Source of the DNA: Ancylobacter sp. IITR112
GTDB taxonomy: Bacteria; Pseudomonadota; Alphaproteobacteria; Rhizobiales; Xanthobacteraceae
Reading direction: 5' to 3'
DNA length: 64,000 nt
NCBI RefSeq assembly: GCF_041415945.1
Contig: NZ_JBGCUS010000001.1
Coordinates: 1,860,001-1,924,000, forward strand
The notes under the pieces were generated by a model. It saw nothing but the letters and a program-made list of their open reading frames with translations. It did no database searches and was not told where the DNA came from. Positions 1 through 64,000 of the stretch are shown here, piece after piece (the stretch's first letter is position 1; each line of letters starts with the position of its first letter). A program made the translations under genes and the position numbers.

Positions 1-1233
1 GAGCGTCTTTGCCAGGTACATCGCGATCTGGCGGGGCATCACCACGTTGGCCGTGCGGCGCTGCGAGATGATGTCGGCGCGGGTGATGTCGTAATGGGAG
101 GCCACGGCCTTCAGAATGTCTTCCACCCGGGCGCGCTTCGGCTCGGCGGTGCCCGCCAGATCCCGCAGCGCTGCCTCCGCCACGTCCCGGGTAAGCGGAA
201 CGTCACCAAGCTGGCTGTGCGCCAGCAGGCGGTTCAGCGCCCCGTCGAGCGACCGAGGGGCCCGCCCGCAAATCTGGGCGACGAAGTCCAGCACGTCCGG
301 CGGAACGGCAAAGTTCGGGAACTCGATCCCCAACGTGGCTACCCGGTCCGCGAGGATATCGCGCAGCAGTTTCTCATCCGGCGCGGCGATCACCAGCACT
401 AGGCCGCCGGCAAGGCGGGCGCGCTCGCGCTCTCCGATAACCTCGAGATCGCCAGGAGGCCGGTCGGCAGAGACCACCACCTGCCGCCCGGCTTCCACCA
501 ATCGGTAAATGGCCTCGTGAAATTCCTGCTGGACGATCTTGCCGCGCAGATTGTGTACATCGTCCAGCACCAGCAGATCCGCCGCCGTCAGGCCGTCACG
601 GAACTCTTGCATTTTCAGGTGCTGCACGGCATGGGCGATGCCCAGCATAAAGCGGTCCGCCGTCATATAGACCGCATTCCGCTCGCCAGCCGCTGCGGCG
701 ATTCCCTGCAGTAGGTGCGACTTTCCGCACCCATCGGCCCCGTAGACGTAGAGCGGATTGAACCGCGAAACCCCAGGTATGGCCGCTGCACTCGCCGCCG
801 CGTGAACCAGCCTATTCACAGCGCCGTGCCGGAAGGTCGAAAGCGTCTTGCTGGCATCCACCGCGGAGCCGATCTGCGCCCAGGAACGGGGCGGCGCCTT
901 CGCTGCAGGCTTGGCCGGCGTCGGGGGAACCACATGAGCCGCGCCGTCGGCGGCCCCAGCGGCTGGCGCCGCGCGCACATCAGTGCGAGCACCCGGCTGG
1001 CGCAGACCAATCACCACCTGGGTCACGGGCGCCACGTCTTGCCAGAGTTCGGTCAACAGGTCGGTATAGTGGTGGGCCAACCACTGGCGCAGGAACCGCG
1101 TAGGCACCGAAAGGCTCACCACCCCGTCGGCGCATCCAGCGAACTCCAGCCGGGCGAACCAGGCGTCATAGGTCTCCGATCCCACCCGGGCCTTGAGGGA
1201 GACGCGCAGTCGTTCCCATGTGTGTTTGTCCAT
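1..1233 (-). CDS. DnaA-like replication initiator of the prophage (3' end outside window)
   Basis: The 411 visible residues have the DnaA architecture. Residues 1-65 resemble domain I (WERLRVSLK, TYDAWFARLE). Residues 75-125 form an Ala/Pro-rich linker. The AAA+ domain has Walker A GADGCGKS (165-172), Walker B LLVLDDV (220-226) and a sensor-2-like segment RSLDGALNRL. The start of domain IV contains RRTANVVMPRQIAMYLAKTL, close to the DnaA box-binding signature. The start is preceded by GAGGTG at good spacing. It is the last visible gene of the minus-strand operon behind cro, so it most likely initiates replication of the element, though it could instead recruit or titrate host DnaA functions. 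The Walker A motif differs from the usual GGVGLGKT. It is probably not the host dnaA, because the neighbours are phage genes. Confidence 0.82.
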   Translation of the reverse strand, partial: MDKHTWERLRVSLKARVGSETYDAWFARLEFAGCADGVVSLSVPTRFLRQWLAHHYTDLLTELWQDVAPVTQVVIGLRQPGARTDVRAAPAAGAADGAAHVVPPTPAKPAAKAPPRSWAQIGSAVDASKTLSTFRHGAVNRLVHAAASAAAIPGVSRFNPLYVYGADGCGKSHLLQGIAAAAGERNAVYMTADRFMLGIAHAVQHLKMQEFRDGLTAADLLVLDDVHNLRGKIVQQEFHEAIYRLVEAGRQVVVSADRPPGDLEVIGERERARLAGGLVLVIAAPDEKLLRDILADRVATLGIEFPNFAVPPDVLDFVAQICGRAPRSLDGALNRLLAHSQLGDVPLTRDVAEAALRDLAGTAEPKRARVEDILKAVASHYDITRADIISQRRTANVVMPRQIAMYLAKTL

Positions 1234-1242
1234 AGCGGCACC

Positions 1243-1575
1243 TCATCGGGGGCAAAGGGAATGGCCGTCCGGCATCTGCCGTTCCAGCCAGAGCACGCGC
1301 GGCAGCGATATGCGGGTGCCGTCGCAGCGCTCGCGCACCACGGTTTTCTCGGTCGGGATGATTTCAGGGCGGCGCGGCCGATATCTCGTGTCAGACCTCT
1401 CAGGCTGCTGGGCGCGGCGCGCCCGCACCTGCGCTGCACGCCTTGCGGCATAGGTCGGGTCGACAGCGCGCTGGACTCGGTCTTTGGACACGCCGCACGC
1501 CCGCGCTATTGCGGTGATGCTCTCGCCCTGCTCTCGGAGAGATCGTGCCAGTTCCTGCCAAGGCAGATCTGTCAT
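1243..1575 (-). CDS. Small helix-turn-helix protein
   Basis: The 110-residue product has a recognisable HTH at residues 10-40 (LREQGESITAIARACGVSKD), followed by a basic Arg-rich stretch. Its ATG overlaps the stop of the AAA+ ATPase gene (ATGA), and its stop lies 9 bases before the DnaA-like gene. The position between an ATPase and an initiator suggests a DNA-binding role in replication or its control, but the family is not recognised and the role is inferred from context. Confidence 0.65.
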   Translation of the reverse strand: MTDLPWQELARSLREQGESITAIARACGVSKDRVQRAVDPTYAARRAAQVRARRAQQPERSDTRYRPRRPEIIPTEKTVVRERCDGTRISLPRVLWLERQMPDGHSLCPR

Positions 1576-2510
1576 GGCGCCCTCCTGAACGGAACGACGG
1601 CGCTCTCGCTCTCCGGGGCGTTCTCAGCAGCACCAGAACAGTCGGCTGCGAGCGGCAAAGGCCAAGGCAAAGCTCGCACTGCGCTATCCGCCGCGCCGAG
1701 GCTCCAAAGGCGCGGCTTTCCAAGGTCAGGGTGAGGCTGAATAGCAGCCAGAAGCCGGTCGACAACGGCACCCTTGGCCATATCCCAGCCGACCTTGGGC
1801 CCGATGATGATCTGTCGCTTCAAACCCTCCGCCAACTGGCGGATGAGCGCGGGAGACGCAGTCTCCAGAGCTTCAGCCATCGCCGTGAGGGCGCTGGAAG
1901 GAAGTCCGTGCGGGTCGAGATAGCGAGCGAGGATGCGCTCTCGCTCGAACTGGCCTGGCAAAGCGAGCGAAATGTGAACGTCGAACCGCCTCCATATCGC
2001 TCGATCGATGTGACCGCTGAAATTAGTCGCCGCGATCAGGAACCCGTCGAACCGATCAATGCACTGCAGGAGCGTGTTGACGAAGCTGTTGCGCTCATCC
2101 TCCGCTCCCTGGCTGGCCTCCCGCCGCTTCATGCCGATCGCGTCGAACTCGTCGAGAAAGAGCAGGATCGGCTCTTTTCCCCGCGAGGCAGCATCGAACA
2201 GAGCGCCGATGTTCTTGCCCGTGGACCCGAGCCATTTGTCAACCAGACGATCCGGGCGGACGGCCAGCATCGGCAGGCCGAGCCGGGCCGAGAGGTGGTG
2301 CGCGAGTGTCGTCTTGCCCACTCCAGGCGGCCCGTCGAAAATCGCACGCCGACGGGGCTGCAGCTTGGCGGCTCTCAACTCATCTTCCGCCCAGATCTCG
2401 GTCAGCCACTCCAGCAGCGCACCGCGCACCGGCTTGGCTAGGATCGGCTCGGCCGCCTCCTGCGGCATCAGCAGATCGCCGAACGCGGTAACGTCGACCT
2501 CGGACGACAT
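1572..2510 (-). CDS. AAA+ ATPase (FtsH/Cdc48-like AAA core)
   Basis: The 312-residue protein has Walker A GPPGVGKT (60-67), Walker B LLFLDEFD (116-123), sensor 1 ATN (161-163) and an arginine-finger type RRFD (174-177). This is the classical AAA core found in FtsH, Cdc48 and phage AAA proteins. There is no protease domain and no membrane segment. The C-terminal 100 residues are Ala/Pro-rich and unassigned. The start used is the ATG two codons inside the longest frame; the gapR-like stop lies 2 bases upstream. Just before the DnaA-like gene it could act as a loader or remodeller of replication proteins, comparable in role, not sequence, to lambda P or DnaC. That role is inferred. Confidence 0.75.
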   Translation of the reverse strand: MSSEVDVTAFGDLLMPQEAAEPILAKPVRGALLEWLTEIWAEDELRAAKLQPRRRAIFDGPPGVGKTTLAHHLSARLGLPMLAVRPDRLVDKWLGSTGKNIGALFDAASRGKEPILLFLDEFDAIGMKRREASQGAEDERNSFVNTLLQCIDRFDGFLIAATNFSGHIDRAIWRRFDVHISLALPGQFERERILARYLDPHGLPSSALTAMAEALETASPALIRQLAEGLKRQIIIGPKVGWDMAKGAVVDRLLAAIQPHPDLGKPRLWSLGAADSAVRALPWPLPLAADCSGAAENAPESESAVVPFRRAP

Positions 2511-2512
2511 GA

Positions 2513-3178
2513 TCAATCGTCCTCGTCCGGGCCCATGCCGTCATTGCCGGTCTGCTTGCGCCACCCGGCATCGAAGCGGGCGCGGCGAGCGTCGCCGAAC
2601 GGAAACGGGTTGTCGATGACGGGGCGATTGTCCTTGGCGTAGTCGCGGCCCATCTGCTCCGCGCCCGGGAGATCAACATCGGGCACGTCCGGCGTGGGTG
2701 CGCGCGCCGGTGTCGTTGAGCCGGGAGCCGGCGCCGGCTTCTCCACCACCTCCTGCGTCTGAACAACGCCATCCTTGTCGCGGAACAGCCGAACCGGGAC
2801 ACCGCCCATGTTCACCACGATCTCGCCGGCCCCGGGCGGCGGAACGAAGTCCGCCATGCGAGCGATGACCTGCTCCTTCACGGCGGTGTCAATCGACATC
2901 AGGCCGGCGGCTCGGAACAACGGCGGCTCAGAGGCCATGCCCAAGGCGTGCAAATACATATCCAGCATCGCTTCGGATTCCGCCCGGTCGTGCGGCTTCA
3001 TTGCGCGAATGCGGACGCAAGCCAGGATGGCCTTAGGCGTGAACCCGGCGGCCTTGGCTTCGGCCTTCACCGCAGCCTCGTCTTGGGCGAGCTGCTTCTT
3101 GGCGGCGCGGATGTTCTCGATGCGCTCCACATAGGAGCGAAGCTGTTCAGAACTGGCGGTATTCGTCCCGATGCTCAT
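2513..3178 (-). CDS. GapR-like (DUF2312) protein with RMF/CrpP-like C-terminal tail
   Basis: Residues 6-85 of the 221-residue product match the DUF2312/GapR family: SSEQLRSYVERIENI, a coiled stretch rich in Lys and Glu, GFTPKAILACVRIR and MLDMYLHALGM. GapR is an alphaproteobacterial nucleoid protein that binds overtwisted DNA and assists topoisomerases ahead of replication forks. The last 50 residues contain an Asn-Pro-Phe-Pro motif followed by DARRARFDAGW, the pattern of ribosome modulation factor/CrpP-like domains. The linker is Pro-rich. The start is set at the ATG preceded by GGAGGG. Host GapR proteins are about 90 residues, so this is an extended, fused form. Its place beside the DnaA-like gene suggests it supports element replication. 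Confidence 0.8.
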   Translation of the reverse strand: MSIGTNTASSEQLRSYVERIENIRAAKKQLAQDEAAVKAEAKAAGFTPKAILACVRIRAMKPHDRAESEAMLDMYLHALGMASEPPLFRAAGLMSIDTAVKEQVIARMADFVPPPGAGEIVVNMGGVPVRLFRDKDGVVQTQEVVEKPAPAPGSTTPARAPTPDVPDVDLPGAEQMGRDYAKDNRPVIDNPFPFGDARRARFDAGWRKQTGNDGMGPDEDD

Positions 3179-3220
3179 GACGCCCTCCAAGGCGTGGGTA
3201 AAAGCGCAGCGTTCTGACGA

Positions 3221-3469
3221 TCAGAGCGCGAAAAGGTCCGTCACCGGCGCGGCGGGGCGCTCGGCGGGCTTGGGCTGCTTCAGCTCCGTGGCGAGCAGCG
3301 CTGTGGTGATCTCGAAAAGCTCCCGGCTGGTCTTCGCCCGGGCATCGTGCGCGGCTTTCCGCCGGGCATATTCGGCCATCTTCTCGGCGCGGATCGTGGC
3401 CAGCTTCCGCCGGCGCAGTTCCGTCGGCGTCGGCCGGGGATCAGCGGTTTTGAGATAGGTCCGGGGCAT
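3221..3469 (-). CDS. Small basic hypothetical protein
   Basis: The 82-residue product is rich in Arg, Lys and Ala, with a probable long helix (TPTELRRRKLATIRAEKMAE). Its ATG overlaps the stop of the preceding gene (ATGA), which sets the start and shows translational coupling. The longer upstream frame is rejected because it would run deep into the previous gene. No family is recognised. Confidence 0.6.
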   Translation of the reverse strand: MPRTYLKTADPRPTPTELRRRKLATIRAEKMAEYARRKAAHDARAKTSRELFEITTALLATELKQPKPAERPAAPVTDLFAL

Positions 3470-3891
3470 CAGAACGCCTCCGGACGAAAGCGGGGGCCGG
3501 TGGGCGAGTTCAGTCGTCCCGGCGCCACCACTCGGCCCTGTCGAGCCACTTCCTGGCCTTCGCCTTCGCTCGCTCCGCAAAGCGCATGCGCAGCGGCGAC
3601 GGGAGATGCCGCCTCAAGGCGAGCCAGACGCGCTCGCAGCTCGGAAATTTCCGCATCGAATTCCGCTTTCTTCTGCGCCTCGGCCGCCCGCCGCAGCGCA
3701 TCAAGTTCCTCAGCGCGAATGGCGCGCGCTTCCCTGTGCCAAATGCCGCGCACGCGGCGCTCTGTGAGGCCGGTGCGGCGCGCGACGATGCTGAGCGCGG
3801 TCTTGATCGGGCTGCCCAGAGCCTGGGCGCCAGCGATCTGGCCGATCAGATCGTGAGCTTCGCATGCGGACGACATTGCTGCCCTCGTCAT
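3469..3891 (-). CDS. Hypothetical protein with HTH-like segment and coiled coil
   Basis: With the ATG at 3891 (AAGG upstream) the product is 140 residues. Residues 20-45 (ALSIVARRTGLTERRVRGIW) look like a helix-turn-helix. A charged coiled coil follows (about 50-90) and then a Pro/Gly-rich tail. A longer frame exists from a GTG at 4056 but would overlap the upstream gene extensively and lacks a ribosome site. It belongs to the leftward early operon. A DNA-binding role is plausible but unproved. Confidence 0.6.
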   Translation of the reverse strand: MTRAAMSSACEAHDLIGQIAGAQALGSPIKTALSIVARRTGLTERRVRGIWHREARAIRAEELDALRRAAEAQKKAEFDAEISELRARLARLEAASPVAAAHALCGASEGEGQEVARQGRVVAPGRLNSPTGPRFRPEAF

Positions 3892-3904
3892 AGCCTTGGG
3901 TGAA

Positions 3905-4573
3905 TTACCCGCGAGCGCGGGTGAGATTTCCGACACCTCGGGTGCCTCCTGTGGTGATCTGCTGATCACCACGCGACGGGGGCTCACCACCTCCACCACA
4001 GCCACCAAGGGGCCGGGCGCCGGCGGTGCCCGTCTCGACTGAGACGCGACGTTCACGAGAGGTCACACGATGGAGAAAGGACGGCCCGCCACCACCACTG
4101 AGCAGCAGGCGGGCCGTGAGGCACCGAGAGGAAACGCCCGGGAGGAAACTGGTGCGCTGGTCCGCGGCAACGGATGGCGCAGGAATGTCGTAGTCATTGC
4201 CCCCGGCGGTCCCGGCAAGGACCTCCTCGGGGCTCGGATTGAGCAGAGACTTAAAGCAGTCGATCGAGGTGGTGCGGGCTTTGCGGAAATAGCGAGCCGC
4301 CCACAGCACGCCGGGACACTCCCGCAATTTCAGGCCGATAGCCCCACATTCGAACGCCACAACGTCCACAACCGAGTAGGTCATGCCCTCAACGGGGCCA
4401 ACATCGTTGAATGGCTCGACCACGCCATCGCGAGACACAGCCGTAGTCCAACGACCGCCAGCGATGCACAGCACCGTGTCGCCCGGCACGATGCTCGTGC
4501 TGTCGTCGAAGCGCAGGGGACGAGGCGACGGACGGCCGGTCAGGAAGTCGATGATCTTGCGGGTGAGGCTCAT
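3905..4573 (-). CDS. Hypothetical early-operon protein
   Basis: The ATG overlaps the stop of the small membrane-protein gene, supporting this start. The first 105 residues look like a folded beta-rich domain (SIVPGDTVLCIAGG, GMTYSVVDVVAF). The last 90 residues are Gly/Ser/Arg-rich low complexity and may be disordered. The stop lies 13 bases before the next gene, as expected in this operon. No family is recognised. If another start of the next gene were used, the low-complexity tail would be the doubtful part. Confidence 0.55.
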   Translation of the reverse strand: MSLTRKIIDFLTGRPSPRPLRFDDSTSIVPGDTVLCIAGGRWTTAVSRDGVVEPFNDVGPVEGMTYSVVDVVAFECGAIGLKLRECPGVLWAARYFRKARTTSIDCFKSLLNPSPEEVLAGTAGGNDYDIPAPSVAADQRTSFLPGVSSRCLTARLLLSGGGGPSFLHRVTSRERRVSVETGTAGARPLGGCGGGGEPPSRGDQQITTGGTRGVGNLTRARG

Positions 4574-4731
4574 TTGTCGCCCTCACCCAGTGCCGCGGCA
4601 CAGATCACGAGTGCCATCAGAAACCACCAGCCGCTGGCACCGAGGGAAAACACCAGCCACGCAGTGAAGCCGAACACAGTCAGCACGACTGCGGCTCGAA
4701 ACACATGAGCAACGACAACGGGCCACGTCAT
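4570..4731 (-). CDS. Small membrane protein (53 residues)
   Basis: A short frame starts with ATG overlapping the stop of the zinc-finger gene (ATGA) and ends overlapping the next ATG. It encodes [16 protein letters not shown] followed by two hydrophobic segments (about residues 5-30 and 35-48) and ends in GEGDK. The perfect end-to-end coupling with both neighbours is the main evidence that it is real. Function is unknown; two closely spaced transmembrane helices are predicted by eye. Confidence 0.65.
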
Positions 4732-4958
4732 CCAGCCGCTCCAATGTCAGCGCCCGCCTGGCCCGGCGTCATCTGCTGCCGCCAGACCAACAGACGGGCG
4801 ATCATGTCGTCCCGGCGGATACCCATGCGGCAGATGTCAGCGCACAGGGTTACGCATCCATCGCAGATGAACTGATGGTTCGGCCCCGCAATGAGGTAGC
4901 GCACCTGATCAGCGTTAGTGCCGCAGAACGTGCACAGATGCTTCGGAAAGCCACCCAT
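4728..4958 (-). CDS. Free-standing ClpX-type zinc-binding domain protein
   Basis: The 76-residue protein has CTFCG at residues 9-13 and CDGC at 32-35, with LIAGP between them. The spacing and the words [14 protein letters not shown] and LCADI match the N-terminal zinc-binding domain of ClpX, which dimerises and docks adaptors and some substrates. The AAA+ part of ClpX is absent; the last 30 residues are unrelated. It follows cro by 2 bases. By inference it could compete for adaptors or interfere with host ClpXP, but it may simply be a zinc ribbon that has taken on another binding role. Confidence 0.75.
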
Positions 4959-4960
4959 CC

Positions 4961-5215
4961 CTACGCCCTCCCGTGATCAGCAGAGGGCGCAGGCTCGCTG
5001 GCGAAGAAATCCTCTGCCTTGACCGCGATCCCCTCCTTGGCCGCGTGGTCCAGAAGGCGGCGCGCGTGCCAATGAGGGATGAACCCTCCGGTGCCGCCCT
5101 TGTCGCGCGGCATCCGCCAACGCTGAACGGTCGAGACGTTGACGTCGCACACGCCCGAGACCTTCGTCAGGCCACCAAGGCGGTTGATGAGAGAAGTCGC
5201 GGGCTCACATTGCAT
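4961..5215 (-). CDS. Cro-like repressor (YdaS-type HTH)
   Basis: The 84-residue product has a YdaS/Cro-type HTH in residues 8-50: [20 protein letters not shown] then TVQRWRM. This is the usual form of the antirepressor divergent from CI in alphaproteobacterial prophages. The ATG at 5215 is chosen because the longer frame upstream crosses the operators and promoter. The -10 box CATAGT ends 6 bases before this ATG, so the mRNA is probably leaderless. It is the first gene of the leftward operon that ends in the DnaA-like gene. Confidence 0.8.
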
Positions 5216-5221
5216 AGCGCG

Positions 5222-5250
5222 ACTATGAGATAATCGCACAATGCCGTCAA
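5222..5250 (-). promoter_or_regulatory. PR-like promoter of the cro operon
   Basis: On the minus strand, TTGACG (5250-5245) and CATAGT (5227-5222) are separated by 17 bases. Operator O1 fills the spacer and -10 box. The first base of the cro ATG lies 7 bases beyond the -10, which is where transcription would be expected to start. The same TTGACGGCAT beginning recurs in the rightward promoter at 7934. Confidence 0.65.
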
Positions 5251-5309
5251 CACCAATTATGAGACAAACGCACAGGACAGCAGCGCAGGCATAATGCGAA
5301 AATCGCACA
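5224..5309. promoter_or_regulatory. OR-like cluster of three operators
   Basis: Three 17-bp related sites occur at 5224-5240 (TATGAGATAATCGCACA), 5258-5274 (TATGAGACAAACGCACA) and 5293-5309 (AATGCGAAAATCGCACA). Centres are 34 and 35 bp apart. Each is an imperfect palindrome with half-site TGAGA/TCGCA. They lie between cro and the repressor gene, as OR1-3 do in lambda. A -10-like CATAAT at 5290-5295 could be the repressor promoter, giving a leader of only about 7 bases before the ATG at 5309. Confidence 0.8.
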
Positions 5310-5998
5310 TGGCCTTAAGCAAGCATCAGCAATGGATTGCCGACCAACTGGCAGCGACTGGCGTGTCGCAGTCCGAACTCGCGCGGCAGATCGGTCTCGA
5401 CGATCCGTCGAAGGTCAATCGGATCGTGAGAGGCCTCCGGCGGGTTCAGCCAGACGAGTTGGAGAGGGCGGAAGCATTCTTCGCATCCCTAGCCCAAGGC
5501 ACGCCGCCAACCGACAACGCGCGCCCAGTCCGGGCGACCATGGTGCCGACACCCGTCTCCGGCCAGGTAAGCGCTGGACTGTTCCAAGAGATCGACGCCC
5601 TCGGCAGCCAGGACCCGGATGAGGTTCTGGTTGCGAGAGACCCCAGGTACCCTCAGGCCCGCATCGTTGTGTTCGACGTCGGCGGCAACTCGATGAATGC
5701 CTTCGATCCGCCGATACCTGACGGCGCCCGCGTGAGCGGCCCGGTTTTCGAGGACACCCGCGAGGTGCCGCGAACGGGAATGGCGGTCATCATCCAGCGG
5801 TCAACATCAGACGGCCAGATGATCGAATGGTCCGTGAAGGAGCTTGAGGTTCGAGACGACGGATACACGTTCCACCCTCGCTCAACAGATCCCCGCTACA
5901 AGCCCATCGTCGTCGATACCGACTTGCATGCAGATGATGGCAAGACCGTCGAGATCGTCGCCCTCGTCACAGACGTGACGCGGCCGGTGAGGTGGTGA
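5309..5998 (+). CDS. CI/LexA-type prophage repressor (HTH plus S24 peptidase)
   Basis: The 229-residue protein has an HTH at about residues 16-45 (GVSQSELARQIGLDDPSKVN). An Ala-Gly cleavage site lies at 89-90 (VSAG). A S24 autoprotease domain follows, with Ser128 in GGNSMN and a candidate general-base Lys177 in WSVKEL. It should maintain lysogeny and be inactivated by RecA-stimulated self-cleavage. The start at 5309 is preferred over 5294 because the upstream ATG lies inside the probable -10 box. It is divergent from cro across three operators. Confidence 0.88.
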   Translation: MALSKHQQWIADQLAATGVSQSELARQIGLDDPSKVNRIVRGLRRVQPDELERAEAFFASLAQGTPPTDNARPVRATMVPTPVSGQVSAGLFQEIDALGSQDPDEVLVARDPRYPQARIVVFDVGGNSMNAFDPPIPDGARVSGPVFEDTREVPRTGMAVIIQRSTSDGQMIEWSVKELEVRDDGYTFHPRSTDPRYKPIVVDTDLHADDGKTVEIVALVTDVTRPVRW

Positions 5999-6024
5999 GG
6001 CCATAGCAGCGGCCAGCGAGGCGT

Positions 6025-6930
6025 TTAGAATGGCTCTCGTATTTGCCGAATATAATAGAGAGACGGCTTATACTCTCCGGTGATGTTACTTACGTATGTC
6101 ACGGTAACATCCGCCTTCACTGATTTTTGGTCGAATATAGAAGCTGGATTGATGTGAGGCGCCAAATGCAACGCGACACGATCTTTTGAGACAATATCTA
6201 TAACAGCTGCCCATCCAGTCGGCTTATCAAGATCGTGACGTCGGAACTCCACGTCGATATTGTCAATGTCGGCGGATTTCGTCTCTGGTTCGATGGCGGC
6301 CATTTCCGCCTCAGTAGGCACTTCGTCCAAAACCTCCCGTTCTAGCTTGGCATAATCACCCGAGGAAATAGACCGCGCGCCATGGCGCTGGCCGGGTCGG
6401 AGAAGATCAATCGCGGCAGAACTCGTCGCGCGCTCCCGCTTTGATAGCGCACGCTCGACGGCCCTCTCGATGCTGGCCTCGGTCACTCCTGCACGATATG
6501 CGGCCTGCTCGGTCAATCTCTTCCTCTGGCGCGACAGGACTGGAGAGATTGCCTTACGCATGCGCTTGAACAGCCACTCAACCCCGTACAAGGCTAGCAG
6601 CAATACAAGAACCGAGATGAGCCCATCAAAAGAATCCGGGACATCGTACCCTGTAAGGGCGTTGATGATGTCTGGCATCTCCTCTGCGATCTCCGGCGAA
6701 TAGGCCCCAACTATTATCGCTTGTAGCGTCTGGTGAAGGGGGCTTTCCTGAGAGACATTTCGAACCGAAACTCGAACTGATTCAATGTCGAGATTCGGGA
6801 ACATCTCGGTCAACACGACCAAGGATTCTCGCAACAGCTTCTCTTGCGCGACTAGAGCCCTCGTCACCTCTGACACGGACGCTGACGCGTCGAAGTCATA
6901 GGTGATGCTATGTGGAATAGCTACCTGCAT
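6025..6930 (-). CDS. AT-rich single-pass membrane protein in the immunity region
   Basis: The 301-residue protein has no recognised family. Residues 1-100 are soluble and acidic. A hydrophobic helix at about 103-125 (LISVLVLLLALYGVEWLF) is followed by a basic segment (KRMRKAI, SRQRKR), suggesting the C-terminal part is cytoplasmic. Residues 130-210 are helical and charged, and the last 80 look beta-rich. Base composition is visibly more AT-rich than the neighbours. It lies convergent to the repressor gene between the two operator clusters, the place of rexAB in lambda. Superinfection exclusion or another lysogen trait is a reasonable guess from position only. Confidence 0.7.
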   Translation of the reverse strand: MQVAIPHSITYDFDASASVSEVTRALVAQEKLLRESLVVLTEMFPNLDIESVRVSVRNVSQESPLHQTLQAIIVGAYSPEIAEEMPDIINALTGYDVPDSFDGLISVLVLLLALYGVEWLFKRMRKAISPVLSRQRKRLTEQAAYRAGVTEASIERAVERALSKRERATSSAAIDLLRPGQRHGARSISSGDYAKLEREVLDEVPTEAEMAAIEPETKSADIDNIDVEFRRHDLDKPTGWAAVIDIVSKDRVALHLAPHINPASIFDQKSVKADVTVTYVSNITGEYKPSLYYIRQIREPF

Positions 6931-7003
6931 GTCGTCCCCCCACCCCAGGAGATCGTAGCATGCAAAGCCCTTAGGTCACTGACTTACTCGCCGCCCCGCT
7001 GGT

Positions 7004-7252
7004 TCACCCAGCGTCCAGCACATCTTCTGGCACTTCACCATAGCTGCCAATGAGCACCGGCGGCTCGGCGTCGCCGCTCTCTGGCTCAACCTCCATAGAG
7101 AACGCCACGGCTCCGGCTTTGCTCAGGCTGAGGCGCTGAGCCTTCCTGTCCGCCTCCTCGGCGGAACGCACCTCCATCGGCACGCCCGCCTTGAGCTTCT
7201 TCCCCTTCTGCATTTCAAAGGGCTGAACCACGAAAAAGGTCTTCTTGCTCAT
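7004..7252 (-). CDS. Small hypothetical phage protein
   Basis: The 82-residue product begins MSKKTFFVVQPFEMQKGKKL and has an acidic C-terminus (SYGEVPEDVLDAG). The ATG overlaps the stop of the DUF3572-like gene. It resembles short conserved proteins of alphaproteobacterial prophages, with no assigned role. It is the third gene of a leftward transcript starting at the second operator cluster. Confidence 0.6.
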   Translation of the reverse strand: MSKKTFFVVQPFEMQKGKKLKAGVPMEVRSAEEADRKAQRLSLSKAGAVAFSMEVEPESGDAEPPVLIGSYGEVPEDVLDAG

Positions 7253-7587
7253 GAAACTCTCCTGGGCGGAATGGGTAGCCTGACGACGCCCGGCCTTGGC
7301 TTGGATGCGGGCAGCTCGCGCAGCGCATACTGCGCCATGGCAAAGTCAGCCGGCTGGCAAGCGATCTCCCGGCCGACCTCCTCCATCAGGCCGGGCGTAT
7401 CAGCGACGTAGTCGACCACGCCAGCGAGGAAGCGAGGATCTGACGCGCAGGCGCGGATTGAACCCGGCATCAGTCCGGTGATGGATAGGAACCGCTCTAG
7501 CCGAACACGATCCTCGGCGATGGCCCCTAGTGCACGGATGGCGATCCACTCGGCGCGGTCGCGATCCAAACGAGGAGGGCTAAGCAT
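7249..7587 (-). CDS. DUF3572-like protein
   Basis: From the ATG at 7587 the product is 112 residues. The helical region AEWIAIRALGAIAEDRVRL, FLSITGLMPGSI and FLAGVVDYVADTPGLM follows the DUF3572 pattern of alphaproteobacteria. A GTG at 7617 would add 10 residues. It overlaps the zinc-ribbon gene upstream. The role of the family is unknown. Confidence 0.65.
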   Translation of the reverse strand: MLSPPRLDRDRAEWIAIRALGAIAEDRVRLERFLSITGLMPGSIRACASDPRFLAGVVDYVADTPGLMEEVGREIACQPADFAMAQYALRELPASKPRPGVVRLPIPPRRVS

Positions 7588-7813
7588 AGATCCCCTCCCG
7601 GTCTTCGGTGACACCAACGATCACGCCGATCGCGGCGTCGCATGACCTGCAGGTGAACCTCTGGTTCCGCAGAAGCTGACTATCTAGCAGCTCGTCGATG
7701 CCGTCCGGGGCATCGTCTGCCACTGGAACGTCGACCGTGTGAATCGTGTCGACCTTGCAATTGAAGCACCGCACCTTGAGCCGGAAACGGGCGGCGATCG
7801 CTGTCTCATCCAT
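7580..7813 (-). CDS. Small zinc-ribbon protein
   Basis: From the ATG at 7813 the product is 77 residues with two CxxC knuckles (CFNC and CRSC) about 40 residues apart, the signature of a zinc ribbon. A longer start at 7900 is possible but reaches into a palindrome next to the operators. It is the first gene transcribed leftward from the second operator cluster and may be a nucleic-acid-binding regulator. Confidence 0.6.
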   Translation of the reverse strand: MDETAIAARFRLKVRCFNCKVDTIHTVDVPVADDAPDGIDELLDSQLLRNQRFTCRSCDAAIGVIVGVTEDREGIYA

Positions 7814-7909
7814 GGGATTGGGCCCCGTTCGTTCACTGTCTGTTCTCATTCTGTTAATGATCAAGCCGGGAGTCGAGTCGCCATCGATCTCATTCCGCAT
7901 GCGAAATGC

Positions 7910-7961
7910 TGTGCGATTATCTCACAACCCGCCTTGACGGCATCTATGAGATAATCTCATA
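7910..7961. promoter_or_regulatory. OL-like cluster of two operators
   Basis: The sites are 7910-7926 (TGTGAGATAATCGCACA on the minus strand) and 7945-7961 (TATGAGATAATCTCATA), with centres 35 bp apart. They match the three sites beside the repressor gene in sequence and spacing. They separate the leftward zinc-ribbon gene from the rightward operon, so the repressor should silence both directions. An adjacent near-perfect 18-bp palindrome (7891-7908) may be a further site. Confidence 0.8.
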
Positions 7962-7963
7962 CT
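7934..7963 (+). promoter_or_regulatory. PL-like promoter of the int-ward operon
   Basis: TTGACG at 7934-7939 and CATACT at 7958-7963 are separated by 18 bases, and an operator (7945-7961) lies between and over them. The -35 region and the bases after it match the cro promoter. The predicted transcript starts near 7970, giving about a 90-base leader before the gene at 8062. Confidence 0.6.
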
Positions 7964-8061
7964 GCCCTCATCAGCACACCGCTGATGCGTGCCCGGCGAC
8001 AGTCTCCCGCGCCCCTCGGCTGAGTGCCGGGCACGCTTCCCCTTCTGATGGAAGGTGCCCC

Positions 8062-8310
8062 ATGGCTCAGCATGATGATCAGTTCTGGATGGTCTACGGC
8101 CTTGGCCAGCGCCCGCCAGTGGTGCGCCACAAGACCTTGGCGTCTGCCTCAGACGAAGCCGTGCGTCTGGCGCGGCTGAATCCTGGAATGCGGTTCTACG
8201 TTCTCGAAGCGATCAGTGCCGCCGTGAAAATCGACGTCGAGACGATCGACCTGCGGAGCGCGAATAGCCGCTCCGGCGGCGCAGAAGACGATCCCGAAAT
8301 CCCTTTCTGA
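8062..8310 (+). CDS. First gene of rightward prophage operon, hypothetical
   Basis: The 82-residue product starts at an ATG with GAAGGTG upstream; the longer frame from 7906 would start in the operator region. The sequence QFWMVYGLGQRPPVVRH and EAVRLARLNPGMRFYVLEA resembles short phage proteins with a single alpha/beta domain. The tail is acidic. No function is known. Being the first gene behind an operator-controlled promoter, it should be expressed on induction. Confidence 0.65.
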   Translation: MAQHDDQFWMVYGLGQRPPVVRHKTLASASDEAVRLARLNPGMRFYVLEAISAAVKIDVETIDLRSANSRSGGAEDDPEIPF

Positions 8311-8336
8311 TCAACCGCTCACCCGGAGCCGCCGCC

Positions 8337-8591
8337 ATGTGCAGCTGCACTGCCGAGATCAACGCCCTGCTGGCGCGGCACAACACCGCCATCGTCGCCA
8401 ACCCCGTTGGCCCGGCGCGCGCCTGCGTCTCCACCCATCCGCTGAGGGTCGGCGAGCGCTTTGAGCCGCCGGCGCTGATGGCGACCTATTGCCCCTTTTG
8501 CGGTGAGAGCTACGACGCCGAGGCCCCCGCCGTTCCCTTCCATCGCGAAGGGAACCCGGCCGGCCTCGTCGACGAAGACATCACCTTCTGA
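8337..8591 (+). CDS. Small cysteine-rich protein, possible zinc finger
   Basis: The 84-residue product has CSC at residues 2-4, an internal Cys and CPFCG near residue 52, so a zinc ribbon is possible. The ATG is preceded by a GGAG-containing stretch. It lies 26 bases after the first gene and before a hairpin that may attenuate transcription. No family is recognised. Confidence 0.55.
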   Translation: MCSCTAEINALLARHNTAIVANPVGPARACVSTHPLRVGERFEPPALMATYCPFCGESYDAEAPAVPFHREGNPAGLVDEDITF

Positions 8592-8614
8592 ACTCTGGCG
8601 GGGACCGAACCGCC

Positions 8615-8668
8615 CGGCCGGGCCGCTCCTCCCCAATGACCCAAAGTCGGCCCGGCCGTCTTTCCTTT
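8615..8668 (+). terminator. Intra-operon hairpin, possible attenuator
   Basis: CGGCCGGGCCG at 8615-8625 pairs with CGGCCCGGCCG at 8648-8658, an 11-bp stem with a 22-base loop, followed by a pyrimidine tract (TCTTTCCTTTCT). It sits in the 100-base gap after the second gene of the operon, where a terminator subject to antitermination would be placed in a lambda-like phage. The T-run is interrupted, so strength is uncertain. Confidence 0.45.
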
Positions 8669-8690
8669 CTCCGCTCCCTTGGAGTGAGCC

Positions 8691-8999
8691 ATGAGCCAGA
8701 TCACCATCGGCCTGTTGACGTCTCCCCTTCCCTTCATCGCAATCGGCGCGCTCGGCGGCGCTCTTGCCGCCACCATTGCCGGGGCTTTCGCAGCCGAGAT
8801 CGTCGGCCGGCGCAGCGACCGGGCGGACAACATCACCAATGCCGCCGCTGCCCGTCTGGCCAACGGCTTGCGCCGGGTGATTCACGATATCGACCAGGGA
8901 AAAAGCCTGCAGGACGTGCGCGCCGTGGCCGCCGAGTATCTGGCCGAGCCGCGCGTGCTGAAGCTGCCGGTGAACCGCCGGCCGGCGGAGGTGGCGTGA
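8691..8999 (+). CDS. Small membrane-anchored protein
   Basis: The 102-residue product starts with a hydrophobic segment of about 30 residues (residues 5-36, containing FIAIGALGGALAATIAGAFA) followed by a basic turn (GRRSDR) and a helical soluble part. It is likely N-terminally anchored in the inner membrane with a cytoplasmic tail. The ribosome site GGAGTGAG precedes the ATG. The stop overlaps the next start (TGATG). Function unknown. Confidence 0.6.
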   Translation: MSQITIGLLTSPLPFIAIGALGGALAATIAGAFAAEIVGRRSDRADNITNAAAARLANGLRRVIHDIDQGKSLQDVRAVAAEYLAEPRVLKLPVNRRPAEVA

Positions 9000-9205
9000 T
9001 GTCCAAGCCTCGCCCCGCATCTTCCAAACAGGTCTTCCACGCCCTCGCCTGCGGCTTCCGGCTGCGCGCCGCGCTCGAGGATGCCGAGGCTGCCGACTGC
9101 CCCAAGCTCGCTCAGTCCATCCGCCGCACCCTGAAATCCTACGAGGGCGCCCGCCGGCACATGAAGCGCCGCAGCGCCGCAACCCCTGCCGAGGCCACGC
9201 CATGA
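8999..9205 (+). CDS. Small basic hypothetical protein
   Basis: The 68-residue product is helical and positively charged (FRLRAALEDAEAADCPKLAQ, RRHMKRR). Its ATG overlaps the preceding stop and its end overlaps the RHH gene by 4 bases, which supports reality and start choice. No family is recognised. Confidence 0.55.
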   Translation: MSKPRPASSKQVFHALACGFRLRAALEDAEAADCPKLAQSIRRTLKSYEGARRHMKRRSAATPAEATP

Positions 9206-9447
9206 TTTCCCCGTCGCCCGACCACGTCTCACCTGTCCGCAAGCGCTCCATCGTCATCGGCGGCCACAAGACCAGCGTCTCCATGGAGGATGCGTTCTGG
9301 AACGGCTTGCGCGAGATCGCCGCCGCGTCCAAGCGCACCCTTTCCGAGGTGGTCGGCGAGGTGGACAGCACCCGGGACCAGGGCAACCTCTCCTCGGCGC
9401 TGCGCCTGCGCGTGCTCAGCCACTATCAGGCGAGGGCGCAGCAATGA
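9202..9447 (+). CDS. Ribbon-helix-helix protein (RHH_4 type)
   Basis: The 81-residue protein matches the RHH_4 family: KRSIVIGGHKTSVSMEDAFW, LREIAAASKRTLSEVV and NLSSALRLRVL. These are small dimeric regulators whose beta strand reads the DNA major groove. It overlaps both neighbours by 4 bases. It probably regulates a promoter of the element or host; targets are unknown. Confidence 0.75.
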   Translation: MISPSPDHVSPVRKRSIVIGGHKTSVSMEDAFWNGLREIAAASKRTLSEVVGEVDSTRDQGNLSSALRLRVLSHYQARAQQ

Positions 9448-9656
9448 GCGGCCTTGCCGACCGAGAGAGCGCCCTGCAGCGCACGCCGGCCTATGTCGCC
9501 GCGCGTGAGCAGGAAGAGCACGCTCGCCTGGAGGCCGATGAAGGCCATCGGCTGATCCAGGAAGGCCGCGCCAAGCTGGAAAGCGCCCGGCGCCGCCGGC
9601 AGGCCGCCCGCAAGCTGCGCGACAGCGTGTTCGAGGTGGCCCATGTCGGCCGCTGA
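9444..9656 (+). CDS. Small coiled-coil protein
   Basis: The 70-residue product is almost entirely helical and charged (EQEEHARLEADEGHRLIQEG, ARRRRQAARKLRD), consistent with a coiled coil. It overlaps the RHH gene by 4 bases and the ProQ-like gene by 14. No family is recognised. Confidence 0.5.
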   Translation: MSGLADRESALQRTPAYVAAREQEEHARLEADEGHRLIQEGRAKLESARRRRQAARKLRDSVFEVAHVGR

Positions 9657-10026
9657 TGAACGCCGCGAAAAGCGCCGCAGATGGCGGCTGGAAGCGACGG
9701 CCACCCGTGCCCTGCTGGCAGAGCGCTTCCCGCGCTGCTTCGCCCCCAAGGGCGAGCCCAAGCGCCCGCTGAAGCTCGGCATCCACAACGACCTGCGCGC
9801 GGCCGTGCCGGACATCTCTCGCCGGCTCATCCGCATCGCGCTGGATGATTACACCACCGGCAACTCCTACCTGCGCGCCATGGCCGCCGGCGCCGCCCGG
9901 CTGGATCTCGATGGATGGCCGGCCGGCGAAGTGTCGATCACCCACGCCAAGCTGGCGCGCCAGCAGCTGGAACGCCGCGAAACCCCGAACAAGAGGGCAC
10001 CCGATGCTCAAGACCGTGCTGCATGA
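9643..10026 (+). CDS. ProQ/FinO-family RNA chaperone
   Basis: The 127-residue product fits the ProQ/FinO domain: LLAERFPRCFAPKG, RPLKLGIHNDL, IALDDYTTGNSYLRAM, GAARLDLDGWPAGEV and a final helix with HAKLARQQL. These proteins bind structured 3' ends of RNAs and promote sense-antisense pairing, as FinO does for plasmid transfer control. No partner antisense RNA is recognised here. It could protect or regulate phage transcripts. The ATG overlaps the preceding gene, so translation is coupled. Confidence 0.8.
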   Translation: MSAADERREKRRRWRLEATATRALLAERFPRCFAPKGEPKRPLKLGIHNDLRAAVPDISRRLIRIALDDYTTGNSYLRAMAAGAARLDLDGWPAGEVSITHAKLARQQLERRETPNKRAPDAQDRAA

Positions 10027-10105
10027 GGCCACGCGCCTTGCCGCCGTGGCGCTGTTCGTCGCCGCCGTGATCGGTTGGGCCGCCGTCAAGACGGGAAGGC
10101 TGTGA
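10004..10105 (+). CDS. 33-residue single-pass membrane peptide
   Basis: The frame begins at an ATG inside the end of the ProQ-like gene, with AAGAGGG just upstream, and ends overlapping the next ATG (TGATG). It encodes MLKTVLHEATRL followed by a hydrophobic helix (AAVALFVAAVIGWAAV) and KTGRL. Such small hydrophobic proteins are common in prophages. The coupling at both ends is the main support. Confidence 0.5.
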   Translation: MLKTVLHEATRLAAVALFVAAVIGWAAVKTGRL

Positions 10106-10284
10106 TGCCACCGGTTTGCGATCTCGCTGGATTTGACTGGTCCACCATGCTGATCGGCGTCGCCGTCGGCCTGGCGCTCGGCTTTGCCGCCGCCGTCATC
10201 CGCCACCGTGCGCTTGACCAGGACGACTTTCCCGACCCGTTCGCCCAGCCTTATGGCGATGATCCGGGGGTGCGCCGTGGTTGA
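10105..10284 (+). CDS. Small membrane protein
   Basis: The 59-residue product has one hydrophobic helix (MLIGVAVGLALGFAAAVI) followed by a polar acidic tail. Its ATG overlaps the previous stop, and its stop overlaps the start of the next gene. With the 33-residue peptide upstream it forms a pair of tiny membrane proteins; function unknown. Confidence 0.5.
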   Translation: MPPVCDLAGFDWSTMLIGVAVGLALGFAAAVIRHRALDQDDFPDPFAQPYGDDPGVRRG

Positions 10285-10483
10285 TGTCACGCACGCCATG
10301 TCGATCACGCTCGCGCAGTCCTCCGTCGACCTTTCCGACGAGTGCGAGACGGCCCTGCTGCTTCTCGAAGCCGGCTATGACGAGCGAGAGATCGCCCAGC
10401 ATCGGCACGAGGCCGCGCGCCTCGCCCGCAACAGCCGGCGCGTCCAGGCGGTGTGCGAGGGGCGGGAGGCGGCCCATGGGTGA
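10277..10483 (+). CDS. Small hypothetical protein
   Basis: From the GTG at 10277 the product is 68 residues; an ATG at 10298 would give 61. It contains a helical segment LLLLEAGYDEREIAQHRHEA resembling the start of an HTH, and a basic C-terminus. It overlaps the genes on both sides. Family unknown. Confidence 0.5.
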   Translation: MVDVTHAMSITLAQSSVDLSDECETALLLLEAGYDEREIAQHRHEAARLARNSRRVQAVCEGREAAHG

Positions 10484-11513
10484 GCGCAAGCTCGACGTGC
10501 GCATGCACGACACCACAGTCGGCATCTGGCAGGACAATCCCAACGACCCGACGTTCAAGACCGAAATATTCGACGGCCTGATCCGTCTGCTGCGCTCGCG
10601 CGGGTGGAAGGTCACGCGCGACGCTCACACGCACCGGCATTATCGGTGCCTGTCGAAGCACCACCGCATGGCACGCAAGGGGAACCTTCGGGCATCCCTT
10701 CGGCTCAGCGGTCGGGCGATCGAATTCGAGTGCTGGACCGAGACGTGGCAGAAGGTCAACCAGAACGGCCACCGCTACGACTTCGATAAGCGTGGCCGCT
10801 TCGATTACATCGACCGTCTGCGGCTTGATCTCGAAGAGCGCGCCATCATTGCGACGCTGAGGGCGGGCGCCGATGTCACCGTCTCGCGCTCCCGACCCTC
10901 GCCGAGCACGGGCGCCATCACCGCAATGTCCTACATTGAGGCGGGCTACGCCGAGAGCTGGCACAGCTACAAGGAGCTTGGCCGTCCGAAATGCGACCAA
11001 GCCTACAACGGCAAGAGCCGAGATGGCTTTCAGATCGAGCACGGCGCCACTGTTTGGACGACGGATTTCAAGGGCCGCATCGTCCGAGGCACGGCGCTCT
11101 ACAACATCAACAACATGTGGTGGGTGGTCACTGGCCCGCATGGCCTGCTCAACCAGGCCTGCCACGAGATCTATGTCGAGCAACCTGAAGACCTCCGCCG
11201 CAAGCGCAATGGTCGCGCTCGCCGCAACCGGCTTGAGCGGGAGCTCGCCCAAGCCGTCTCATCTCATCACTACAGTCGCGCCGAGACGCTGAAGCGCATC
11301 ATCTTCGGTGATGAGCCGATCTATCGCATCTGGTCGCGCAAAAACGATTGTTTCTATGCGCCCCAATATTGCGGCTACACGGCCGATGAAAACCGCGCCG
11401 GCCGGTACACCCGCGCCGAGGCCGAACGCGAAGTCCGCCGCGTTCCTCATCACCTCCATGCCATAGGCCCCGACGGGCGGCGTGAGGACTTCGACATGGC
11501 GGAGGCGATCTAA
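10476..11513 (+). CDS. Hypothetical phage protein, 345 residues
   Basis: The ATG at 10476 overlaps the previous gene; the longer frame upstream is not needed. The protein has an N-terminal alpha/beta segment (KTEIFDGLIRLLRSRGWKVT), many aromatic residues in the middle (NINNMWWVVTGPHG), a basic region (RRKRNGRARRNRLERELAQA) and an acidic end. It resembles no family I recognise with certainty. It lies just before a LexA-like HTH gene and a DUF5131 gene. Confidence 0.65.
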   Translation: MGERKLDVRMHDTTVGIWQDNPNDPTFKTEIFDGLIRLLRSRGWKVTRDAHTHRHYRCLSKHHRMARKGNLRASLRLSGRAIEFECWTETWQKVNQNGHRYDFDKRGRFDYIDRLRLDLEERAIIATLRAGADVTVSRSRPSPSTGAITAMSYIEAGYAESWHSYKELGRPKCDQAYNGKSRDGFQIEHGATVWTTDFKGRIVRGTALYNINNMWWVVTGPHGLLNQACHEIYVEQPEDLRRKRNGRARRNRLERELAQAVSSHHYSRAETLKRIIFGDEPIYRIWSRKNDCFYAPQYCGYTADENRAGRYTRAEAEREVRRVPHHLHAIGPDGRREDFDMAEAI

Positions 11514-11516
11514 GCC

Positions 11517-11882
11517 ATGCTCACCCCTCGCCAGCATGATTTGCTCGTTTTCATCGACACCCACATCCGCGACCGCGGATGCGCGCCGGCCGTCCGCGAG
11601 ATGGGCGAGGCGTTAGGCCTGAAATCCCTCAACAGCGTTCATCTGTTGCTCAGTTCGCTGGAAACACGAGGGTTCATCCGGCGCCTACGTCATCGCGCGA
11701 GGGCCATTGAGGTCGTTCGACTGCCGGACGGCAAGCTGAACATCGCCGCCGAAGCCGTCGCCGCGATCAAGCTCCGGAAGAAGGCCCGCGATGTCGGTCT
11801 CTTGGCTGGCGCTGAACTTTGGGCCGCAGCCGACCGGGCTGAGGACGCCGTCCTTGCGAAGCTGGAGGCGGACCATGGGTGA
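11517..11882 (+). CDS. LexA-type winged HTH protein without peptidase domain
   Basis: Residues 1-65 (LTPRQHDLLVFIDTHIRDRG, APAVREMGEALGLKS, LLLSSLETRGFIRR) match the LexA DNA-binding domain. The 121-residue protein has no S24 peptidase part; the C-terminal half is helical. It may bind LexA-like sites or regulate the element. It starts 3 bases after the preceding stop and overlaps the DUF5131 gene by 8 bases. Confidence 0.72.
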   Translation: MLTPRQHDLLVFIDTHIRDRGCAPAVREMGEALGLKSLNSVHLLLSSLETRGFIRRLRHRARAIEVVRLPDGKLNIAAEAVAAIKLRKKARDVGLLAGAELWAAADRAEDAVLAKLEADHG

Positions 11883-12960
11883 TCACACCGGCATCGAATG
11901 GGCCGACGCGACATGGAATCCCATCGTCGGGTGCTCCATTGTCTCCCCTGGCTGCACCAACTGTTACGCCATGGGGCAGGCCGCGCGCATCGAGCGCATG
12001 CAGCCCGCCTCGCACTATGCCGGCACGACGCAGTCCAGCAAGGCCGGCGCCATCTGGTCGGGCAAGCTGAAGGTGGCGCCGGATCACATCCTCACCCAGC
12101 CCCTGCACTGGCGCCGCCCACGCCGCATCTTCGTGAATTCCATGGGCGACCTGTTCCATGAGGACGCGCCCGACCACTGGATTGATCGCGTCTTTGCCAT
12201 CATGGCGCTCGCCCCGCAGCACACCTTCATGGTGCTGACCAAGCGCTCGGCGCGCATGCGCGACTATGTCGGCACCCGGGCGGGCGACTGGATGCTGCAT
12301 TGGCCGGACGCGGCACGCAAAGCCGGCGCGTTGCTCGGGGATGTCGCCGCCCTCGGCGCCGTGCCCTTTCCCATCCCGAACGTCTGGCTCGGCGTCTCAA
12401 CCGAGGATCAGCGCCGCGCCGATGAGCGCGTGCCGGATCTGCTGGCCGCCCCGGCCTCCATCCGCTTCGTCAGCGCCGAGCCGCTGCTCGGGCCGCTCAA
12501 CCTCCGCCGCATCCGCATCGCTCCCAATCATCACACGATGCTCGACGCGCTGGACGGCTACGCCATCACGGAAAACATTTCCGGCAGCGGCCAAGAACGG
12601 GCGAAGCTCGACCTTGTGATCGTTGGCGGCGAGAGCGGCCCCAAGGCCCGGCCCATGCACCCGGACTGGGCACGCTCCCTGCGCGACCAGTGCGCCGCCG
12701 CCGGCACGGCGTTTTTCTTCAAGCAGTGGGGCGAGTGGTTGCACGAAGATCTGGTCAGAGATGGCCAACATCCCGGCGCGCGCTTCTTCTCTGCGGACGA
12801 CGGGCCGATGGACGAGGCGCCGCCCTTTGGGCCCACTACCGGCCGTCTTTGGCATTGGTGGGAGCCCGACCACAAGGCGTCCATCCGCGTCGGCAAGCGC
12901 GCTGCCGGCCGGCTGCTAGACGGCGTCGAGCACAATGCCATGCCGGAGGTGCGGTCATGA
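11875..12960 (+). CDS. DUF5131 (phage Gp37/Gp68) three-cysteine-motif protein
   Basis: The 361-residue protein opens with GIEWADATWNPIVGC, followed by SPGCTNCYAM, the three-Cys motif of the Gp37/Gp68 (DUF5131) family. Later family words include FVNSMGDLFHED, NVWLGVSTEDQ, RFVSAEPLLGP and VIVGGESG. The family is common in phages and may bind an iron-sulfur cluster through the CxxC-type motif, but the reaction is unknown to me. The partner gene often seen beside it (tcmP type) is not visible here. Length is normal. The start overlaps the LexA-like gene. Confidence 0.82.
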   Translation: MGDHTGIEWADATWNPIVGCSIVSPGCTNCYAMGQAARIERMQPASHYAGTTQSSKAGAIWSGKLKVAPDHILTQPLHWRRPRRIFVNSMGDLFHEDAPDHWIDRVFAIMALAPQHTFMVLTKRSARMRDYVGTRAGDWMLHWPDAARKAGALLGDVAALGAVPFPIPNVWLGVSTEDQRRADERVPDLLAAPASIRFVSAEPLLGPLNLRRIRIAPNHHTMLDALDGYAITENISGSGQERAKLDLVIVGGESGPKARPMHPDWARSLRDQCAAAGTAFFFKQWGEWLHEDLVRDGQHPGARFFSADDGPMDEAPPFGPTTGRLWHWWEPDHKASIRVGKRAAGRLLDGVEHNAMPEVRS

Positions 12961-13472
12961 CCACACCCCATCGCGTCCAGATCACCCGCAACGCCTATGG
13001 CCGCGCCACCTTCCCGCGCGGCGCTGTCCGCGTTGATCGCGGCAGCCGTTGGGTATCGCCCTTCTGGTTCGACCAGGAGCCAATCGCGCGAGCCATGACG
13101 AAACGGCTTGTTTCCGACACGAGAGCCAACCGAATGCAGTTGGTGACGCAGCTGCATTTCGCCTGGCTGATGGGCCTCACGCAGACGCACCCGGCCTTCT
13201 GGTGCCTGTCGGAAGCTGCGGTCGCCGAATTGCCCACCCCGCCCAGCTTGCTGGAGGTGGAAAGGGAACTGCGCGGCAAGGTGCTGGCGGACTGGGCTGA
13301 GATCGGCCTGCCGTGCATTGGCGACGTGCTGCTCGCCATCGCCAACCGGACGGCCGACGGCAAGCTCTTCCCGACGGCATCGGACAACTTCAAGCCCGAA
13401 GTGGTCATTAGAGATCCTCGCAAGCCTTACCGGGGCGGCGTTGATCTCGGCTATGCGGCATGGGGGCGCTGA
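12957..13472 (+). CDS. DUF4326-like protein
   Basis: The 171-residue product begins with HRVQITRNAYGRATFPRGAV followed by RVDRGSRWVSPFWF. This resembles the DUF4326 motif, in which a conserved Gly-Arg and Asn-Pro-Phe segment follows a similar beginning; here Asn is replaced by Ser. A helical middle (LVTQLHFAWLM) follows. The ATG overlaps the preceding stop (ATGA). Function of the family is unknown. Confidence 0.55.
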   Translation: MTTPHRVQITRNAYGRATFPRGAVRVDRGSRWVSPFWFDQEPIARAMTKRLVSDTRANRMQLVTQLHFAWLMGLTQTHPAFWCLSEAAVAELPTPPSLLEVERELRGKVLADWAEIGLPCIGDVLLAIANRTADGKLFPTASDNFKPEVVIRDPRKPYRGGVDLGYAAWGR

Positions 13473-13930
13473 TGAACTTCCGTGTCGCAACCGAGATCAA
13501 GCCCCGGCTCAAGTCCGATCGTCCGCGTCGGCAGCGTCGCCCGCGCGATCTGCGCGCCCGGCTTGAAGACGCCGATCACTTGCGGTTCATCCGCGCGCTT
13601 CCCTGCCTCATCAGCGGCTACACGCCAGCCGGCCAAGCGGCACACATCCGCTACGCCAATGCGCAGTTCGGCAAGGAGATCACCGGAATCGGCGTGAAGC
13701 CGGACGACAAATGGACCGTGCCGCTCTGCGCCTGGGAGCACACCGAGAGCTCCGGCGCGCAGCACCGCTTCGGCGAGGAGGCTTGGTGGATCGACCGCGG
13801 CATCGACCCGCTGCAGGTCGCCTCCAACCTCTATGCCTGCTCCGTCGCGCTGCGCGCGATGCGGATGGATGAAGGCTCCATCATCCAGGCGCTGACGCTG
13901 ATTATTCGGAACGCGCGGGGGGACCAGTGA
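13472..13930 (+). CDS. HNH-like nuclease family protein (Ref/DUF968-like)
   Basis: The 152-residue product has LPCLISG (an incomplete knuckle with one Cys), then AAHIRYANAQFG, KPDDKWTVPLC, WEHTESSGAQHRFGEE and WWIDRGIDPL. The order resembles DUF968/Ref-type HNH proteins used in phage recombination modules. The expected second Cys and the usual His-His pair are altered (WEH instead of HHH), so activity is doubtful. The ATG overlaps the previous stop (TGATG). Confidence 0.5.
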   Translation: MNFRVATEIKPRLKSDRPRRQRRPRDLRARLEDADHLRFIRALPCLISGYTPAGQAAHIRYANAQFGKEITGIGVKPDDKWTVPLCAWEHTESSGAQHRFGEEAWWIDRGIDPLQVASNLYACSVALRAMRMDEGSIIQALTLIIRNARGDQ

Positions 13931-16554
13931 TGAACGCCCCGGCCTCCTATCGTCAGTTCCTCGAAGCCAAGATGAAGGTCGCACCTTCGACCGGCGTCTC
14001 TGTCCCGCTGGAAGAGATCAATCCTGACCTCAAGCCGTTCACGCGCGCCGTCGTCCAATGGGCAGCCGCCGGCGGATGCCGGGGCATCTTCGCCAGCTTC
14101 GGGCTGCACAAGACGTCGACGCAGATCGAGCTCTGCCGACTGCTGAAGGGCCGCGCCGGCGGCGAGGCGCTGATCGTGCTGCCGCTGGGCGTCCGGCAGG
14201 AGTTCTTCCGCGACGCGCGGCTCCGCTTCTTGGGCGACTTCGCGGTGTCGCTCCGCTTCATCCAGTCGGAAGCCGAGCTGGCAGCGGCCCGCGCCGATGG
14301 TGGCGACCACATATTCCTGACGAACTACGAGACGATCCGCGAAGGGAAGCTTGACCCGGGCCAGTTTACCATTGCCTGCCTCGACGAGGCGTCGATCCTG
14401 CGCAGCTTCGGCTCCAAGACCTTCCAGACGTTCCTGCCGCTGTTCGACAAGGTCCGCTTCCGCTTCGTCGCGACAGCCACACCTTCGCCGAACCGGTTCA
14501 AAGAGCTCATCCACTACGCCGGGTTCCTCGGCATCATGGATACCGGCCAGGCGCTCACCCGCTTCTTCCAGCGCAATTCCGAGAAGGCCGGCGACCTCAC
14601 GCTTTACCCCCATAAGGAACACGAGTTCTGGATGTGGGTGTCGACCTGGGCGGTTTTCCTGCAAAAGCCTTCTGACCTCGGCTTCTCGGACGAGGGCTAC
14701 GACCTCCCGCCGCTCACTGTCCGCTGGCATGAGGTCCCCGTCGACCTGATCGGCTCAAATGCCGACCGCGACGGTCAGATGGCCCTAATCCGGCCGGAGG
14801 CCAAGGGGCTATCGGAGGAGGCGCGCGAGCGCCGCGCCGCCCTGCCGGCCTGCATTGCCCGGATGCGCGACATCATCGCAGCCGATCCGGAGAGTCACCG
14901 CATCCTATGGCACGACCTTGAGGACGAGCGCCGCGCCATCGAGGCGGCGGTGCCCGGCGTGCGCTCGGTGTTCGGAACCCAGGATCTTGCAGAGCGCGAG
15001 GACCGCATCATCGCCTTTTCCGACGGCGGCTTCCCGTTCCTTGCCGCCAAGCCGGTGATGCTCGGATCCGGCTGCAACCTTCAGCGCCACTGCCACAAGG
15101 CGGTGTTCCTCGGGGTCGGGCACAAGTTCAACGACTTCATCCAGGCCGTGCATCGCATCCAGCGTTTCGGTCAGGAGCACCCCGTTGAGATCGACATCAT
15201 CTATCCCGAGAGCATGCGGGCGGCGCGCCGTGACCTCGAGGCCAAATGGGCGCGCCATGAGGAAATGGCCGCGCGCATGAGCGAGATCATCCGCAAGCAC
15301 GGGCTCAGCCTGGCCGGTATGGCCGAGGTGCTCCAGCGCTCCATCGGCGTTCAGCGCATCGAGGCCAGCGGCGACGGCTGGCTGGTGGCGAACAACGATT
15401 GCGTCGAAGAGTGCAGGCGCATGGGGAACGACAGCGTCGACCTCATCGTCACTTCGATCCCCTTCTCCAATCACTACGAATACACGCCCACCTATGACGA
15501 CTTCGGCCACACCGACGATGACGAACATTTCTTCGGGCAGATGGACTTCCTGACGCCGGAGCTCCTCCGGATCCTGAAGCCCGGCCGGATGGCCTGCATC
15601 CACGTCAAGGACCGGATCCTGTTCGGCTCCGTCACAGGCGCCGGCACGCCGACGGTGAACCCCTTCCACGCCAAGACCCTGACGCACTTCATGCGGCACG
15701 GCTTCGCCTACATGGGCATGGTGTTTATCGACACCGACGTCGTGCGCGAGAATAACCAGACCTATCGGCTGGGCTGGACCGAGAACGCGAAAGACAGCAG
15801 CAAGATGGGGTTCGGCTCGCCCGAATTCGTCCTCGTGTTCCGCAAGCTGCCGACCGATCGATCCCGCGCCTATGCCGACGATCCGGTGACGAAGCAGAAG
15901 CCGCACGTCGAGATGCTCGACGGCCGCATCGTTGAATTCGACGACAAGGGCCGGCCGGTCCCCGGCACCGGCTATTCCCGGGCCCGCTGGCAGACCGACG
16001 CGCATGCGCGCTGGCGTTCCAGCGGCAACCGCCTGCTGACGGCCGACGAGATCGCCCAGCTCGATCCTTCCACCATCGGCAAGGTCTTCAAGCAGTTCAG
16101 CTTGGAGACCGTCTACGACTACGAGACCCATGTGAGGATCGGCGAGGAGCTGGACTACCGCGGCGTCCTGCCGGCGGTGTTCATGTCGCTCTGGCCGGCC
16201 AGCACCCGGCCGGACGTCTGGCACGACGTCGATCGGATGCGCACCCTGAACACGGCGCAGGCCTCGGCCGGCCGGGAGCTCCACGTCTGCCCCCTGCAGT
16301 TCGATATCGTCGATCGCTGCATCACTCGCTACACCAACCCCGGCGAGCTCGTTTTCGACCCCTTCGGCGGGCTGTTCACGGTGCCCAACCGGGCCCTTCA
16401 TCTGGGACGCCGGGGCCGGGCAGCCGAGCTTCATCACGGCTATTTCCTCGACGGTGTGAAGTACCTCGAGGCGTTGGAGCGCAAGAGGGCAACCCCGTCT
16501 CTGTTCGATTTCCTCGCCGCGGATTCCACCGCCAATGCGGAGGCTGCGGAATGA
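13930..16554 (+). CDS. Fusion of SNF2/DEAD-type helicase and DNA amino-methyltransferase
   Basis: The 874-residue protein joins two enzymes. The helicase half has FGLHKTST (57-64) at the Walker A position, CLDEAS (150-155) at motif II, TATPSP (182-187) at motif III and HRIQRFGQ (408-415) at motif VI. The methyltransferase half has VTSIPF (507-512) at the catalytic motif IV position and FDPFGG (809-814) at the SAM-binding motif I. This order (IV before I) fits a beta-class N4/N6 enzyme. Walker A and the DPPY-type motif are both degenerate, as seen in phage relatives. It probably modifies phage DNA against restriction, in a role like P1 DarB, which also joins these activities. No cognate nuclease is visible. 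Confidence 0.82.
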   Translation: MNAPASYRQFLEAKMKVAPSTGVSVPLEEINPDLKPFTRAVVQWAAAGGCRGIFASFGLHKTSTQIELCRLLKGRAGGEALIVLPLGVRQEFFRDARLRFLGDFAVSLRFIQSEAELAAARADGGDHIFLTNYETIREGKLDPGQFTIACLDEASILRSFGSKTFQTFLPLFDKVRFRFVATATPSPNRFKELIHYAGFLGIMDTGQALTRFFQRNSEKAGDLTLYPHKEHEFWMWVSTWAVFLQKPSDLGFSDEGYDLPPLTVRWHEVPVDLIGSNADRDGQMALIRPEAKGLSEEARERRAALPACIARMRDIIAADPESHRILWHDLEDERRAIEAAVPGVRSVFGTQDLAEREDRIIAFSDGGFPFLAAKPVMLGSGCNLQRHCHKAVFLGVGHKFNDFIQAVHRIQRFGQEHPVEIDIIYPESMRAARRDLEAKWARHEEMAARMSEIIRKHGLSLAGMAEVLQRSIGVQRIEASGDGWLVANNDCVEECRRMGNDSVDLIVTSIPFSNHYEYTPTYDDFGHTDDDEHFFGQMDFLTPELLRILKPGRMACIHVKDRILFGSVTGAGTPTVNPFHAKTLTHFMRHGFAYMGMVFIDTDVVRENNQTYRLGWTENAKDSSKMGFGSPEFVLVFRKLPTDRSRAYADDPVTKQKPHVEMLDGRIVEFDDKGRPVPGTGYSRARWQTDAHARWRSSGNRLLTADEIAQLDPSTIGKVFKQFSLETVYDYETHVRIGEELDYRGVLPAVFMSLWPASTRPDVWHDVDRMRTLNTAQASAGRELHVCPLQFDIVDRCITRYTNPGELVFDPFGGLFTVPNRALHLGRRGRAAELHHGYFLDGVKYLEALERKRATPSLFDFLAADSTANAEAAE

Positions 16555-18314
16555 CCCGCAAGATGCTCGTCGCCGATCTCCTGTGCGGCGCCGGCGGCTC
16601 GTCCACCGGTGCGCAACGAGCGCTCTCAGCGCTTGGGCTTGAGATGGAACTCGTCTGCGTCAATCACTGGCCCGTCGCCATCGACACCCACACCCGCAAC
16701 CATCCCGAGGCCCGGCACTATGTGCAGGACATCGCCACCGTGCGGCCGCACCTGCTGGTGCCCGATGGCTATCTCGACCTCCTGATGGCCTCGCCGATCT
16801 GCACACACCATTCGGTGGCGCGCGGCGGCAAGCCGACTTCAGACCAGCAGCGCAGCGACCCGTGGCACATCATCACCTGGCTCACCGAGCTTCGGGTCAA
16901 GCGCCTCATCATCGAGAATGTGTGGGAGTTCACCGGCTGGGGGCCGGTCGATCCCAAGACGGGTAAGCCCATTGCGGCGCGCAAGGGCGAGTATTTCCAT
17001 GCGTGGATCGAGACGTTGAAGCGGCTGGGCTTCGAGCCGGAATGGCGCAAGCTGAATGCGGCCGACTACGGCGACGCCACCACCCGCCAGCGGTTCATCC
17101 TGATGGCGCGTTCGGATGGACGCCGGGTGCATTGGCCGATGCCGACGCATGCCAAGCGCGGCGCTTCCGATGGAAGCCTGTTCGCGCCGTCGAAGACCTG
17201 GCGGCCAGCGCGCGAGATCATCGACTGGAAGATCAAGGGCCGGTCGATCTTCAACCGCAAGAAGGATCTCGCGCCGAAGACGCTGGCTCGGATCTATGCC
17301 GGCGCGGTGAAGTTCGGCTGGCCGGAGCCGTTCCTCGTCATCCTGCGCAATCACATGGCGGGGCAGAGCGTCGACGGCCCCCTGCCCACCATCGCCGCTA
17401 ACGGCACCCACATTGGGCTGGCGCAGCCGGTGGTCGTATCGCTCGCACATGGTGCCGATGCAGGCGACCAAGACCCGCATAGCCGTCGCGTAAAAAGCAC
17501 GGACGAGCCTATCGGCACGATCCACGCCGGCGGCAAGAACTTCGGCGTCGCCGAGCCGGTCATCATGAACGGCCGCAAGGGCAACCAGGCGAAGGGCGTC
17601 TCAACCGAACCGATTCCGACGCTTGACACCAAGGGTGGCGTCTGGCTGGCCGAGCCGCTGGTGCTTTCGCAGCAAAATAGCGGCGCGGCACGAACCGCCA
17701 ACGATCCCCTGCCGACCATCACGACAGGCGGCGCGGCGACCGAGGTGCGTCCGGGCTGCGCCCGGCCGATGCTGGTGGAGCCGTTCGTGCTCTCGCAGGC
17801 CTCGGGCGGCGCGCCGCGCTCGGTCAATGAGCCGATCCCCACCATGACGACCGGAGGCGCCGGCGGCGCGCACGCGCTGATCATGTCCTACTACGGGGCA
17901 AGTCAGAATGGAGCGGGCTGCACTTGCGAAGATGACCCCCTACCAACCGTGACCGTGAAGGATCGGTTCGGCATGGTCGTGCCCGTCACGCAGTCGGGTG
18001 GTGGCGCGACGGCCCGAGATGTTGACCAGCCGATCCCGACACTCACGACGGTCTGCGCCACCGGCCGCGTGAACCTCGTCTCCGGAGAGGTCGACGGGCA
18101 GCGCTACGACATCCTGTTCCGGATGCTGGAGCCTCACGAGCTCGCGGCCGCCATGGGGTTCAACACCGAGGAGCAGGCCTACGAATTCGCCGGCACCAAG
18201 ACCGAGCAGATCAAGCAGATCGGCAACGCGGTCTCAGTCGCGAAGATGAAGGCGTGCGTCGGTGCGCTGATGGCGGACGAGGCTGTCCCGATGTTCCAGG
18301 AGGCGGCCGAATGA
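16551..18314 (+). CDS. C5 cytosine DNA methyltransferase with seven tandem repeats
   Basis: The 587-residue enzyme has motif I LLCGAGGSSTG (10-20), the catalytic loop ASPICTHHS with Cys84, ENV at 122-124 (motif VI), TTRQRFILMAR (177-187, motif VIII) and QIGNAVSV (556-563, motif X). The usual Pro-Cys-Gln is replaced by Ile-Cys-Thr, a variant known in phage enzymes. Between motif VIII and X lie seven repeats (259-509), each centred on Pro-[LI]-x-Thr (PLPT or PIPT), 33-43 residues long. This is where the target recognition domain normally sits. The ATG overlaps the helicase-methylase stop. It likely protects phage DNA or regulates genes; no partner restriction enzyme is visible. Confidence 0.88.
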   Translation: MTRKMLVADLLCGAGGSSTGAQRALSALGLEMELVCVNHWPVAIDTHTRNHPEARHYVQDIATVRPHLLVPDGYLDLLMASPICTHHSVARGGKPTSDQQRSDPWHIITWLTELRVKRLIIENVWEFTGWGPVDPKTGKPIAARKGEYFHAWIETLKRLGFEPEWRKLNAADYGDATTRQRFILMARSDGRRVHWPMPTHAKRGASDGSLFAPSKTWRPAREIIDWKIKGRSIFNRKKDLAPKTLARIYAGAVKFGWPEPFLVILRNHMAGQSVDGPLPTIAANGTHIGLAQPVVVSLAHGADAGDQDPHSRRVKSTDEPIGTIHAGGKNFGVAEPVIMNGRKGNQAKGVSTEPIPTLDTKGGVWLAEPLVLSQQNSGAARTANDPLPTITTGGAATEVRPGCARPMLVEPFVLSQASGGAPRSVNEPIPTMTTGGAGGAHALIMSYYGASQNGAGCTCEDDPLPTVTVKDRFGMVVPVTQSGGGATARDVDQPIPTLTTVCATGRVNLVSGEVDGQRYDILFRMLEPHELAAAMGFNTEEQAYEFAGTKTEQIKQIGNAVSVAKMKACVGALMADEAVPMFQEAAE

Positions 18315-18481
18315 CTGACCTCTCCACCCTCAAGGCCGCCGAGCGCGATTGCAGTCGCCGGGCCGCCGCCCTCCAGAGGGAGGTCGCACGCCTCCGCAAG
18401 GTCATCCGCAAGACGGTCAAGCAGGAGCGCGCAGCAGGCCGCCGGGCCGCTGCCGAGGCGCGGGAGAGCGGGAATGGTTGA
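18311..18481 (+). CDS. Small coiled-coil protein
   Basis: The 56-residue product (MTDLSTLKAAERDCSRRAAA, then LQREVARLRKVIRKTV) is a highly basic helix with leucine heptads. The ATG overlaps the methyltransferase stop and the end overlaps the next gene by 8 bases. Possibly a DNA-associated accessory protein; no family recognised. Confidence 0.5.
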   Translation: MTDLSTLKAAERDCSRRAAALQREVARLRKVIRKTVKQERAAGRRAAAEARESGNG

Positions 18482-18758
18482 GCAACCCCGAAGCTCGATG
18501 CCGGAAGTTCGTAACCCGGTCCTGGCCCTGCCGTCTACCAAACGCATAGCGGACCTTTCACCGGAAACACGCGCTCTGCTGGCTGATATCCTAGGCGAGA
18601 TAGCCACCGACGCGCGTTCACGTGCGCAGAAAAGCTGGCGCCAAAACAAAGGACCGATGGCCGCGTACTGGAAGGCAGTCGGAGCCTACGCGTCTCACCT
18701 AAAACGTGCCGTGTCTCCGAAGCGCACCCACCCCGCCGCGCAGGAGGGGAGCCGGTGA
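18474..18758 (+). CDS. Hypothetical protein
   Basis: The 94-residue product has a helical core (LSPETRALLADILGEIATDA) and basic aromatic segment (KSWRQNKGPMAAYWKAVGAY). It overlaps the coiled-coil gene and the following GTG. No family recognised. Confidence 0.5.
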   Translation: MVEQPRSSMPEVRNPVLALPSTKRIADLSPETRALLADILGEIATDARSRAQKSWRQNKGPMAAYWKAVGAYASHLKRAVSPKRTHPAAQEGSR

Positions 18759-18913
18759 GCCAGACCCCCGAGAGCATCCGCGCCGGGCTGGTGTGCGCCG
18801 CCATTGGCGCCCTGCTGATCGCCGGCTCGATGACCCTGAACCCCGATATCTGGAGCGCCCGGCCCGCTGCCGCGCTCAATACCCATACCTATGGAGCGTG
18901 CAATGCCCGATGA
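18755..18913 (+). CDS. Small membrane protein with GTG start
   Basis: A GTG overlapping the previous stop opens a 52-codon frame with one hydrophobic helix (IRAGLVCAAIGALLIAGSM) and a polar tail. AGGAGGGGAG lies just upstream, a strong ribosome site. Its stop overlaps the start of the next gene. Topology suggests a short N-terminal cytoplasmic part and a tail outside. Function unknown. Confidence 0.5.
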   Translation: MSQTPESIRAGLVCAAIGALLIAGSMTLNPDIWSARPAAALNTHTYGACNAR

Positions 18914-20033
18914 ACTGGACCCGGTGAAGGTGCTGGAAAGCGCAGAAAAGGCGCTGCGGCCGTTCGCCAACCGCATCTTCAACGACAATGGCGACATGAC
19001 GCTCTCGGGCACACACGCCCTGACGCTCGATGACTACGCCGCCTCCTATTACGCGCACCGGAAGGTCGAAGCCGCGCTCCTCGGCGCCCGCGCCATGCAG
19101 GCGGCCATGGCCAGGCGGGAGGTGGTGCAGAGCCTGGTCGAAAGCCTTGTGTATGGCGCCGACATGATCAGCGAGTACCTAGAAAAGTACCACGATTATG
19201 AGGGCGACACGCCGGCCAAGTCGGCGCTACGCGGTATCATGCACCACCTTCAAGGTGCCTCCCTCGAACCCGCCGGGGCGCAGGAGGGGGCGGAAGTCCC
19301 GGGACCTCTCTACAAGCGCGTTGAGGCGATCCTTGATGAGCATAGCGCATGGATCGCGCGGCCGAATGACGAGGTGACGAAGCGCGTCGCTCTCGCCGCC
19401 ATGTTCGCCGCGCACGCAGTGCTGATCGAGGAGGAAGCGCCCGAAGACCGTTATCTGCGCGATGGCGCCACCCACGCGCCGGTCATCAGCGACGAAACGA
19501 TCAACACGGTGCGCGCCCACGCGATCCACCATGCGGCGCAGGGTGGCATGCCCCAGGCAGAAGCCGAGGATCATTTCGGCACCCCCACCCCCGCAGGGGC
19601 GGGCGATCTGGTGGAGCGGGCGAAAGCCACTGCTACGTCTGCGGCAGAGGCCGGCGACTTTGAGCAGGTCACGCGGACCATTGTGCTGCTTCGCGATCTC
19701 GCCTCCCGTATCGAGGCCCTGGAGGCCGAGGTGGACGGCTGGCGCAAAGCGACTTGGGAGGCGCGCGAAGGGATCGTGCAGCGAGACGAAAGGCTCCCAT
19801 TGTTAATGAATGGGTGGACCGCCCGCGCCACGACCGCCGAAGCCGAGCGCGTCGCGCTCAAGGCCGAGGTGGAGCGGCTGCGCGTGATCGTGGGGAGGTT
19901 CTGTCAGGCGAACGACGAGGGAAAACTCTGCGACGATATCGACAATGACGGCTCGCACTACCCGTCGCAGTTCCTCGACGACACGCTGAACATGGCAGCC
20001 GCCGCGCTCGCGCCGGCCAAGGCGGGAGGGTGA
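18903..20033 (+). CDS. Hypothetical phage protein, 376 residues
   Basis: The ATG at 18903 follows GGAG at 7 bases; an alternative lies at 18891. The sequence is helical with an acidic middle (LIEEEAPEDRYLRDGATHAP) and a heptad-rich segment around 230-300 (LASRIEALEAEVDGW, AERVALKAEVERLRVIV). It resembles the large variable ead/Ea22-type proteins of phage accessory operons, but the match is loose. Function unknown. Confidence 0.55.
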   Translation: MPDELDPVKVLESAEKALRPFANRIFNDNGDMTLSGTHALTLDDYAASYYAHRKVEAALLGARAMQAAMARREVVQSLVESLVYGADMISEYLEKYHDYEGDTPAKSALRGIMHHLQGASLEPAGAQEGAEVPGPLYKRVEAILDEHSAWIARPNDEVTKRVALAAMFAAHAVLIEEEAPEDRYLRDGATHAPVISDETINTVRAHAIHHAAQGGMPQAEAEDHFGTPTPAGAGDLVERAKATATSAAEAGDFEQVTRTIVLLRDLASRIEALEAEVDGWRKATWEAREGIVQRDERLPLLMNGWTARATTAEAERVALKAEVERLRVIVGRFCQANDEGKLCDDIDNDGSHYPSQFLDDTLNMAAAALAPAKAGG

Positions 20034-20034
20034 G

Positions 20035-20280
20035 ATGGCGACAGAGCACGACAACCTCATCACGCGCCTTGAGCGGCGCATCTTCAACGGCGAGCCGTTC
20101 ACCTTCTCCGGCCTGCACGGCAACCACGATGCCGCCTACCGGCCAGCTGACCGCCTTATCCAGAAGTACCGCAAGAAGGGCTTCATCGCGTTTGAGCGCG
20201 AGGGTCGAGAAGCGGTTTGGTCGCTGACGGAGGCTGGCTTCGCAGAGCAGAAGCGCAGGGAGGACACGCCCCATGACTGA
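20035..20280 (+). CDS. Small winged-helix-like protein
   Basis: The 81-residue product has a compact alpha/beta pattern ending in KKGFIAFEREGREAVWSLTE, a typical winged-helix beta hairpin. GGGAGGG precedes the ATG. It starts 1 base after the preceding stop and overlaps the next gene. A DNA-binding role is likely but unproved. Confidence 0.55.
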   Translation: MATEHDNLITRLERRIFNGEPFTFSGLHGNHDAAYRPADRLIQKYRKKGFIAFEREGREAVWSLTEAGFAEQKRREDTPHD

Positions 20281-20917
20281 CACACCGACCGAGGTGAAGC
20301 CGGAGATGATCGCGGCGGCATGGGGTGCTTGGCACGCACGCCATGGCGGCAAACTCGGCCCCGGCCCTGCATTCGTCGATGCGATCAAGGCCGCTCTCGC
20401 CGCCTCCCCGCCCGCTCCGGCGGCTGAGCCGGTGGTGCAGTATCGGGCCCGCTTCCGCCCTGTTGGGGGCGATTGGGGCGAGTGGGAAGGCTGGTTCGAC
20501 GGTGTCTTCCCCCCGGAAGACCATCCCCAATTTGAGACACAGACGCGGACCCTCTACACCCACCCCATCGACGCGGCAGCGATCCGCGCCGAGGCGAGGA
20601 GGGATGCCATGGACGATGCTGAAAGGATCATACGGCGCCATGTCCGCAACACAATTGATCTGCGCGGGGCGATAGAGGACATCCGCGCGCTTTCTGGCGC
20701 CCTCGCCGACAAGGGGGAGGCGGAGGGGTGGAGAAGCCTAGACGACTGCCCGAGCGACGGGTCGCCGATATGGCTCGCCAGCTTCGAGGAAGGTCAATGG
20801 TGGGTGACGGAGCGAGAAGCCGACGGCGAATGGTGGCGCTCGATGAGCACCCGCCGCATGTGGATGCCCCGCCAGCCCGCCCCCGCACCTCCCGCAGGAG
20901 GGCGCGATGGGGAGTGA
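20273..20917 (+). CDS. Hypothetical protein with DUF551-like C-terminus
   Basis: The 214-residue product has an N-terminal helix pair, a Pro-rich linker and a C-terminal domain WRSLDDCPSDGSPIWLASFE, then GQWWVTE and RRMWMPRQP. This fits the DUF551 pattern common in phage accessory genes. The overlap with both neighbours supports the start. Function of DUF551 is unknown. Confidence 0.55.
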   Translation: MTDTPTEVKPEMIAAAWGAWHARHGGKLGPGPAFVDAIKAALAASPPAPAAEPVVQYRARFRPVGGDWGEWEGWFDGVFPPEDHPQFETQTRTLYTHPIDAAAIRAEARRDAMDDAERIIRRHVRNTIDLRGAIEDIRALSGALADKGEAEGWRSLDDCPSDGSPIWLASFEEGQWWVTEREADGEWWRSMSTRRMWMPRQPAPAPPAGGRDGE

Positions 20918-21131
20918 GGTGGCTCTGTATCAGTTCCGGGTGGACGGTCGCGCCGGCCCCAGCCCCGTCCGCGCAAGATGGCGCGACGCAGCGGATGACG
21001 CTGTGCGCGCCGGATATGCCGTGTGGGTGCTGAACAAGACCGCTATCAAGCTCGATGAGAGTTCCGGTGGAGAAATTGCCCGCGTGCCCCCCGCCACCCG
21101 CGCGGCGCTGGAGGAGAAGGGCGACACATGA
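20907..21131 (+). CDS. Small hypothetical protein
   Basis: The 74-residue product starts MGSEVALYQFRVDGRAGPSP and has a helix-strand pattern (WRDAADDAVRAGYAVWVLN). It overlaps the preceding gene by 11 bases and the thermonuclease gene by 4. No family recognised. Confidence 0.5.
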   Translation: MGSEVALYQFRVDGRAGPSPVRARWRDAADDAVRAGYAVWVLNKTAIKLDESSGGEIARVPPATRAALEEKGDT

Positions 21132-21613
21132 GCACCCTCAAGACGCTCGCGCTCGCTTTCGCTCTGACACTGCCGGCCCCTGCCCTCGCCGGGATCTATG
21201 TCACCGACGGCGACACCATCGTGCTGACCGCTCCGGGCAAGCCGCGCGAGGTGGTGCGGATCGTCGGCATGGACGCCCCGGAGACGCGCCAGGCCCGGTG
21301 CGACTCCGAACTGCGGCGCGGGCTGGAGGCGAAGGCGGCTCTGATCAGGCTCCTCTCGGCGGCATGTGGCGAGCTCGCCCGGGCCGATGCGCGGCGCTGC
21401 CTGACCGTCGCCCGCCTGCCCCGCCCTGACCGCTACGGCCGGACGCTGGCGACCATCACGGCCGGCGGGCGCGATGTCACCGCCGCCATGATCAGCGCCG
21501 GCATGGCGCGGCCCTACGATTGCCCCAACGGCCGGTGCCCGCGCCGGGCTGGCGGGTGTGGGGCAAACATAGGAGACCGAGGAACCGCTGGGGGGACGAA
21601 CGATGGGCATTGA
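21128..21613 (+). CDS. Secreted thermonuclease (SNase-like)
   Basis: Residues 1-21 form a signal peptide (LALAFALTLPAPALA, cleavage after ALA). The staphylococcal nuclease motifs follow: YVTDGDTIVL (metal-binding Asp), RIVGMDAPET (catalytic Arg and Asp) and DRYGRTLATI. The product should be a calcium-dependent exported nuclease. The last 30 residues are Gly/Arg-rich with Cys residues and overlap the next gene. A secreted nuclease next to xis and int may serve the lysogen or degrade competing DNA; that is speculative. Confidence 0.8.
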   Translation: MSTLKTLALAFALTLPAPALAGIYVTDGDTIVLTAPGKPREVVRIVGMDAPETRQARCDSELRRGLEAKAALIRLLSAACGELARADARRCLTVARLPRPDRYGRTLATITAGGRDVTAAMISAGMARPYDCPNGRCPRRAGGCGANIGDRGTAGGTNDGH

Positions 21614-21893
21614 CAGCCAGCAATCGCCCCGGTCGCCGGGAGTCCGCTTTCCCGTCGAGCCGCGCGACGTGCCGCCGTCCAAGGCCGCGCGTAGGCTCCA
21701 CCTTACGTCCGCCGAGTTTGAGGCTGCACGGCCGGCGTTGCATGCGCGCGGCTTTCCCCAGCCTGACCCGACGACGGGCATGTACGACCTCAAGGCCATC
21801 GATGGATGGATGGATCGGCGTTCAGCCTTGACCGGGCCGCAGGCCGCGCGCGATTCTCGCCAGGTGTTCAGCGAGCGCCTTGCCAACTTGTGA
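21603..21893 (+). CDS. Excisionase-like DNA-binding protein
   Basis: The 96-residue product has a winged-HTH-like core, PPSKAARRLHLTSAEFEAAR, then RGFPQPDPTTGMYDLKAIDG and WMDRR. This pattern is common in small proteins placed directly before integrases in alphaproteobacterial prophages. It is probably the recombination directionality factor. It ends 10 bases before the integrase start. Confidence 0.7.
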   Translation: MGIDSQQSPRSPGVRFPVEPRDVPPSKAARRLHLTSAEFEAARPALHARGFPQPDPTTGMYDLKAIDGWMDRRSALTGPQAARDSRQVFSERLANL

Positions 21894-21903
21894 GGGGGCA
21901 CCC

Positions 21904-23145
21904 TTGGGCGCCGACAAGATCCGCTACCTCGTCTTCGTGCAGGGCAAGTGGCGCTGGCGGCCGACGCGCGCGATGAAGATCCATGGCTTCCGGCTGGTGA
22001 CCTTCGGTCGCGTGCTGACCGATGCCGACCGATTGCGCGCCTTGGCTCTCAATACCGAATGGGACAGGGCCCGGCGTGGCACTCCTGCCCCAGGCGTCCG
22101 CGTGTCCTACCCCGCCGGCAGCGTTGGCGACGGCTATCGCCGCGCCATGGCAATGCGTGTGGAAGACCGCAAGGCTCGCGCCATAGTCTGGACTTCAGAG
22201 CGCGCAAGCCGCGACGACTGGCCCCGTGCTTGGCGCTGGATCGAGCCGGTTTTCGGGGATGTGGACCCCCGCACCATTCAGCCGGAAGAAATGCAGGGCT
22301 TCCGGCGTCGCGTCGCCGAGAAAGTTTCAGAGGGCGAGGCCTTCCGCACCATCAAGGTTTGGCGAGCCCTGTGGAAGAAGATGGCCGTCATGGGCTACTG
22401 CGCGACCGGCGCCGATCCCTCGATGGCGATGCCGAACACCGCTCCGCAGCCGCGCGGGGACGTATGGACGGATCGGGAAGTGAAGCAGCTGGTCCAGCGC
22501 GCTTGGCGCCTCGGCTATCGCGGGCTTGCTGCCTGCATGGCAGTCGCGTGGGACAGCCAGCTCTCCCCGGTCGACCTGCGCACCCTCACGGCCGCGCAGA
22601 GGCGCCAGGACGGCGCCGGGACCTATTTCGCGGTAGAGAGAGCTAAAACGGGCCGGGCGGCGGCTGCGACGCTCTCACGCTGGTCAGAGGCCGTGCTCAC
22701 CGCCTATCTGCGCGGTCTGGGCTTCGACCTCCTCGACAACGCGGCCATCTTCCGCACCCGCCATGTTGAGCCGACAGCCGCCGGCGGGCGGCGATGGCTC
22801 CCCCGCCCCTACAGCAAGGACAAGCTCGGCAAGGACTTCGCGGCGATCCGGGCCGCTGTGTTCGGAGAGGGTGAGAATCGCCAGCTGGCGGACATGCGCC
22901 GCTCGGGCACCGTCGAGGCCTTCGCCGGCGGCGCCAGCCCCGGCAGCGTGTCGGCCAAGATGGCGAACACCCTGTCTGCATCCACCCGGCTGCAGAAGAC
23001 CTATGCGCCGGTCCACATTGCCACGGTGCGCCAAGTCGACGACGCACGCGAGATCGGACGAGCGAGGATACGGGAACAAAAGGACACAGAAAGTGTCACG
23101 GCGCCGGTCAAGCGAGTGTCACGGAAAACCCGACATCAGCTGTAA
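21904..23145 (+). CDS. Tyrosine recombinase integrase, atypical catalytic boxes
   Basis: With TTG at 21904 (GAGGGGG upstream) the product is 413 residues. The C-terminal catalytic domain shows a beta-hairpin Lys (ERAKTGR), box II DMRRSGTVEAFAGG with Arg, and a final Tyr in LQKTYAPVH. The usual box I Arg segment appears as WDSQLSPVDLRTL, so the catalytic Arg is displaced or supplied by DLR, and the first His of box II is not in place. The tRNA-Asp 3' end lies 14 bases downstream, the expected attachment site. Confidence 0.85.
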   Translation: MGADKIRYLVFVQGKWRWRPTRAMKIHGFRLVTFGRVLTDADRLRALALNTEWDRARRGTPAPGVRVSYPAGSVGDGYRRAMAMRVEDRKARAIVWTSERASRDDWPRAWRWIEPVFGDVDPRTIQPEEMQGFRRRVAEKVSEGEAFRTIKVWRALWKKMAVMGYCATGADPSMAMPNTAPQPRGDVWTDREVKQLVQRAWRLGYRGLAACMAVAWDSQLSPVDLRTLTAAQRRQDGAGTYFAVERAKTGRAAAATLSRWSEAVLTAYLRGLGFDLLDNAAIFRTRHVEPTAAGGRRWLPRPYSKDKLGKDFAAIRAAVFGEGENRQLADMRRSGTVEAFAGGASPGSVSAKMANTLSASTRLQKTYAPVHIATVRQVDDAREIGRARIREQKDTESVTAPVKRVSRKTRHQL

Positions 23146-23159
23146 GTGCTTGAAGGGAA

Positions 23160-23236
<77 letters not shown>

Positions 23237-23338
23237 CGGCGCGGGTCCGAAGCACCGGGCCCCGCAGCGAGTGGGCCGGGTGTTAAGGCACGCCCTCGCG
23301 GGTGTCAAGCGCACCCGCCGCACAGGCTGTGAATAGTC

Positions 23339-24451
23339 TCAGCCCGGCAGGTGCGGCCGGCTTTTCGCCAGAATGCCATCCACAAGCGCCATGGCCGCGA
23401 TCAGCAAGGGCACGGAAAGGAACGTACCGGCCGGGCCCCACAGCCAGGTCCACAGCGCCATGGACAGGAACACCGCGAAAGGATTGAGCGAGACGCGGCG
23501 CCCGACGATCATCGGCGTCAGGAACTGACCCTCGAAGCTGGTAAGGAACAGGAAGGCGGCGGCGGGCAGCAGGGCCTCGACGATTCCAGGAAAGGTGACG
23601 ATTCCCGCCACGGCGAGAATCAGCGTCGTCACCGCCGGCCCGACATAGGGCACATAGTTCAGCACGCAGGCGAGCACGCCCCAGAGCGGCGGATTGGGCA
23701 GGCCGAGCCCCCAGGTCATCGCCATGGTGGCAAGGCCGAGGCCGATATTGATGAAGGTGGCGGTGACGAGATAGGCGCCGAGTCGCTCCTCGATCTCGCG
23801 AAACACCCGCAGCGCGGCCAGCCGCGTCTGGCGCGGGGTCATCACCTGCACCACCCGCCGCTTGATCTGCACCCGGCCGGCGAGAAAGAACAGCAGCGAG
23901 CCGAGGAACAGGATCAACTGCCCGATCACCGGCGTGACCATGGAGAGCAGGCTCTCCAGCATCTTCGAATCGGCGACCTCGACCACCATGGGCGCCCTCT
24001 CGGTGGCGCGGCCGAGCGACTGTATCGATTCGACCACCGAGGCCAGCGTCTGCACCACCGGCCTCAGCGCCGCGAATCGTTCCTTCATGATGGCGCCGAT
24101 CTCCGGCGCCCGGGCGGTCCATTCCGCCAGCGGCGCCGCCAGTGCCACGGCGAGGCCATAGATGAGGCCGGCCATGCCGACCACGATGAGCAGCGAACCG
24201 AGCCAGCTCGGCACGCCGCGCTTGGCCAGCCCCTCAATGGCCGGGCCGATCACGCTGCCAATGATGACGGCGGCGACGATGGGGATAAGTACCGCGCTGG
24301 CGATGACGAGAGCGGCGGCGAGAATGACGACCGCGCTGGCGATGACCGCGATCTGGGTGCAGCGCCGCCACAGCCGTTCCGTCCGGCCCTCGGTCGAGGG
24401 AGGGCGGCGCGCCTCCACTGCCGAGCCGGCCACGCCGCGCGCCATATCCAT
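23339..24451 (-). CDS. AI-2E family transporter (PerM-like)
   Basis: The 370-residue protein has hydrophobic segments near the N-terminus (IAVIASAVVILAAALVIASA and a second immediately after), a soluble middle (about 120-200) and several C-terminal helices ending with VFLSMALWTWLWGPAGTFLS, the AI-2E/PerM signature region. Members export small molecules or act as ion antiporters; the substrate is unknown. The start at 24451 is chosen because the longer frame runs antisense through kdsD. It is divergent from kdsD across 228 bases with no recognised element. Confidence 0.85.
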   Translation of the reverse strand: MDMARGVAGSAVEARRPPSTEGRTERLWRRCTQIAVIASAVVILAAALVIASAVLIPIVAAVIIGSVIGPAIEGLAKRGVPSWLGSLLIVVGMAGLIYGLAVALAAPLAEWTARAPEIGAIMKERFAALRPVVQTLASVVESIQSLGRATERAPMVVEVADSKMLESLLSMVTPVIGQLILFLGSLLFFLAGRVQIKRRVVQVMTPRQTRLAALRVFREIEERLGAYLVTATFINIGLGLATMAMTWGLGLPNPPLWGVLACVLNYVPYVGPAVTTLILAVAGIVTFPGIVEALLPAAAFLFLTSFEGQFLTPMIVGRRVSLNPFAVFLSMALWTWLWGPAGTFLSVPLLIAAMALVDGILAKSRPHLPG

Positions 24452-24679
24452 CGCCCTGCCTCCATCCCCGCGCAGCGCGCCCCAAATCGGGCGGTCGCGC
24501 GCACTGCCCCCCATGCGGGGCCCGGTGCCCGCACTGCGCCCCCAACGTGCAGGCGGCAGCGCCGGTTCCCGGGCTCCTCCATTGCATCGCCGGCATTTGG
24601 CGCTTATTGACGCCCAGCGTGGCGCTGACGGGCGGCCGGGCGCGGCGCGCCCCGTTGTCCTGAGCAAGGGAGATCCGCC

Positions 24680-25702
24680 TTGGGCACGGCCCAGCCTCAG
24701 AAAACCTCCGCCGCCGCCCTGCCCTCGCGGGACGACCGGCTGCGCGAGCGGGTGCTGCGCACCCTCGCCATCGAATCCAAGGGCCTTGCCGCGCTCAGCG
24801 CCGCCATCGAGGCGGAACTCGGCGACGCGGTGGAGAACGCCATCGCGCTGATCGAAGGCGCGCGGGGCCGCGTCATCGTCACGGGCATGGGAAAGAGCGG
24901 CCATATCGGGCGCAAGCTCGCCGCTACCCTCGCCTCCACCGGCACGCCCGCCCTGTTCCTGCACGCCGCCGAGGCGAGCCATGGCGACCTCGGCATGGTA
25001 ACGCCCGACGACGTTCTGCTCGCCATTTCGTGGTCGGGGGAAACCTCCGAGCTCGGCGACATCGTGCACTATGCCGGCCGCTTCGCCGTGCCGCTGCTCG
25101 CCATCACCTCCAATGCGGACAGCACGCTCGGCCGCGCCGCGGATGTCGCGCTGGTGCTGCCGCGTGTCGAGGAAGCCTGCCCTAACGGTCTCGCTCCCAC
25201 CACCTCGACGCTGATGCAGCTCGCCATCGGCGACGCGCTGGCGGTGGCTTTGCTGGAGCGCCGGGGCTTCTCCGCCTCCGATTTCCGCGTCTTCCATCCC
25301 GGCGGCAAGCTCGGGGCCCGGCTGCTGAAAGTGGCCGACATCATGCACCAGGAAGCGGAAATGCCGCTGGTGCGGCTCGGCACGCCGATGAGCGAGGTGC
25401 TGATCGAAATCACTGGCAAGCGCTTCGGCTGCTGCGGCGTGGTCGACGGCGAGGGCCGGCTCACCGGAATCGTCACCGATGGCGACCTGCGCCGGCATAT
25501 GAGCGGCGCGTTGCTGGCGGCGCCGGTGGAGAAGGTCATGACCTCCTCCCCCTTCGTCGTCGATCCGCTGGAACTCGCCAGCGCCGCGCTGGGGCTGATG
25601 AATCGCCGCCCGGTGCCGATCACCGTCGTCTTCGCGGTCAGCGAGGGCAAGCCGGTCGGCATTCTCCACATTCACGACATTCTGCGCGCCGGCGTCGTCT
25701 GA
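24680..25702 (+). CDS. kdsD: Arabinose-5-phosphate isomerase (KpsF/GutQ family)
   Basis: The 340-residue enzyme has an N-terminal SIS domain ([47 protein letters not shown]) and two CBS domains in the C-terminal 130 residues ([26 protein letters not shown]). It converts ribulose-5-phosphate to arabinose-5-phosphate for KDO synthesis, and kdsA follows 29 bases downstream, which supports the biosynthetic role. The TTG start has GGGAG 7 bases upstream. Length is normal. Confidence 0.93.
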
Positions 25703-25731
25703 CGCGCGGGGCCGATTGCAAGGAACAGTTC

Positions 25732-26598
25732 ATGAGCGGCTCCGGCGCCAATTCCGTGGTTACCCCCAATTCCGTGGTTACCCTTGGCGATGTGCGCTTC
25801 GGCAATGATCTGCCGCTGGCGCTGATCGCCGGCCCCTGCCAGATGGAAAGCGCCGCCCATGCGCTGGAATGCGCCGCCGCGATCAAGGAAATCGCCACAC
25901 GGCGCGGCATCGGCGTGGTGTTCAAGACCTCCTTCGACAAGGCCAATCGCACCTCGATCAAGGGCGCGCGCGGCATGGGCCTGACGGCCGCCCTGCCCGT
26001 CTTCGCCGAGATTCGCGAACGCTACGGCATGCCTGTCCTCACCGACGTGCACGAGAACGACCAATGCGCGCCGGTGGGCGAGGTGGTGGACATCCTGCAA
26101 ATCCCCGCCTTCCTCTGCCGCCAGACCGACCTGCTCATCGCCGCCGCCGCGACGGGCCGCGTGGTCAATGTGAAGAAGGGGCAGTTCCTCGCCCCCTGGG
26201 ACATGAAGAATGTGGTCGCCAAGCTGCTCGAGAGCGGCAATCCGAACGTGCTGGTGACCGAGCGCGGCGTGTCCTTCGGCTACAACACCCTCGTCACCGA
26301 CATGCGGGCCCTGCCGATCATGGCCGAGACGACGGGCGCGCCGGTCATTTTCGACGCCACCCATTCGGTGCAGCAGCCGGGCGGACAGGGCACCTCTTCC
26401 GGTGGCCAGCGCGAATTCGTGCCGGTGCTTGCGCGGGCGGCGGTGGCGGTCGGCATTGCCGGCGTGTTCGTCGAAACCCATCCCGACCCGGACAAGGCGC
26501 CGTCCGACGGGCCGAACATGGTGCCGCTCAACCAGTTCGAAGCGCTCGTCGCCCGGCTTCAGGCCTTCGACCGGGTAGCGAAGGACCGCGCCAACTAA
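25732..26598 (+). CDS. kdsA: 3-deoxy-D-manno-octulosonate 8-phosphate synthase
   Basis: The 288-residue enzyme condenses arabinose-5-phosphate and phosphoenolpyruvate. Key words are [40 protein letters not shown] and [11 protein letters not shown]. It is an operon partner of kdsD. The N-terminus contains an in-frame 18-bp tandem duplication (NSVVTP then NSVVTL) ahead of the conserved domain. Its stop overlaps the stop of the convergent synthase gene by three bases. Confidence 0.95.
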
Positions 26599-27482
26599 AG
26601 CGCGGCCCCGCCGGCGCGGGCGGCCCTGGCGAGCACGCCGGCGCCCCGCCACAGACGCCACAGCCGGGCAAGCGCCGGCGCCGCCGGCACGGCCTGGAAG
26701 GGGTCGTGCGGCCGCTCCATGCGGTCGAGATCGCCCGGCACCAGCATCAGCGGCAGGAAGGCCGGGAGTTCAGCCGCTGACACGCCCGCCATCGCCGTCA
26801 TAGCTGCCTGGTAATGCCGGCGCGCCAGCGCCCGCAGCGCGGCGAACACCTCGCTCAGCGCCGGGCTTGCCTGCCCCGACACCGCATCCTCGCGGCTGAG
26901 GCCGTGGGCATTCAGCAGATCGAGCGGCAGGTAGCACTGGCCGCGGCGCGCATGCACGGGAAAGGCGCGCAGCAGGCCGGTGACGGCATAGGCCACCCCC
27001 GCATGGCCGGCGGCCTCCGCCGAGGCCGGGCCGGCCTCCGGCGCCAGCACGAGCGTGGCGAGGCGGATCAGCGCCGAGGAGGTCTCGCCGGCATAGCCTT
27101 CGAGATCGTTCACCGTCGGCATGGCGTCGTCATAGAGGTCGAACGTGCGCGCCTCCAGCAGCGCCTCGAAGCTGGCGCGGGGGAGCCGGTGGGTCTCGAT
27201 GGTCTCCAGCAGCGCCGCCGCGACCGGATTGGCGCTCACGTCGCCCTGCCCATTCGCGTTGAGGGCGTCGCGCCACCATTGCAGCCGCACCTCGCCGGCC
27301 AACGGATTGGTGATCGCCTCGCGCACCCGCGCCACCTCGGCATTGAAGGCGTGCAGCGCGAACAGCGCACCGCGCCGCTCGGCCGGCGCGAACAGGTCGG
27401 CGATATAGCGGTCGCGGTCGAGATCGCGCAGCAGGGCGGCGCAGTACTGCGTCGGCGTGGTGAGGCTCGGGCGGCTCATCAT
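26595..27482 (-). CDS. Squalene/phytoene synthase family protein (NDUFAF6-like)
   Basis: The 295-residue protein has the family fold with an Asp-rich segment ([20 protein letters not shown]) and [12 protein letters not shown], but the second Asp-rich motif is not obvious. Alphaproteobacterial members of this group, without a carotenoid cluster, are the relatives of mitochondrial NDUFAF6, a complex I assembly factor. It lies beside an Mth938-domain gene, relative of NDUFAF3. A role in complex I biogenesis is therefore inferred; a terpenoid enzyme cannot be excluded. Confidence 0.8.
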
Positions 27483-27517
27483 GCGGGTCCGCGAGGTTGG
27501 CGCGAGGAAGGGCGCCG

Positions 27518-27898
27518 TCAGGGCAGCGCCAGCAGTGCCGCCGCGACCGGACGGCCTTCCGCCAGCAAGACATTATAGGTCGAGGCTGCGGAGCGGGTCG
27601 GCAGCACATCCACCGACAGGCCGGCATCGCGCAGGCGCCAGCGCAGCGCCTCGGGCAACGGCCAGGGGTCGGCGCCGGTTCCGATCAGCAGGAGGTCGAT
27701 CCCGCCCGCTTCCGCCAGCACCCGCGCCAGCGCCGCCTCGTCAATGTCGTGCGGCGCGACGGCCGACCAGGCATGGATGCCCGAGGGCAGCGCCAGGATC
27801 GAGCCGGAAGAGGCCATGCCGGCGAAATGGAAGCCGCCGCGGCCATAGCCGTCGATCGGCACCTGGCGGGGGAGATGGGCATCGGGCGACGCCATCAC
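27518..27898 (-). CDS. Mth938-like domain protein (DUF498, NDUFAF3-like)
   Basis: The 126-residue protein shows the Mth938 pattern: PIDGYGRGGFHFAGM, GSILALPSGIHAW, IDLLLIGTGADPWPLP and LPTRSAASTYNVLLAEGRPV. Mitochondrial homologue NDUFAF3 helps assemble complex I, and bacterial members commonly lie next to secD/secF, as here. It is followed 35 bases on by the synthase-family gene. The exact biochemical role is unknown. Confidence 0.85.
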   Translation of the reverse strand: MMASPDAHLPRQVPIDGYGRGGFHFAGMASSGSILALPSGIHAWSAVAPHDIDEAALARVLAEAGGIDLLLIGTGADPWPLPEALRWRLRDAGLSVDVLPTRSAASTYNVLLAEGRPVAAALLALP

Positions 27899-27923
27899 CC
27901 CATGCTCCCGCTGGCCGTCCGGC

Positions 27924-28889
27924 TCACGGCGCGAGGCGTTCCGCCTTGGCGTTGGGGCTCTTGGCCTCCTTCTCCGCCTTTTCCGCCATCGCCCGGGTGG
28001 AGACGCCGAGATAGATCAGCAACGGCGAGGCGATGAAGATCGAGGTGTAGGTGCCGACCAGCACCACGCCGAACATCATCGTCACCGAGAAGGAATGGAT
28101 CGCCCGCCCGCCGAACAGCACCAGCGCCAGCAGCGCCAGCGTCACCGTCACATGGGTGATGACCGAGCGCGACAGGGTGGAGTTGATCGAGGCGTTGAGC
28201 AGTTCCTCGGTCGGCATCTTCTTGTAGCGCCGCAGCATCTCGCGGATGCGGTCATAGATGACGATCGTGTCGTTCAGCGAGTAGCCGAGAATGGTCAGCA
28301 GCGCGGCGACGCTGGTCAGGTCGAAGTCGATCTGGAAGATCGCCATGAACCCGATGGTCAGCACGATGTCGTGGAAGTTGGCGATCGAGGCGCCGAGGGC
28401 GAACTGCCACTCGAACCGGAACCAGAGATAGACGAGGATGCAGAACACCGCCATCATCAGGCCGACAATGCCGTAGCTCAGCAATTCCTGCGAGACGCGC
28501 GGGCCCACCACTTCGACGCGGCGATATTCCACCCCGTCGCCGAGCGCGGCCCGTACCTTGCCGACCACGGCCTGCTGCGCCTGCTCGCCGCCCGGCTGCT
28601 GGGCAACGCGGATCAGCACCTCGCCCTCGCTGCCGATTTCCTGAATCTGCACCTCGCCGAGGTCGAGCGATTCAAGCCGCGAACGCACATCGGCGATGTT
28701 CAGCGTGTTGTTGGCGTAACGCACTTCGAGCAGCGTGCCGCCCTTGAAGTCGATGCCGAAATTCAGCCCGAGCGTGAAGAACGCCACCAGCGCCACGATC
28801 GACAGCAGGGCCGAGATCGGAAAGCTGATCCGCCGGAAGCGGATGAAGTCGAAAGTCGTATCGTCCGGAACGATGCGGAGCAGACGCAT
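27924..28889 (-). CDS. secF: Protein translocase subunit SecF
   Basis: The 321-residue membrane protein has six helices; the first leads into a periplasmic domain (GIDFKGGTLLEVRYAN), and the C-terminal part contains the SecF words TILGYSLNDTIVIYDRIRE and a final helix pair. It works with SecD to use proton motive force for completing protein export. It follows secD by 16 bases in a yajC-secD-secF-Mth938 order typical of alphaproteobacteria. Confidence 0.96.
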   Translation of the reverse strand: MRLLRIVPDDTTFDFIRFRRISFPISALLSIVALVAFFTLGLNFGIDFKGGTLLEVRYANNTLNIADVRSRLESLDLGEVQIQEIGSEGEVLIRVAQQPGGEQAQQAVVGKVRAALGDGVEYRRVEVVGPRVSQELLSYGIVGLMMAVFCILVYLWFRFEWQFALGASIANFHDIVLTIGFMAIFQIDFDLTSVAALLTILGYSLNDTIVIYDRIREMLRRYKKMPTEELLNASINSTLSRSVITHVTVTLALLALVLFGGRAIHSFSVTMMFGVVLVGTYTSIFIASPLLIYLGVSTRAMAEKAEKEAKSPNAKAERLAP

Positions 28890-28905
28890 GGCGAGCTCGC
28901 CTTTC

Positions 28906-30504
28906 TCAGATCGGCACGCGCTGCGGGCGCTGCCAGCGTACCCACAGGGCCACCATAAGGCGGGTCAGCGTGAAGGCGGTGAAGACGGTGGTGAGAATGC
29001 CGATGCCGAAGGTGATGGCAAAGCCGCGCACCGGGCCGGAACCGACATAGAACAGCACCGCTGCCGCGATGAAGGTGGTGATGTTGGAATCGAGGATCGT
29101 CGCCAGCGCGCGGGAGAAGCCCGCGTCAATGGCGGAGATCGCCGAGCGTCCCGCCCTCGCCTCCTCGCGGATGCGCTCATAGATCAGCACGTTGGAATCG
29201 ACCGCGATGCCCACCGTGAGCACCACGCCGGCGATGCCGGGCAGCGTCAACGTCGCCCCGAGCATGGCCAGCACGCCGAAGATCATGCCGACATTGATCG
29301 CCACGGCGATATTGGCGATGAGACCGAACAGACCATAGGTCGCGATCATGAACAGCGCGACGAGCGTGGCGCCGACGATGGAGGCGATCAGGCCGGCGCG
29401 GATCGAATCCGCGCCGAGGCCGGGGCCGACGGTACGCTCTTCCACCACCTGCAGCGGCACCGGCAGCGCGCCGGCGCGCAGCAGGATGGCGAGATCGTTC
29501 GCCTGCTGCACGGTGAAATTGCCGCTGATCTGGCCGGAGCCGCCCAGAATGGGCTCGCGGATCACCGGCGCGGAAATCACGTGATTGTCGAGGATGATGG
29601 CGAAGGGCCGCCCGACATTGGCCTGCGTCGCCTCGGCGAAGCGGCGCGCGCCATTGGTGTTGAAGCGGAAGGTGACCACCGGCTCCCGCGTCGTCGGATC
29701 GAAGCTCGGCTGCGCGTCGGTGAGGTCCTCGCCGGCGACCAGCACGCGCTGCTCGATGAGATAGGGAACCGGCGGGTTGTCCTGTGAATACAGCACTTCG
29801 GTGCCGGCCGGCGCGCGCCCCTGCAGCGCCTGCTGCGGGCTCATCGTGTTGTCGACGAGGCGGAAGGTGAGTTGCGCGGTCTGGCCGAGCAGCGCCTTCA
29901 GGCGCGAGGGATCCTGCAGGCCTGGCACCTGCACCTGGATGCGGTCGGCGCCCTGGCGCTGGATCGACGGCTCGGTGGTGCCGAGCTGGTCGATCCGCTT
30001 GCGGATGATCTCGATGGACTGCGACACCGCCTGGATGGTGCGCGACTGGATGCCGGCAGCGGTCGGGGTCAGCGAGATGGTGTTGCCGTCGCGCGCCACA
30101 TCCGTGTCGAGCTGGCCGCTGGTCGACATCGGCCCGCCCAGCGGCTGGGCAAGGGCGCGCAATTGGGTCAGCGCCGCGTCGACATCCTGGCCGTCGCGAA
30201 TGCGCACCTGCACCGCATCGCCCTGAATGGCGAGGCCGGTATAGCCGATCTTGGCGTCGCGCAGCACGCGGCGGGCATCGTCGCGCAGATGTTCGAGGCG
30301 GATCTTGCGCACCGACTGGGCATCGACCTGCAGGACGATGTAGGACCCGCCCTGAAGGTCGAGGCCCAGCACGATCTTGCGCTGCAGGAAGCTCGGCAGG
30401 CTGTCATAGGCGGCTGGCGACAACAGGCTCGGCACGGCCATCAGGCAGATGATGGCCGAAACCGCCAATATCGCGAACGCCTTCCATTTCGAGAAGTAAA
30501 GCAT
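28906..30504 (-). CDS. secD: Protein translocase subunit SecD
   Basis: The 532-residue protein has an N-terminal helix, the signature LGLDLQGGSYIVLQVD, a large periplasmic domain, and C-terminal RND-type helices with GIAVDSNVLIYERIREE. The start at 30504 has GGAAGGA 5 bases upstream; a longer frame from 30534 lacks such a site. It partners with SecF downstream and follows yajC. Confidence 0.96.
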   Translation of the reverse strand: MLYFSKWKAFAILAVSAIICLMAVPSLLSPAAYDSLPSFLQRKIVLGLDLQGGSYIVLQVDAQSVRKIRLEHLRDDARRVLRDAKIGYTGLAIQGDAVQVRIRDGQDVDAALTQLRALAQPLGGPMSTSGQLDTDVARDGNTISLTPTAAGIQSRTIQAVSQSIEIIRKRIDQLGTTEPSIQRQGADRIQVQVPGLQDPSRLKALLGQTAQLTFRLVDNTMSPQQALQGRAPAGTEVLYSQDNPPVPYLIEQRVLVAGEDLTDAQPSFDPTTREPVVTFRFNTNGARRFAEATQANVGRPFAIILDNHVISAPVIREPILGGSGQISGNFTVQQANDLAILLRAGALPVPLQVVEERTVGPGLGADSIRAGLIASIVGATLVALFMIATYGLFGLIANIAVAINVGMIFGVLAMLGATLTLPGIAGVVLTVGIAVDSNVLIYERIREEARAGRSAISAIDAGFSRALATILDSNITTFIAAAVLFYVGSGPVRGFAITFGIGILTTVFTAFTLTRLMVALWVRWQRPQRVPI

Positions 30505-30553
30505 GGGGTTCCTTCCGGCCGTCCTAACGGTCACGGCCGCAAGAGGTCAGCGG

Positions 30554-30895
30554 TCAGGACTCGGTCTCTTCCTTGGCCGGCTCGCCCTTGGCGCGAACCT
30601 CGGAGATCATGCCGCGGAGCTGGCGGATCTTCACGCCCTCGGAAAGCTGCAGCTCGATCTCGCTGTCGTCGATCACCCGCGAAACCTTGCCGATGAGACC
30701 GCCGGAGGTGACGACGGTGTCGCCGCGCCGGACGCTCTTCACCATTTCCTGATGCGCCTTCACCTTCTTCTGCTGCGGACGCAGAATCAGGAAATACATG
30801 ATCACGAAGATCAGCACGAAGGGCAGCAGCGACATCAGCATGTCGGTACCGCCGCCCATGGGGGCGGCCTGCGCGTAGGCGGGCGTAATCAACAT
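30554..30895 (-). CDS. yajC: Preprotein translocase accessory subunit YajC
   Basis: The 113-residue protein has one membrane helix (LLPFVLIFVIMYFLILRPQQ) followed by the conserved KKVKAHQEMVKSVRRGDTVV and GGLIGKV. YajC associates with SecDF in the inner membrane. It is the first gene of the yajC-secD-secF unit. Confidence 0.95.
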   Translation of the reverse strand: MLITPAYAQAAPMGGGTDMLMSLLPFVLIFVIMYFLILRPQQKKVKAHQEMVKSVRRGDTVVTSGGLIGKVSRVIDDSEIELQLSEGVKIRQLRGMISEVRAKGEPAKEETES

Positions 30896-31092
30896 GTCGG
30901 TTCCTTGTCCGTCGATCGAAGGCGGGCGAAAGGCCCGGCGAAGCGGCGCGGACTATACTGACGCGCCGGGCGATTGCAAACGCCCTCACCGCACTGCGCG
31001 CGCCCCGAACGGCGGGGAGCGTACCCGACGTTACGGTTCTGCTTGTCCGCCGGCGCCGCAGGGACTATGCCGGCGGACGGAGGAGCCTGACC

Positions 31093-31989
31093 ATGACCCA
31101 CACACCGGACGATCTCGGCGCCGTTCTCACCCGTATCGCCGACGCGCTGGAACGCATCGCGCCCGCCCGACCCGCGGGCGTCGATTTCACCACCGCCGAC
31201 GCCTTTATCTGGCACGCCGACGAGCGTCACCTTGCTGCGGTGCCGCGCGTCAGCCGGGTGGAGATGGAACTGCTCAAGGGCATTGAGCGCACCCGCGACC
31301 TGCTGCTCGACAACACGCTGCGCTTCGCCCGCGGCCTGCCGGCCAACAACGCGCTGCTGTGGGGCGCGCGCGGCATGGGCAAGAGCTCGCTGGTCAAGGC
31401 CGCGCATGCCTCGGTCAATGCCGAGATGGCGCGCGAGGGCAAGCCGCCGCTCAAGCTGGTGGAAATCCACCGCGAGGATATCGAAACGCTGCCGCTGCTG
31501 ATGGGATTGGTGCGGCCGGCCCCGTTCCGATTCGTCATCTTCTGCGACGACCTGTCCTTCGACGCCGACGACACCTCGTACAAGTCGCTGAAAGCCGTGC
31601 TTGAAGGCGGCATCGAAGGGCGGCCGGAAAATGTGATCTTCTACGCCACCTCCAACCGCCGCCATATCCTGGCGCGCGAGATGGTGGAGAATGAACGCTC
31701 GACGGCGATCAATCCGGGCGAAGCGGTGGAGGAGAAGGTCTCGCTGTCCGACCGTTTCGGCCTGTGGCTCGGTTTCCACAAATGCAGCCAGGACGACTAT
31801 CTCGCGATGATCGAGAGCTATGTCGCCCATTTCGCCATTCCGATCGCGCCGGAGACGCTGCGCCAGGAAGCGCTGGAATGGTCGACCACGCGCGGAGCGC
31901 GTTCGGGCCGGACGGCGTGGCAATATGTGCAGGATGTCGCGGGGCGGCTGGGCGTGTCCTTGTCCGAACCCCCGGCCGCCCCGCGCTGA
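31093..31989 (+). CDS. DUF815 family AAA ATPase
   Basis: The 298-residue protein has Walker A GARGMGKSS in LLWGARGMGKSSLVK, a Walker-B-like segment FVIFCDDLSFD, and YATSNRRHI at sensor 1. These are typical for DUF815 proteins, which are common in proteobacteria with unknown function and sit near yajC in Rhizobiales. CGGAGGAGCC precedes the ATG. It is divergent from yajC and convergent with the LytM gene. Confidence 0.9.
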   Translation: MTHTPDDLGAVLTRIADALERIAPARPAGVDFTTADAFIWHADERHLAAVPRVSRVEMELLKGIERTRDLLLDNTLRFARGLPANNALLWGARGMGKSSLVKAAHASVNAEMAREGKPPLKLVEIHREDIETLPLLMGLVRPAPFRFVIFCDDLSFDADDTSYKSLKAVLEGGIEGRPENVIFYATSNRRHILAREMVENERSTAINPGEAVEEKVSLSDRFGLWLGFHKCSQDDYLAMIESYVAHFAIPIAPETLRQEALEWSTTRGARSGRTAWQYVQDVAGRLGVSLSEPPAAPR

Positions 31990-32025
31990 CCGGCGCCAAG
32001 GTCCAAACGTCGCGCCGGAAACGAG

Positions 32026-32049
32026 CGGCGGAGCGCTGGCGCTCCGCCG
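32026..32049. terminator. Hairpin between convergent genes
   Basis: CGGCGGAGCGC (32026-32036) and GCGCTCCGCCG (32039-32049) form an almost perfect stem between the convergent DUF815 and LytM-factor genes. No long T-run follows on the plus strand; on the minus strand CTCGTTTCC follows. A bidirectional terminator is likely. Confidence 0.55.
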
Positions 32050-32067
32050 GGAAGGAGAAGGCGCGGC

Positions 32068-33393
32068 TCAGAGGCCGGCGAGATATTGCGAGGGATCGAC
32101 CGGCTGCGAACCCTTGCGGATTTCGAAGTGAAGCTGCGGCGAGGTGACGTTGCCGGTCTGGCCGGCCTTGGCGATCACCTGACCGCGCTTGACGCTGTCG
32201 CCCTTCTTGACCTCCAGCGCGCTGTTATTGGCATAGGCGGTCACCCAGCCGTCGGCGTGCTTGATGAGCACCAGATTGCCGTAGCCCTTCAGCTCGCTGC
32301 CGGCATAGGCGACGACGCCATCCTCGGCGGCCTTCACCGCCGTGCCCTCCGGCACCGAGATGTTGATGCCCTCATTCTGCTGGCCGCCAGGCTTCGGCCC
32401 GAAGCCGGAGATGACACGCCCGCGCACCGGCCAGCGGAACTGCGGGCCGGCCGCCGCGGTGCGGATCTCGTCCGGCGTCTCGGAGGGCTTGACGGCGGCG
32501 ATGGTCTGCGGCTTCGGCCCGGCCGGAGCCTGCGCGACCGGCGTCGGCGCCGCCGCCGGCTTGGCGGGAGCGGTGGCGACCACCGGCGTCGGCTTGGGCG
32601 TGGCCGGCGCGGCGGCGGGCTTGGGCGCAGCGGCGATCACCGCCCCGCCCGTCGCGCCGGGAATCGTCAGCTTCTGGCCGATACGCACCATGGTGTTGAA
32701 GTCGATGCCATTGGCGTTGGCGAGGTCGGTGCGGGTCACGCCGTAATTTCGCGCGATCGAACTCAGCGTCTCGCCCGGCGCCACGACATGGCTGCCGCCG
32801 GATGCCGCCACCTGCGGCGCGGGCGTACGCACCGGGGCCGGCGCGGCGGCGAGAGGCTGCGGCTGGGTGCCATAAAGCGGCTGGGTGCCGCCATAGCCCG
32901 CCGGAGCAGGCGCCGGCGGGGAAAGCTGCGTCGGCGCGGCGGCGACATGGGTGGGGGCGGCCGGCGCGCCATAGGGCGAAGTCTGGGCGGCGGGGGCACC
33001 ATAGGCAGGCGCCCCATAGGCCGGAGCACCATAGGCGGCCTGCGCGCCATAGGGAGCGGGCGCACCATAGGGCGCCGGCGTCGCGCCCGCCGGGGGATAG
33101 GCGCTGGCGACCTGCTGACCGACGGGAGCGAGGGGCACGCCGCCATTTGGAGCACCAGCCATCGGAGCACCAGCCATCGGAGCACCAGCCATGGGCGCGC
33201 TCTGCACTGCGCCGGTGGGCGCGGCGGCGACGGACCCCGTATAGGCGGGCGACGACGCGAAGGGGTTGCTATTGGGATTGCTGCTGAACCGGGCGGAATC
33301 GGCGCTGCATGCCGCCATGCCCGCCGCCATCAGGGCGACCGCGGAAATCCGCATGAGGGGACCGCTACCGGACACCTTCAGAAACTTACGCAT
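32068..33393 (-). CDS. NlpD-like lipoprotein with LysM and degenerate LytM domain
   Basis: The 441-residue protein has a lipobox (MAAGMAACS), long Ala/Pro/Gly/Tyr repeats (residues 60-200, including three MAGAP units), a LysM domain at about 205-250 (VVAPGETLSSIARNYGV) and a C-terminal M23/LytM domain (FRWPVRGRVISGFG to QLHFEIRKGSQPVDP). Metal ligands are lost: the active-site His and Asp positions read NEGINI and the later His reads YANN. That is the pattern of NlpD/EnvC activators of amidases rather than a hydrolase. The context surE-pcm-nlpD is the same as in enterobacteria. Confidence 0.88.
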   Translation of the reverse strand: MRKFLKVSGSGPLMRISAVALMAAGMAACSADSARFSSNPNSNPFASSPAYTGSVAAAPTGAVQSAPMAGAPMAGAPMAGAPNGGVPLAPVGQQVASAYPPAGATPAPYGAPAPYGAQAAYGAPAYGAPAYGAPAAQTSPYGAPAAPTHVAAAPTQLSPPAPAPAGYGGTQPLYGTQPQPLAAAPAPVRTPAPQVAASGGSHVVAPGETLSSIARNYGVTRTDLANANGIDFNTMVRIGQKLTIPGATGGAVIAAAPKPAAAPATPKPTPVVATAPAKPAAAPTPVAQAPAGPKPQTIAAVKPSETPDEIRTAAAGPQFRWPVRGRVISGFGPKPGGQQNEGINISVPEGTAVKAAEDGVVAYAGSELKGYGNLVLIKHADGWVTAYANNSALEVKKGDSVKRGQVIAKAGQTGNVTSPQLHFEIRKGSQPVDPSQYLAGL

Positions 33394-33501
33394 CGCACCC
33401 CACCCGAACGCTGGACTCGGGAAGATTAATGCGTCGTACAGGTAAACAGCCGCTTAAGCGGGTCCGGACAACTCAGGAAAAGTGGCGGATTCCCGGCATT
33501 C

Positions 33502-34158
33502 CTACAGCACTACCGCCACACCTGCGAGCATCGGCACGAAGCGCACGCGGCCCAGTTCGCGCGTCTCCAGCCCCTGCAATCCGCGCCGGTAGCGCATCAG
33601 CAACTGGGTCGCCTCGGGCGGGCCGACCGGCGCGACGAGGATGCCGCCCATGGCAAGCTGGTCGAACAGCGCCGGCGGCACTTCCTCCACCGCGGCTGTG
33701 AGGACGATGCGGTCAAACGGCGCGCGCTGGGGCGCGCCTTCGCGCCCGTCGGCGACCAGCACCTCGATATTGGAATAGCCGAGCGAGGCGAGCCGGCGCG
33801 CGGCCGAATCCGCCAAAGTGCGGAAGCGCTCCAGCGTCACCACATGGCCGGCGATGCTGGCGAGGATGGCGGCCTGATAGCCCGAGCCCGTGCCCACCTC
33901 CAGCACGCTGTGCGACGGGCCGAGTTCCAGCGCCTCGGTCATCAGCGCCACCACGGTAGGCTGGCTGATGGTCTGGCCACAATCGAGCGGCAAGGCGAGA
34001 TCGCGCCAGGCGATGGGGCGGAAGGCCGGCTCGACGAAACGCTCGCGCGGCACCTGCTCCATGGCGCGCATCACCTGCCAGTCGCGCAGGCCGCGCTTGC
34101 GCAGCGCCAGCAGCAGCTCGGCGCGCTGCAGATCCTCGTCCTTCTCGGCGCCGCTCAC
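33502..34158 (-). CDS. pcm: Protein-L-isoaspartate O-methyltransferase
   Basis: The 218-residue enzyme has the PCMT words PRERFVEPAF, GQTISQPTVVALMTE, VLEVGTGSGYQAAILA (SAM-binding) and FDRIVLTAAVEEVP. It repairs isoaspartyl residues in aged proteins. It is placed between surE and the NlpD-like gene, the classical stationary-phase survival cluster. Length is standard. Confidence 0.94.
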   Translation of the reverse strand: MSGAEKDEDLQRAELLLALRKRGLRDWQVMRAMEQVPRERFVEPAFRPIAWRDLALPLDCGQTISQPTVVALMTEALELGPSHSVLEVGTGSGYQAAILASIAGHVVTLERFRTLADSAARRLASLGYSNIEVLVADGREGAPQRAPFDRIVLTAAVEEVPPALFDQLAMGGILVAPVGPPEATQLLMRYRRGLQGLETRELGRVRFVPMLAGVAVVL

Positions 34159-34197
34159 GGGCGACCTCCCTGCCCTGCCCGCGCCGGTGGCCCCGGC

Positions 34198-34986
34198 TCA
34201 GCGCGGCTTCGCGTCCGCGGCGGGCTTGGCGAAGACCTGCGCCAGCCGCGTCATCATCGGCTCGTCCGTCATGTCGAGCCGCAGCGGCGTGACGGAGATG
34301 CAGCCCTCGTCGAGCGCGTGCAGGTCCGAGCCGTTCACCGTCTCGAAGATACGCTTCTCGAAGGCGATCCAGTAATAGGGATTTCCCCGGCCGTCATTGC
34401 GCGCGTCGATGCGCAGCAGGTCCTGGTCGCGCCGGCCCTGCGCGGTGACGGCGATGCCGCGCACCTCGTCCACCGGGCGGTTGGGGAAGTTCACATTGAC
34501 GACGATGCCGGGCGGGATGCCCTCCTCCAGCAGCGTGCGCACCACCTGCGGGCCCCAGTGCTCGGCCACATCATAGGGCGGCGCCTTGCGCGTCTCGAAG
34601 CCATAGGCCTGCGACAGGGCGATGGAGGGGATGCCAAGCACCGTGCCTTCCATCGCGCCGGCCACCGTGCCGGAATAGCCGACATCCTCGGCGACGTTCT
34701 GGCCGCGATTGACGCCGGACAGCACGAGATCGGGCTTATGGTCGGCAAGGATGTGCCGCACCGCCATGATGACGCAATCGGTGGGCGTACCCTTCACCGC
34801 GAAGCGCTTCTCCTCCACCTGCCGCAGCCGCAGCGGATCGGACAGCGAGAGCGAATGCGACACGCCCGACTGGTCGAATTCCGGCGCCACCACCCACACA
34901 TCGTCGGACAGCGCCCGGGCGATGCGGGCGCAGGCGTCCAGCCCCGGCGCGTGGATGCCGTCGTCATTCGTCACCAGGATGCGCAT
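34198..34986 (-). CDS. surE: 5'/3'-nucleotidase SurE
   Basis: The 262-residue protein begins MRILVTNDDGIHAPGLD, the metal-binding NDD signature, with SGVNRGQNVAEDVGYSGTVA at the second conserved site. It is a metal-dependent phosphatase of nucleoside monophosphates. The start at 34986 is fixed by homology; the longer upstream frame runs through a REP-like repeat. Followed by pcm. Confidence 0.96.
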   Translation of the reverse strand: MRILVTNDDGIHAPGLDACARIARALSDDVWVVAPEFDQSGVSHSLSLSDPLRLRQVEEKRFAVKGTPTDCVIMAVRHILADHKPDLVLSGVNRGQNVAEDVGYSGTVAGAMEGTVLGIPSIALSQAYGFETRKAPPYDVAEHWGPQVVRTLLEEGIPPGIVVNVNFPNRPVDEVRGIAVTAQGRRDQDLLRIDARNDGRGNPYYWIAFEKRIFETVNGSDLHALDEGCISVTPLRLDMTDEPMMTRLAQVFAKPAADAKPR

Positions 34987-35010
34987 GCTGCTCCTCAGTT
35001 CTTCACTTGG

Positions 35011-35106
35011 CGTCATCCCGCCGACGGCAGAGCCGCCGCACCGGGATCGCTCTCCATTCGGCACGCAATCCCGGATATCGCCTGACGGCGATTCCGAGAT
35101 GACGGC
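35011..35106. repeat. REP-like palindromic repeat, copy 1
   Basis: The element begins CGTCATCCCG and ends GAGATGACGG, with internal CACCGGGATCGCTCTCC and CAATCCCGGAT. It is the most diverged of three related intergenic repeats in the window (others at 36803 and 49794), between serS and surE. Confidence 0.7.
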
Positions 35107-35109
35107 GGA

Positions 35110-36672
35110 TCAGACGCGCTCGATCCGCGTCAGCCCGCCCATATAGGGCACCAGCACGTCAGGCACCGTGACGGAACCGTCCTCGTTCTGGTAATTTTCC
35201 AGGATCGCCACCATGGCCCGGCCGACCGCGACGCCCGAACCGTTGAGCGTGTGCAGGTAGCGTGGCGCCTTGGCGCCCGCCGGGCGGTAGCGCGCATTCA
35301 TCCGCCGCGCCTGGAAATCGGTGCAGGTGGAGCAGGAGGAAATCTCGCGGAAGGCGTTCTGCCCCGGCAGCCACACCTCGATGTCATAGGTCTTAGCCGA
35401 GGCGAAGCCCATATCGCCGGTGCACAGCGTCACCACCCTGAAATGCAGGCCGAGCTTCTTCAGCACCGCCTGCGCGCAGGCGAGCATGCGCTCATGCTCG
35501 TCCGCCGACTGTTCCGGCGTGGTGATGGAGACCATCTCCACCTTGTTGAACTGGTGCTGGCGGATCATGCCGCGCGTATCCCGCCCCGCCGACCCCGCCT
35601 CGGCGCGGAAGCAGGGGGTGAGCGCGGTGAAGCGCAGCGGCAGCTCTTCCTCCGAGAGGATGGACTGCGCGACGAGATTGGTCAGCGGCACTTCGGCGGT
35701 GGGGATGAGCCAGAAACTATTGCTTCGGCTTCGCATCATTTCGAACAGAGAGCGATTCGCCTCGAACATACCGTTGAAGACAAACTGATATTCAGCGAAC
35801 AGATCATCAATTTTAAAATGCGTTGCCGGATCACCAACTTTCGGGGGGGACGCATCCACAAGAAGCGTTTCAATTTCGATAGGTGGAATTTTAATCGACT
35901 TAAGCAGCTCGTTTTGCTTGCCGAGTGTATTTATGCTTTCTTGAAGTCGGTTAAGGAAAGGTACGACGTTTTTGTTCGGGAGACTCGAATACGCTGAAAA
36001 CTGATCGTCTTCAAACTTCGGCAGCTGCGCCGTGCCGAACATCGCCGCGTCGTTCACCAGCACCGGCGGCGCGACTTCCGTATAGCCATGCTCGTCGACA
36101 TGGGTGTCGATGAAGAACTGGCCGATGGCGCGCTCCAGTCGCGCCAGCTTGTTCTTCAGCACCACGAAGCGCGCGCCGGAGAGTTTGGCCGCCGCCTCGA
36201 AATCCATCTGGCCGAGGCCTTCGCCGATCTCGAAATGCTGCTTCGGCACGAAGGGGAAGCCGATCTTCTGGCCGACGAGGGCGATCTCGACATTGTCGTG
36301 CTCGTCCTTGCCCTCGGGCACCACGTCGAGCGGCACGTTGGGAATGGCAGCGAGGCGGTTGTGCAGTTCGGCCTCGGCCGCCTTCACCTGCTCTTCCAGA
36401 GCCGGAATGTCGGTCTTCAGCGCCCCGACCTCGGCCATCAGCGCCTCGGCACGGTCGTTCTCGCCGGCCTTCTTGGCGGCGCCGATTTCCTTGGAGGCGG
36501 CGTTGCGGCGGGCCTGCAGCTCTTCCAGCCGGACGATGCCGGATCGGCGGGTCTCGTCGAGGGCGATCAGCCCCTCTACCAGTGCCTGCGCTTCCGAGGC
36601 ATCGGTCCCGCGCCGCACCAGCGCGTTGATGAGCCCGTTCGGCTCTTCGCGGATCCACTTGATGTCGTGCAT
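35110..36672 (-). CDS. serS: Seryl-tRNA synthetase with unusual internal insertion
   Basis: The 520-residue enzyme has the N-terminal tRNA-binding coiled coil (about 30-110), motif 1 region ([20 protein letters not shown]), motif 2 ([20 protein letters not shown]) and motif 3 ([19 protein letters not shown]). SerRS is normally 420-430 residues. The extra length lies between DQF (about residue 225) and [15 protein letters not shown]. This stretch of about 90 residues is encoded by visibly AT-rich DNA (about 35715-36003) with codons such as ATA, AAA, TTT and AGT that are rare in the flanks. The start is set at [13 protein letters not shown], the conserved beginning. Confidence 0.95.
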
Positions 36673-36802
36673 GGCTGTCTCGCCTTCAAACGCGCCGCTC
36701 CCGGCCTCGCGCCGGAACGTGAGGGACGTAGCCAATCGGGACGGCGGGGACAAGGGCGAGCGTGGCGAAAGCGCGTGGGGGCGAGCGGTCATCTCACCCA
36801 GC

Positions 36803-36895
36803 CGTCATCCCGGCCGAGCAAAGCGAGAGCCGGGATCGTCTCCCATAACGTCACGCGATCCCGGATACGGCCCGCCGGCCGTTCCGGGATGACGG
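36803..36895. repeat. REP-like palindromic repeat, copy 2
   Basis: The repeat runs from CGTCATCCCGGCCGAGCAAA through GCGAGAGCCGGGATCG and GCGATCCCGGAT to TTCCGGGATGACGG. Ends are inverted copies. It lies between tatC and serS and shares most positions with the copy at 49794. Confidence 0.85.
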
Positions 36896-36904
36896 CTCGT
36901 CGCC

Positions 36905-37696
36905 TCACACGGCCGCGTCGGCCGCCGCTTCCGCCGCGCGCTTCTTCTTCTCGACCATGCGCACGAGGAAGACCGACACCTCGTAGAGCAGCAGGGTCGG
37001 AATGGCGAGGGCGAACTGGCTCACCACATCCGGCGGCGTCAGCACCGCCGCCGCGATGAACACGCCGACAATGGCGTAGCGCCGCGCCTTTTTCAGTTGG
37101 TCCGAGGTGACGACCCCGATCTGCGCCAGCAGGGTGAGGATGACCGGCAACTGGAAGCAGATGCCGAAGGCGAAGATCAGCGTCATGATCAGCGACAGAT
37201 ACTCGCTGACCTGCGGCAGCATCGAAATCTCGGCCGCACCCGGCCCGGCCATCTGCTGCATGGAGAGGAAATAGGTCATCGCCAGCGGCATGGCGACGAA
37301 ATAGACAAAGGCCGCGCCGATGAGGAAGCACACCGGTGTCGCGATCAGATAGGGGCGGAAGGCGTTCTTCTCGTGGCTGTAGAGCCCCGGCGCGACGAAC
37401 ATGTAAATCTGCGTCGCCACGATGGGGAAGGAGATGAACGCCGCCCCGAACATGCCGAGCTTGATCTGGGTGAACAGGAATTCCTGCGGCGCGGTGTAGA
37501 TGAGCTTGACGTGCTCGGTGCCGCCGGCCGCGAACTCATAGGGCCAGAGCAGGATGTTGTAGATGAACTTCCCCAGCATGAAGCAGCCGAAGAAGGCGAT
37601 GAAGAAGGCGATCAGCGACTTGATCAGCCGCGAACGCAGTTCGATCAGGTGTTCAATCAGCGGCGCCTTCGAGGCGTCGATCTCTTCCTGGCTCAT
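36905..37696 (-). CDS. tatC: Twin-arginine translocase subunit TatC
   Basis: The 263-residue protein has six membrane helices and the TatC words PLIEHLIELRSRLIKS near the N-terminus and FGICFQLPVILTLLAQIG. It forms the receptor for twin-arginine signal peptides with TatB. Its start overlaps the tatB stop by 4 bases in the order tatA-tatB-tatC. Confidence 0.96.
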   Translation of the reverse strand: MSQEEIDASKAPLIEHLIELRSRLIKSLIAFFIAFFGCFMLGKFIYNILLWPYEFAAGGTEHVKLIYTAPQEFLFTQIKLGMFGAAFISFPIVATQIYMFVAPGLYSHEKNAFRPYLIATPVCFLIGAAFVYFVAMPLAMTYFLSMQQMAGPGAAEISMLPQVSEYLSLIMTLIFAFGICFQLPVILTLLAQIGVVTSDQLKKARRYAIVGVFIAAAVLTPPDVVSQFALAIPTLLLYEVSVFLVRMVEKKKRAAEAAADAAV

Positions 37697-38637
37697 GTGG
37701 CCGGCCCTTCATCGCCGGAGGCCGGCTTGACCTTGACGCGCGGCTTGGCGGCCCGCTTGACCGCCGGCCGGGCCGGGGCCTGATCGAGCGAGGCAACCGC
37801 TTCGGAGACCTCGGGTTCCGCAGCGTTCGCCGCTTCACCGGCCGGCGCCGCCGGCTTGCGGGCGCGGCGGGGAGCGGACTCCGCCGGCGCGGCAGCCGCA
37901 ACCGACGCCACCTTGCGCGCGCGCCCAGGCTTGGCGGCCGGCGCGGCGGGCTCGGGCGAGGAAGCGACCGTCGGCTCGGGAGCCGTAGGCGGACGCGGGG
38001 CAGCGGGCGCCGTGCCTGTCACGGCTGGCGCCGCCGCACCGGCAGGAGCGGCCGTGGCAGGAGCGGACGCGGCAGGAGCGGACGCGGCAGGAGCGGCCGT
38101 CGAAGGGATGGCCGGAGCGGCGGACATCGGCGCGCCGGAAGCCGGGGCGGCAATGGCCGGCGTGGCCTCCGGGGCGGCCGACGCCAGCCCCTCGGTGGCG
38201 CTGCGCACTTCGTCCTCCACCGTCTCGAAGGGGTGCGGCTCGAGATCGCCGGGCGCGGCGGGCGTGTCATCGGCGGGTGGGGCCAGCCCGGTGCCGGTCT
38301 CGACACTGCCGGTCGGCGCCTTCAGCTCGGTCTCGATATCCTGCAGCGGATTGGTCGGCAGCGAACCGGCGGGAATCGCCTGGGCGATCGAGTCGCGGGC
38401 ATTGCTGGCCAGACCGGACAGATCGTTGCGCAGCCCGCTCACACTGTCCTTGAGATCCGAAAGTTCCGCCTCGCGCAGCGCCTCATTGAACTGCCCCTGA
38501 AACTCGCCGGCCATATGGCGCAGCTTGCGCACGCCTTGTCCCACCGTGCGCAGCACGCGCGGCAATTCCTTCGGCCCGATCACCACGAGGGCGACCACGC
38601 CGATGACGAGAAATTCCGTCCAGCCGATATCAAGCAT
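37693..38637 (-). CDS. tatB: Twin-arginine translocase subunit TatB
   Basis: The 314-residue protein starts with MLDIGWTEFLVIGVVALVVI and GPKELPRVLRT, the TatB transmembrane helix and hinge, followed by an amphipathic helix. The C-terminal 200 residues are Ala/Pro-rich low complexity, longer than in enterobacteria but usual for Rhizobiales, and include an imperfect APAASAPA repeat. Confidence 0.94.
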   Translation of the reverse strand: MLDIGWTEFLVIGVVALVVIGPKELPRVLRTVGQGVRKLRHMAGEFQGQFNEALREAELSDLKDSVSGLRNDLSGLASNARDSIAQAIPAGSLPTNPLQDIETELKAPTGSVETGTGLAPPADDTPAAPGDLEPHPFETVEDEVRSATEGLASAAPEATPAIAAPASGAPMSAAPAIPSTAAPAASAPAASAPATAAPAGAAAPAVTGTAPAAPRPPTAPEPTVASSPEPAAPAAKPGRARKVASVAAAAPAESAPRRARKPAAPAGEAANAAEPEVSEAVASLDQAPARPAVKRAAKPRVKVKPASGDEGPAT

Positions 38638-38696
38638 AGGTCATGCAGGGCCGCTGCTGGGCGGCCCTCCCCGATCAAGACGCCGCGAGGCCGCTA

Positions 38697-38921
38697 TCAG
38701 CCGACCTTGGTCCGCTCGGCTTCCACCTTCGGCTGGTGATCGAGCGAGCGCGCCGGCTCGGCCGGCTTGGCCGCCGTGTCCTCGTCATCCGCCATGCCCT
38801 TCTTGAACGCCTTGATGCCCTTGGCGGCATCGCCCATCAGCTCGGACAGCTTACCGCGACCGAAGAGGAGCAGCACGACCACCAGCACGATGATCCAGTG
38901 CCAGATGCTCAGAGAACCCAT
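38697..38921 (-). CDS. tatA: Twin-arginine translocase subunit TatA
   Basis: The 74-residue protein starts [20 protein letters not shown], then [20 protein letters not shown]. It has the single helix, FGRGKL hinge and amphipathic helix of TatA, which forms the translocation channel. The start at 38921 is chosen by homology over the longer frame from 39014. It leads the tatABC unit. Confidence 0.95.
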
Positions 38922-38988
38922 CACAAAACTCCCTTGCCCGAAGCGCCGCCGGCCCCTCGCGGCCGCGCATCGCAATTCAATCCGGACA

Positions 38989-40089
38989 CTAGGGCCGGCC
39001 CGTGGCGAAGACAAGAACCTCGGCCGGCTCGATGTTCACTCCGACGTCATGCCCACGTAATAGGCCGGCGGTCGGACGGCGGCGTGCGACCAATGGCCGG
39101 TCCAGCCCCTCCACCGCCACCTCATAGAGATCGAGCTCGCCGAGAAAGCGGTGATGGACGACTCGGCCGCGCACGCCGGAGCCCGGGGCCTTCAGTTCCA
39201 GCCCCTGCGGGCGGATGGCGACCGTCGCAATGGCCCCTTCGGCAAGGCCGGGCGCGGGGAAGCTGCCGAGCGCGGTCACGGCGCGCCCACCCCGAACGAC
39301 GCCCTCTATCTCATTGATTTCGCAGAAGAACCGTGCCACTTCAACGTCAGCAGGCTGGCGGTAGAGTTCTTCCGGCGCGCCAATCTGAACCAGTTGGCCC
39401 TTGCGCATCAGGGCGATGCGGTCGCCGAGCCGCATCGCCTCTTCCGGGTCATGGGTGACAATGATGCAGGTGGCGCGGGCATCGCGCAGCACCTGCAGCG
39501 TCTCGCTGCGCACACTGGCCCGCAGCCGACTGTCGAGGCCGGAAAACGGTTCGTCCATAAGGAGAATGCCGGGGCGTGGCACGAGCGCGCGGGCGAGTGC
39601 GACACGCTGCTGCTCGCCGCCCGACAAAGCATGTGGATAGTTTTCCGCATAGGCGGCAAGGCGCACCCGCTCCAGCGCCCGCATCGCCTCGTCATGCGCC
39701 CCCGCCGGCCCGAGACGGCGCAGGCCGAAGGCGACGTTCTCCACATTGGTGAGGTGCGGAAACAGCGCATAGTCCTGAAACACGAGGCCGATGGCGCGCT
39801 TTTCCGGCGGCACGAACGCCTCCGGCCCCGCTACCACCTGCCGGTCGAGCAGGATCCGCCCGTGGCTCGGCCGCTCAATGCCGGCAATCAGCCGCAGCAG
39901 GGTGGTCTTGCCGCAGCCGGACTGGCCGAGCAGGCAGATGATCTCGCCCGGTTCCACGGTGAGGCTGACGCCGCGTACCGCCTCCAGCTCGCCATAGCCG
40001 TGGCGGACCTCTTCCAGCACCAGCCGGCTGGCAAGCGAGACCGGCGTGCGGGAGGGCGGAGACATGGCGGTTCCTGATTCTGTCAGCAT
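38989..40089 (-). CDS. ABC transporter ATP-binding protein (FbpC/PotA-like)
   Basis: The 366-residue protein has Walker [11 protein letters not shown]-loop [12 protein letters not shown], signature [15 protein letters not shown], Walker [13 protein letters not shown] and a TOBE-like C-terminal domain. The overall type is that of ferric-iron FbpC or polyamine PotA subunits. No permease or binding protein is adjacent, so the substrate cannot be told. Another ATG at 40065 would shorten it by 8 residues. Confidence 0.88.
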
Positions 40090-40100
40090 GCGGGGGGCCT

Positions 40101-40811
40101 TTACTCGTCGGAATCGTCGTCGCCGTCCGGCTCGGGCGCGAAGGACAGCTCGAACTCCGGCTCCAGCGGGTCCTCGTCATCCTTCAGGTCCGGCGCATCG
40201 CTCGGCAGCGGCACGGTCAGCCCGGCCGCGACGCGCGAATCAATGAGGCCGGTGCCGCGCAGTTCCTCAAGACCCGGCAGGTCCTGGATGGTGTCGAGCC
40301 CGTAATGGACCAGGAAGGTCTCCGTCGTGCCATAGGTCACCGGCCGCCCCGGGCTGCGCCGCCGCCCGCGCAGCCGCACCCAGCCGGCGGCCAGCAGCAC
40401 GTCGAGCGTGCCCTTGTTTGTGGAGACGCCGCGAATTTCCTCGATCTCGGCGCGGGTGACGGGCTGGTGGTAGGCGATGATCGCCAGCGTCTCCAGCGCC
40501 GCGCGGGACAGGCGGCGCGGCTCCGGCTTGTCGCGTGCCAGCAGAAAACCGAGGTCAGGGGCGGTGCGAAGCATCCATTTGCCGGCCACCCGCACCAGAT
40601 TGAAGCCGCGATCGGCATAATCGGCCGCGAGCGTGGCGAGCAGCGCCCGCACGTCGGCGCCCTCCGGCAGGCGCGCGGCCATGACCGCCTCTTCCAGCGG
40701 CTCGCCGGCGGCGAACAGCATGGCTTCGAGCAGCCGAAGGTCGGGGGCGCGGGCGGGTGGGGCCTCCTCCTCGGGCTCGGGCCGCTGACTGCGGGCGGCG
40801 TCGGCGCTCAT
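40101..40811 (-). CDS. scpB: Segregation and condensation protein B
   Basis: The 236-residue protein has the paired winged-helix pattern of ScpB: LLEAMLFAAGEPLEEAVMAA, RAALETLAIIAYHQPVTRAE, IEEIRGVSTNKGTLDVLLAA and TTETFLVHYGL. The tail is acidic. It acts with ScpA and Smc in chromosome condensation. The ATG overlaps the scpA stop (ATGA), which sets the start. Confidence 0.94.
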   Translation of the reverse strand: MSADAARSQRPEPEEEAPPARAPDLRLLEAMLFAAGEPLEEAVMAARLPEGADVRALLATLAADYADRGFNLVRVAGKWMLRTAPDLGFLLARDKPEPRRLSRAALETLAIIAYHQPVTRAEIEEIRGVSTNKGTLDVLLAAGWVRLRGRRRSPGRPVTYGTTETFLVHYGLDTIQDLPGLEELRGTGLIDSRVAAGLTVPLPSDAPDLKDDEDPLEPEFELSFAPEPDGDDDSDE

Positions 40812-41614
40812 GCGCCCTCCTCCGGCACGTCGCGGCGGCTGCGGATCCAGATCGGCGCGAAGCTCTCCTCCTGCTGCACGTCGATCAAGCCCTCGCGCAC
40901 CATTTCCAGCGTCGCGGAAAAGCCGGAGGCGAGCGCGGTGGCCCGCATTTTGGGATCGCCGATCCAGTTCAGCAGGAAACCGTCGAGCCGCGCCCATTCG
41001 CCATGCAGCGCCAGGCGCCCAAGCAGCCGTTCCAGCCGCTCGCGCGCCTCCGCCAGCGAAATGACGCTGCGGGGCGGGAAACGTACCTGCGACAGCGCCA
41101 TCTTCTGCCGCTGGGCACCGTAAGCGGCGAGCAGATCATACAGCGTCGCCTCATAGACGATGGGCCCGGCCGCCTGCAGCGGCTCCGGCGCGCCGCGCGC
41201 GAATACCTCATGGCCGATCCGGTCACGGGTGGCGAGATGGGCGGCAGCGGCGCGGATCTGTTCCAGCCGGCGCAGACGCTCGGCGAGGTCGGCGGCGAGA
41301 TCGGACGCGCTCGGGCCCTCCTCCTTCGGCGGATCGGGCAGCAGCAGGCGCGATTTGAGATAGGCCAGCCATGCCGCCATGACGAGGTAGTCGGCTGCCA
41401 GTTCCAGCCGGATGCGGCGCGCCTCCTCGACGAAATGCAGATACTGCTCGGCGAGCTGGAGGATGGAAATGCGGTGCAGATCCACCTTCTGCGTGCGCGC
41501 CAGCGCCAGCAGCAGGTCCAGCGGCCCTTCGAAGCCGTCAACATCCACCACCAGCGCGGGCTCATCGGCCTGGCGCGTGGCGTCGGCATCGAAAGTGAAC
41601 TGGCTTTGAACCAT
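40808..41614 (-). CDS. scpA: Segregation and condensation protein A
   Basis: The 268-residue kleisin subunit has DGFEGPLDLLLALARTQKVD, ISILQLAEQYLHFVEEAR and DYLVMAAWLAYLKSRLLLP, all strongly conserved in ScpA. It links the Smc heads with ScpB. It lies between nagZ and scpB in a single transcript, the usual alphaproteobacterial order. Confidence 0.95.
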   Translation of the reverse strand: MVQSQFTFDADATRQADEPALVVDVDGFEGPLDLLLALARTQKVDLHRISILQLAEQYLHFVEEARRIRLELAADYLVMAAWLAYLKSRLLLPDPPKEEGPSASDLAADLAERLRRLEQIRAAAAHLATRDRIGHEVFARGAPEPLQAAGPIVYEATLYDLLAAYGAQRQKMALSQVRFPPRSVISLAEARERLERLLGRLALHGEWARLDGFLLNWIGDPKMRATALASGFSATLEMVREGLIDVQQEESFAPIWIRSRRDVPEEGA

Positions 41615-41633
41615 GCGGGACCGCGGGCGACGT

Positions 41634-42662
41634 TCAGGACGCCGCGATCATAGCCGAAAAACGCGCCCGTGCCTCATCCGCCGCAAGCGCGCCGGGCGCG
41701 ACACGGCGCGCCAGCGCCGCCGCGCAGCGCCGCGCCGCCTCACCCGCCAGAACCGGGGAGCGCGAGGCGACTTCCATCATCTCGTCGAGGCGCCCATTGC
41801 AGTGCAGCGCCAGATCGCAGCCAGCGGCGAAGGATGCCTCCGCCCGGCTCGCCAGCGAGCCGGCCAGCGCGCCCATGGACAGGTCGTCGCTCATCAGCGC
41901 GCCGTCGAAGCCGATATGGCCGCGAATCACATCCGCGATCACCGTCGGCGAGGTCGTGGCCGGTCGGTCGGGATCAATGGCGGCGTAGACGACATGCGCG
42001 GTCATGCCGAGCGGCAGGTCGGCCAGCGCACGGAACGGGGCGAAATCGGTCGCTTCCAGCTCGGCTCGGGATGTCTCGACGATGGGCAGGCTCTCATGAC
42101 TGTCGGCGCGGGCGCGGCCATGGCCGGGAATGTGCTTGAGAACCGGCAGCACGCCGCCGCTCATCAAGCCTTCCGCCGCCGCGCGGGCCAGATGCGCCAC
42201 CTGCTCCGGCGTGGTGCCATAGGCGCGGTCGCCGATGATGCCATGGCCTTCCGGCAGGCGCAGATCGGCGCAGGGCACGCAGTCCACCGTGATGCCGAGC
42301 GCGGCGAGATCGGCCGCCATCAGCCGGGCGCCGAGACGCGCGGCCTCCGCCGCTCCGGCGCTGTCACCGGCCTCGGCGCGGCGGGCGAACACCTCGGCCG
42401 GTGGATAGGCAGGCCAGTGCGGCGGCGCGAGGCGCTGCACCCGCCCACCTTCCTGGTCGATCAGCACCGGCGCGTCCGGACGACCGACCGCCGCGCGGAA
42501 CGCAGCCACGAGGGCCGCAACCTGTGTGGGGTCTTCGACATTGCGGCGGAACAGGATCAGCCCCCACGGTGCCGCCTGCGCGAAGAAGGCCGTCTCGTCA
42601 GGCGTGAGCCTTGTACCGGCGCAGCCGGTTATGAAGGCGCGCGGCGCGGGAAAGGAGTTCAT
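41634..42662 (-). CDS. nagZ: Beta-N-acetylhexosaminidase NagZ
   Basis: The 342-residue glycoside hydrolase family 3 enzyme has VLIDQEGGRVQRLAPPHWPA, VDCVPCADLR, the signature KHIPGHGRARADSHESLP and LMSDDLSMGAL (nucleophile Asp). It recycles peptidoglycan by removing GlcNAc from anhydro-muropeptides in the cytoplasm. The start at 42662 is set by homology; the longer frame overlaps the SPOR gene. It follows that gene by 10 bases. Confidence 0.94.
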   Translation of the reverse strand: MNSFPAPRAFITGCAGTRLTPDETAFFAQAAPWGLILFRRNVEDPTQVAALVAAFRAAVGRPDAPVLIDQEGGRVQRLAPPHWPAYPPAEVFARRAEAGDSAGAAEAARLGARLMAADLAALGITVDCVPCADLRLPEGHGIIGDRAYGTTPEQVAHLARAAAEGLMSGGVLPVLKHIPGHGRARADSHESLPIVETSRAELEATDFAPFRALADLPLGMTAHVVYAAIDPDRPATTSPTVIADVIRGHIGFDGALMSDDLSMGALAGSLASRAEASFAAGCDLALHCNGRLDEMMEVASRSPVLAGEAARRCAAALARRVAPGALAADEARARFSAMIAAS

Positions 42663-42672
42663 GCCGCTCGGC

Positions 42673-44658
42673 TCAGTTCCGCACGACCATGCAGTTGCCG
42701 CCCTGGGCGCGCAGCGCCTCGCACAGCCCCACCGCACCCTCGCGGCCGCTGAAGGAGCCGGCCTGCACGCGATAGAAGATGCCGCGATCGCCGAGATCGG
42801 CACGCTTCACGCTGAGCGGCTGGTTGGCCAGCAGCGGATATTTCGCCTGCGCACCGCGCCAGGTCGCCTGCGCTTCCGCCTCGGAGCGGACGGCGGCGAT
42901 CTGCACGACATAGGCGCCGGCCGGCACCGCCGTGCCGCTCGCCGAGGGTGAGGGCGGGGGCGTCGCCGCCGCCGTGCGGGCGGGAGGCGCCGTCGGGGCC
43001 GGCGCCGGGGTCGCAGCGGGAGCGGTTTCGGCCGGCATATTCTCGACGATGGAAGGCGTCGCCGCGAGAGGCATGGGCGAGGTCGGCACCGCGCCGCCCG
43101 CCCCCATGTTGAGCGCGACCGGATTGTCCGCCGGGGCGGCGGAGGCGCCGGGCGGCAGTGGCGCCGCCGGCGCTGGCACTTCCACGACGGTGCCATCGGC
43201 CCGCACGGTCAGGGTGCGTACCCGCTTCGGCTCGGCGGCGCCAGGCGCGGCGGCGGTCGAGGTGCTGGAGGGCGAGGTCTGGATCACCCGCGGCTGCGGC
43301 TGGGCCGCCTGCGACACGTCGACCGGCTGCTCCTCGCTCGACACCACCTGCTCATTGCCGGTCGTCGCGGCACCGCCGACGCGGTCATAGATCAGTTTCT
43401 GCCCGTCGGCGGCCTGTTCGGTCGCCGGCTGGCTGGGGACGATCTTGTTCGGGCCCTGTTCGGCGCGGATCACCGGCGGCGCGCCGGAAACGCCGCTGCC
43501 GGAAGGACCGGACACCAGCACATAGCCGACGGCGGCGGCCGCGATGAACACCACCAGCGCTCCGCCGATCATCATCAGGCGCTTACGGTTGCCTCCGGCA
43601 GGCGCCTCGTCCTCCGGCATATAATCGTCGTAGGCCTCGGCCTCCGACGGCTCGTCATCGGCGGAACGCCCGTAATCATAGGCCTCCTCGTCGAGATCGA
43701 CCGGCTGCGGCGCGGTGGCGCCCGACGGGCGGGCCGGTGCGGCCGATGGCGCGGCTTCGGCCGGCGCCGAGGCGTCAATGGCGCGGGCGGCTGCGGTCGC
43801 GCGGGTCATCCAGGCGGGAACGCGGGATTCGGCGGAGATGCCCTCCGCGGCGGCAGGCGGCGGCGCAGCGCGCAGCGCCGCCTCGCGGCGGGCGGCTTCC
43901 TGACGGATCGCCTCCTGGCGCATCGCCTCGCGCCGCATGGCCTCCTGCCGTGCAGCCTCCTGCCGTGCCGCGTCCTGACGCGCAAGATCATGTCGCGCAG
44001 CCTCCTGACGCAGCGATTCCTGGCGCAGCGACTCTTGGCGCATGGCGTCCTGGCGTAGAGCTTCCTGCCGCGCCATATCGGCCCGGGTCGTGTCGGCGCG
44101 TGCCGGGTCGGCTGCCATCGGCCGTGGCGCGGGCGCCCGCGGCGGCTCGGGGCGCGTCGCATCCGGGCGGGGCGCCAGCGGGCGCGGCGGCGCAGCGGGA
44201 TTTGCGGGCGCAGAGGGGTTCGGGGGCGGCATGCGACGCGCCGCATCGGTGGGCTGCGGACGCGGCGGCATATAGGGCGCGCGCGGATCGGGACGTTCGC
44301 CACGGCCCGCCTCGCGATAGGCCTCCTCCGCAGCGGGACGCGGCGGCGGCGCCTGACGCTGCACGCCTTCGCCATAGACTTCGGCGGCCAGCGCGGCGAA
44401 GGAGCCGGGCGCCGGGCGCCCTTCCTCGGCCGGCCGGCGGGCCGTCAGCGGCGGGCGGGTCGGGGGCGGCGCCATGGGCCGGCCGCCCTGGGGCGGAGCC
44501 GCCGGAGGCTGCGGCGGCTGGGGCGGCGCCGTACGTGCCGGCGGCGACTGCCGCAGAAGCTCGGCGAAATCGTCTTCCTGGGCCATCAGACGCGCAAGTT
44601 CGGCAAGCGGGTCCTCGGCGCCGTTTTCCGGCCGGTCACGCATGTTCTCATTGCCCAT
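42673..44658 (-). CDS. SPOR domain cell-division protein with RQEA repeats
   Basis: The 661-residue protein has a long cytoplasmic N-terminus rich in Pro and Arg, including about a dozen five-residue repeats of the RQ[DE]A/S type (residues about 195-265), one membrane helix (RLMMIGGALVVFIAAAAVGY, about 360-380), an Ala/Pro periplasmic linker and a C-terminal SPOR domain (GAYVVQIAAVRSEAEAQATW, YRVQAGSFSGREGAV). SPOR domains bind denuded septal glycan, so a divisome role is likely. It lies between argS and nagZ. Confidence 0.88.
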   Translation of the reverse strand: MGNENMRDRPENGAEDPLAELARLMAQEDDFAELLRQSPPARTAPPQPPQPPAAPPQGGRPMAPPPTRPPLTARRPAEEGRPAPGSFAALAAEVYGEGVQRQAPPPRPAAEEAYREAGRGERPDPRAPYMPPRPQPTDAARRMPPPNPSAPANPAAPPRPLAPRPDATRPEPPRAPAPRPMAADPARADTTRADMARQEALRQDAMRQESLRQESLRQEAARHDLARQDAARQEAARQEAMRREAMRQEAIRQEAARREAALRAAPPPAAAEGISAESRVPAWMTRATAAARAIDASAPAEAAPSAAPARPSGATAPQPVDLDEEAYDYGRSADDEPSEAEAYDDYMPEDEAPAGGNRKRLMMIGGALVVFIAAAAVGYVLVSGPSGSGVSGAPPVIRAEQGPNKIVPSQPATEQAADGQKLIYDRVGGAATTGNEQVVSSEEQPVDVSQAAQPQPRVIQTSPSSTSTAAAPGAAEPKRVRTLTVRADGTVVEVPAPAAPLPPGASAAPADNPVALNMGAGGAVPTSPMPLAATPSIVENMPAETAPAATPAPAPTAPPARTAAATPPPSPSASGTAVPAGAYVVQIAAVRSEAEAQATWRGAQAKYPLLANQPLSVKRADLGDRGIFYRVQAGSFSGREGAVGLCEALRAQGGNCMVVRN

Positions 44659-44749
44659 CTTCAGAACCTGTTCGCCACGTTCAATACCAGAACCGCCCGA
44701 CGGGCGGCATCACGGGAGCAGCAGGTCGAACAAACCGTCGCGAACGCGC

Positions 44750-46516
44750 TCACCGCATTTCTTCGGGAGCATCGACTCCAAGAATGGAAAGTCCTGAAGC
44801 GATGATCAGCGCGACGGCATGCACCAGAGCCAGCCGCGCATAGGTCAACTCTCGATCATCTTCGATAATGAAGCGTAAATGAGGCAGATCCTTTCCGCGA
44901 TTCCACTGTCCGTGCAGCGCGCTGGCGAGATCATAGAGATAGAAGGCGAGCCGGTGCGGCTCGCGTGCCGGGGCCGCCTGCTCGATCAGGCGCGGGTAAT
45001 TGGCGATCAACCGGGCAAGGCCGATTTCCCCTTCGTCATCGAGTCGTGTGAGCGCCGCGCCGGCGAAGTCGGCCGGCGCCGTCGGCAAGTCGGCGAAAGC
45101 CTGCGCCGCATTGCGCAGGATGGAGCAGGCCCGCGCGTGCGCGTACTGCACATAGAACACCGGATTGTCGCGCGACTGCTCGATTACCTTGGCGAGATCG
45201 AAGTCGAGCACGGCGTCATTCTTGCGGTTGATCATCATGAACCGCACGGCGTCGCGGCCGACCTCGTCGACCACGTCGCGCAGGGTGACGAAATCACCGG
45301 CGCGCTTCGACATCTTCACCGGCTCGCCATTGCGCAGCAGCCGCACGAGCTGGCACAGCTCGACATCAAGGCTGGCTTCGCCATCGGATGCGGCCTTCAC
45401 CGCCGCCTGCATGCGCTTGACATAGCCGCCATGGTCGGCACCCCAGATGTCGATCATCCGCTTGAAGCCGCGGTCGACCTTGTCCTTGTGATAGGCGATG
45501 TCGGCGGCGAAATAGGTATAGGCGCCGTCCGACTTCATCAGCGGGCGGTCGACATCGTCGCCGAACTGGGTGGCGCGGAACAGCGTCTGCTCGCGATCCT
45601 CCCAGTCCTCCACCGGCTGCCCCTTGGGCGGGGCGAGGCGGCCTTCATAGACGAGATCGCGCGCCCGCAGCGTCGCCAGCAGGCGGTCGATGATGCTGGG
45701 CGCGCCGCCCGGCCGCGCGTGGAGGGTGCGCTCGGAAAAGAAGGTCTCGTGATGGATGTTGAGCGCGGCGAGATCGGTGCGGATCATCGCCATCATCGCG
45801 TCGATAGCGACCTCGCGAACCGGCGGCAGCCATTCCTCTTCCGGCTTGTCGAGCAGCGTGCGGCCGTATTTCGTCACCAGCGCCTTGCCGACGGGGACGA
45901 GATAGTCCCCGGGATAGAGCCCCTCGGGAATGGTGATCGTCTCGCCCAGCGCCTCGCGGTAGCGCAGGAAGGCGGAGCGGGCGAGCACATCCACCTGCGC
46001 ACCGGCATCGTTGATGTAATATTCGCGCGTCACCTTCCAGCCGGCGAAAGCGAGGAGATTGGCCAGCGCGTCGCCGAACACGGCGCCGCGGCAATGGCCG
46101 ACATGCATCGGGCCGGTGGGGTTGGCGGAGACATATTCGACATTGATCGGCTGGCCGCCGCCCGCCTGCGAGCGGCCGTAGTCACGGCCCTGAACCAGCA
46201 CGGCGGCGAGCACCTGCGGCCAGTAGGAGCCGTCGAGGGTGAGATTGATGAAGCCGGGGCCGGCCACGTCCACCTTCGCGACGCCCGGAAGCCTGGCAAG
46301 CTTAGCCGCCAGCTTCTCCGCGAGGTCGCGCGGCTTCACGCTGGCTTCCTTGGCCAGCACCATCGCCGCATTGGTGGAGAGGTCGCCATGGGAGGCGTCG
46401 CGCGGCGGCTCCACCACCACCCGCGCCGTATCGACACCCGACGGCACCGCCCCCTCGCCCGCAAGTTGGGACAGGGCGTCGCGGATGTGCTCGGCGAAGA
46501 GGGCGAAGAGGTTCAT
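44750..46516 (-). CDS. argS: Arginyl-tRNA synthetase
   Basis: The 588-residue class I synthetase has the HIGH motif as [13 protein letters not shown], the KMSKS-like [12 protein letters not shown], and a C-terminal DALR anticodon-binding domain ([20 protein letters not shown]). Length is normal. A long open frame on the opposite strand is a composition artefact. Confidence 0.96.
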
Positions 46517-46561
46517 GACGGCTAACTCCCGGCGCGGCCAGACCCAGAGGGGCCGCTGCCG

Positions 46562-47734
46562 CTACCGCAGTTCCGGTGCCCTGTCAAAGAGCCGGGCATG
46601 TTCGGCAAGGGCGTAGCGATCCGTCTGGCCGGCAAGGAAATCGGCGATCCGCCGCGCCCGCGCGGCCTCGCTGCGGCCCTCGACGCTGGCGCGCCATTCC
46701 TCGGGCAGCGCCTTGGTGTCGGCCATGTAGCGGGCGAACAGCTCCCGCACCACGGCTCCGGCCGCGTCCATCGCCGCCATCACCCGGGGATGGCGGTACA
46801 TGCGGGGGAACAGAAACGCCTTGATCGCCTTCTCCGCCGCTGCCGTTTCCGCTGAAAAGCCAATGACCGGCCGCCCGAGCCGGCGGATCGCATCCGCATC
46901 GCCCGGCTGGGCCTCGGCGAGGCGGCGCCGGCTCTCCGCCACCACATCGCCGATCAGCACGGTGATCATCCGCCGGCCGAGCTCGTGCCAGGTGCGGGCA
47001 CGGTCGAGATCAGGCCAGGCGGCGCGGATTTCGGCAAGGACGGTGTGGATGAGCGGGAGGCCGGTCAGTTCGGTCAGATCGAACAGACCGGCGCGCAGCC
47101 CGTCATCAAGGTCGTGCACATCATAGGCGATGTCGTCGGCGATGGCGGCGACCTGCGCCTCGGCCGACGGCCAGCTCCACAGCCACAGATCCTGACGCTC
47201 GGCATGCACCGCGATGGCATGCGGCAGCGGCGCGTGCTGCGGGCCGTTATGCTTGACGATCCCCTCATGGGTCTCCCAGGAGAGATTCAGCCCGTCGAAG
47301 GCGGGGTAGCGGTTTTCCAGCCGCGTCACCACGCGCAACGACTGCGCATTGTGGTCGAACCCGCCATAGGCGGCCATGCAGGAATCGAGCACGCGCTCGC
47401 CGGCATGGGCGAAGGGCGGGTGGCCGAGATCATGCGCGAGCGCCAGCGCCTCGCTGAGATCCTCGTCGAGGCCGAGCGCGCGCGCCACCGAGCGCGCCAC
47501 CTGCACCACCTCCAGCGTATGGGTGAGCCTTGTGCGGTAATGATCGCCCTCGTGATAGGAGAACACCTGTGTCTTGTAGGCCAGCCGGCGGAAGGCGCTG
47601 GAATGGATGATGCGGTCGGCATCGCGACGGAAGGCGCTGCGCGCATCGCCGCCCTCTTCGGGATGCAGCCGCCCCCGGCTCTCCTCGGCCTTCGACGCCC
47701 ATGGCGCCCGCGGCTGCGCCCCGGCCACCGCCAT
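46562..47734 (-). CDS. Deoxyguanosinetriphosphate triphosphohydrolase-like protein
   Basis: The 390-residue HD-domain protein shows DRIIHSSAFRRLAYKTQVFS, HYRTRLTHTLEVVQVARSVA, ALAHDLGHPPFAHAGE and DDIAYDVHDLDDGL, the metal-binding His/Asp set of dGTPase-like enzymes. It hydrolyses dNTPs to nucleosides and tripolyphosphate. It lies next to argS, as usual in alphaproteobacteria, and is divergent from erpA. Confidence 0.93.
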   Translation of the reverse strand: MAVAGAQPRAPWASKAEESRGRLHPEEGGDARSAFRRDADRIIHSSAFRRLAYKTQVFSYHEGDHYRTRLTHTLEVVQVARSVARALGLDEDLSEALALAHDLGHPPFAHAGERVLDSCMAAYGGFDHNAQSLRVVTRLENRYPAFDGLNLSWETHEGIVKHNGPQHAPLPHAIAVHAERQDLWLWSWPSAEAQVAAIADDIAYDVHDLDDGLRAGLFDLTELTGLPLIHTVLAEIRAAWPDLDRARTWHELGRRMITVLIGDVVAESRRRLAEAQPGDADAIRRLGRPVIGFSAETAAAEKAIKAFLFPRMYRHPRVMAAMDAAGAVVRELFARYMADTKALPEEWRASVEGRSEAARARRIADFLAGQTDRYALAEHARLFDRAPELR

Positions 47735-47833
47735 GCGCGTCTCTCCTGCCCGTTCTGCGAGAAGCCCCCTTTGACTCGGGGGCGGCAGCACTTAACTATC
47801 CGGGCAGGTCATATTCAACGGGAAGTGTGCGAC

Positions 47834-48193
47834 ATGAGCGCGAGTCTTTCGCCTGAAAACGCGGTTCCCCCCTCCGTCGGCGTCACCGCCAGCGCGGCGC
47901 GGCGGATCGCGGAAATTCTCAAGGGAGAGCCGCCCGAGACCATGCTGCGCGTCAGCGTGGAGGGCGGCGGCTGCTCGGGCTTTCAGTACAAGTTCGACAT
48001 TACCCGCGAGCGCGAGGCGGACGACATCGTCATCGCCGAGGGCGGGGCGAGCGTGGTCATCGACCCCGTGTCGCTGGAATATATGTCGGGCTCGCATATC
48101 GACTTCGTCGACGACCTCATCGGCGCGTCGTTCCGGATCGCCAACCCGCACGCCACGGCCTCCTGCGGCTGCGGCACCAGCTTCGCCCTCTGA
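47834..48193 (+). CDS. erpA: Iron-sulfur cluster insertion protein ErpA
   Basis: The 119-residue A-type carrier has the three conserved Cys in GGCSGFQYKF and ASCGCGTSFAL, and ASAARRIAEIL near the start. It delivers iron-sulfur clusters to apoproteins. The ATG at 47834 is chosen by homology; the longer frame runs antisense to the dGTPase gene. Its stop overlaps the start of the nucleosidase gene. Confidence 0.95.
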   Translation: MSASLSPENAVPPSVGVTASAARRIAEILKGEPPETMLRVSVEGGGCSGFQYKFDITREREADDIVIAEGGASVVIDPVSLEYMSGSHIDFVDDLIGASFRIANPHATASCGCGTSFAL

Positions 48194-48945
48194 TGCGCCC
48201 GGTCGGCGTTCTCTGCGCCATTCCGCAGGAATTCGCCTTTCTGGCCGATAATCTGACCCGCACCGAGGTCACGACCCGCGCCGGGATGGTGTTTCATGCC
48301 GGCCGGCTCGACGGACATCAGGTGGTGTTGGCGCGCGCCGGCATGGGAAAGGTGAATGCCGGCATAGCCGCCACCCTGCTGCTGGAACGCTTCGACTGCC
48401 GGATGCTGATGTTCTCGGGCATTGCCGGCGGGCTCGACCCGGAGCTGTCGATCGGCGATGTGGTGATCGCCGACCATGTGGTGCAGCACGATGCCGGCTA
48501 TTACGGCGCGGATGAAGCCTTCGTCGTCTATCAGGCGGGCCACCTGCCCTTTTTCAGCCCGCAGGAGGAACTCGGCCACAGCGCCGATGGCGACCTGATC
48601 GCGCGGGTGCGGACGGCGCTGAGCGAGTTGTCGCTCGCCCCGCTTTCCGCCGCCGGCGGCGAGCGCCCGCCCCGGCTGCACTTCGGCCGCGTCCTCACCG
48701 GCGACCAGTTCATCAATTCCGAAACGCGGCGCGAGCATCTGTTCCGCGAGCTGGGCGGGGCGGCGGTAGAGATGGAAGGCGCGGCGATGGCGCAGGCCGC
48801 CAGCGCCTATGGCGTGCCGTGGCTGGTGGTGCGTACCCTGTCCGATCTTGCCGGGCGCGACTCGCATTTCGATTTCCGGCAATTCGTGGATGAGGTGGCG
48901 CTGTCCTCCGCCCTCATCGTGCGCCGTCTGCTGCCGGTGCTGTAG
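48193..48945 (+). CDS. 5'-methylthioadenosine/S-adenosylhomocysteine nucleosidase
   Basis: The 250-residue phosphorylase-superfamily protein has GVLCAIPQEFAFL, ARAGMGKVNAGIAATLLLE, FSGIAGGLDPELSIGDVVIA and AVEMEGAAMAQAASAYGVPW with the family Glu residues, and VVRTLSDLAG near the end. It removes adenine from MTA and SAH, completing SAM recycling. It is translationally coupled to erpA. Confidence 0.9.
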   Translation: MRPVGVLCAIPQEFAFLADNLTRTEVTTRAGMVFHAGRLDGHQVVLARAGMGKVNAGIAATLLLERFDCRMLMFSGIAGGLDPELSIGDVVIADHVVQHDAGYYGADEAFVVYQAGHLPFFSPQEELGHSADGDLIARVRTALSELSLAPLSAAGGERPPRLHFGRVLTGDQFINSETRREHLFRELGGAAVEMEGAAMAQAASAYGVPWLVVRTLSDLAGRDSHFDFRQFVDEVALSSALIVRRLLPVL

Positions 48946-48989
48946 ACTGCCCGCGACTCGCCCTCCCCTTCGCCTTCCGTGAGACGCCG

Positions 48990-49772
48990 ATGCGCATCGC
49001 CACCTGGAACGTCAATTCGATCCGGCAACGCCAGGAGCACGCCGTGGCATGGCTCACCGAGACCCGCCCGGACGTGGTGTGCCTGCAGGAACTGAAATGC
49101 GCCGACGAGGCCTTTCCGCGCGAGGCGTTCGAAGCGCTGGGCTACAATGTCGCCGTGCATGGCCAGAAGGGGTTCAATGGCGTCGCCGTGCTCTCCCGCC
49201 TGCCTTTTGACGAGGTGACATCCGGCCTGCCGGGCGATGAGGCGGACGTGCAGTCGCGCTTCATCGAGGTGGTGGTCTCCACACCGGAAGGCTCTCTGCG
49301 CGTGTGCGGCATCTACCTGCCCAACGGCAATCCCGTGGGCACGGAGAAATATCCCTACAAGCTCGCCTGGATGCAGCGGCTAAAGGCGCATATCGCGGCA
49401 AGGTTGACCTTCGAGGAGCCCTTGGTGGTCTGCGGCGACTACAATGTGATCCCCGAGCCGGAGGACGCCGCCCATCCCGAAGCGTGGACGCAGGATGCGC
49501 TGTTCCTGCCGCAGACGCGGGCGGCGTTCCGCGAAATCCTCAATCTCGGCATGACAGACGCGCTGCGCGCCACCACGCAGGACGCCGGGCTCTACAGCTT
49601 CTGGGACTATCAGGCCGGGGCCTGGCAGCGGAACAATGGCATCCGTATCGACCATCTGCTGCTCTCGCCGCAGGCCACCGACCGGCTGACGGCGGTGGGC
49701 GTCGACAAGCATGTGCGCGGCTGGGAGAAGCCCTCCGACCATGTGCCGGTATGGGCGGAGCTGGCGCTTTAG
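48990..49772 (+). CDS. xthA: Exodeoxyribonuclease III
   Basis: The 260-residue enzyme has RIATWNVNSIRQR, VVCLQELKCADE (metal Glu), FNGVAVLSR, VCGDYNVIPEPEDAAH (catalytic Asp/Asn), RIDHLLLSP and PSDHVPVWAEL. It is the AP endonuclease of base-excision repair. It follows the nucleosidase gene by 44 bases and is convergent with exoR across a REP-like repeat. Confidence 0.95.
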   Translation: MRIATWNVNSIRQRQEHAVAWLTETRPDVVCLQELKCADEAFPREAFEALGYNVAVHGQKGFNGVAVLSRLPFDEVTSGLPGDEADVQSRFIEVVVSTPEGSLRVCGIYLPNGNPVGTEKYPYKLAWMQRLKAHIAARLTFEEPLVVCGDYNVIPEPEDAAHPEAWTQDALFLPQTRAAFREILNLGMTDALRATTQDAGLYSFWDYQAGAWQRNNGIRIDHLLLSPQATDRLTAVGVDKHVRGWEKPSDHVPVWAELAL

Positions 49773-49793
49773 CCGCTGGCGGGTTCCGGTTCA

Positions 49794-49880
49794 CGTCATC
49801 CCGGCCGAGCGGAGCGAGAGCCGGGATCGCTCTCCGGCTCCGAGCGATCCCGGATCGGCCATTGGCCGTCCGGGATGACG
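49794..49880. repeat. REP-like palindromic repeat, copy 3
   Basis: The repeat reads CGTCATCCCGGCCGAGCGGA at the left and GGCCGTCCGGGATGACG at the right, with GCCGGGATCGCTCTCC and GCGATCCCGGATC inside. It lies between the convergent xthA and exoR genes and could also stop transcription from both sides. Confidence 0.85.
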
Positions 49881-49909
49881 TTGTCCAATGGGGCGGGCCC
49901 GAAGGCCGC

Positions 49910-50725
49910 TCAGCGCGCCGTCTTCATGTACTGTTCGAGATAGACCAGCGCCATGGCGCGCTCGTCGGAACTCGCATTGGCGAAGGCGTCCTCATAGAGG
50001 TCGACCACCCATTTGTCCTGCGGGCCGGCGGCGGCGTCGCGGGCGAGGGTCAGCCACATCAGGCCGCGCGCCGCCTGGCGCGGAATGCCGTCATCGCCCT
50101 TGAACAGCAGGCCGCCGAGCGCCGCCTGCGCCTGGTACTGGCCCTTCTGCGCCGCCAGCCCGAGCCAGCGCGCGGCGAAGCGCGGGTCGCGATCCACCCC
50201 GTCGCCGTCAATATAGAGCCGGGCCAGATGATATTGCGCGCCCGGATCGCCGAAATAGGAGGCGGCATAGGCGAACATGTCGCGCGCCCGCGCGGGGTCG
50301 CGCCGCACCTTGGTGTTGGGAATGCCGACGAGATAATAGGCGCCGAGCGCGACGAAGGCGTCCGCGACGAAGCGCGCCTCCGGCGTCGCCGGGTTGTCGT
50401 CGGCATGCATGTTGGCGATCTGGCTGAAATATTCGAACGCCTTGATGTCGTTGCGCTCGACGCCCTCGCCTTCCGCATACATGCGGCCGAGCTTCCACTG
50501 TGCGCCGGCATGGCCCTGTTCGGCCGCGTAGCGCAGCGAGTCGATGCCCTGCTCGGTCTGCCCGGAGCGCAGCGCCTGCGCGCCGAAGCGGACGAATTCC
50601 TCAATGGTGCGCGGCTTTCCGGGCGTCGGCACCGCCGGCGCGTCGCCCGGCATGCCGTCAAAGGCCGGCGCGGCGGACGGCACCAGCAGCAGCGCACACA
50701 GCAGCGGCGCACACAGCCGCATCAT
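49910..50725 (-). CDS. exoR: ExoR-like periplasmic Sel1-repeat regulator
   Basis: The 271-residue protein has a signal peptide (LCAPLLCALLLVPSAAPAF) and Sel1-type repeats: SLRYAAEQGHAGAQWKLGRM, YAEGEGVERNDIKAFEYF, YAASYFGDPGAQYHLARLY and WLGLAAQKGQYQAQAAL. Order and length agree with rhizobial ExoR, which represses the ExoS/ChvI system from the periplasm and controls exopolysaccharide and motility. The start at 50725 leaves a complete signal peptide; longer frames run into ilvD. It follows ilvD by 34 bases. Confidence 0.82.
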   Translation of the reverse strand: MMRLCAPLLCALLLVPSAAPAFDGMPGDAPAVPTPGKPRTIEEFVRFGAQALRSGQTEQGIDSLRYAAEQGHAGAQWKLGRMYAEGEGVERNDIKAFEYFSQIANMHADDNPATPEARFVADAFVALGAYYLVGIPNTKVRRDPARARDMFAYAASYFGDPGAQYHLARLYIDGDGVDRDPRFAARWLGLAAQKGQYQAQAALGGLLFKGDDGIPRQAARGLMWLTLARDAAAGPQDKWVVDLYEDAFANASSDERAMALVYLEQYMKTAR

Positions 50726-50759
50726 GCGGTGGTGGGGGAGCGGGCGAGCGCCCGTAAGG

Positions 50760-52487
50760 TCAGATATCCGCATAGCACGCCGTCTCGGCCGCGCCGCCGG
50801 GGTGAGTGACCGCGCCATCACGGGCGGGCCCCACGGCCTGCGCGAACTTCCAGATGGCCCCCGAGCCGACCGGCGATGGACGCGGCGCCCATTCCGCCCG
50901 GCGGGCGGCGAGTTCCTCGTCCGAAAGCGCCACGTCAAGCGTGCCCTCGATCGCGTCAATGGTGATGATGTCGCCGTCGCGGATCAGCCCGATCGGGCCT
51001 CCGACCGCCGCCTCCGGCCCGACATGGCCGATGCAGAAGCCGCGCGTCGCGCCCGAGAAGCGCCCATCGGTGATCAGCGCCACCTTGTCGCCGGCGCCCT
51101 GCCCGTACAGGGCGGCGGTGGTCGACAGCATTTCCCGCATGCCGGGGCCGCCCTTCGGCCCCTCATAGCGGATGACCAGCACATCGCCTTCCTTATAGGC
51201 ACGCTGCGTCACCGCCTCGAAGCAGGCTTCCTCGCCGTCAAAGCAGCGGGCCGGGCCGGTGAATGTCAGGTTCTTCAACCCCGCCACCTTCACGATGGCG
51301 CCGTCGGGCGCGAGGTTGCCCTTCAGCCCGACCACGCCGCCGGTGACGGTGATCGGGTCATTGGCCGGGCGGACCACGTCCTGATGCGGGTTCCATTTCA
51401 CCGAGGCGAGGTTCTCCGCGATGGTGCGGCCGGTCACGGTGAGGCAGTCGCCGTGCAGGAAGCCATGGTCGAGCAGGGTCTTCATCAAGAGCGGAATGCC
51501 GCCGGCTTCGAACATGTCCTTGGCGACATAACGCCCGCCGGGCTTGAGATCGGCGATATAGGGCGTGCGCTTGAAGATTTCGGCGACATCGAACAGGTCG
51601 AACTTGATGCCGGCCTCATGCGCCATCGCCGGCAGGTGCAGCGCCGCATTGGTCGAACCGCCAGAGGCGGCGACCACGGTGGCGGCGTTCTCAAGCGCCT
51701 TGCGGGTGACGATGTCGCGCGGGCGGATGTTGCGGGCGACGAGGTCCATAATCTGCTCGCCCGCCGCCATGCAGAAGCGGTCGCGGATCTCATAAGGAGC
51801 CGGGGCGCCGGCCGAATAGGGCAGAGCGAGGCCGATCGCCTCGGACACGGTCGCCATGGTGTTGGCGGTGAACTGCGCGCCGCAGGCGCCGGCGGAGGGA
51901 CACGCGACCTGTTCGAGCTCGTCGAGGTCATCGTCGGACATCAGCCCGACCGAGTGCTTGCCCACCGCCTCGAACATGTCCTGCACCGTCACCGGCTGGC
52001 CCCGGAACGAGCCGGGCAGGATCGAGCCGCCATAGATGAAGATCGACGGCACGTTGAGGCGCAGCATCGCCATCATCATGCCCGGCAGCGACTTGTCGCA
52101 GCCCGCCAAGCCGACCAGCGCGTCATAGGCATGGCCGCGAATGGTGAGTTCCACCGAGTCGGCGATGACTTCGCGCGAGGCCAGCGACGCCTTCATGCCG
52201 TCATGGCCCATGGCGATGCCGTCGGTGACGGTGATGGTGCAGAATTCGCGCGGGGTGCCATTGGCGCTGGCGACGCCCTTCTTCACCGCCTGCGCCTGGC
52301 GCATCAGCGAGATGTTGCAGGGCGCGGCCTCGTTCCAGCACGAGGCGACGCCGACCAGCGGCTGATGAATCTGCTCGCGGGTCAGGCCCATGGCATAGAG
52401 ATAGGACCGATGCGGCGCGCGCGCCGGGCCTTCCGTCACATGGCGGCTCGGCAGGTTCCGCTTGTCGATGATCGTCCTTACGTCCAT
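50760..52487 (-). CDS. ilvD: Dihydroxy-acid dehydratase
   Basis: The 575-residue IlvD/Edd enzyme contains [15 protein letters not shown] and [20 protein letters not shown], with cluster-binding Cys residues, and [20 protein letters not shown] near the C-terminus. It makes 2-keto acids for branched-chain amino acids. Start at 52487 (MDVRTIIDK) rather than the ATG 4 codons upstream is a minor choice. Confidence 0.95.
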
Positions 52488-52730
52488 GTCTTCACGCATC
52501 CCGGCGCGGGGCTCTTATCGCGGCACCGCATTGGGCGCCTTTATCCCCCGTCTATCCGTCGGATTTCGTGCCGGTTTGTGGCGGCTTCGCGGCGCCGGCG
52601 CCGCGGTCTTCCGTTATGGTTGCGAATGCGTGACACTGTTGCGGGTCAGTCACAAAACGGCGGTAGGCAGGTGGCAGGCGGGAGGCCCTACCGGACAGCC
52701 CGCACCCCGCAAAAACAGGGAGAAATCAGC

Positions 52731-52922
52731 GTGTCGAGCGGCAATATCGTGGAGCGCCTGCGGGCGATGGCGGCCAATTTGGACCAGTTCCGGCGTGACA
52801 AGATCGAAGACGAACTCTCGGAAGCCGCCGATGTGATCGAGCGGCTTCGCGCGGAACTCGACCGACTGGACAAGCAGGCGGAAACACCGGCAGTGCCGAC
52901 CTCCGTCACCGAGCAGGGCTGA
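52731..52922 (+). CDS. Small conserved-looking coiled-coil protein
   Basis: A GTG at 52731, preceded by AGGGAG, opens a 63-residue frame: VERLRAMAANLDQFRRDKIE, then DELSEAADVIERLRAELDRL. It is strongly helical and acidic. It is divergent from ilvD and convergent with the mgtC-like gene. Codon structure and the heptad pattern support a real gene; function unknown. Confidence 0.6.
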   Translation: MSSGNIVERLRAMAANLDQFRRDKIEDELSEAADVIERLRAELDRLDKQAETPAVPTSVTEQG

Positions 52923-52946
52923 CGCGGGCGCGGGCCGCGCTCCGAC

Positions 52947-53663
52947 TCAGTCGGCGGCGGAGCGCGTCCAGTCGGCGGACATAACCCCCGGCAGATGGCG
53001 CAGCCGGGCGACGGCGGCGTCGAGTTCGGCCACCCGCACCGAGGTGTTGACCAGCGTGGCCAGCAATTCGCTGCTGCCATCGGGGCGGTCCTGCAGCTCC
53101 ACCTCGTCGACCGGGAATTTCGCCGCCTCCAGCACGGCTGACACCTTGCTGCGCAGTTCGGCCGCGCGCGCCACCGGCACGATGAGGCTGACCCCATAGG
53201 TCGCCTCGGTCGATTCCTCGCTCCGTGGCAGGCGCTCCAGCGCGCCGACCAGCGGGCGCAGCAGCGTGTTGCCGGCCAGCACGAAGCCGGTGAGCAGCAC
53301 AGACTGGGCGATGAGATCGGCACCCGCACAGGCCCCCACCGCCGCCGAGCACCATAGCGTCGCCGCCGTGTTGAGGCCGCGAATATTGGTGCCTTCCTTC
53401 ATGATCACGCCGGCGCCGAGAAAGCCGATGCCGGAGACGACATAGGCGACAACGCGCACCGCCCCGTCCGGGCCGGAAAGATGCATTGCCATGTCGACGA
53501 ACTGCGCGGCGCCGATGGCGACCAGCACATTGGTGCGCAGCCCGGCAGTGCGCTGGCGGTACTGCCGCTCGGCGCCGATCGCCGTGCCCATGGCGAAGGC
53601 GACCAGCAGGCTGATGATCGTCGAGACGAAGTCGCTCGCCTCGAAAGATGCGATGAATGGCAT
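52947..53663 (-). CDS. MgtC/SapB family membrane protein
   Basis: The 238-residue protein has the MgtC N-terminal words LLVAFAMGTAIGAERQYRQR, TAGLRTNVLVAIGAA, VSGIGFLGAGVIMKEGTNIR and GLNTAATLWCSAAVGACAGA, with four or five helices, and a C-terminal ACT-like soluble domain. MgtC-type proteins are linked to survival at low magnesium and to ATP-synthase control in pathogens; the role here is unknown. Confidence 0.92.
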   Translation of the reverse strand: MPFIASFEASDFVSTIISLLVAFAMGTAIGAERQYRQRTAGLRTNVLVAIGAAQFVDMAMHLSGPDGAVRVVAYVVSGIGFLGAGVIMKEGTNIRGLNTAATLWCSAAVGACAGADLIAQSVLLTGFVLAGNTLLRPLVGALERLPRSEESTEATYGVSLIVPVARAAELRSKVSAVLEAAKFPVDEVELQDRPDGSSELLATLVNTSVRVAELDAAVARLRHLPGVMSADWTRSAAD

Positions 53664-53704
53664 GCCGATCCCCTGCCCCGCCGCCGCGGCCCCGCCGAAC
53701 CGGC

Positions 53705-56536
<2,832 letters not shown>

Positions 56537-56653
56537 GTTGGCTCCGGCACCTCAATTGAACAGGCGCGAGAGAAAGCGGAGCCGATGCCTCAAGTCAACT
56601 CGCGAGAGGCAATGCGCGATGCAAAGCCCGGAATCGGGCCGATTGTGCCCGGC

Positions 56654-58423
56654 CTATTGTCCGTGGCGGGCGACGCGCTCGATCTCCGCCCGCACCAGCC
56701 GCTCGACCAGCGCCGGGAGGTTCTCGTCCAGCCATTCCTTGAGCATCGGCCGCAGCGCGTCGGTGACGAGATCGTCGATCGAACGCGGCGGTAGATTGCT
56801 CATGGTGCGCTGCAGCGAGCTGAAGGCGGCGGAGACCGCGCTGCTCGCCGGCGCCGACACCAGACGCTCGCGCGCGGGCTCGGCGGCTTCCGCCGACGGC
56901 GCCGGCCGGTTGCCGGTGGTGGCGCGCGGCTCGACCGGGCGCGGCTCGACCGGGCGCGGCTCGACCGGGCGCGGCTCGTAGGCGCGAGGCGGTTCAAAGG
57001 CGCGCGGTTCCAGCGTGCGGAGTTCCGCAGGGCGCGGCTCACCGGCGCCGCGCGGCCCGGCCGGCGGCATCTCCTCGCTCACCGGCGCCGGACTGGCGCG
57101 CAGCGCGTCCCGGGGCGCCTCGACCGCGACGAGACGCGGCGCCGGCATTTCCGCAGGCTCCGCCACCGGATGCGTCCCGCCTTCCGCCGGCACCGCCGGT
57201 TCGGGCGCGGGCGGGATGAGCGGGACCGTCGCGCTTTCGGCTTCCACGCGCTCAACCGCGGCGGGAGCGGGCGACGCGGCCGGTGCCGGCATCGCCGCAG
57301 CGGGGCGGGCCGGCGCGGCGGGAGGCACGACCGACTCGCGCACGGGCAGTGCCGCCCCGGCGGGACTCGGGGTCGTGGGGATCGGGGCCGCGGGAATCGG
57401 CGCGGCGGCCAGAGGTGCCGTCGGCTGGGCCGGCGCGGCCGGCTCGCTCAGCGTCACATGCGCCAGCTCCGCCTGGACGGCCTGCTCCACCATCGCGAGA
57501 TCAAGCAGTGCCGCGGCCAGCGGCTTGTCGAGTTCGCTGTCGAGCGGCGCCGGCGGCTTCACCGGCGAGGGCCGGGCATAGGAGGGCCGCAGCGGCGGCA
57601 GCGCGCCCATACTGGCCGGGGCCGCCGCAGAGGCGGCAGCGAGCGATGACGGCCGCAGGGCTGCCGCGCGCGGATCGGACGCGGCGGACGCCGGCGCGCG
57701 GCGCGGCTCCACCAGGCGCGGCTCGGCGCGCGGGCGCACCTCGGGCAGCGGCCGCAAATCCGGCATGGGGCGAGAATCGGGAAACAGCCGCGGCTCGGTG
57801 CGGCGAGGCTCCGGCGGGCGGCTCTCGCTCGCCACCGGCGCCGGGGCCTCCAGCGCGCGGGCGGCGGCGCCGTCGGTATAAGCGGCCGTGGCCGGCGCCC
57901 GGGTCACGATGGCGGGCGGGGTGAACGCCGGAGTCGCCAGCGCGGCAGCGGCGACGGTGACCGGCCGCGAGGCGAACGGATCGGCGGCGGGCGCACGCCC
58001 GCGCGGCGCGTAGTCCACGGGGCTTTCCACCCGCTCACGGAAGGGCGGCGGCGCGTAGGACAGCGCCTCCGCATCGAGGGCAGCGGCGGCCGGACGGGAC
58101 GATTGCGCGGCGGCGGGAGCGACGGCGCGGGGCGAGGGCTCACGGGACGGCGTCGCCGCCCGGCCGGCCGGCGCCTCGCGTCCGGCGCGCGCGGCCTCGT
58201 GGTGCGCCGAATCCTGGCGCGACGCCTCTTGGCGCGATGCCTCGTGGCGCGACGCCTCTTGGCGTGAGGCATCCTGGCGGGGGGGCGCGCTGCGCGATGC
58301 CTCGTGACGCGACGCTTCCTGGCGCGCGGCGGCCGGGTCGGCGGCTACCTCGTCGGAAATGATGCGGCGGATGGAGGCGAGGATTTCCTCCATCGACGGC
58401 TCGCTGCCTCTCCCATTCGCCAT
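56654..58423 (-). CDS. PopZ-like DUF2497 polar organising protein
   Basis: The 589-residue protein has the N-terminal signature EPSMEEILASIRRIISDE and the C-terminal helices IDDLVTDALRPMLKEWLDEN and LPALVERLVRAEIERVARHG of DUF2497/PopZ. The central 480 residues are Pro/Ala/Arg-rich low complexity with five-residue repeats (SRQEA, SRHEA, about residues 38-75) and four PRPVE units. PopZ forms polar condensates that anchor parS-ParB and cell-cycle kinases. Start at the Met 18 codons inside the longest frame. Confidence 0.85.
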   Translation of the reverse strand: MANGRGSEPSMEEILASIRRIISDEVAADPAAARQEASRHEASRSAPPRQDASRQEASRHEASRQEASRQDSAHHEAARAGREAPAGRAATPSREPSPRAVAPAAAQSSRPAAAALDAEALSYAPPPFRERVESPVDYAPRGRAPAADPFASRPVTVAAAALATPAFTPPAIVTRAPATAAYTDGAAARALEAPAPVASESRPPEPRRTEPRLFPDSRPMPDLRPLPEVRPRAEPRLVEPRRAPASAASDPRAAALRPSSLAAASAAAPASMGALPPLRPSYARPSPVKPPAPLDSELDKPLAAALLDLAMVEQAVQAELAHVTLSEPAAPAQPTAPLAAAPIPAAPIPTTPSPAGAALPVRESVVPPAAPARPAAAMPAPAASPAPAAVERVEAESATVPLIPPAPEPAVPAEGGTHPVAEPAEMPAPRLVAVEAPRDALRASPAPVSEEMPPAGPRGAGEPRPAELRTLEPRAFEPPRAYEPRPVEPRPVEPRPVEPRATTGNRPAPSAEAAEPARERLVSAPASSAVSAAFSSLQRTMSNLPPRSIDDLVTDALRPMLKEWLDENLPALVERLVRAEIERVARHGQ

Positions 58424-58647
58424 GCGCAACTTTCCGATCCCGGGGTCGACGGCGCTCGGCCGACGCGCACAATTCAACCCGTTAACACTTCATGAAGTCT
58501 GGACCGCCGGGGGCGCCGCGCCAAGATGCAACCCGGCACGACCAACAACGTTCGCGAGCTAAGGTTAACGCCGTCCGCGCCCGCCGCAAGCCGCCGCCGC
58601 CCTGCCCGGCCACGCCGGCTGGCGCGCCCGGGGGACGCAAAGCCGGC

Positions 58648-60063
58648 TTACTGCCCGCCGGGGGTGCGCACCCCGATCCAGGCGTCGCGAACCTGCTCGT
58701 AATGGATCTGCGGGTTGTAGACCGGCACCTTGAGGCCGAGCGTCGTGGCGCTGAGCTGGCCCGCAGCCGACAGCACGGAATAGGAGGCGACCACGCGGTC
58801 GCGCTGGGCGATGACGAGGCTGGCGCGGGCATTGAACAGCGCCGTCTGGGCGTTCAGCACGTCGAGCGTTGTGCGCTGGCCGACCCGCCATTCCTCGCGC
58901 ACGCCGCGCAGGGCGATCTCGTTGGCCGCGACGGAGGCTTGCGCCGATTCGATGGCTGCCTTGGCCGCTTCCAGCGAACCCCAGTACTGCACCGCATTGG
59001 CGCGCACCTGCTCGCGATTGACATCGACCTCGATGCGAAGCTGGCCGAGCGTCTCCTTGGCCTGCCGGATCGAGGCGAACTCACCGCCACCCTGGTAGAT
59101 CGGCACGGTGAGGTTGAGCGTCGCCGAGGCCGAGGTCTGCCGCGCGATGTTGAGGCTGCTGTTATAGTCGGACGAGGCCGCGCCGTTCAGCGTCAGCGTC
59201 GGCGAGAGCGCCGCCTCCGCCACCTTCACATTGGAGACGCCGGCATCGACGGCGAACTCCGCCGACTTGACGGCGGGATGGCGGGTCAGCGCCGAATCGA
59301 CGGCGGCCTTCTCGCTCTTGGGGAGCAGACGGTCGATCGGCCGGCCGGGGCTCAGCTTGGTCGGGCGCAGGCCGATCACCTGATAGAACACGGCATTCGC
59401 CGTGTTGAGGTTCGATTCGGCCAGAGCCAGTTCGCTCTGCGCATTGGCCACCGAGGCTTCCGCCTGGGCCACGTCGGTGCGGGTGATTTCGCCGACGGAG
59501 AAACGGTCGCGCGCCGCGCGCAGCTCTTCCTTCAGGGCTTCGAGATTCTGCTTCTGCAGTTCCACCAGCGCCGCGTTCTGCAGCACGTTCATATAGGCGG
59601 TAGCCGCATCCAGCAGCACGAGCTGCTCGGTGTTGCGGAGCAATTCGCGCTGGCCACGCACCTGCGATTCGGCGCTGCGCACCGAATTGGCGGTCTTCAG
59701 CCCATCATAGATGGTCTGGCTGATCGTGACGCCGACACCGGTGGGATAGGTCTTGGCAATGCTGAGCGAGGGCGTGCCCTGCGAGGCAGCATAGCTCGAA
59801 TCGAGCCGCGTCTCGGCCCACTGCGCCCCAAGATAGGCCGTGCCGAAGACCTGCGGACGATAGCCGGAAAGGGCGATCGGCACATATTCGTCGGTGGCGC
59901 GGGTGGCGGCGCGCTGCGAGTTCAATGTGGGATTGTTGCGATAAGCCGCTGCGAGCGACTGGTCGAGGGTCTGAGCCTTTGCTGGCACCGAAATGCCAAC
60001 AACAAATGCGACCGCCGCGCACGCGACGACCTTACCCCCGGTAGCCGACAGCCACATGTCCAA
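58648..60063 (-). CDS. tolC: TolC family outer membrane efflux protein
   Basis: The 471-residue protein has a signal peptide (VVACAAVAFVVGISVPAKA), then two TolC-type repeats: LDQSLAAAYRNNPTLNSQRA, GVGVTISQTIYDGLKTANSV, GEITRTDVAQAEASVANAQS and the second-half VGQRTTLDVLNAQTALFNAR. It forms the outer membrane exit duct for type I secretion and RND pumps. It follows a pcm-like gene by about 175 bases. Confidence 0.94.
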   Translation of the reverse strand: MDMWLSATGGKVVACAAVAFVVGISVPAKAQTLDQSLAAAYRNNPTLNSQRAATRATDEYVPIALSGYRPQVFGTAYLGAQWAETRLDSSYAASQGTPSLSIAKTYPTGVGVTISQTIYDGLKTANSVRSAESQVRGQRELLRNTEQLVLLDAATAYMNVLQNAALVELQKQNLEALKEELRAARDRFSVGEITRTDVAQAEASVANAQSELALAESNLNTANAVFYQVIGLRPTKLSPGRPIDRLLPKSEKAAVDSALTRHPAVKSAEFAVDAGVSNVKVAEAALSPTLTLNGAASSDYNSSLNIARQTSASATLNLTVPIYQGGGEFASIRQAKETLGQLRIEVDVNREQVRANAVQYWGSLEAAKAAIESAQASVAANEIALRGVREEWRVGQRTTLDVLNAQTALFNARASLVIAQRDRVVASYSVLSAAGQLSATTLGLKVPVYNPQIHYEQVRDAWIGVRTPGGQ

Positions 60064-60238
60064 CCTCTGCGAACGCTAAACTGATGGGAATCACCTGCCC
60101 CCGGGCGACTCTCTCACTCTTTACCATGTTGCGGACGCAGGATAGGTGCTCGAAGAAGGGCTGTGAACCGTCCGGTTTGGTCCCGCAGACGATTTCGCCG
60201 CACACGCGGCAGATCAGCCACAGGGGTGCCGCAAATCC

Positions 60239-60901
60239 TTAGAAAACAAAGCCCGGCCGCGCTTCGAAGCCCGGCAGTGTCGGCACGGCAGCATCGAACA
60301 CGACGCGCGAACCCATCCCGCCCGTCGTATGGGTGAAGACGGTGGCGCGCCCGGCGCGCCCGCGCCCGACAACGGCCACCAGCCGGCCTCCCGGCTTGAG
60401 CTGGGCCAGCAGCGCCTCGGGCGCCTCGTCGATCCCGCCATTGAGCAGAATAACGTCGTAAGGCGCCTCGTTCGGCCAGCCGGCGGTCATCGGCCCCTGC
60501 ACATAGGCGGCATTGAGCAGCCCGAGCTCGACCAGCAGAGCCGAACCCTGCGCGGCCAGTTCGGCATCCTCTTCCAGCGCCACCACCTGGCCGGCGAGCT
60601 TCGCCAGCACGGCGGTGGAATAGCCGCTCGCCGCGCCGACATCGAGCACCAGCGCGTCCGACCCGATCTCGGCCGCCTGTAGCAGCTTTGCCAGCACCAT
60701 CGGCTCCATGAGGTAGCGCGCCGGCGCCCCCTCCTTCACCAGCACGTCGTCGTCAATATAGGCGAAGTTGCGCAGGCTGGCCGGCACGAAGCGCTCGCGC
60801 GGCGTCTCCAGCATGGCGGCGACGATGCGCAGGTCGGTAACGTCGTTGGCACGCACCTGGGCGTCCACCATGGCGCGGCGCAGTTCGGCGAAATCGATCA
60901 T
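60239..60901 (-). CDS. Protein-L-isoaspartate methyltransferase family protein (second copy)
   Basis: The 220-residue product begins DFAELRRAMVDAQVRANDVT and has ETPRERFVPASLRNFAYIDD, MEPMVLAKLLQAAE, and LVLDVGAASGYSTAVLAKLA at the SAM site. It differs from the pcm at 33502; the usual Thr/Ser substrate residues after GQ are replaced by RYLMEP. It belongs to the alphaproteobacterial group found before tolC and may have lost repair activity. The start at 60901 is set by homology; the longer frame runs antisense through the ABC gene. Confidence 0.85.
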   Translation of the reverse strand: MIDFAELRRAMVDAQVRANDVTDLRIVAAMLETPRERFVPASLRNFAYIDDDVLVKEGAPARYLMEPMVLAKLLQAAEIGSDALVLDVGAASGYSTAVLAKLAGQVVALEEDAELAAQGSALLVELGLLNAAYVQGPMTAGWPNEAPYDVILLNGGIDEAPEALLAQLKPGGRLVAVVGRGRAGRATVFTHTTGGMGSRVVFDAAVPTLPGFEARPGFVF

Positions 60902-61301
60902 TCGGCGACAACCTCGAAAGCAACGGGCAGGGCCGCGCCCAGCAGCGCGACAGGCGCGCGCCCGGGCGGCGCGAGCGAACGGCGTCAGAATTGCGGCACC
61001 GGCGCGTTCATTGCAAGCGTTCTTGGCGGACAGGCTTGAAGATTTCCAGCCTGAAGCGCCCGCGCGTGCGCTGCCGCCCTCCTGCCGCCCGCTCTGTGCC
61101 CGCCGCCCGGCGCCGCACGCCCCAGCGCGCCTCGCACGGCGCGGCGGAATGCCGCTGCGCAGGGGCGGTGGAGGACCGGGCGGCGCGGCGCCCGGAGCGG
61201 CGATCGTCCCCACCTTCCGGCGCCGGGTGCGTTGCCCTACGGCCCGAGCTCTGTTATGAGCCGCGCCGGCCCCATCAGGCGCCTCGCGGCAGCCTGGGTC
61301 G
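60902..61301. other. Intergenic region before tRNA-Cys
   Basis: The 400 bases are very GC-rich and hold no gene I can support; the open frames present lack ribosome sites and family features. The leftward promoter of the methyltransferase-tolC unit and the promoter of tRNA-Cys must lie here, but no clear boxes were recognised. Confidence 0.5.
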
Positions 61302-61375
61302 GGCCACGTGGCGGAGTGGTTACGCAGCGGACTGCAAATCCGTGCACCCCGGTTCGATTCCGGGCGTGGCCTCCA
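61302..61375 (+). tRNA. tRNA-Cys (GCA)
   Basis: The sequence folds as a cloverleaf with acceptor GGCCACG/CGTGGCC, anticodon loop CTGCAAA (GCA), T-loop TTCGATT, discriminator T and encoded CCA. It is 74 bases long. Confidence 0.96.
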
Positions 61376-61379
61376 GTTC

Positions 61380-61425
61380 ACGACACCCGCCGCCGGCCGG
61401 CAACACGGCCGGCGGCGGGTGTCGT
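61380..61425 (+). terminator. Perfect 20-bp hairpin after tRNA-Cys
   Basis: ACGACACCCGCCGCCGGCCG (61380-61399) is followed by a 6-base loop and its exact reverse complement (61406-61425). It lies 5 bases after the tRNA end. No T-run follows, so it may act as a hairpin-only terminator or processing stop. A REP-type element is another possibility, but its sequence is unlike the three REP repeats here. Confidence 0.65.
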
Positions 61426-61570
61426 CACCGCCTCCGAGGCCGCCGGCGCGCCTGCCGTCATGGGTTTGACAACAAGCCATGATCGTCGTTGATGATCCGC
61501 ACCCGGTTCCCGCGCGGCGGAACGCGCAGCGACACCCGCGCGGCCGGGCTCGTGAAAAGGATTCTCCCTG

Positions 61571-63370
<1,800 letters not shown>

Positions 63371-63460
63371 GGATATCCACATGGCGCGGGACGGGAGGGG
63401 TTCACAAACCCGTCGTGCATTGCTATATCGCCGGCCTCCGAGACGCCACGGCGTCCCCGG

Positions 63461-63536
63461 TCCCTGATAGCTCAGTTGGTAGAGCGTTCGACTGTTAATC
63501 GAATGGTCGCAGGTTCGAGTCCTGCTCAGGGAGCCA
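63461..63536 (+). tRNA. tRNA-Asn (GTT), island attachment site
   Basis: The cloverleaf has acceptor TCCCTGA/TCAGGGA, anticodon loop CTGTTAA (GTT), T-loop TTCGAGT, discriminator G and encoded CCA. The P4-type integrase starting 200 bases downstream implies that its 3' end serves as attachment site. Confidence 0.96.
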
Positions 63537-64000
63537 CTCCCCCGTTTCCGGGGCGGCTCAGCTTTTCCCAGATTGCCTTGCTAGCCGTTGAATTCGCTGG
63601 ATAATTTCTTCTCCAGCCTCCGCTCGCTGTCCCAGCCTGGATCGGCCAGAGCCACCTCATCCCGCGAATTTGTTGGCCTTGTTGTTGGCCTGCAGCCCGT
63701 GTTTTCGTGATCCCAGCGATCAGCAGGGAGGGCGAACATGGCCTTGTCAGATGCAGCGTGCCGGACGGCCAAAGGCCGGGAAGGCGAATACAAACTTTCC
63801 GACGGTGGCGGGCTCTATCTTTTCGTGAAGCCCAACGGCGCCCGGGTCTGGCAGCAGGCCTACAGATTCGCGGGCAAACAGAAGAAACTCACCCATGGGC
63901 CCTATCCACTCATTTCGCTGGCCGATGCCCGGCGGCTGCGCGACGAAGCCAAGAGGTTGTTGACCTCGGGAGTAGACCCTGGAGCCAACAAACGAGCCAA
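63537..64000. mobile_element. Left edge of a second genomic island
   Basis: Directly after tRNA-Asn comes 200 bases without a gene, with a short GC hairpin (63543-63553) and a repeated TGTTGGCC at 63671 and 63683, then a P4-type integrase reading away from the tRNA. This is the standard beginning of tRNA-anchored islands. The rest lies outside the window. Confidence 0.75.
63738..64000 (+). CDS. P4-type tyrosine integrase (5' part only)
   Basis: The 87 visible residues show the DUF4102 Arm-DNA-binding domain: LSDAACRTAKGREGEYKLSD, GGGLYLFVKPNGARVWQQAY, HGPYPLISLADARRLRDEAK and VDPGANKRA. The catalytic part lies beyond the window. GGGAGGG stands 5 bases before the ATG. These integrases insert islands and P4-like elements in tRNA genes. 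Confidence 0.92.
   Translation, partial: MALSDAACRTAKGREGEYKLSDGGGLYLFVKPNGARVWQQAYRFAGKQKKLTHGPYPLISLADARRLRDEAKRLLTSGVDPGANKRA

Follow-up and report, generated by a model that had tools for sequence, protein, structure and literature searches.

A probable prophage immunity region in Ancylobacter sp. IITR112 combining a lambda-type five-operator switch with a candidate SOS/GANTC promoter

Genes and operators of the predicted immunity region

The stretch of DNA analyzed here (the window, 64,000 nucleotides of Ancylobacter sp. IITR112) carries a putative repressor gene, a divergent Cro-like gene, a leftward operon and two clusters of operator-like sites lying about 2.7 kb apart. They belong to a prophage of about 60.8 kb; the 3' end of a tRNA-Asp at one end of it is repeated over 56 bp at the other, in an att-like manner.

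4961-5215, minus strand: Cro-like small protein of 84 aa
5222-5250, minus strand: promoter PR, -35 TTGACG (5250-5245), 17-bp spacer, -10 CATAGT (5227-5222)
5224-5240, plus strand: operator 1 of cluster 1 (OR1-like), no mismatch to TATGAGATAATCGCACA, within the spacer and -10 of PR
5258-5274, plus strand: operator 2 of cluster 1 (OR2-like), 2 mismatches to TATGAGATAATCGCACA
5293-5309, plus strand: operator 3 of cluster 1 (OR3-like), 3 mismatches to TATGAGATAATCGCACA, its last base being the first base of the repressor ATG (5309-5311)
5309-5998, plus strand: repressor with an HTH and a LexA/CI-type S24 domain, conserved A89-G90, S128 and K177
6025-6930, minus strand: PHROG 4506 member at the far end of the leftward genes, transcribed convergently with the repressor gene
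7004-7252, minus strand: 82-aa protein of the leftward operon, relatives of which occur in 53 out of 397 genomes from the order
7249-7617, minus strand: DUF3572 protein of the leftward operon
7580-7813, minus strand: first gene of the leftward operon, a 77-aa zinc-ribbon-like CxxC protein (start taken at 7813; 7900 possible)
7910-7926, minus strand: operator 2 of cluster 2 (OL2-like), 1 mismatch to TATGAGATAATCGCACA, 35 bp from operator 1
7934-7963, plus strand: promoter PL, -35 TTGACG, 18 bp with an operator inside, -10 CATACT
7945-7961, no strand: operator 1 of cluster 2 (OL1-like), 2 mismatches to TATGAGATAATCGCACA, a perfect odd palindrome inside PL
7988-8035, plus strand: leader region downstream of PL, with the inverted repeat CGTGCCCGGC...GCCGGGCACG
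11517-11882, plus strand: stand-alone LexA DNA-binding domain of 121 aa with no peptidase, on the strand read from PL

Since Pfam gave no match at E<=0.1 for the S24 part of the repressor, we used a fold comparison instead, which matched LexA and lambda CI. PF00717 is listed for several repressor homologues, and among 20 homologues S128 and K177 were invariant and A89-G90 nearly so. The Cro-like protein owes its name to its divergent position, which fits a Cro-type gene, to weak family matches to DNA-binding proteins and to its homologues. The structure of the 77-aa CxxC protein was predicted with a pLDDT of 76, the 14 CxxC proteins compared were too variable for a searchable profile, and family matches gave no evidence that any leftward gene encodes an antirepressor. 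The original prediction had placed cluster 2 in front of an operon leading to int: the ORF concerned (21880-23145) had no match in Pfam at E<=5, in PHROG at E<=0.001 or among PDB sequences at E<=1, but it adjoins the tRNA-Asp, which together with the 56-bp repeat makes an integrase plausible.

Scanning the window for TATGAGATAATCGCACA with up to three mismatches returned six matches, corresponding to the five 17-bp imperfect palindromes that had been predicted, with the palindromic site at 7945 scored on both strands; 0.02 matches were expected by chance and none of 100 shuffles reached six. Within the clusters, center-to-center distances were 34, 35 and 35 bp, in agreement with the predicted 34-35 bp and equal to about 3.2-3.3 helical turns of 10.5 bp each. 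A degenerate form of the palindrome was found at 20 places in the whole 5-Mb genome at up to three mismatches. Three of them (5224, 7910 and 7945) fitted without mismatch, 5258, 5293 and a single isolated chromosomal site had two mismatches each, and the remaining 14 had three. Outside the prophage, the 15 places were unclustered, and no further operator cluster was found genome-wide at this threshold. On the shuffle control and the genome scan we rejected a chance or scattered motif. A 17-bp matrix scored only the five sites above 9 bits in 124 kb (prophage plus flanks), which shows specificity rather than independence, since the matrix was trained on these and on 10 relatives' sites. The clusters thus hold three and two sites rather than three each, the weakest being those at 5258 and 5293 (2-3 mismatches).

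One site per cluster sits within a TTGACG-17/18-CATA(G/C)T promoter, so that the two clusters overlap two early promoters as identified by consensus match. The start codon of the Cro-like gene (5215) begins at the seventh base past the -10 of PR. Having promoters embedded in both clusters accounts for how repressor binding would silence both arms. For the repressor gene, no promoter matched the consensus, and inspection by eye turned up no more than a CATAAT at 5290-5295 that lacks a good -35. Cluster 1 does lie between the repressor and Cro-like genes, as proposed, except that the site at 5293-5309 extends one base into the repressor gene (the A of its ATG) and is therefore not purely intergenic.

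Operator type and repressor HTH among related loci

We compared 61 loci found via a neighboring protein. Of the 19 loci whose repressor HTH resembled that of the window, 18 had window-type sites, as against 1 of the 42 others; the HTH score cut-off was set after the scores had been seen, and the loci are not independent, as they include near-copies and at least 13 contigs present in both sets. The exceptions were L156 (window-like HTH, 75, no sites detected), L181 (75, one site only) and L153, which has sites and a poor HTH score and whose HTH frame looks disrupted. Two close relatives, L008 and L009, keep the layout, with cluster 1 operators at 4917, 4950 and 4985 in both (the counterpart of operator 3, at 4985, has 4 mismatches) and cluster 2 counterparts at 7986 (L008) and 7732 (L009) for operator 2 and at 8021 and 7767, respectively, for operator 1. 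Both also keep PR, and the PL-like composite occurs in L008, L009 and L108. Loci with a swapped HTH carry other palindromes in both clusters. At least three operator motifs occupy this one genomic slot (the window type, the L010/L011 type and that of L037); the two palindrome classes of L010 and L011 and the alternative motifs of L035, L037 and others were read by eye. A close relative, L012, is labeled Xanthobacteraceae, and tblastn found no immunity genes in L041. The relatives form a natural domain-swap series in which the window motif goes with the repressor HTH.

The conserved layout in L008 and L009, the correspondence between operator type and HTH and the joint change of both clusters strongly support, at the level of sequence comparison, the earlier proposal that one repressor would act on both arms, and the lambda-like reading of the five sites is supported likewise. 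The same correspondence, together with the shuffle control, the genome scan and the conservation of the sites, makes it practically negligible that the five-site repeat arose by chance or is a structural repeat with no regulatory role. It could also be argued that the sites serve chiefly the Cro-like protein as operators and that the repressor binds only some of them or other DNA altogether. In lambda, CI and Cro use common sites, and the Cro type does change with the operator type, L010, L011 and L035, which have other HTHs, being without the window-type Cro-like gene. However, the distant loci L016, L108 and L148 retain the operator type along with a similar repressor HTH (the HTH alone was compared), and we consider operators devoted mainly to the Cro-like protein very unlikely. 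We retain the five sites as probable operators of the repressor; they provide a clear-cut new example of a lambda-type switch.

A candidate leftward promoter with a LexA box and tandem GANTC sites

A further element, absent from the original prediction, is a candidate leftward promoter that shares cluster 2 with PL and points out of this cluster in the direction of the repressor gene.

7831-7845, plus strand: LexA (SOS) box GTTCACTGTCTGTTC, over the expected leftward transcript start
7848-7876, minus strand: leftward promoter, -35 TCGACT (7876-7871) within the GANTC pair, 17-bp spacer, -10 CAGAAT (7853-7848)
7870-7879, no strand: tandem GANTC GAGTCGAGTC (CcrM target), a 10-mer that occurs nowhere else in the genome

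This promoter matches the consensus weakly, with a similar geometry in relatives; a consensus scan in and beside cluster 2 returned no leftward promoter, and the GANTC-linked promoter was picked out by eye in an alignment of relatives. The box at 7831-7845 is of the GTTC-N7-GTTC type, the alphaproteobacterial LexA motif being defined in PMC3323433; four such boxes occur in the 64-kb window versus 0.93 expected, and GAACACAATAGGAAC, of the same type by sequence, lies upstream of the host lexA. Among 49 non-redundant groups of relatives, all had at least two upstream GANTC sites, 40 had them in tandem and 47 had a LexA box, so that these features are kept though operators and repressors differ. 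In many relatives there is overlap between the Shine-Dalgarno sequence and the second half of the box, a constraint that could by itself preserve part of the latter. The sequence CGAGTCG at 7874-7880 fits the extended GcrA/CcrM motif YGAKTCG (PMC7987155), as do 54 of 56 aligned rows on either strand. Genome-wide, tandem GANTC was no commoner than its backwards control (10 places versus 9). PMC9437464 reports that GcrA sites are not asymmetrically distributed in phage genomes. In a search of mainly open-access literature, we found no published description of such an SOS/GANTC promoter.

One possibility, somewhat less likely than not, is that alphaproteobacterial temperate phages share a hard-wired two-input promoter, with LexA as its repressor and tandem CcrM-methylated GANTC sites (GcrA) as its gate. 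This promoter would be arranged back to back with the OL-like one and face the repressor gene. It is nearly an even call whether the conserved GACTCGACTC is instead a -35 with the site of an unknown activator, GANTC as a methylation target being incidental. In the copy closest to the LexA box, which occupies the place expected for the -35, N is C in 52 of 56 aligned rows, and PMC7987155 describes GANTC near SOS genes that may be conserved through overlap with the LexA motif, with no apparent regulatory effect. Unlike in that case, the box and the GANTC sites do not overlap here. Moreover, N varies in the second copy (C 36, T 12, A 7) and in the third (A 20, T 7, C 1), its freedom being the only informative feature of copies that were picked as GANTC. 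GANTC is also five-fold depleted in the prophage (59 versus 291 expected; 108 versus 275 in the flanks), and the host carries GcrA (7e-56) and a CcrM candidate, an ORF with a RAMA domain (2.6e-14). As for the protein that would bind at 7831, the box might serve the stand-alone LexA domain of the phage instead of, or besides, host LexA, which we regard as rather unlikely. That domain, encoded on the PL strand, is 55% identical over 71 aa to the N-terminus of host LexA and has matches in L038 (52%) and L092 (35%). Against this, several residues differ in what we take to be its recognition helix, it was matched in only 2 of 57 stretches, many of them too short to reach the right arm, and its matches among phage records came from one unassigned phage and from four records of Listeria phages, none from the rhizobial phages.

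Known switches and a proposed mechanism

In lambda, the OR centers are about 23-24 bp apart; the 34-35 bp measured here are about one helical turn more. The region also differs from lambda in having five sites instead of six, inter-cluster genes that read against the repressor gene and a candidate promoter with LexA box and GANTC sites next to the OL-like cluster, on its inner side. It resembles lambda in its CI-type repressor with self-cleavage residues, its divergent candidate cro-like gene, its 17-bp sites, its operators inside both early promoters and its two clusters, about 2.7 kb apart versus about 2.3 kb in lambda (PMC5880393). The lambdoid phage 933W shares the number of five operators and has no OL3 (PMC3317979, PMC10742460), but it has another host and another repressor, reported there as non-cooperative. 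Rhizobium phage 16-3, likened here by description, is another alphaproteobacterial temperate phage with named operators for its C repressor (oL1, oL2, oR1 and oR2, PMC12429752). The methyltransferase of Sinorhizobium phage phi3LM21 was shown to be GANTC-specific (PMC5537653), whereas the window encodes one N6/N4-type and one C5-type methylase. This phage, which has other palindromes, and Rhizobium phages RHph_TM3_3_3 and RHph_N28_2 have an S24 repressor (39-44% identity at 65-90% query coverage) with another N-terminus. They also carry a small CxxC gene related to the one here, as well as a GANTC/LexA-box promoter of this kind. LexA-controlled antirepressor or lytic promoters of phages, with 186 Tum as an example, likewise place an SOS box on a switch-region promoter; here tandem GANTC is added and no antirepressor was identified. 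Such SOS boxes are mentioned in general terms in PMC9437464.

Considering the locus as a whole, it is very probably a prophage immunity region in which a lambda-type five-operator switch is combined with a candidate SOS/GANTC promoter, and we infer the following mechanism. The repressor would bind all five sites, shutting PR (Cro-like protein, left arm) and PL (right arm), and through the site at 5293-5309 it would keep its own production in check. Dimers at the 34-35 bp spacing may cooperate, and the two clusters may do so through looping. Upon DNA damage, RecA would trigger self-cleavage of the repressor, opening both arms. Since the leftward promoter has the repressor sites upstream of it, with no overlap, LexA would hold this promoter in the lysogen and the SOS response would open it. 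The leftward transcript, on which a simple scan recognized no terminator, could therefore run antisense into the repressor gene. The GANTC sites suggest that the activity of this promoter may also depend on methylation by CcrM.

Because the promoter would outlast repeated exchanges of repressor and operators, induction would answer to DNA damage and to the cell-cycle or replication state. The added promoter matters more than the five operators: it makes testable, with simple reporters, whether phages read the host cell cycle, and the shared promoter string provides a handle for locating prophage immunity regions in alphaproteobacteria. If true, prophage induction would be linked to two host signals in a class of bacteria in which cell-cycle methylation is widespread.

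The five operator sites, their predicted promoters and the prophage

The original prediction that five matching sites lie at 5224, 5258, 5293 (cluster 1, on the side of the repressor and Cro-like genes), 7910 and 7945 (cluster 2) was confirmed, and none of 100 shuffles reached this count. A genome-wide motif scan found three unmismatched palindromic sites, all within the prophage; besides 5258 and 5293, it returned 15 other places, each isolated and carrying 2-3 mismatches. The prophage is bounded by a 56-bp direct repeat of the 3' end of a tRNA-Asp gene (called by ARAGORN) at window positions -37551 and 23209, which gives a length of ~60.8 kb. The ORF at 21880-23145 adjoins this att repeat, the position of an integrase, and is 74% identical to an ORF in the related locus L038; it had no match in Pfam, PHROG or PDB.

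Within 3.2 kb, two promoter-like matches were detected, one per cluster, by a scan that is weak by itself (0.9 expected from shuffles):

PR: TTGACG 5250-5245, CATAGT 5227-5222; minus strand; spacer contains the 5224 site (cluster 1)
PL: TTGACG from 7934, CATACT to 7963; plus strand; contains the 7945 site (cluster 2)

The two matches have the same geometry and are kept in the related loci L008 and L009 and, for cluster 2, also in L108. Counting from the PR -10, the Cro-like start codon opens at base seven, so that its message would be leaderless or nearly so. The third site (5293) covers the repressor start and is predicted to be a natural autoregulation site. At 34-35 bp, the spacing exceeds that of lambda OR by roughly one helical turn, with a similar angular offset.

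Directly after PL, the leader carries a 10-bp inverted repeat (CGTGCCCGGC/GCCGGGCACG, 7988-8035), possibly an RNA structure or an antitermination site. L008-L010 and L037 carry the same repeat on their contigs, even though the operators of L010 and L037 differ, and an inverted repeat with other letters was seen by eye at the same place in L011.

Several other reading frames were observed. The product of 11517-11882 is a stand-alone LexA DNA-binding domain that lacks a peptidase; it shares 55% identity with the host LexA over 71 aa and is a candidate for a phage-made, uncleavable SOS repressor. On the minus strand of the left arm, a GapR-like DNA-binding domain (2513-3190) and a DnaA-like frame (1-1240, by eye) may be further genes resembling those of the host cell cycle. 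Two phage methylase genes lie within 13927-18314:

Methylase 1: within 13927-18314; PL strand; N6/N4-type, weak SNF2 match
Methylase 2: within 13927-18314; PL strand; C5-type

The L034 prophage may be defective: by eye, its terminase-like ORF (10928-12445) seems to start late and is adjoined by an ORF resembling an IS3-type transposase (12495-13316). A further ORF there (18257-19543) looks, again by eye, like PAPS-reductase/DndC-like proteins.

Operator type and repressor HTH among relatives

The repressor (229 aa) has a weak HTH match, and the fold of its C-terminal domain (model pLDDT 87) matches LexA and lambda CI. For the same domain, a profile search gave lambda repressor at 2.5e-7 and LexA at 1.9e-5; the match at the top of its list, to an engineered repeat protein, spans 22 residues. 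Across 20 homologues, S128 and K177 never vary and A89-G90 hardly do; by analogy, we take these to be the catalytic and cleavage residues.

Read from their sequences, the operators and repressors of relatives are a natural experiment on which protein binds the sites. L008 (apparently the same sequence as L012) and L009, whose repressors are 86-87% identical to that of the window, keep all five sites, spaced 33/35 and 35 bp. The repressors of L010 and L011 (P0009 and P0010) are 64-68% identical with a different HTH; window-type sites are absent there at up to 4 mismatches, and both clusters carry other palindromes. L037 has an unrelated repressor candidate of 108 aa, and its five TTTCC-N5-GGAAA sites are arranged 3+2 with spacings of 35, 23 and 35.

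We next scanned further loci with a matrix made from the sites of the window, L008 and L009. The first set comprised 95 loci, many of them short-flanked (702 kb in total); there, clusters of sites above 14 bits were limited to L016/L125, which are one phage, and L108, and L064 had a single site. Of 56 repressor N-termini compared (among them those of the window, L008 and L009, a fragment from L101 and ten that have one HTH in common), L108, L125 and L016 ranked directly after the window, L008 and L009. A second set of 62 loci plus two named phages was found via the neighbouring CxxC protein (the 77-aa first product of the leftward operon), and 61 had a repressor match; with a cut-off chosen after the scores were seen, 18/19 loci with an HTH score of 74 or more had sites vs 1/42 below. 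At 79 or more, all 16 had at least two sites each, vs 3/45 below: L181 (one), L176 (two) and L153 (four; its HTH frame looks disrupted). The matrix scan gave no sites in L156 (score 75), while L185 carries a full 2+3 set spaced 35 and 34/34 bp. These loci are partly non-independent, with at least 13 contigs in both sets (L164, for example, is L108).

A predicted leftward promoter with GANTC and a LexA box

Leftward from cluster 2, toward the repressor gene, we found CGACTCGACTC, CAGAAT 17 bp past TCGACT, and then GAAC-N7-GAAC, which is the alphaproteobacterial LexA motif according to PMC3323433 and PMC7987155. A sequence of this form also lies upstream of the host lexA. The window has 4 LexA boxes (0.93 expected), and this one is the only box in its prophage part.

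Viral sequences were searched for CGACTCGACTC and ATGAGAAC 14-30 apart, yielding 57 matching stretches vs 2 for the pattern backwards. A second GAAC, outside the query, follows exactly 7 bases on in 53/57 stretches (43/47 distinct strings) vs at most one stretch at any other offset from 0 to 19; of the four lacking it, L064 and L073 look like chance matches and L069 ends too early. In a protein-chosen set, whose 62 loci fall into 49 groups at 90% identity, each of the 49 groups carried at least two GANTC in the 260 bp upstream; tandem GANTC occurred in 40, a LexA box in 47 and both in 39. This set carries a bias, its seven seed proteins having been drawn from motif-bearing loci and 13 of its contigs being shared with the 57 stretches. 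Stretches of 260 bp placed at random in those loci, and free to overlap the element itself, had the tandem in 4.4%, the box in 3.5% and one or more GANTC in 29%. The nearest GANTC begins 28-29 bases ahead of the box in 40/47 aligned rows. Four loci from three genomes, chosen by the CxxC protein of the window, had the box in 4/4 and the tandem in 3/4.

In the host genome, GAGTCGAGTC is the sole copy of that 10-mer, and the GANTCGANTC class occurs at 10 places vs 9 for its backwards control, so that tandem GANTC as such is unenriched genome-wide. GANTC is depleted five-fold in the prophage (-37551 to 23209; 59 vs 291 expected). The flanks have 108 vs 275 expected, 2.5-fold below.

What may control the leftward promoter

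Control by LexA is well supported at the sequence level. We further hypothesize that the promoter depends on methylation, because GANTC is conserved, the N is free in the distal copies, the sites fit the extended GcrA motif described in PMC7987155, and both GcrA and a candidate CcrM are present in the host. According to PMC5537653, GANTC methyltransferases are encoded by some phages of this group. The conserved string could instead be a plain -35 plus an activator site. Counting against methylation dependence, PMC7987155 raises that GANTC near SOS genes is perhaps kept through overlap with the LexA motif, with no effect on regulation; at this promoter GANTC and the box do not overlap. PMC9437464 reports that GcrA sites lack an asymmetric distribution in phage genomes.

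We argue that the GANTC/LexA-box promoter would belong to the switch, since it adjoins PL, is oriented to the repressor gene and persists through operator exchange. It points at a convergent repressor gene in the loci where both were found. The operator system is a new instance of the lambda kind and, being five-site, resembles 933W; the shared SOS/GANTC promoter, of which no published description was found in the parts of the literature searched, sets it apart as a variant of that kind.
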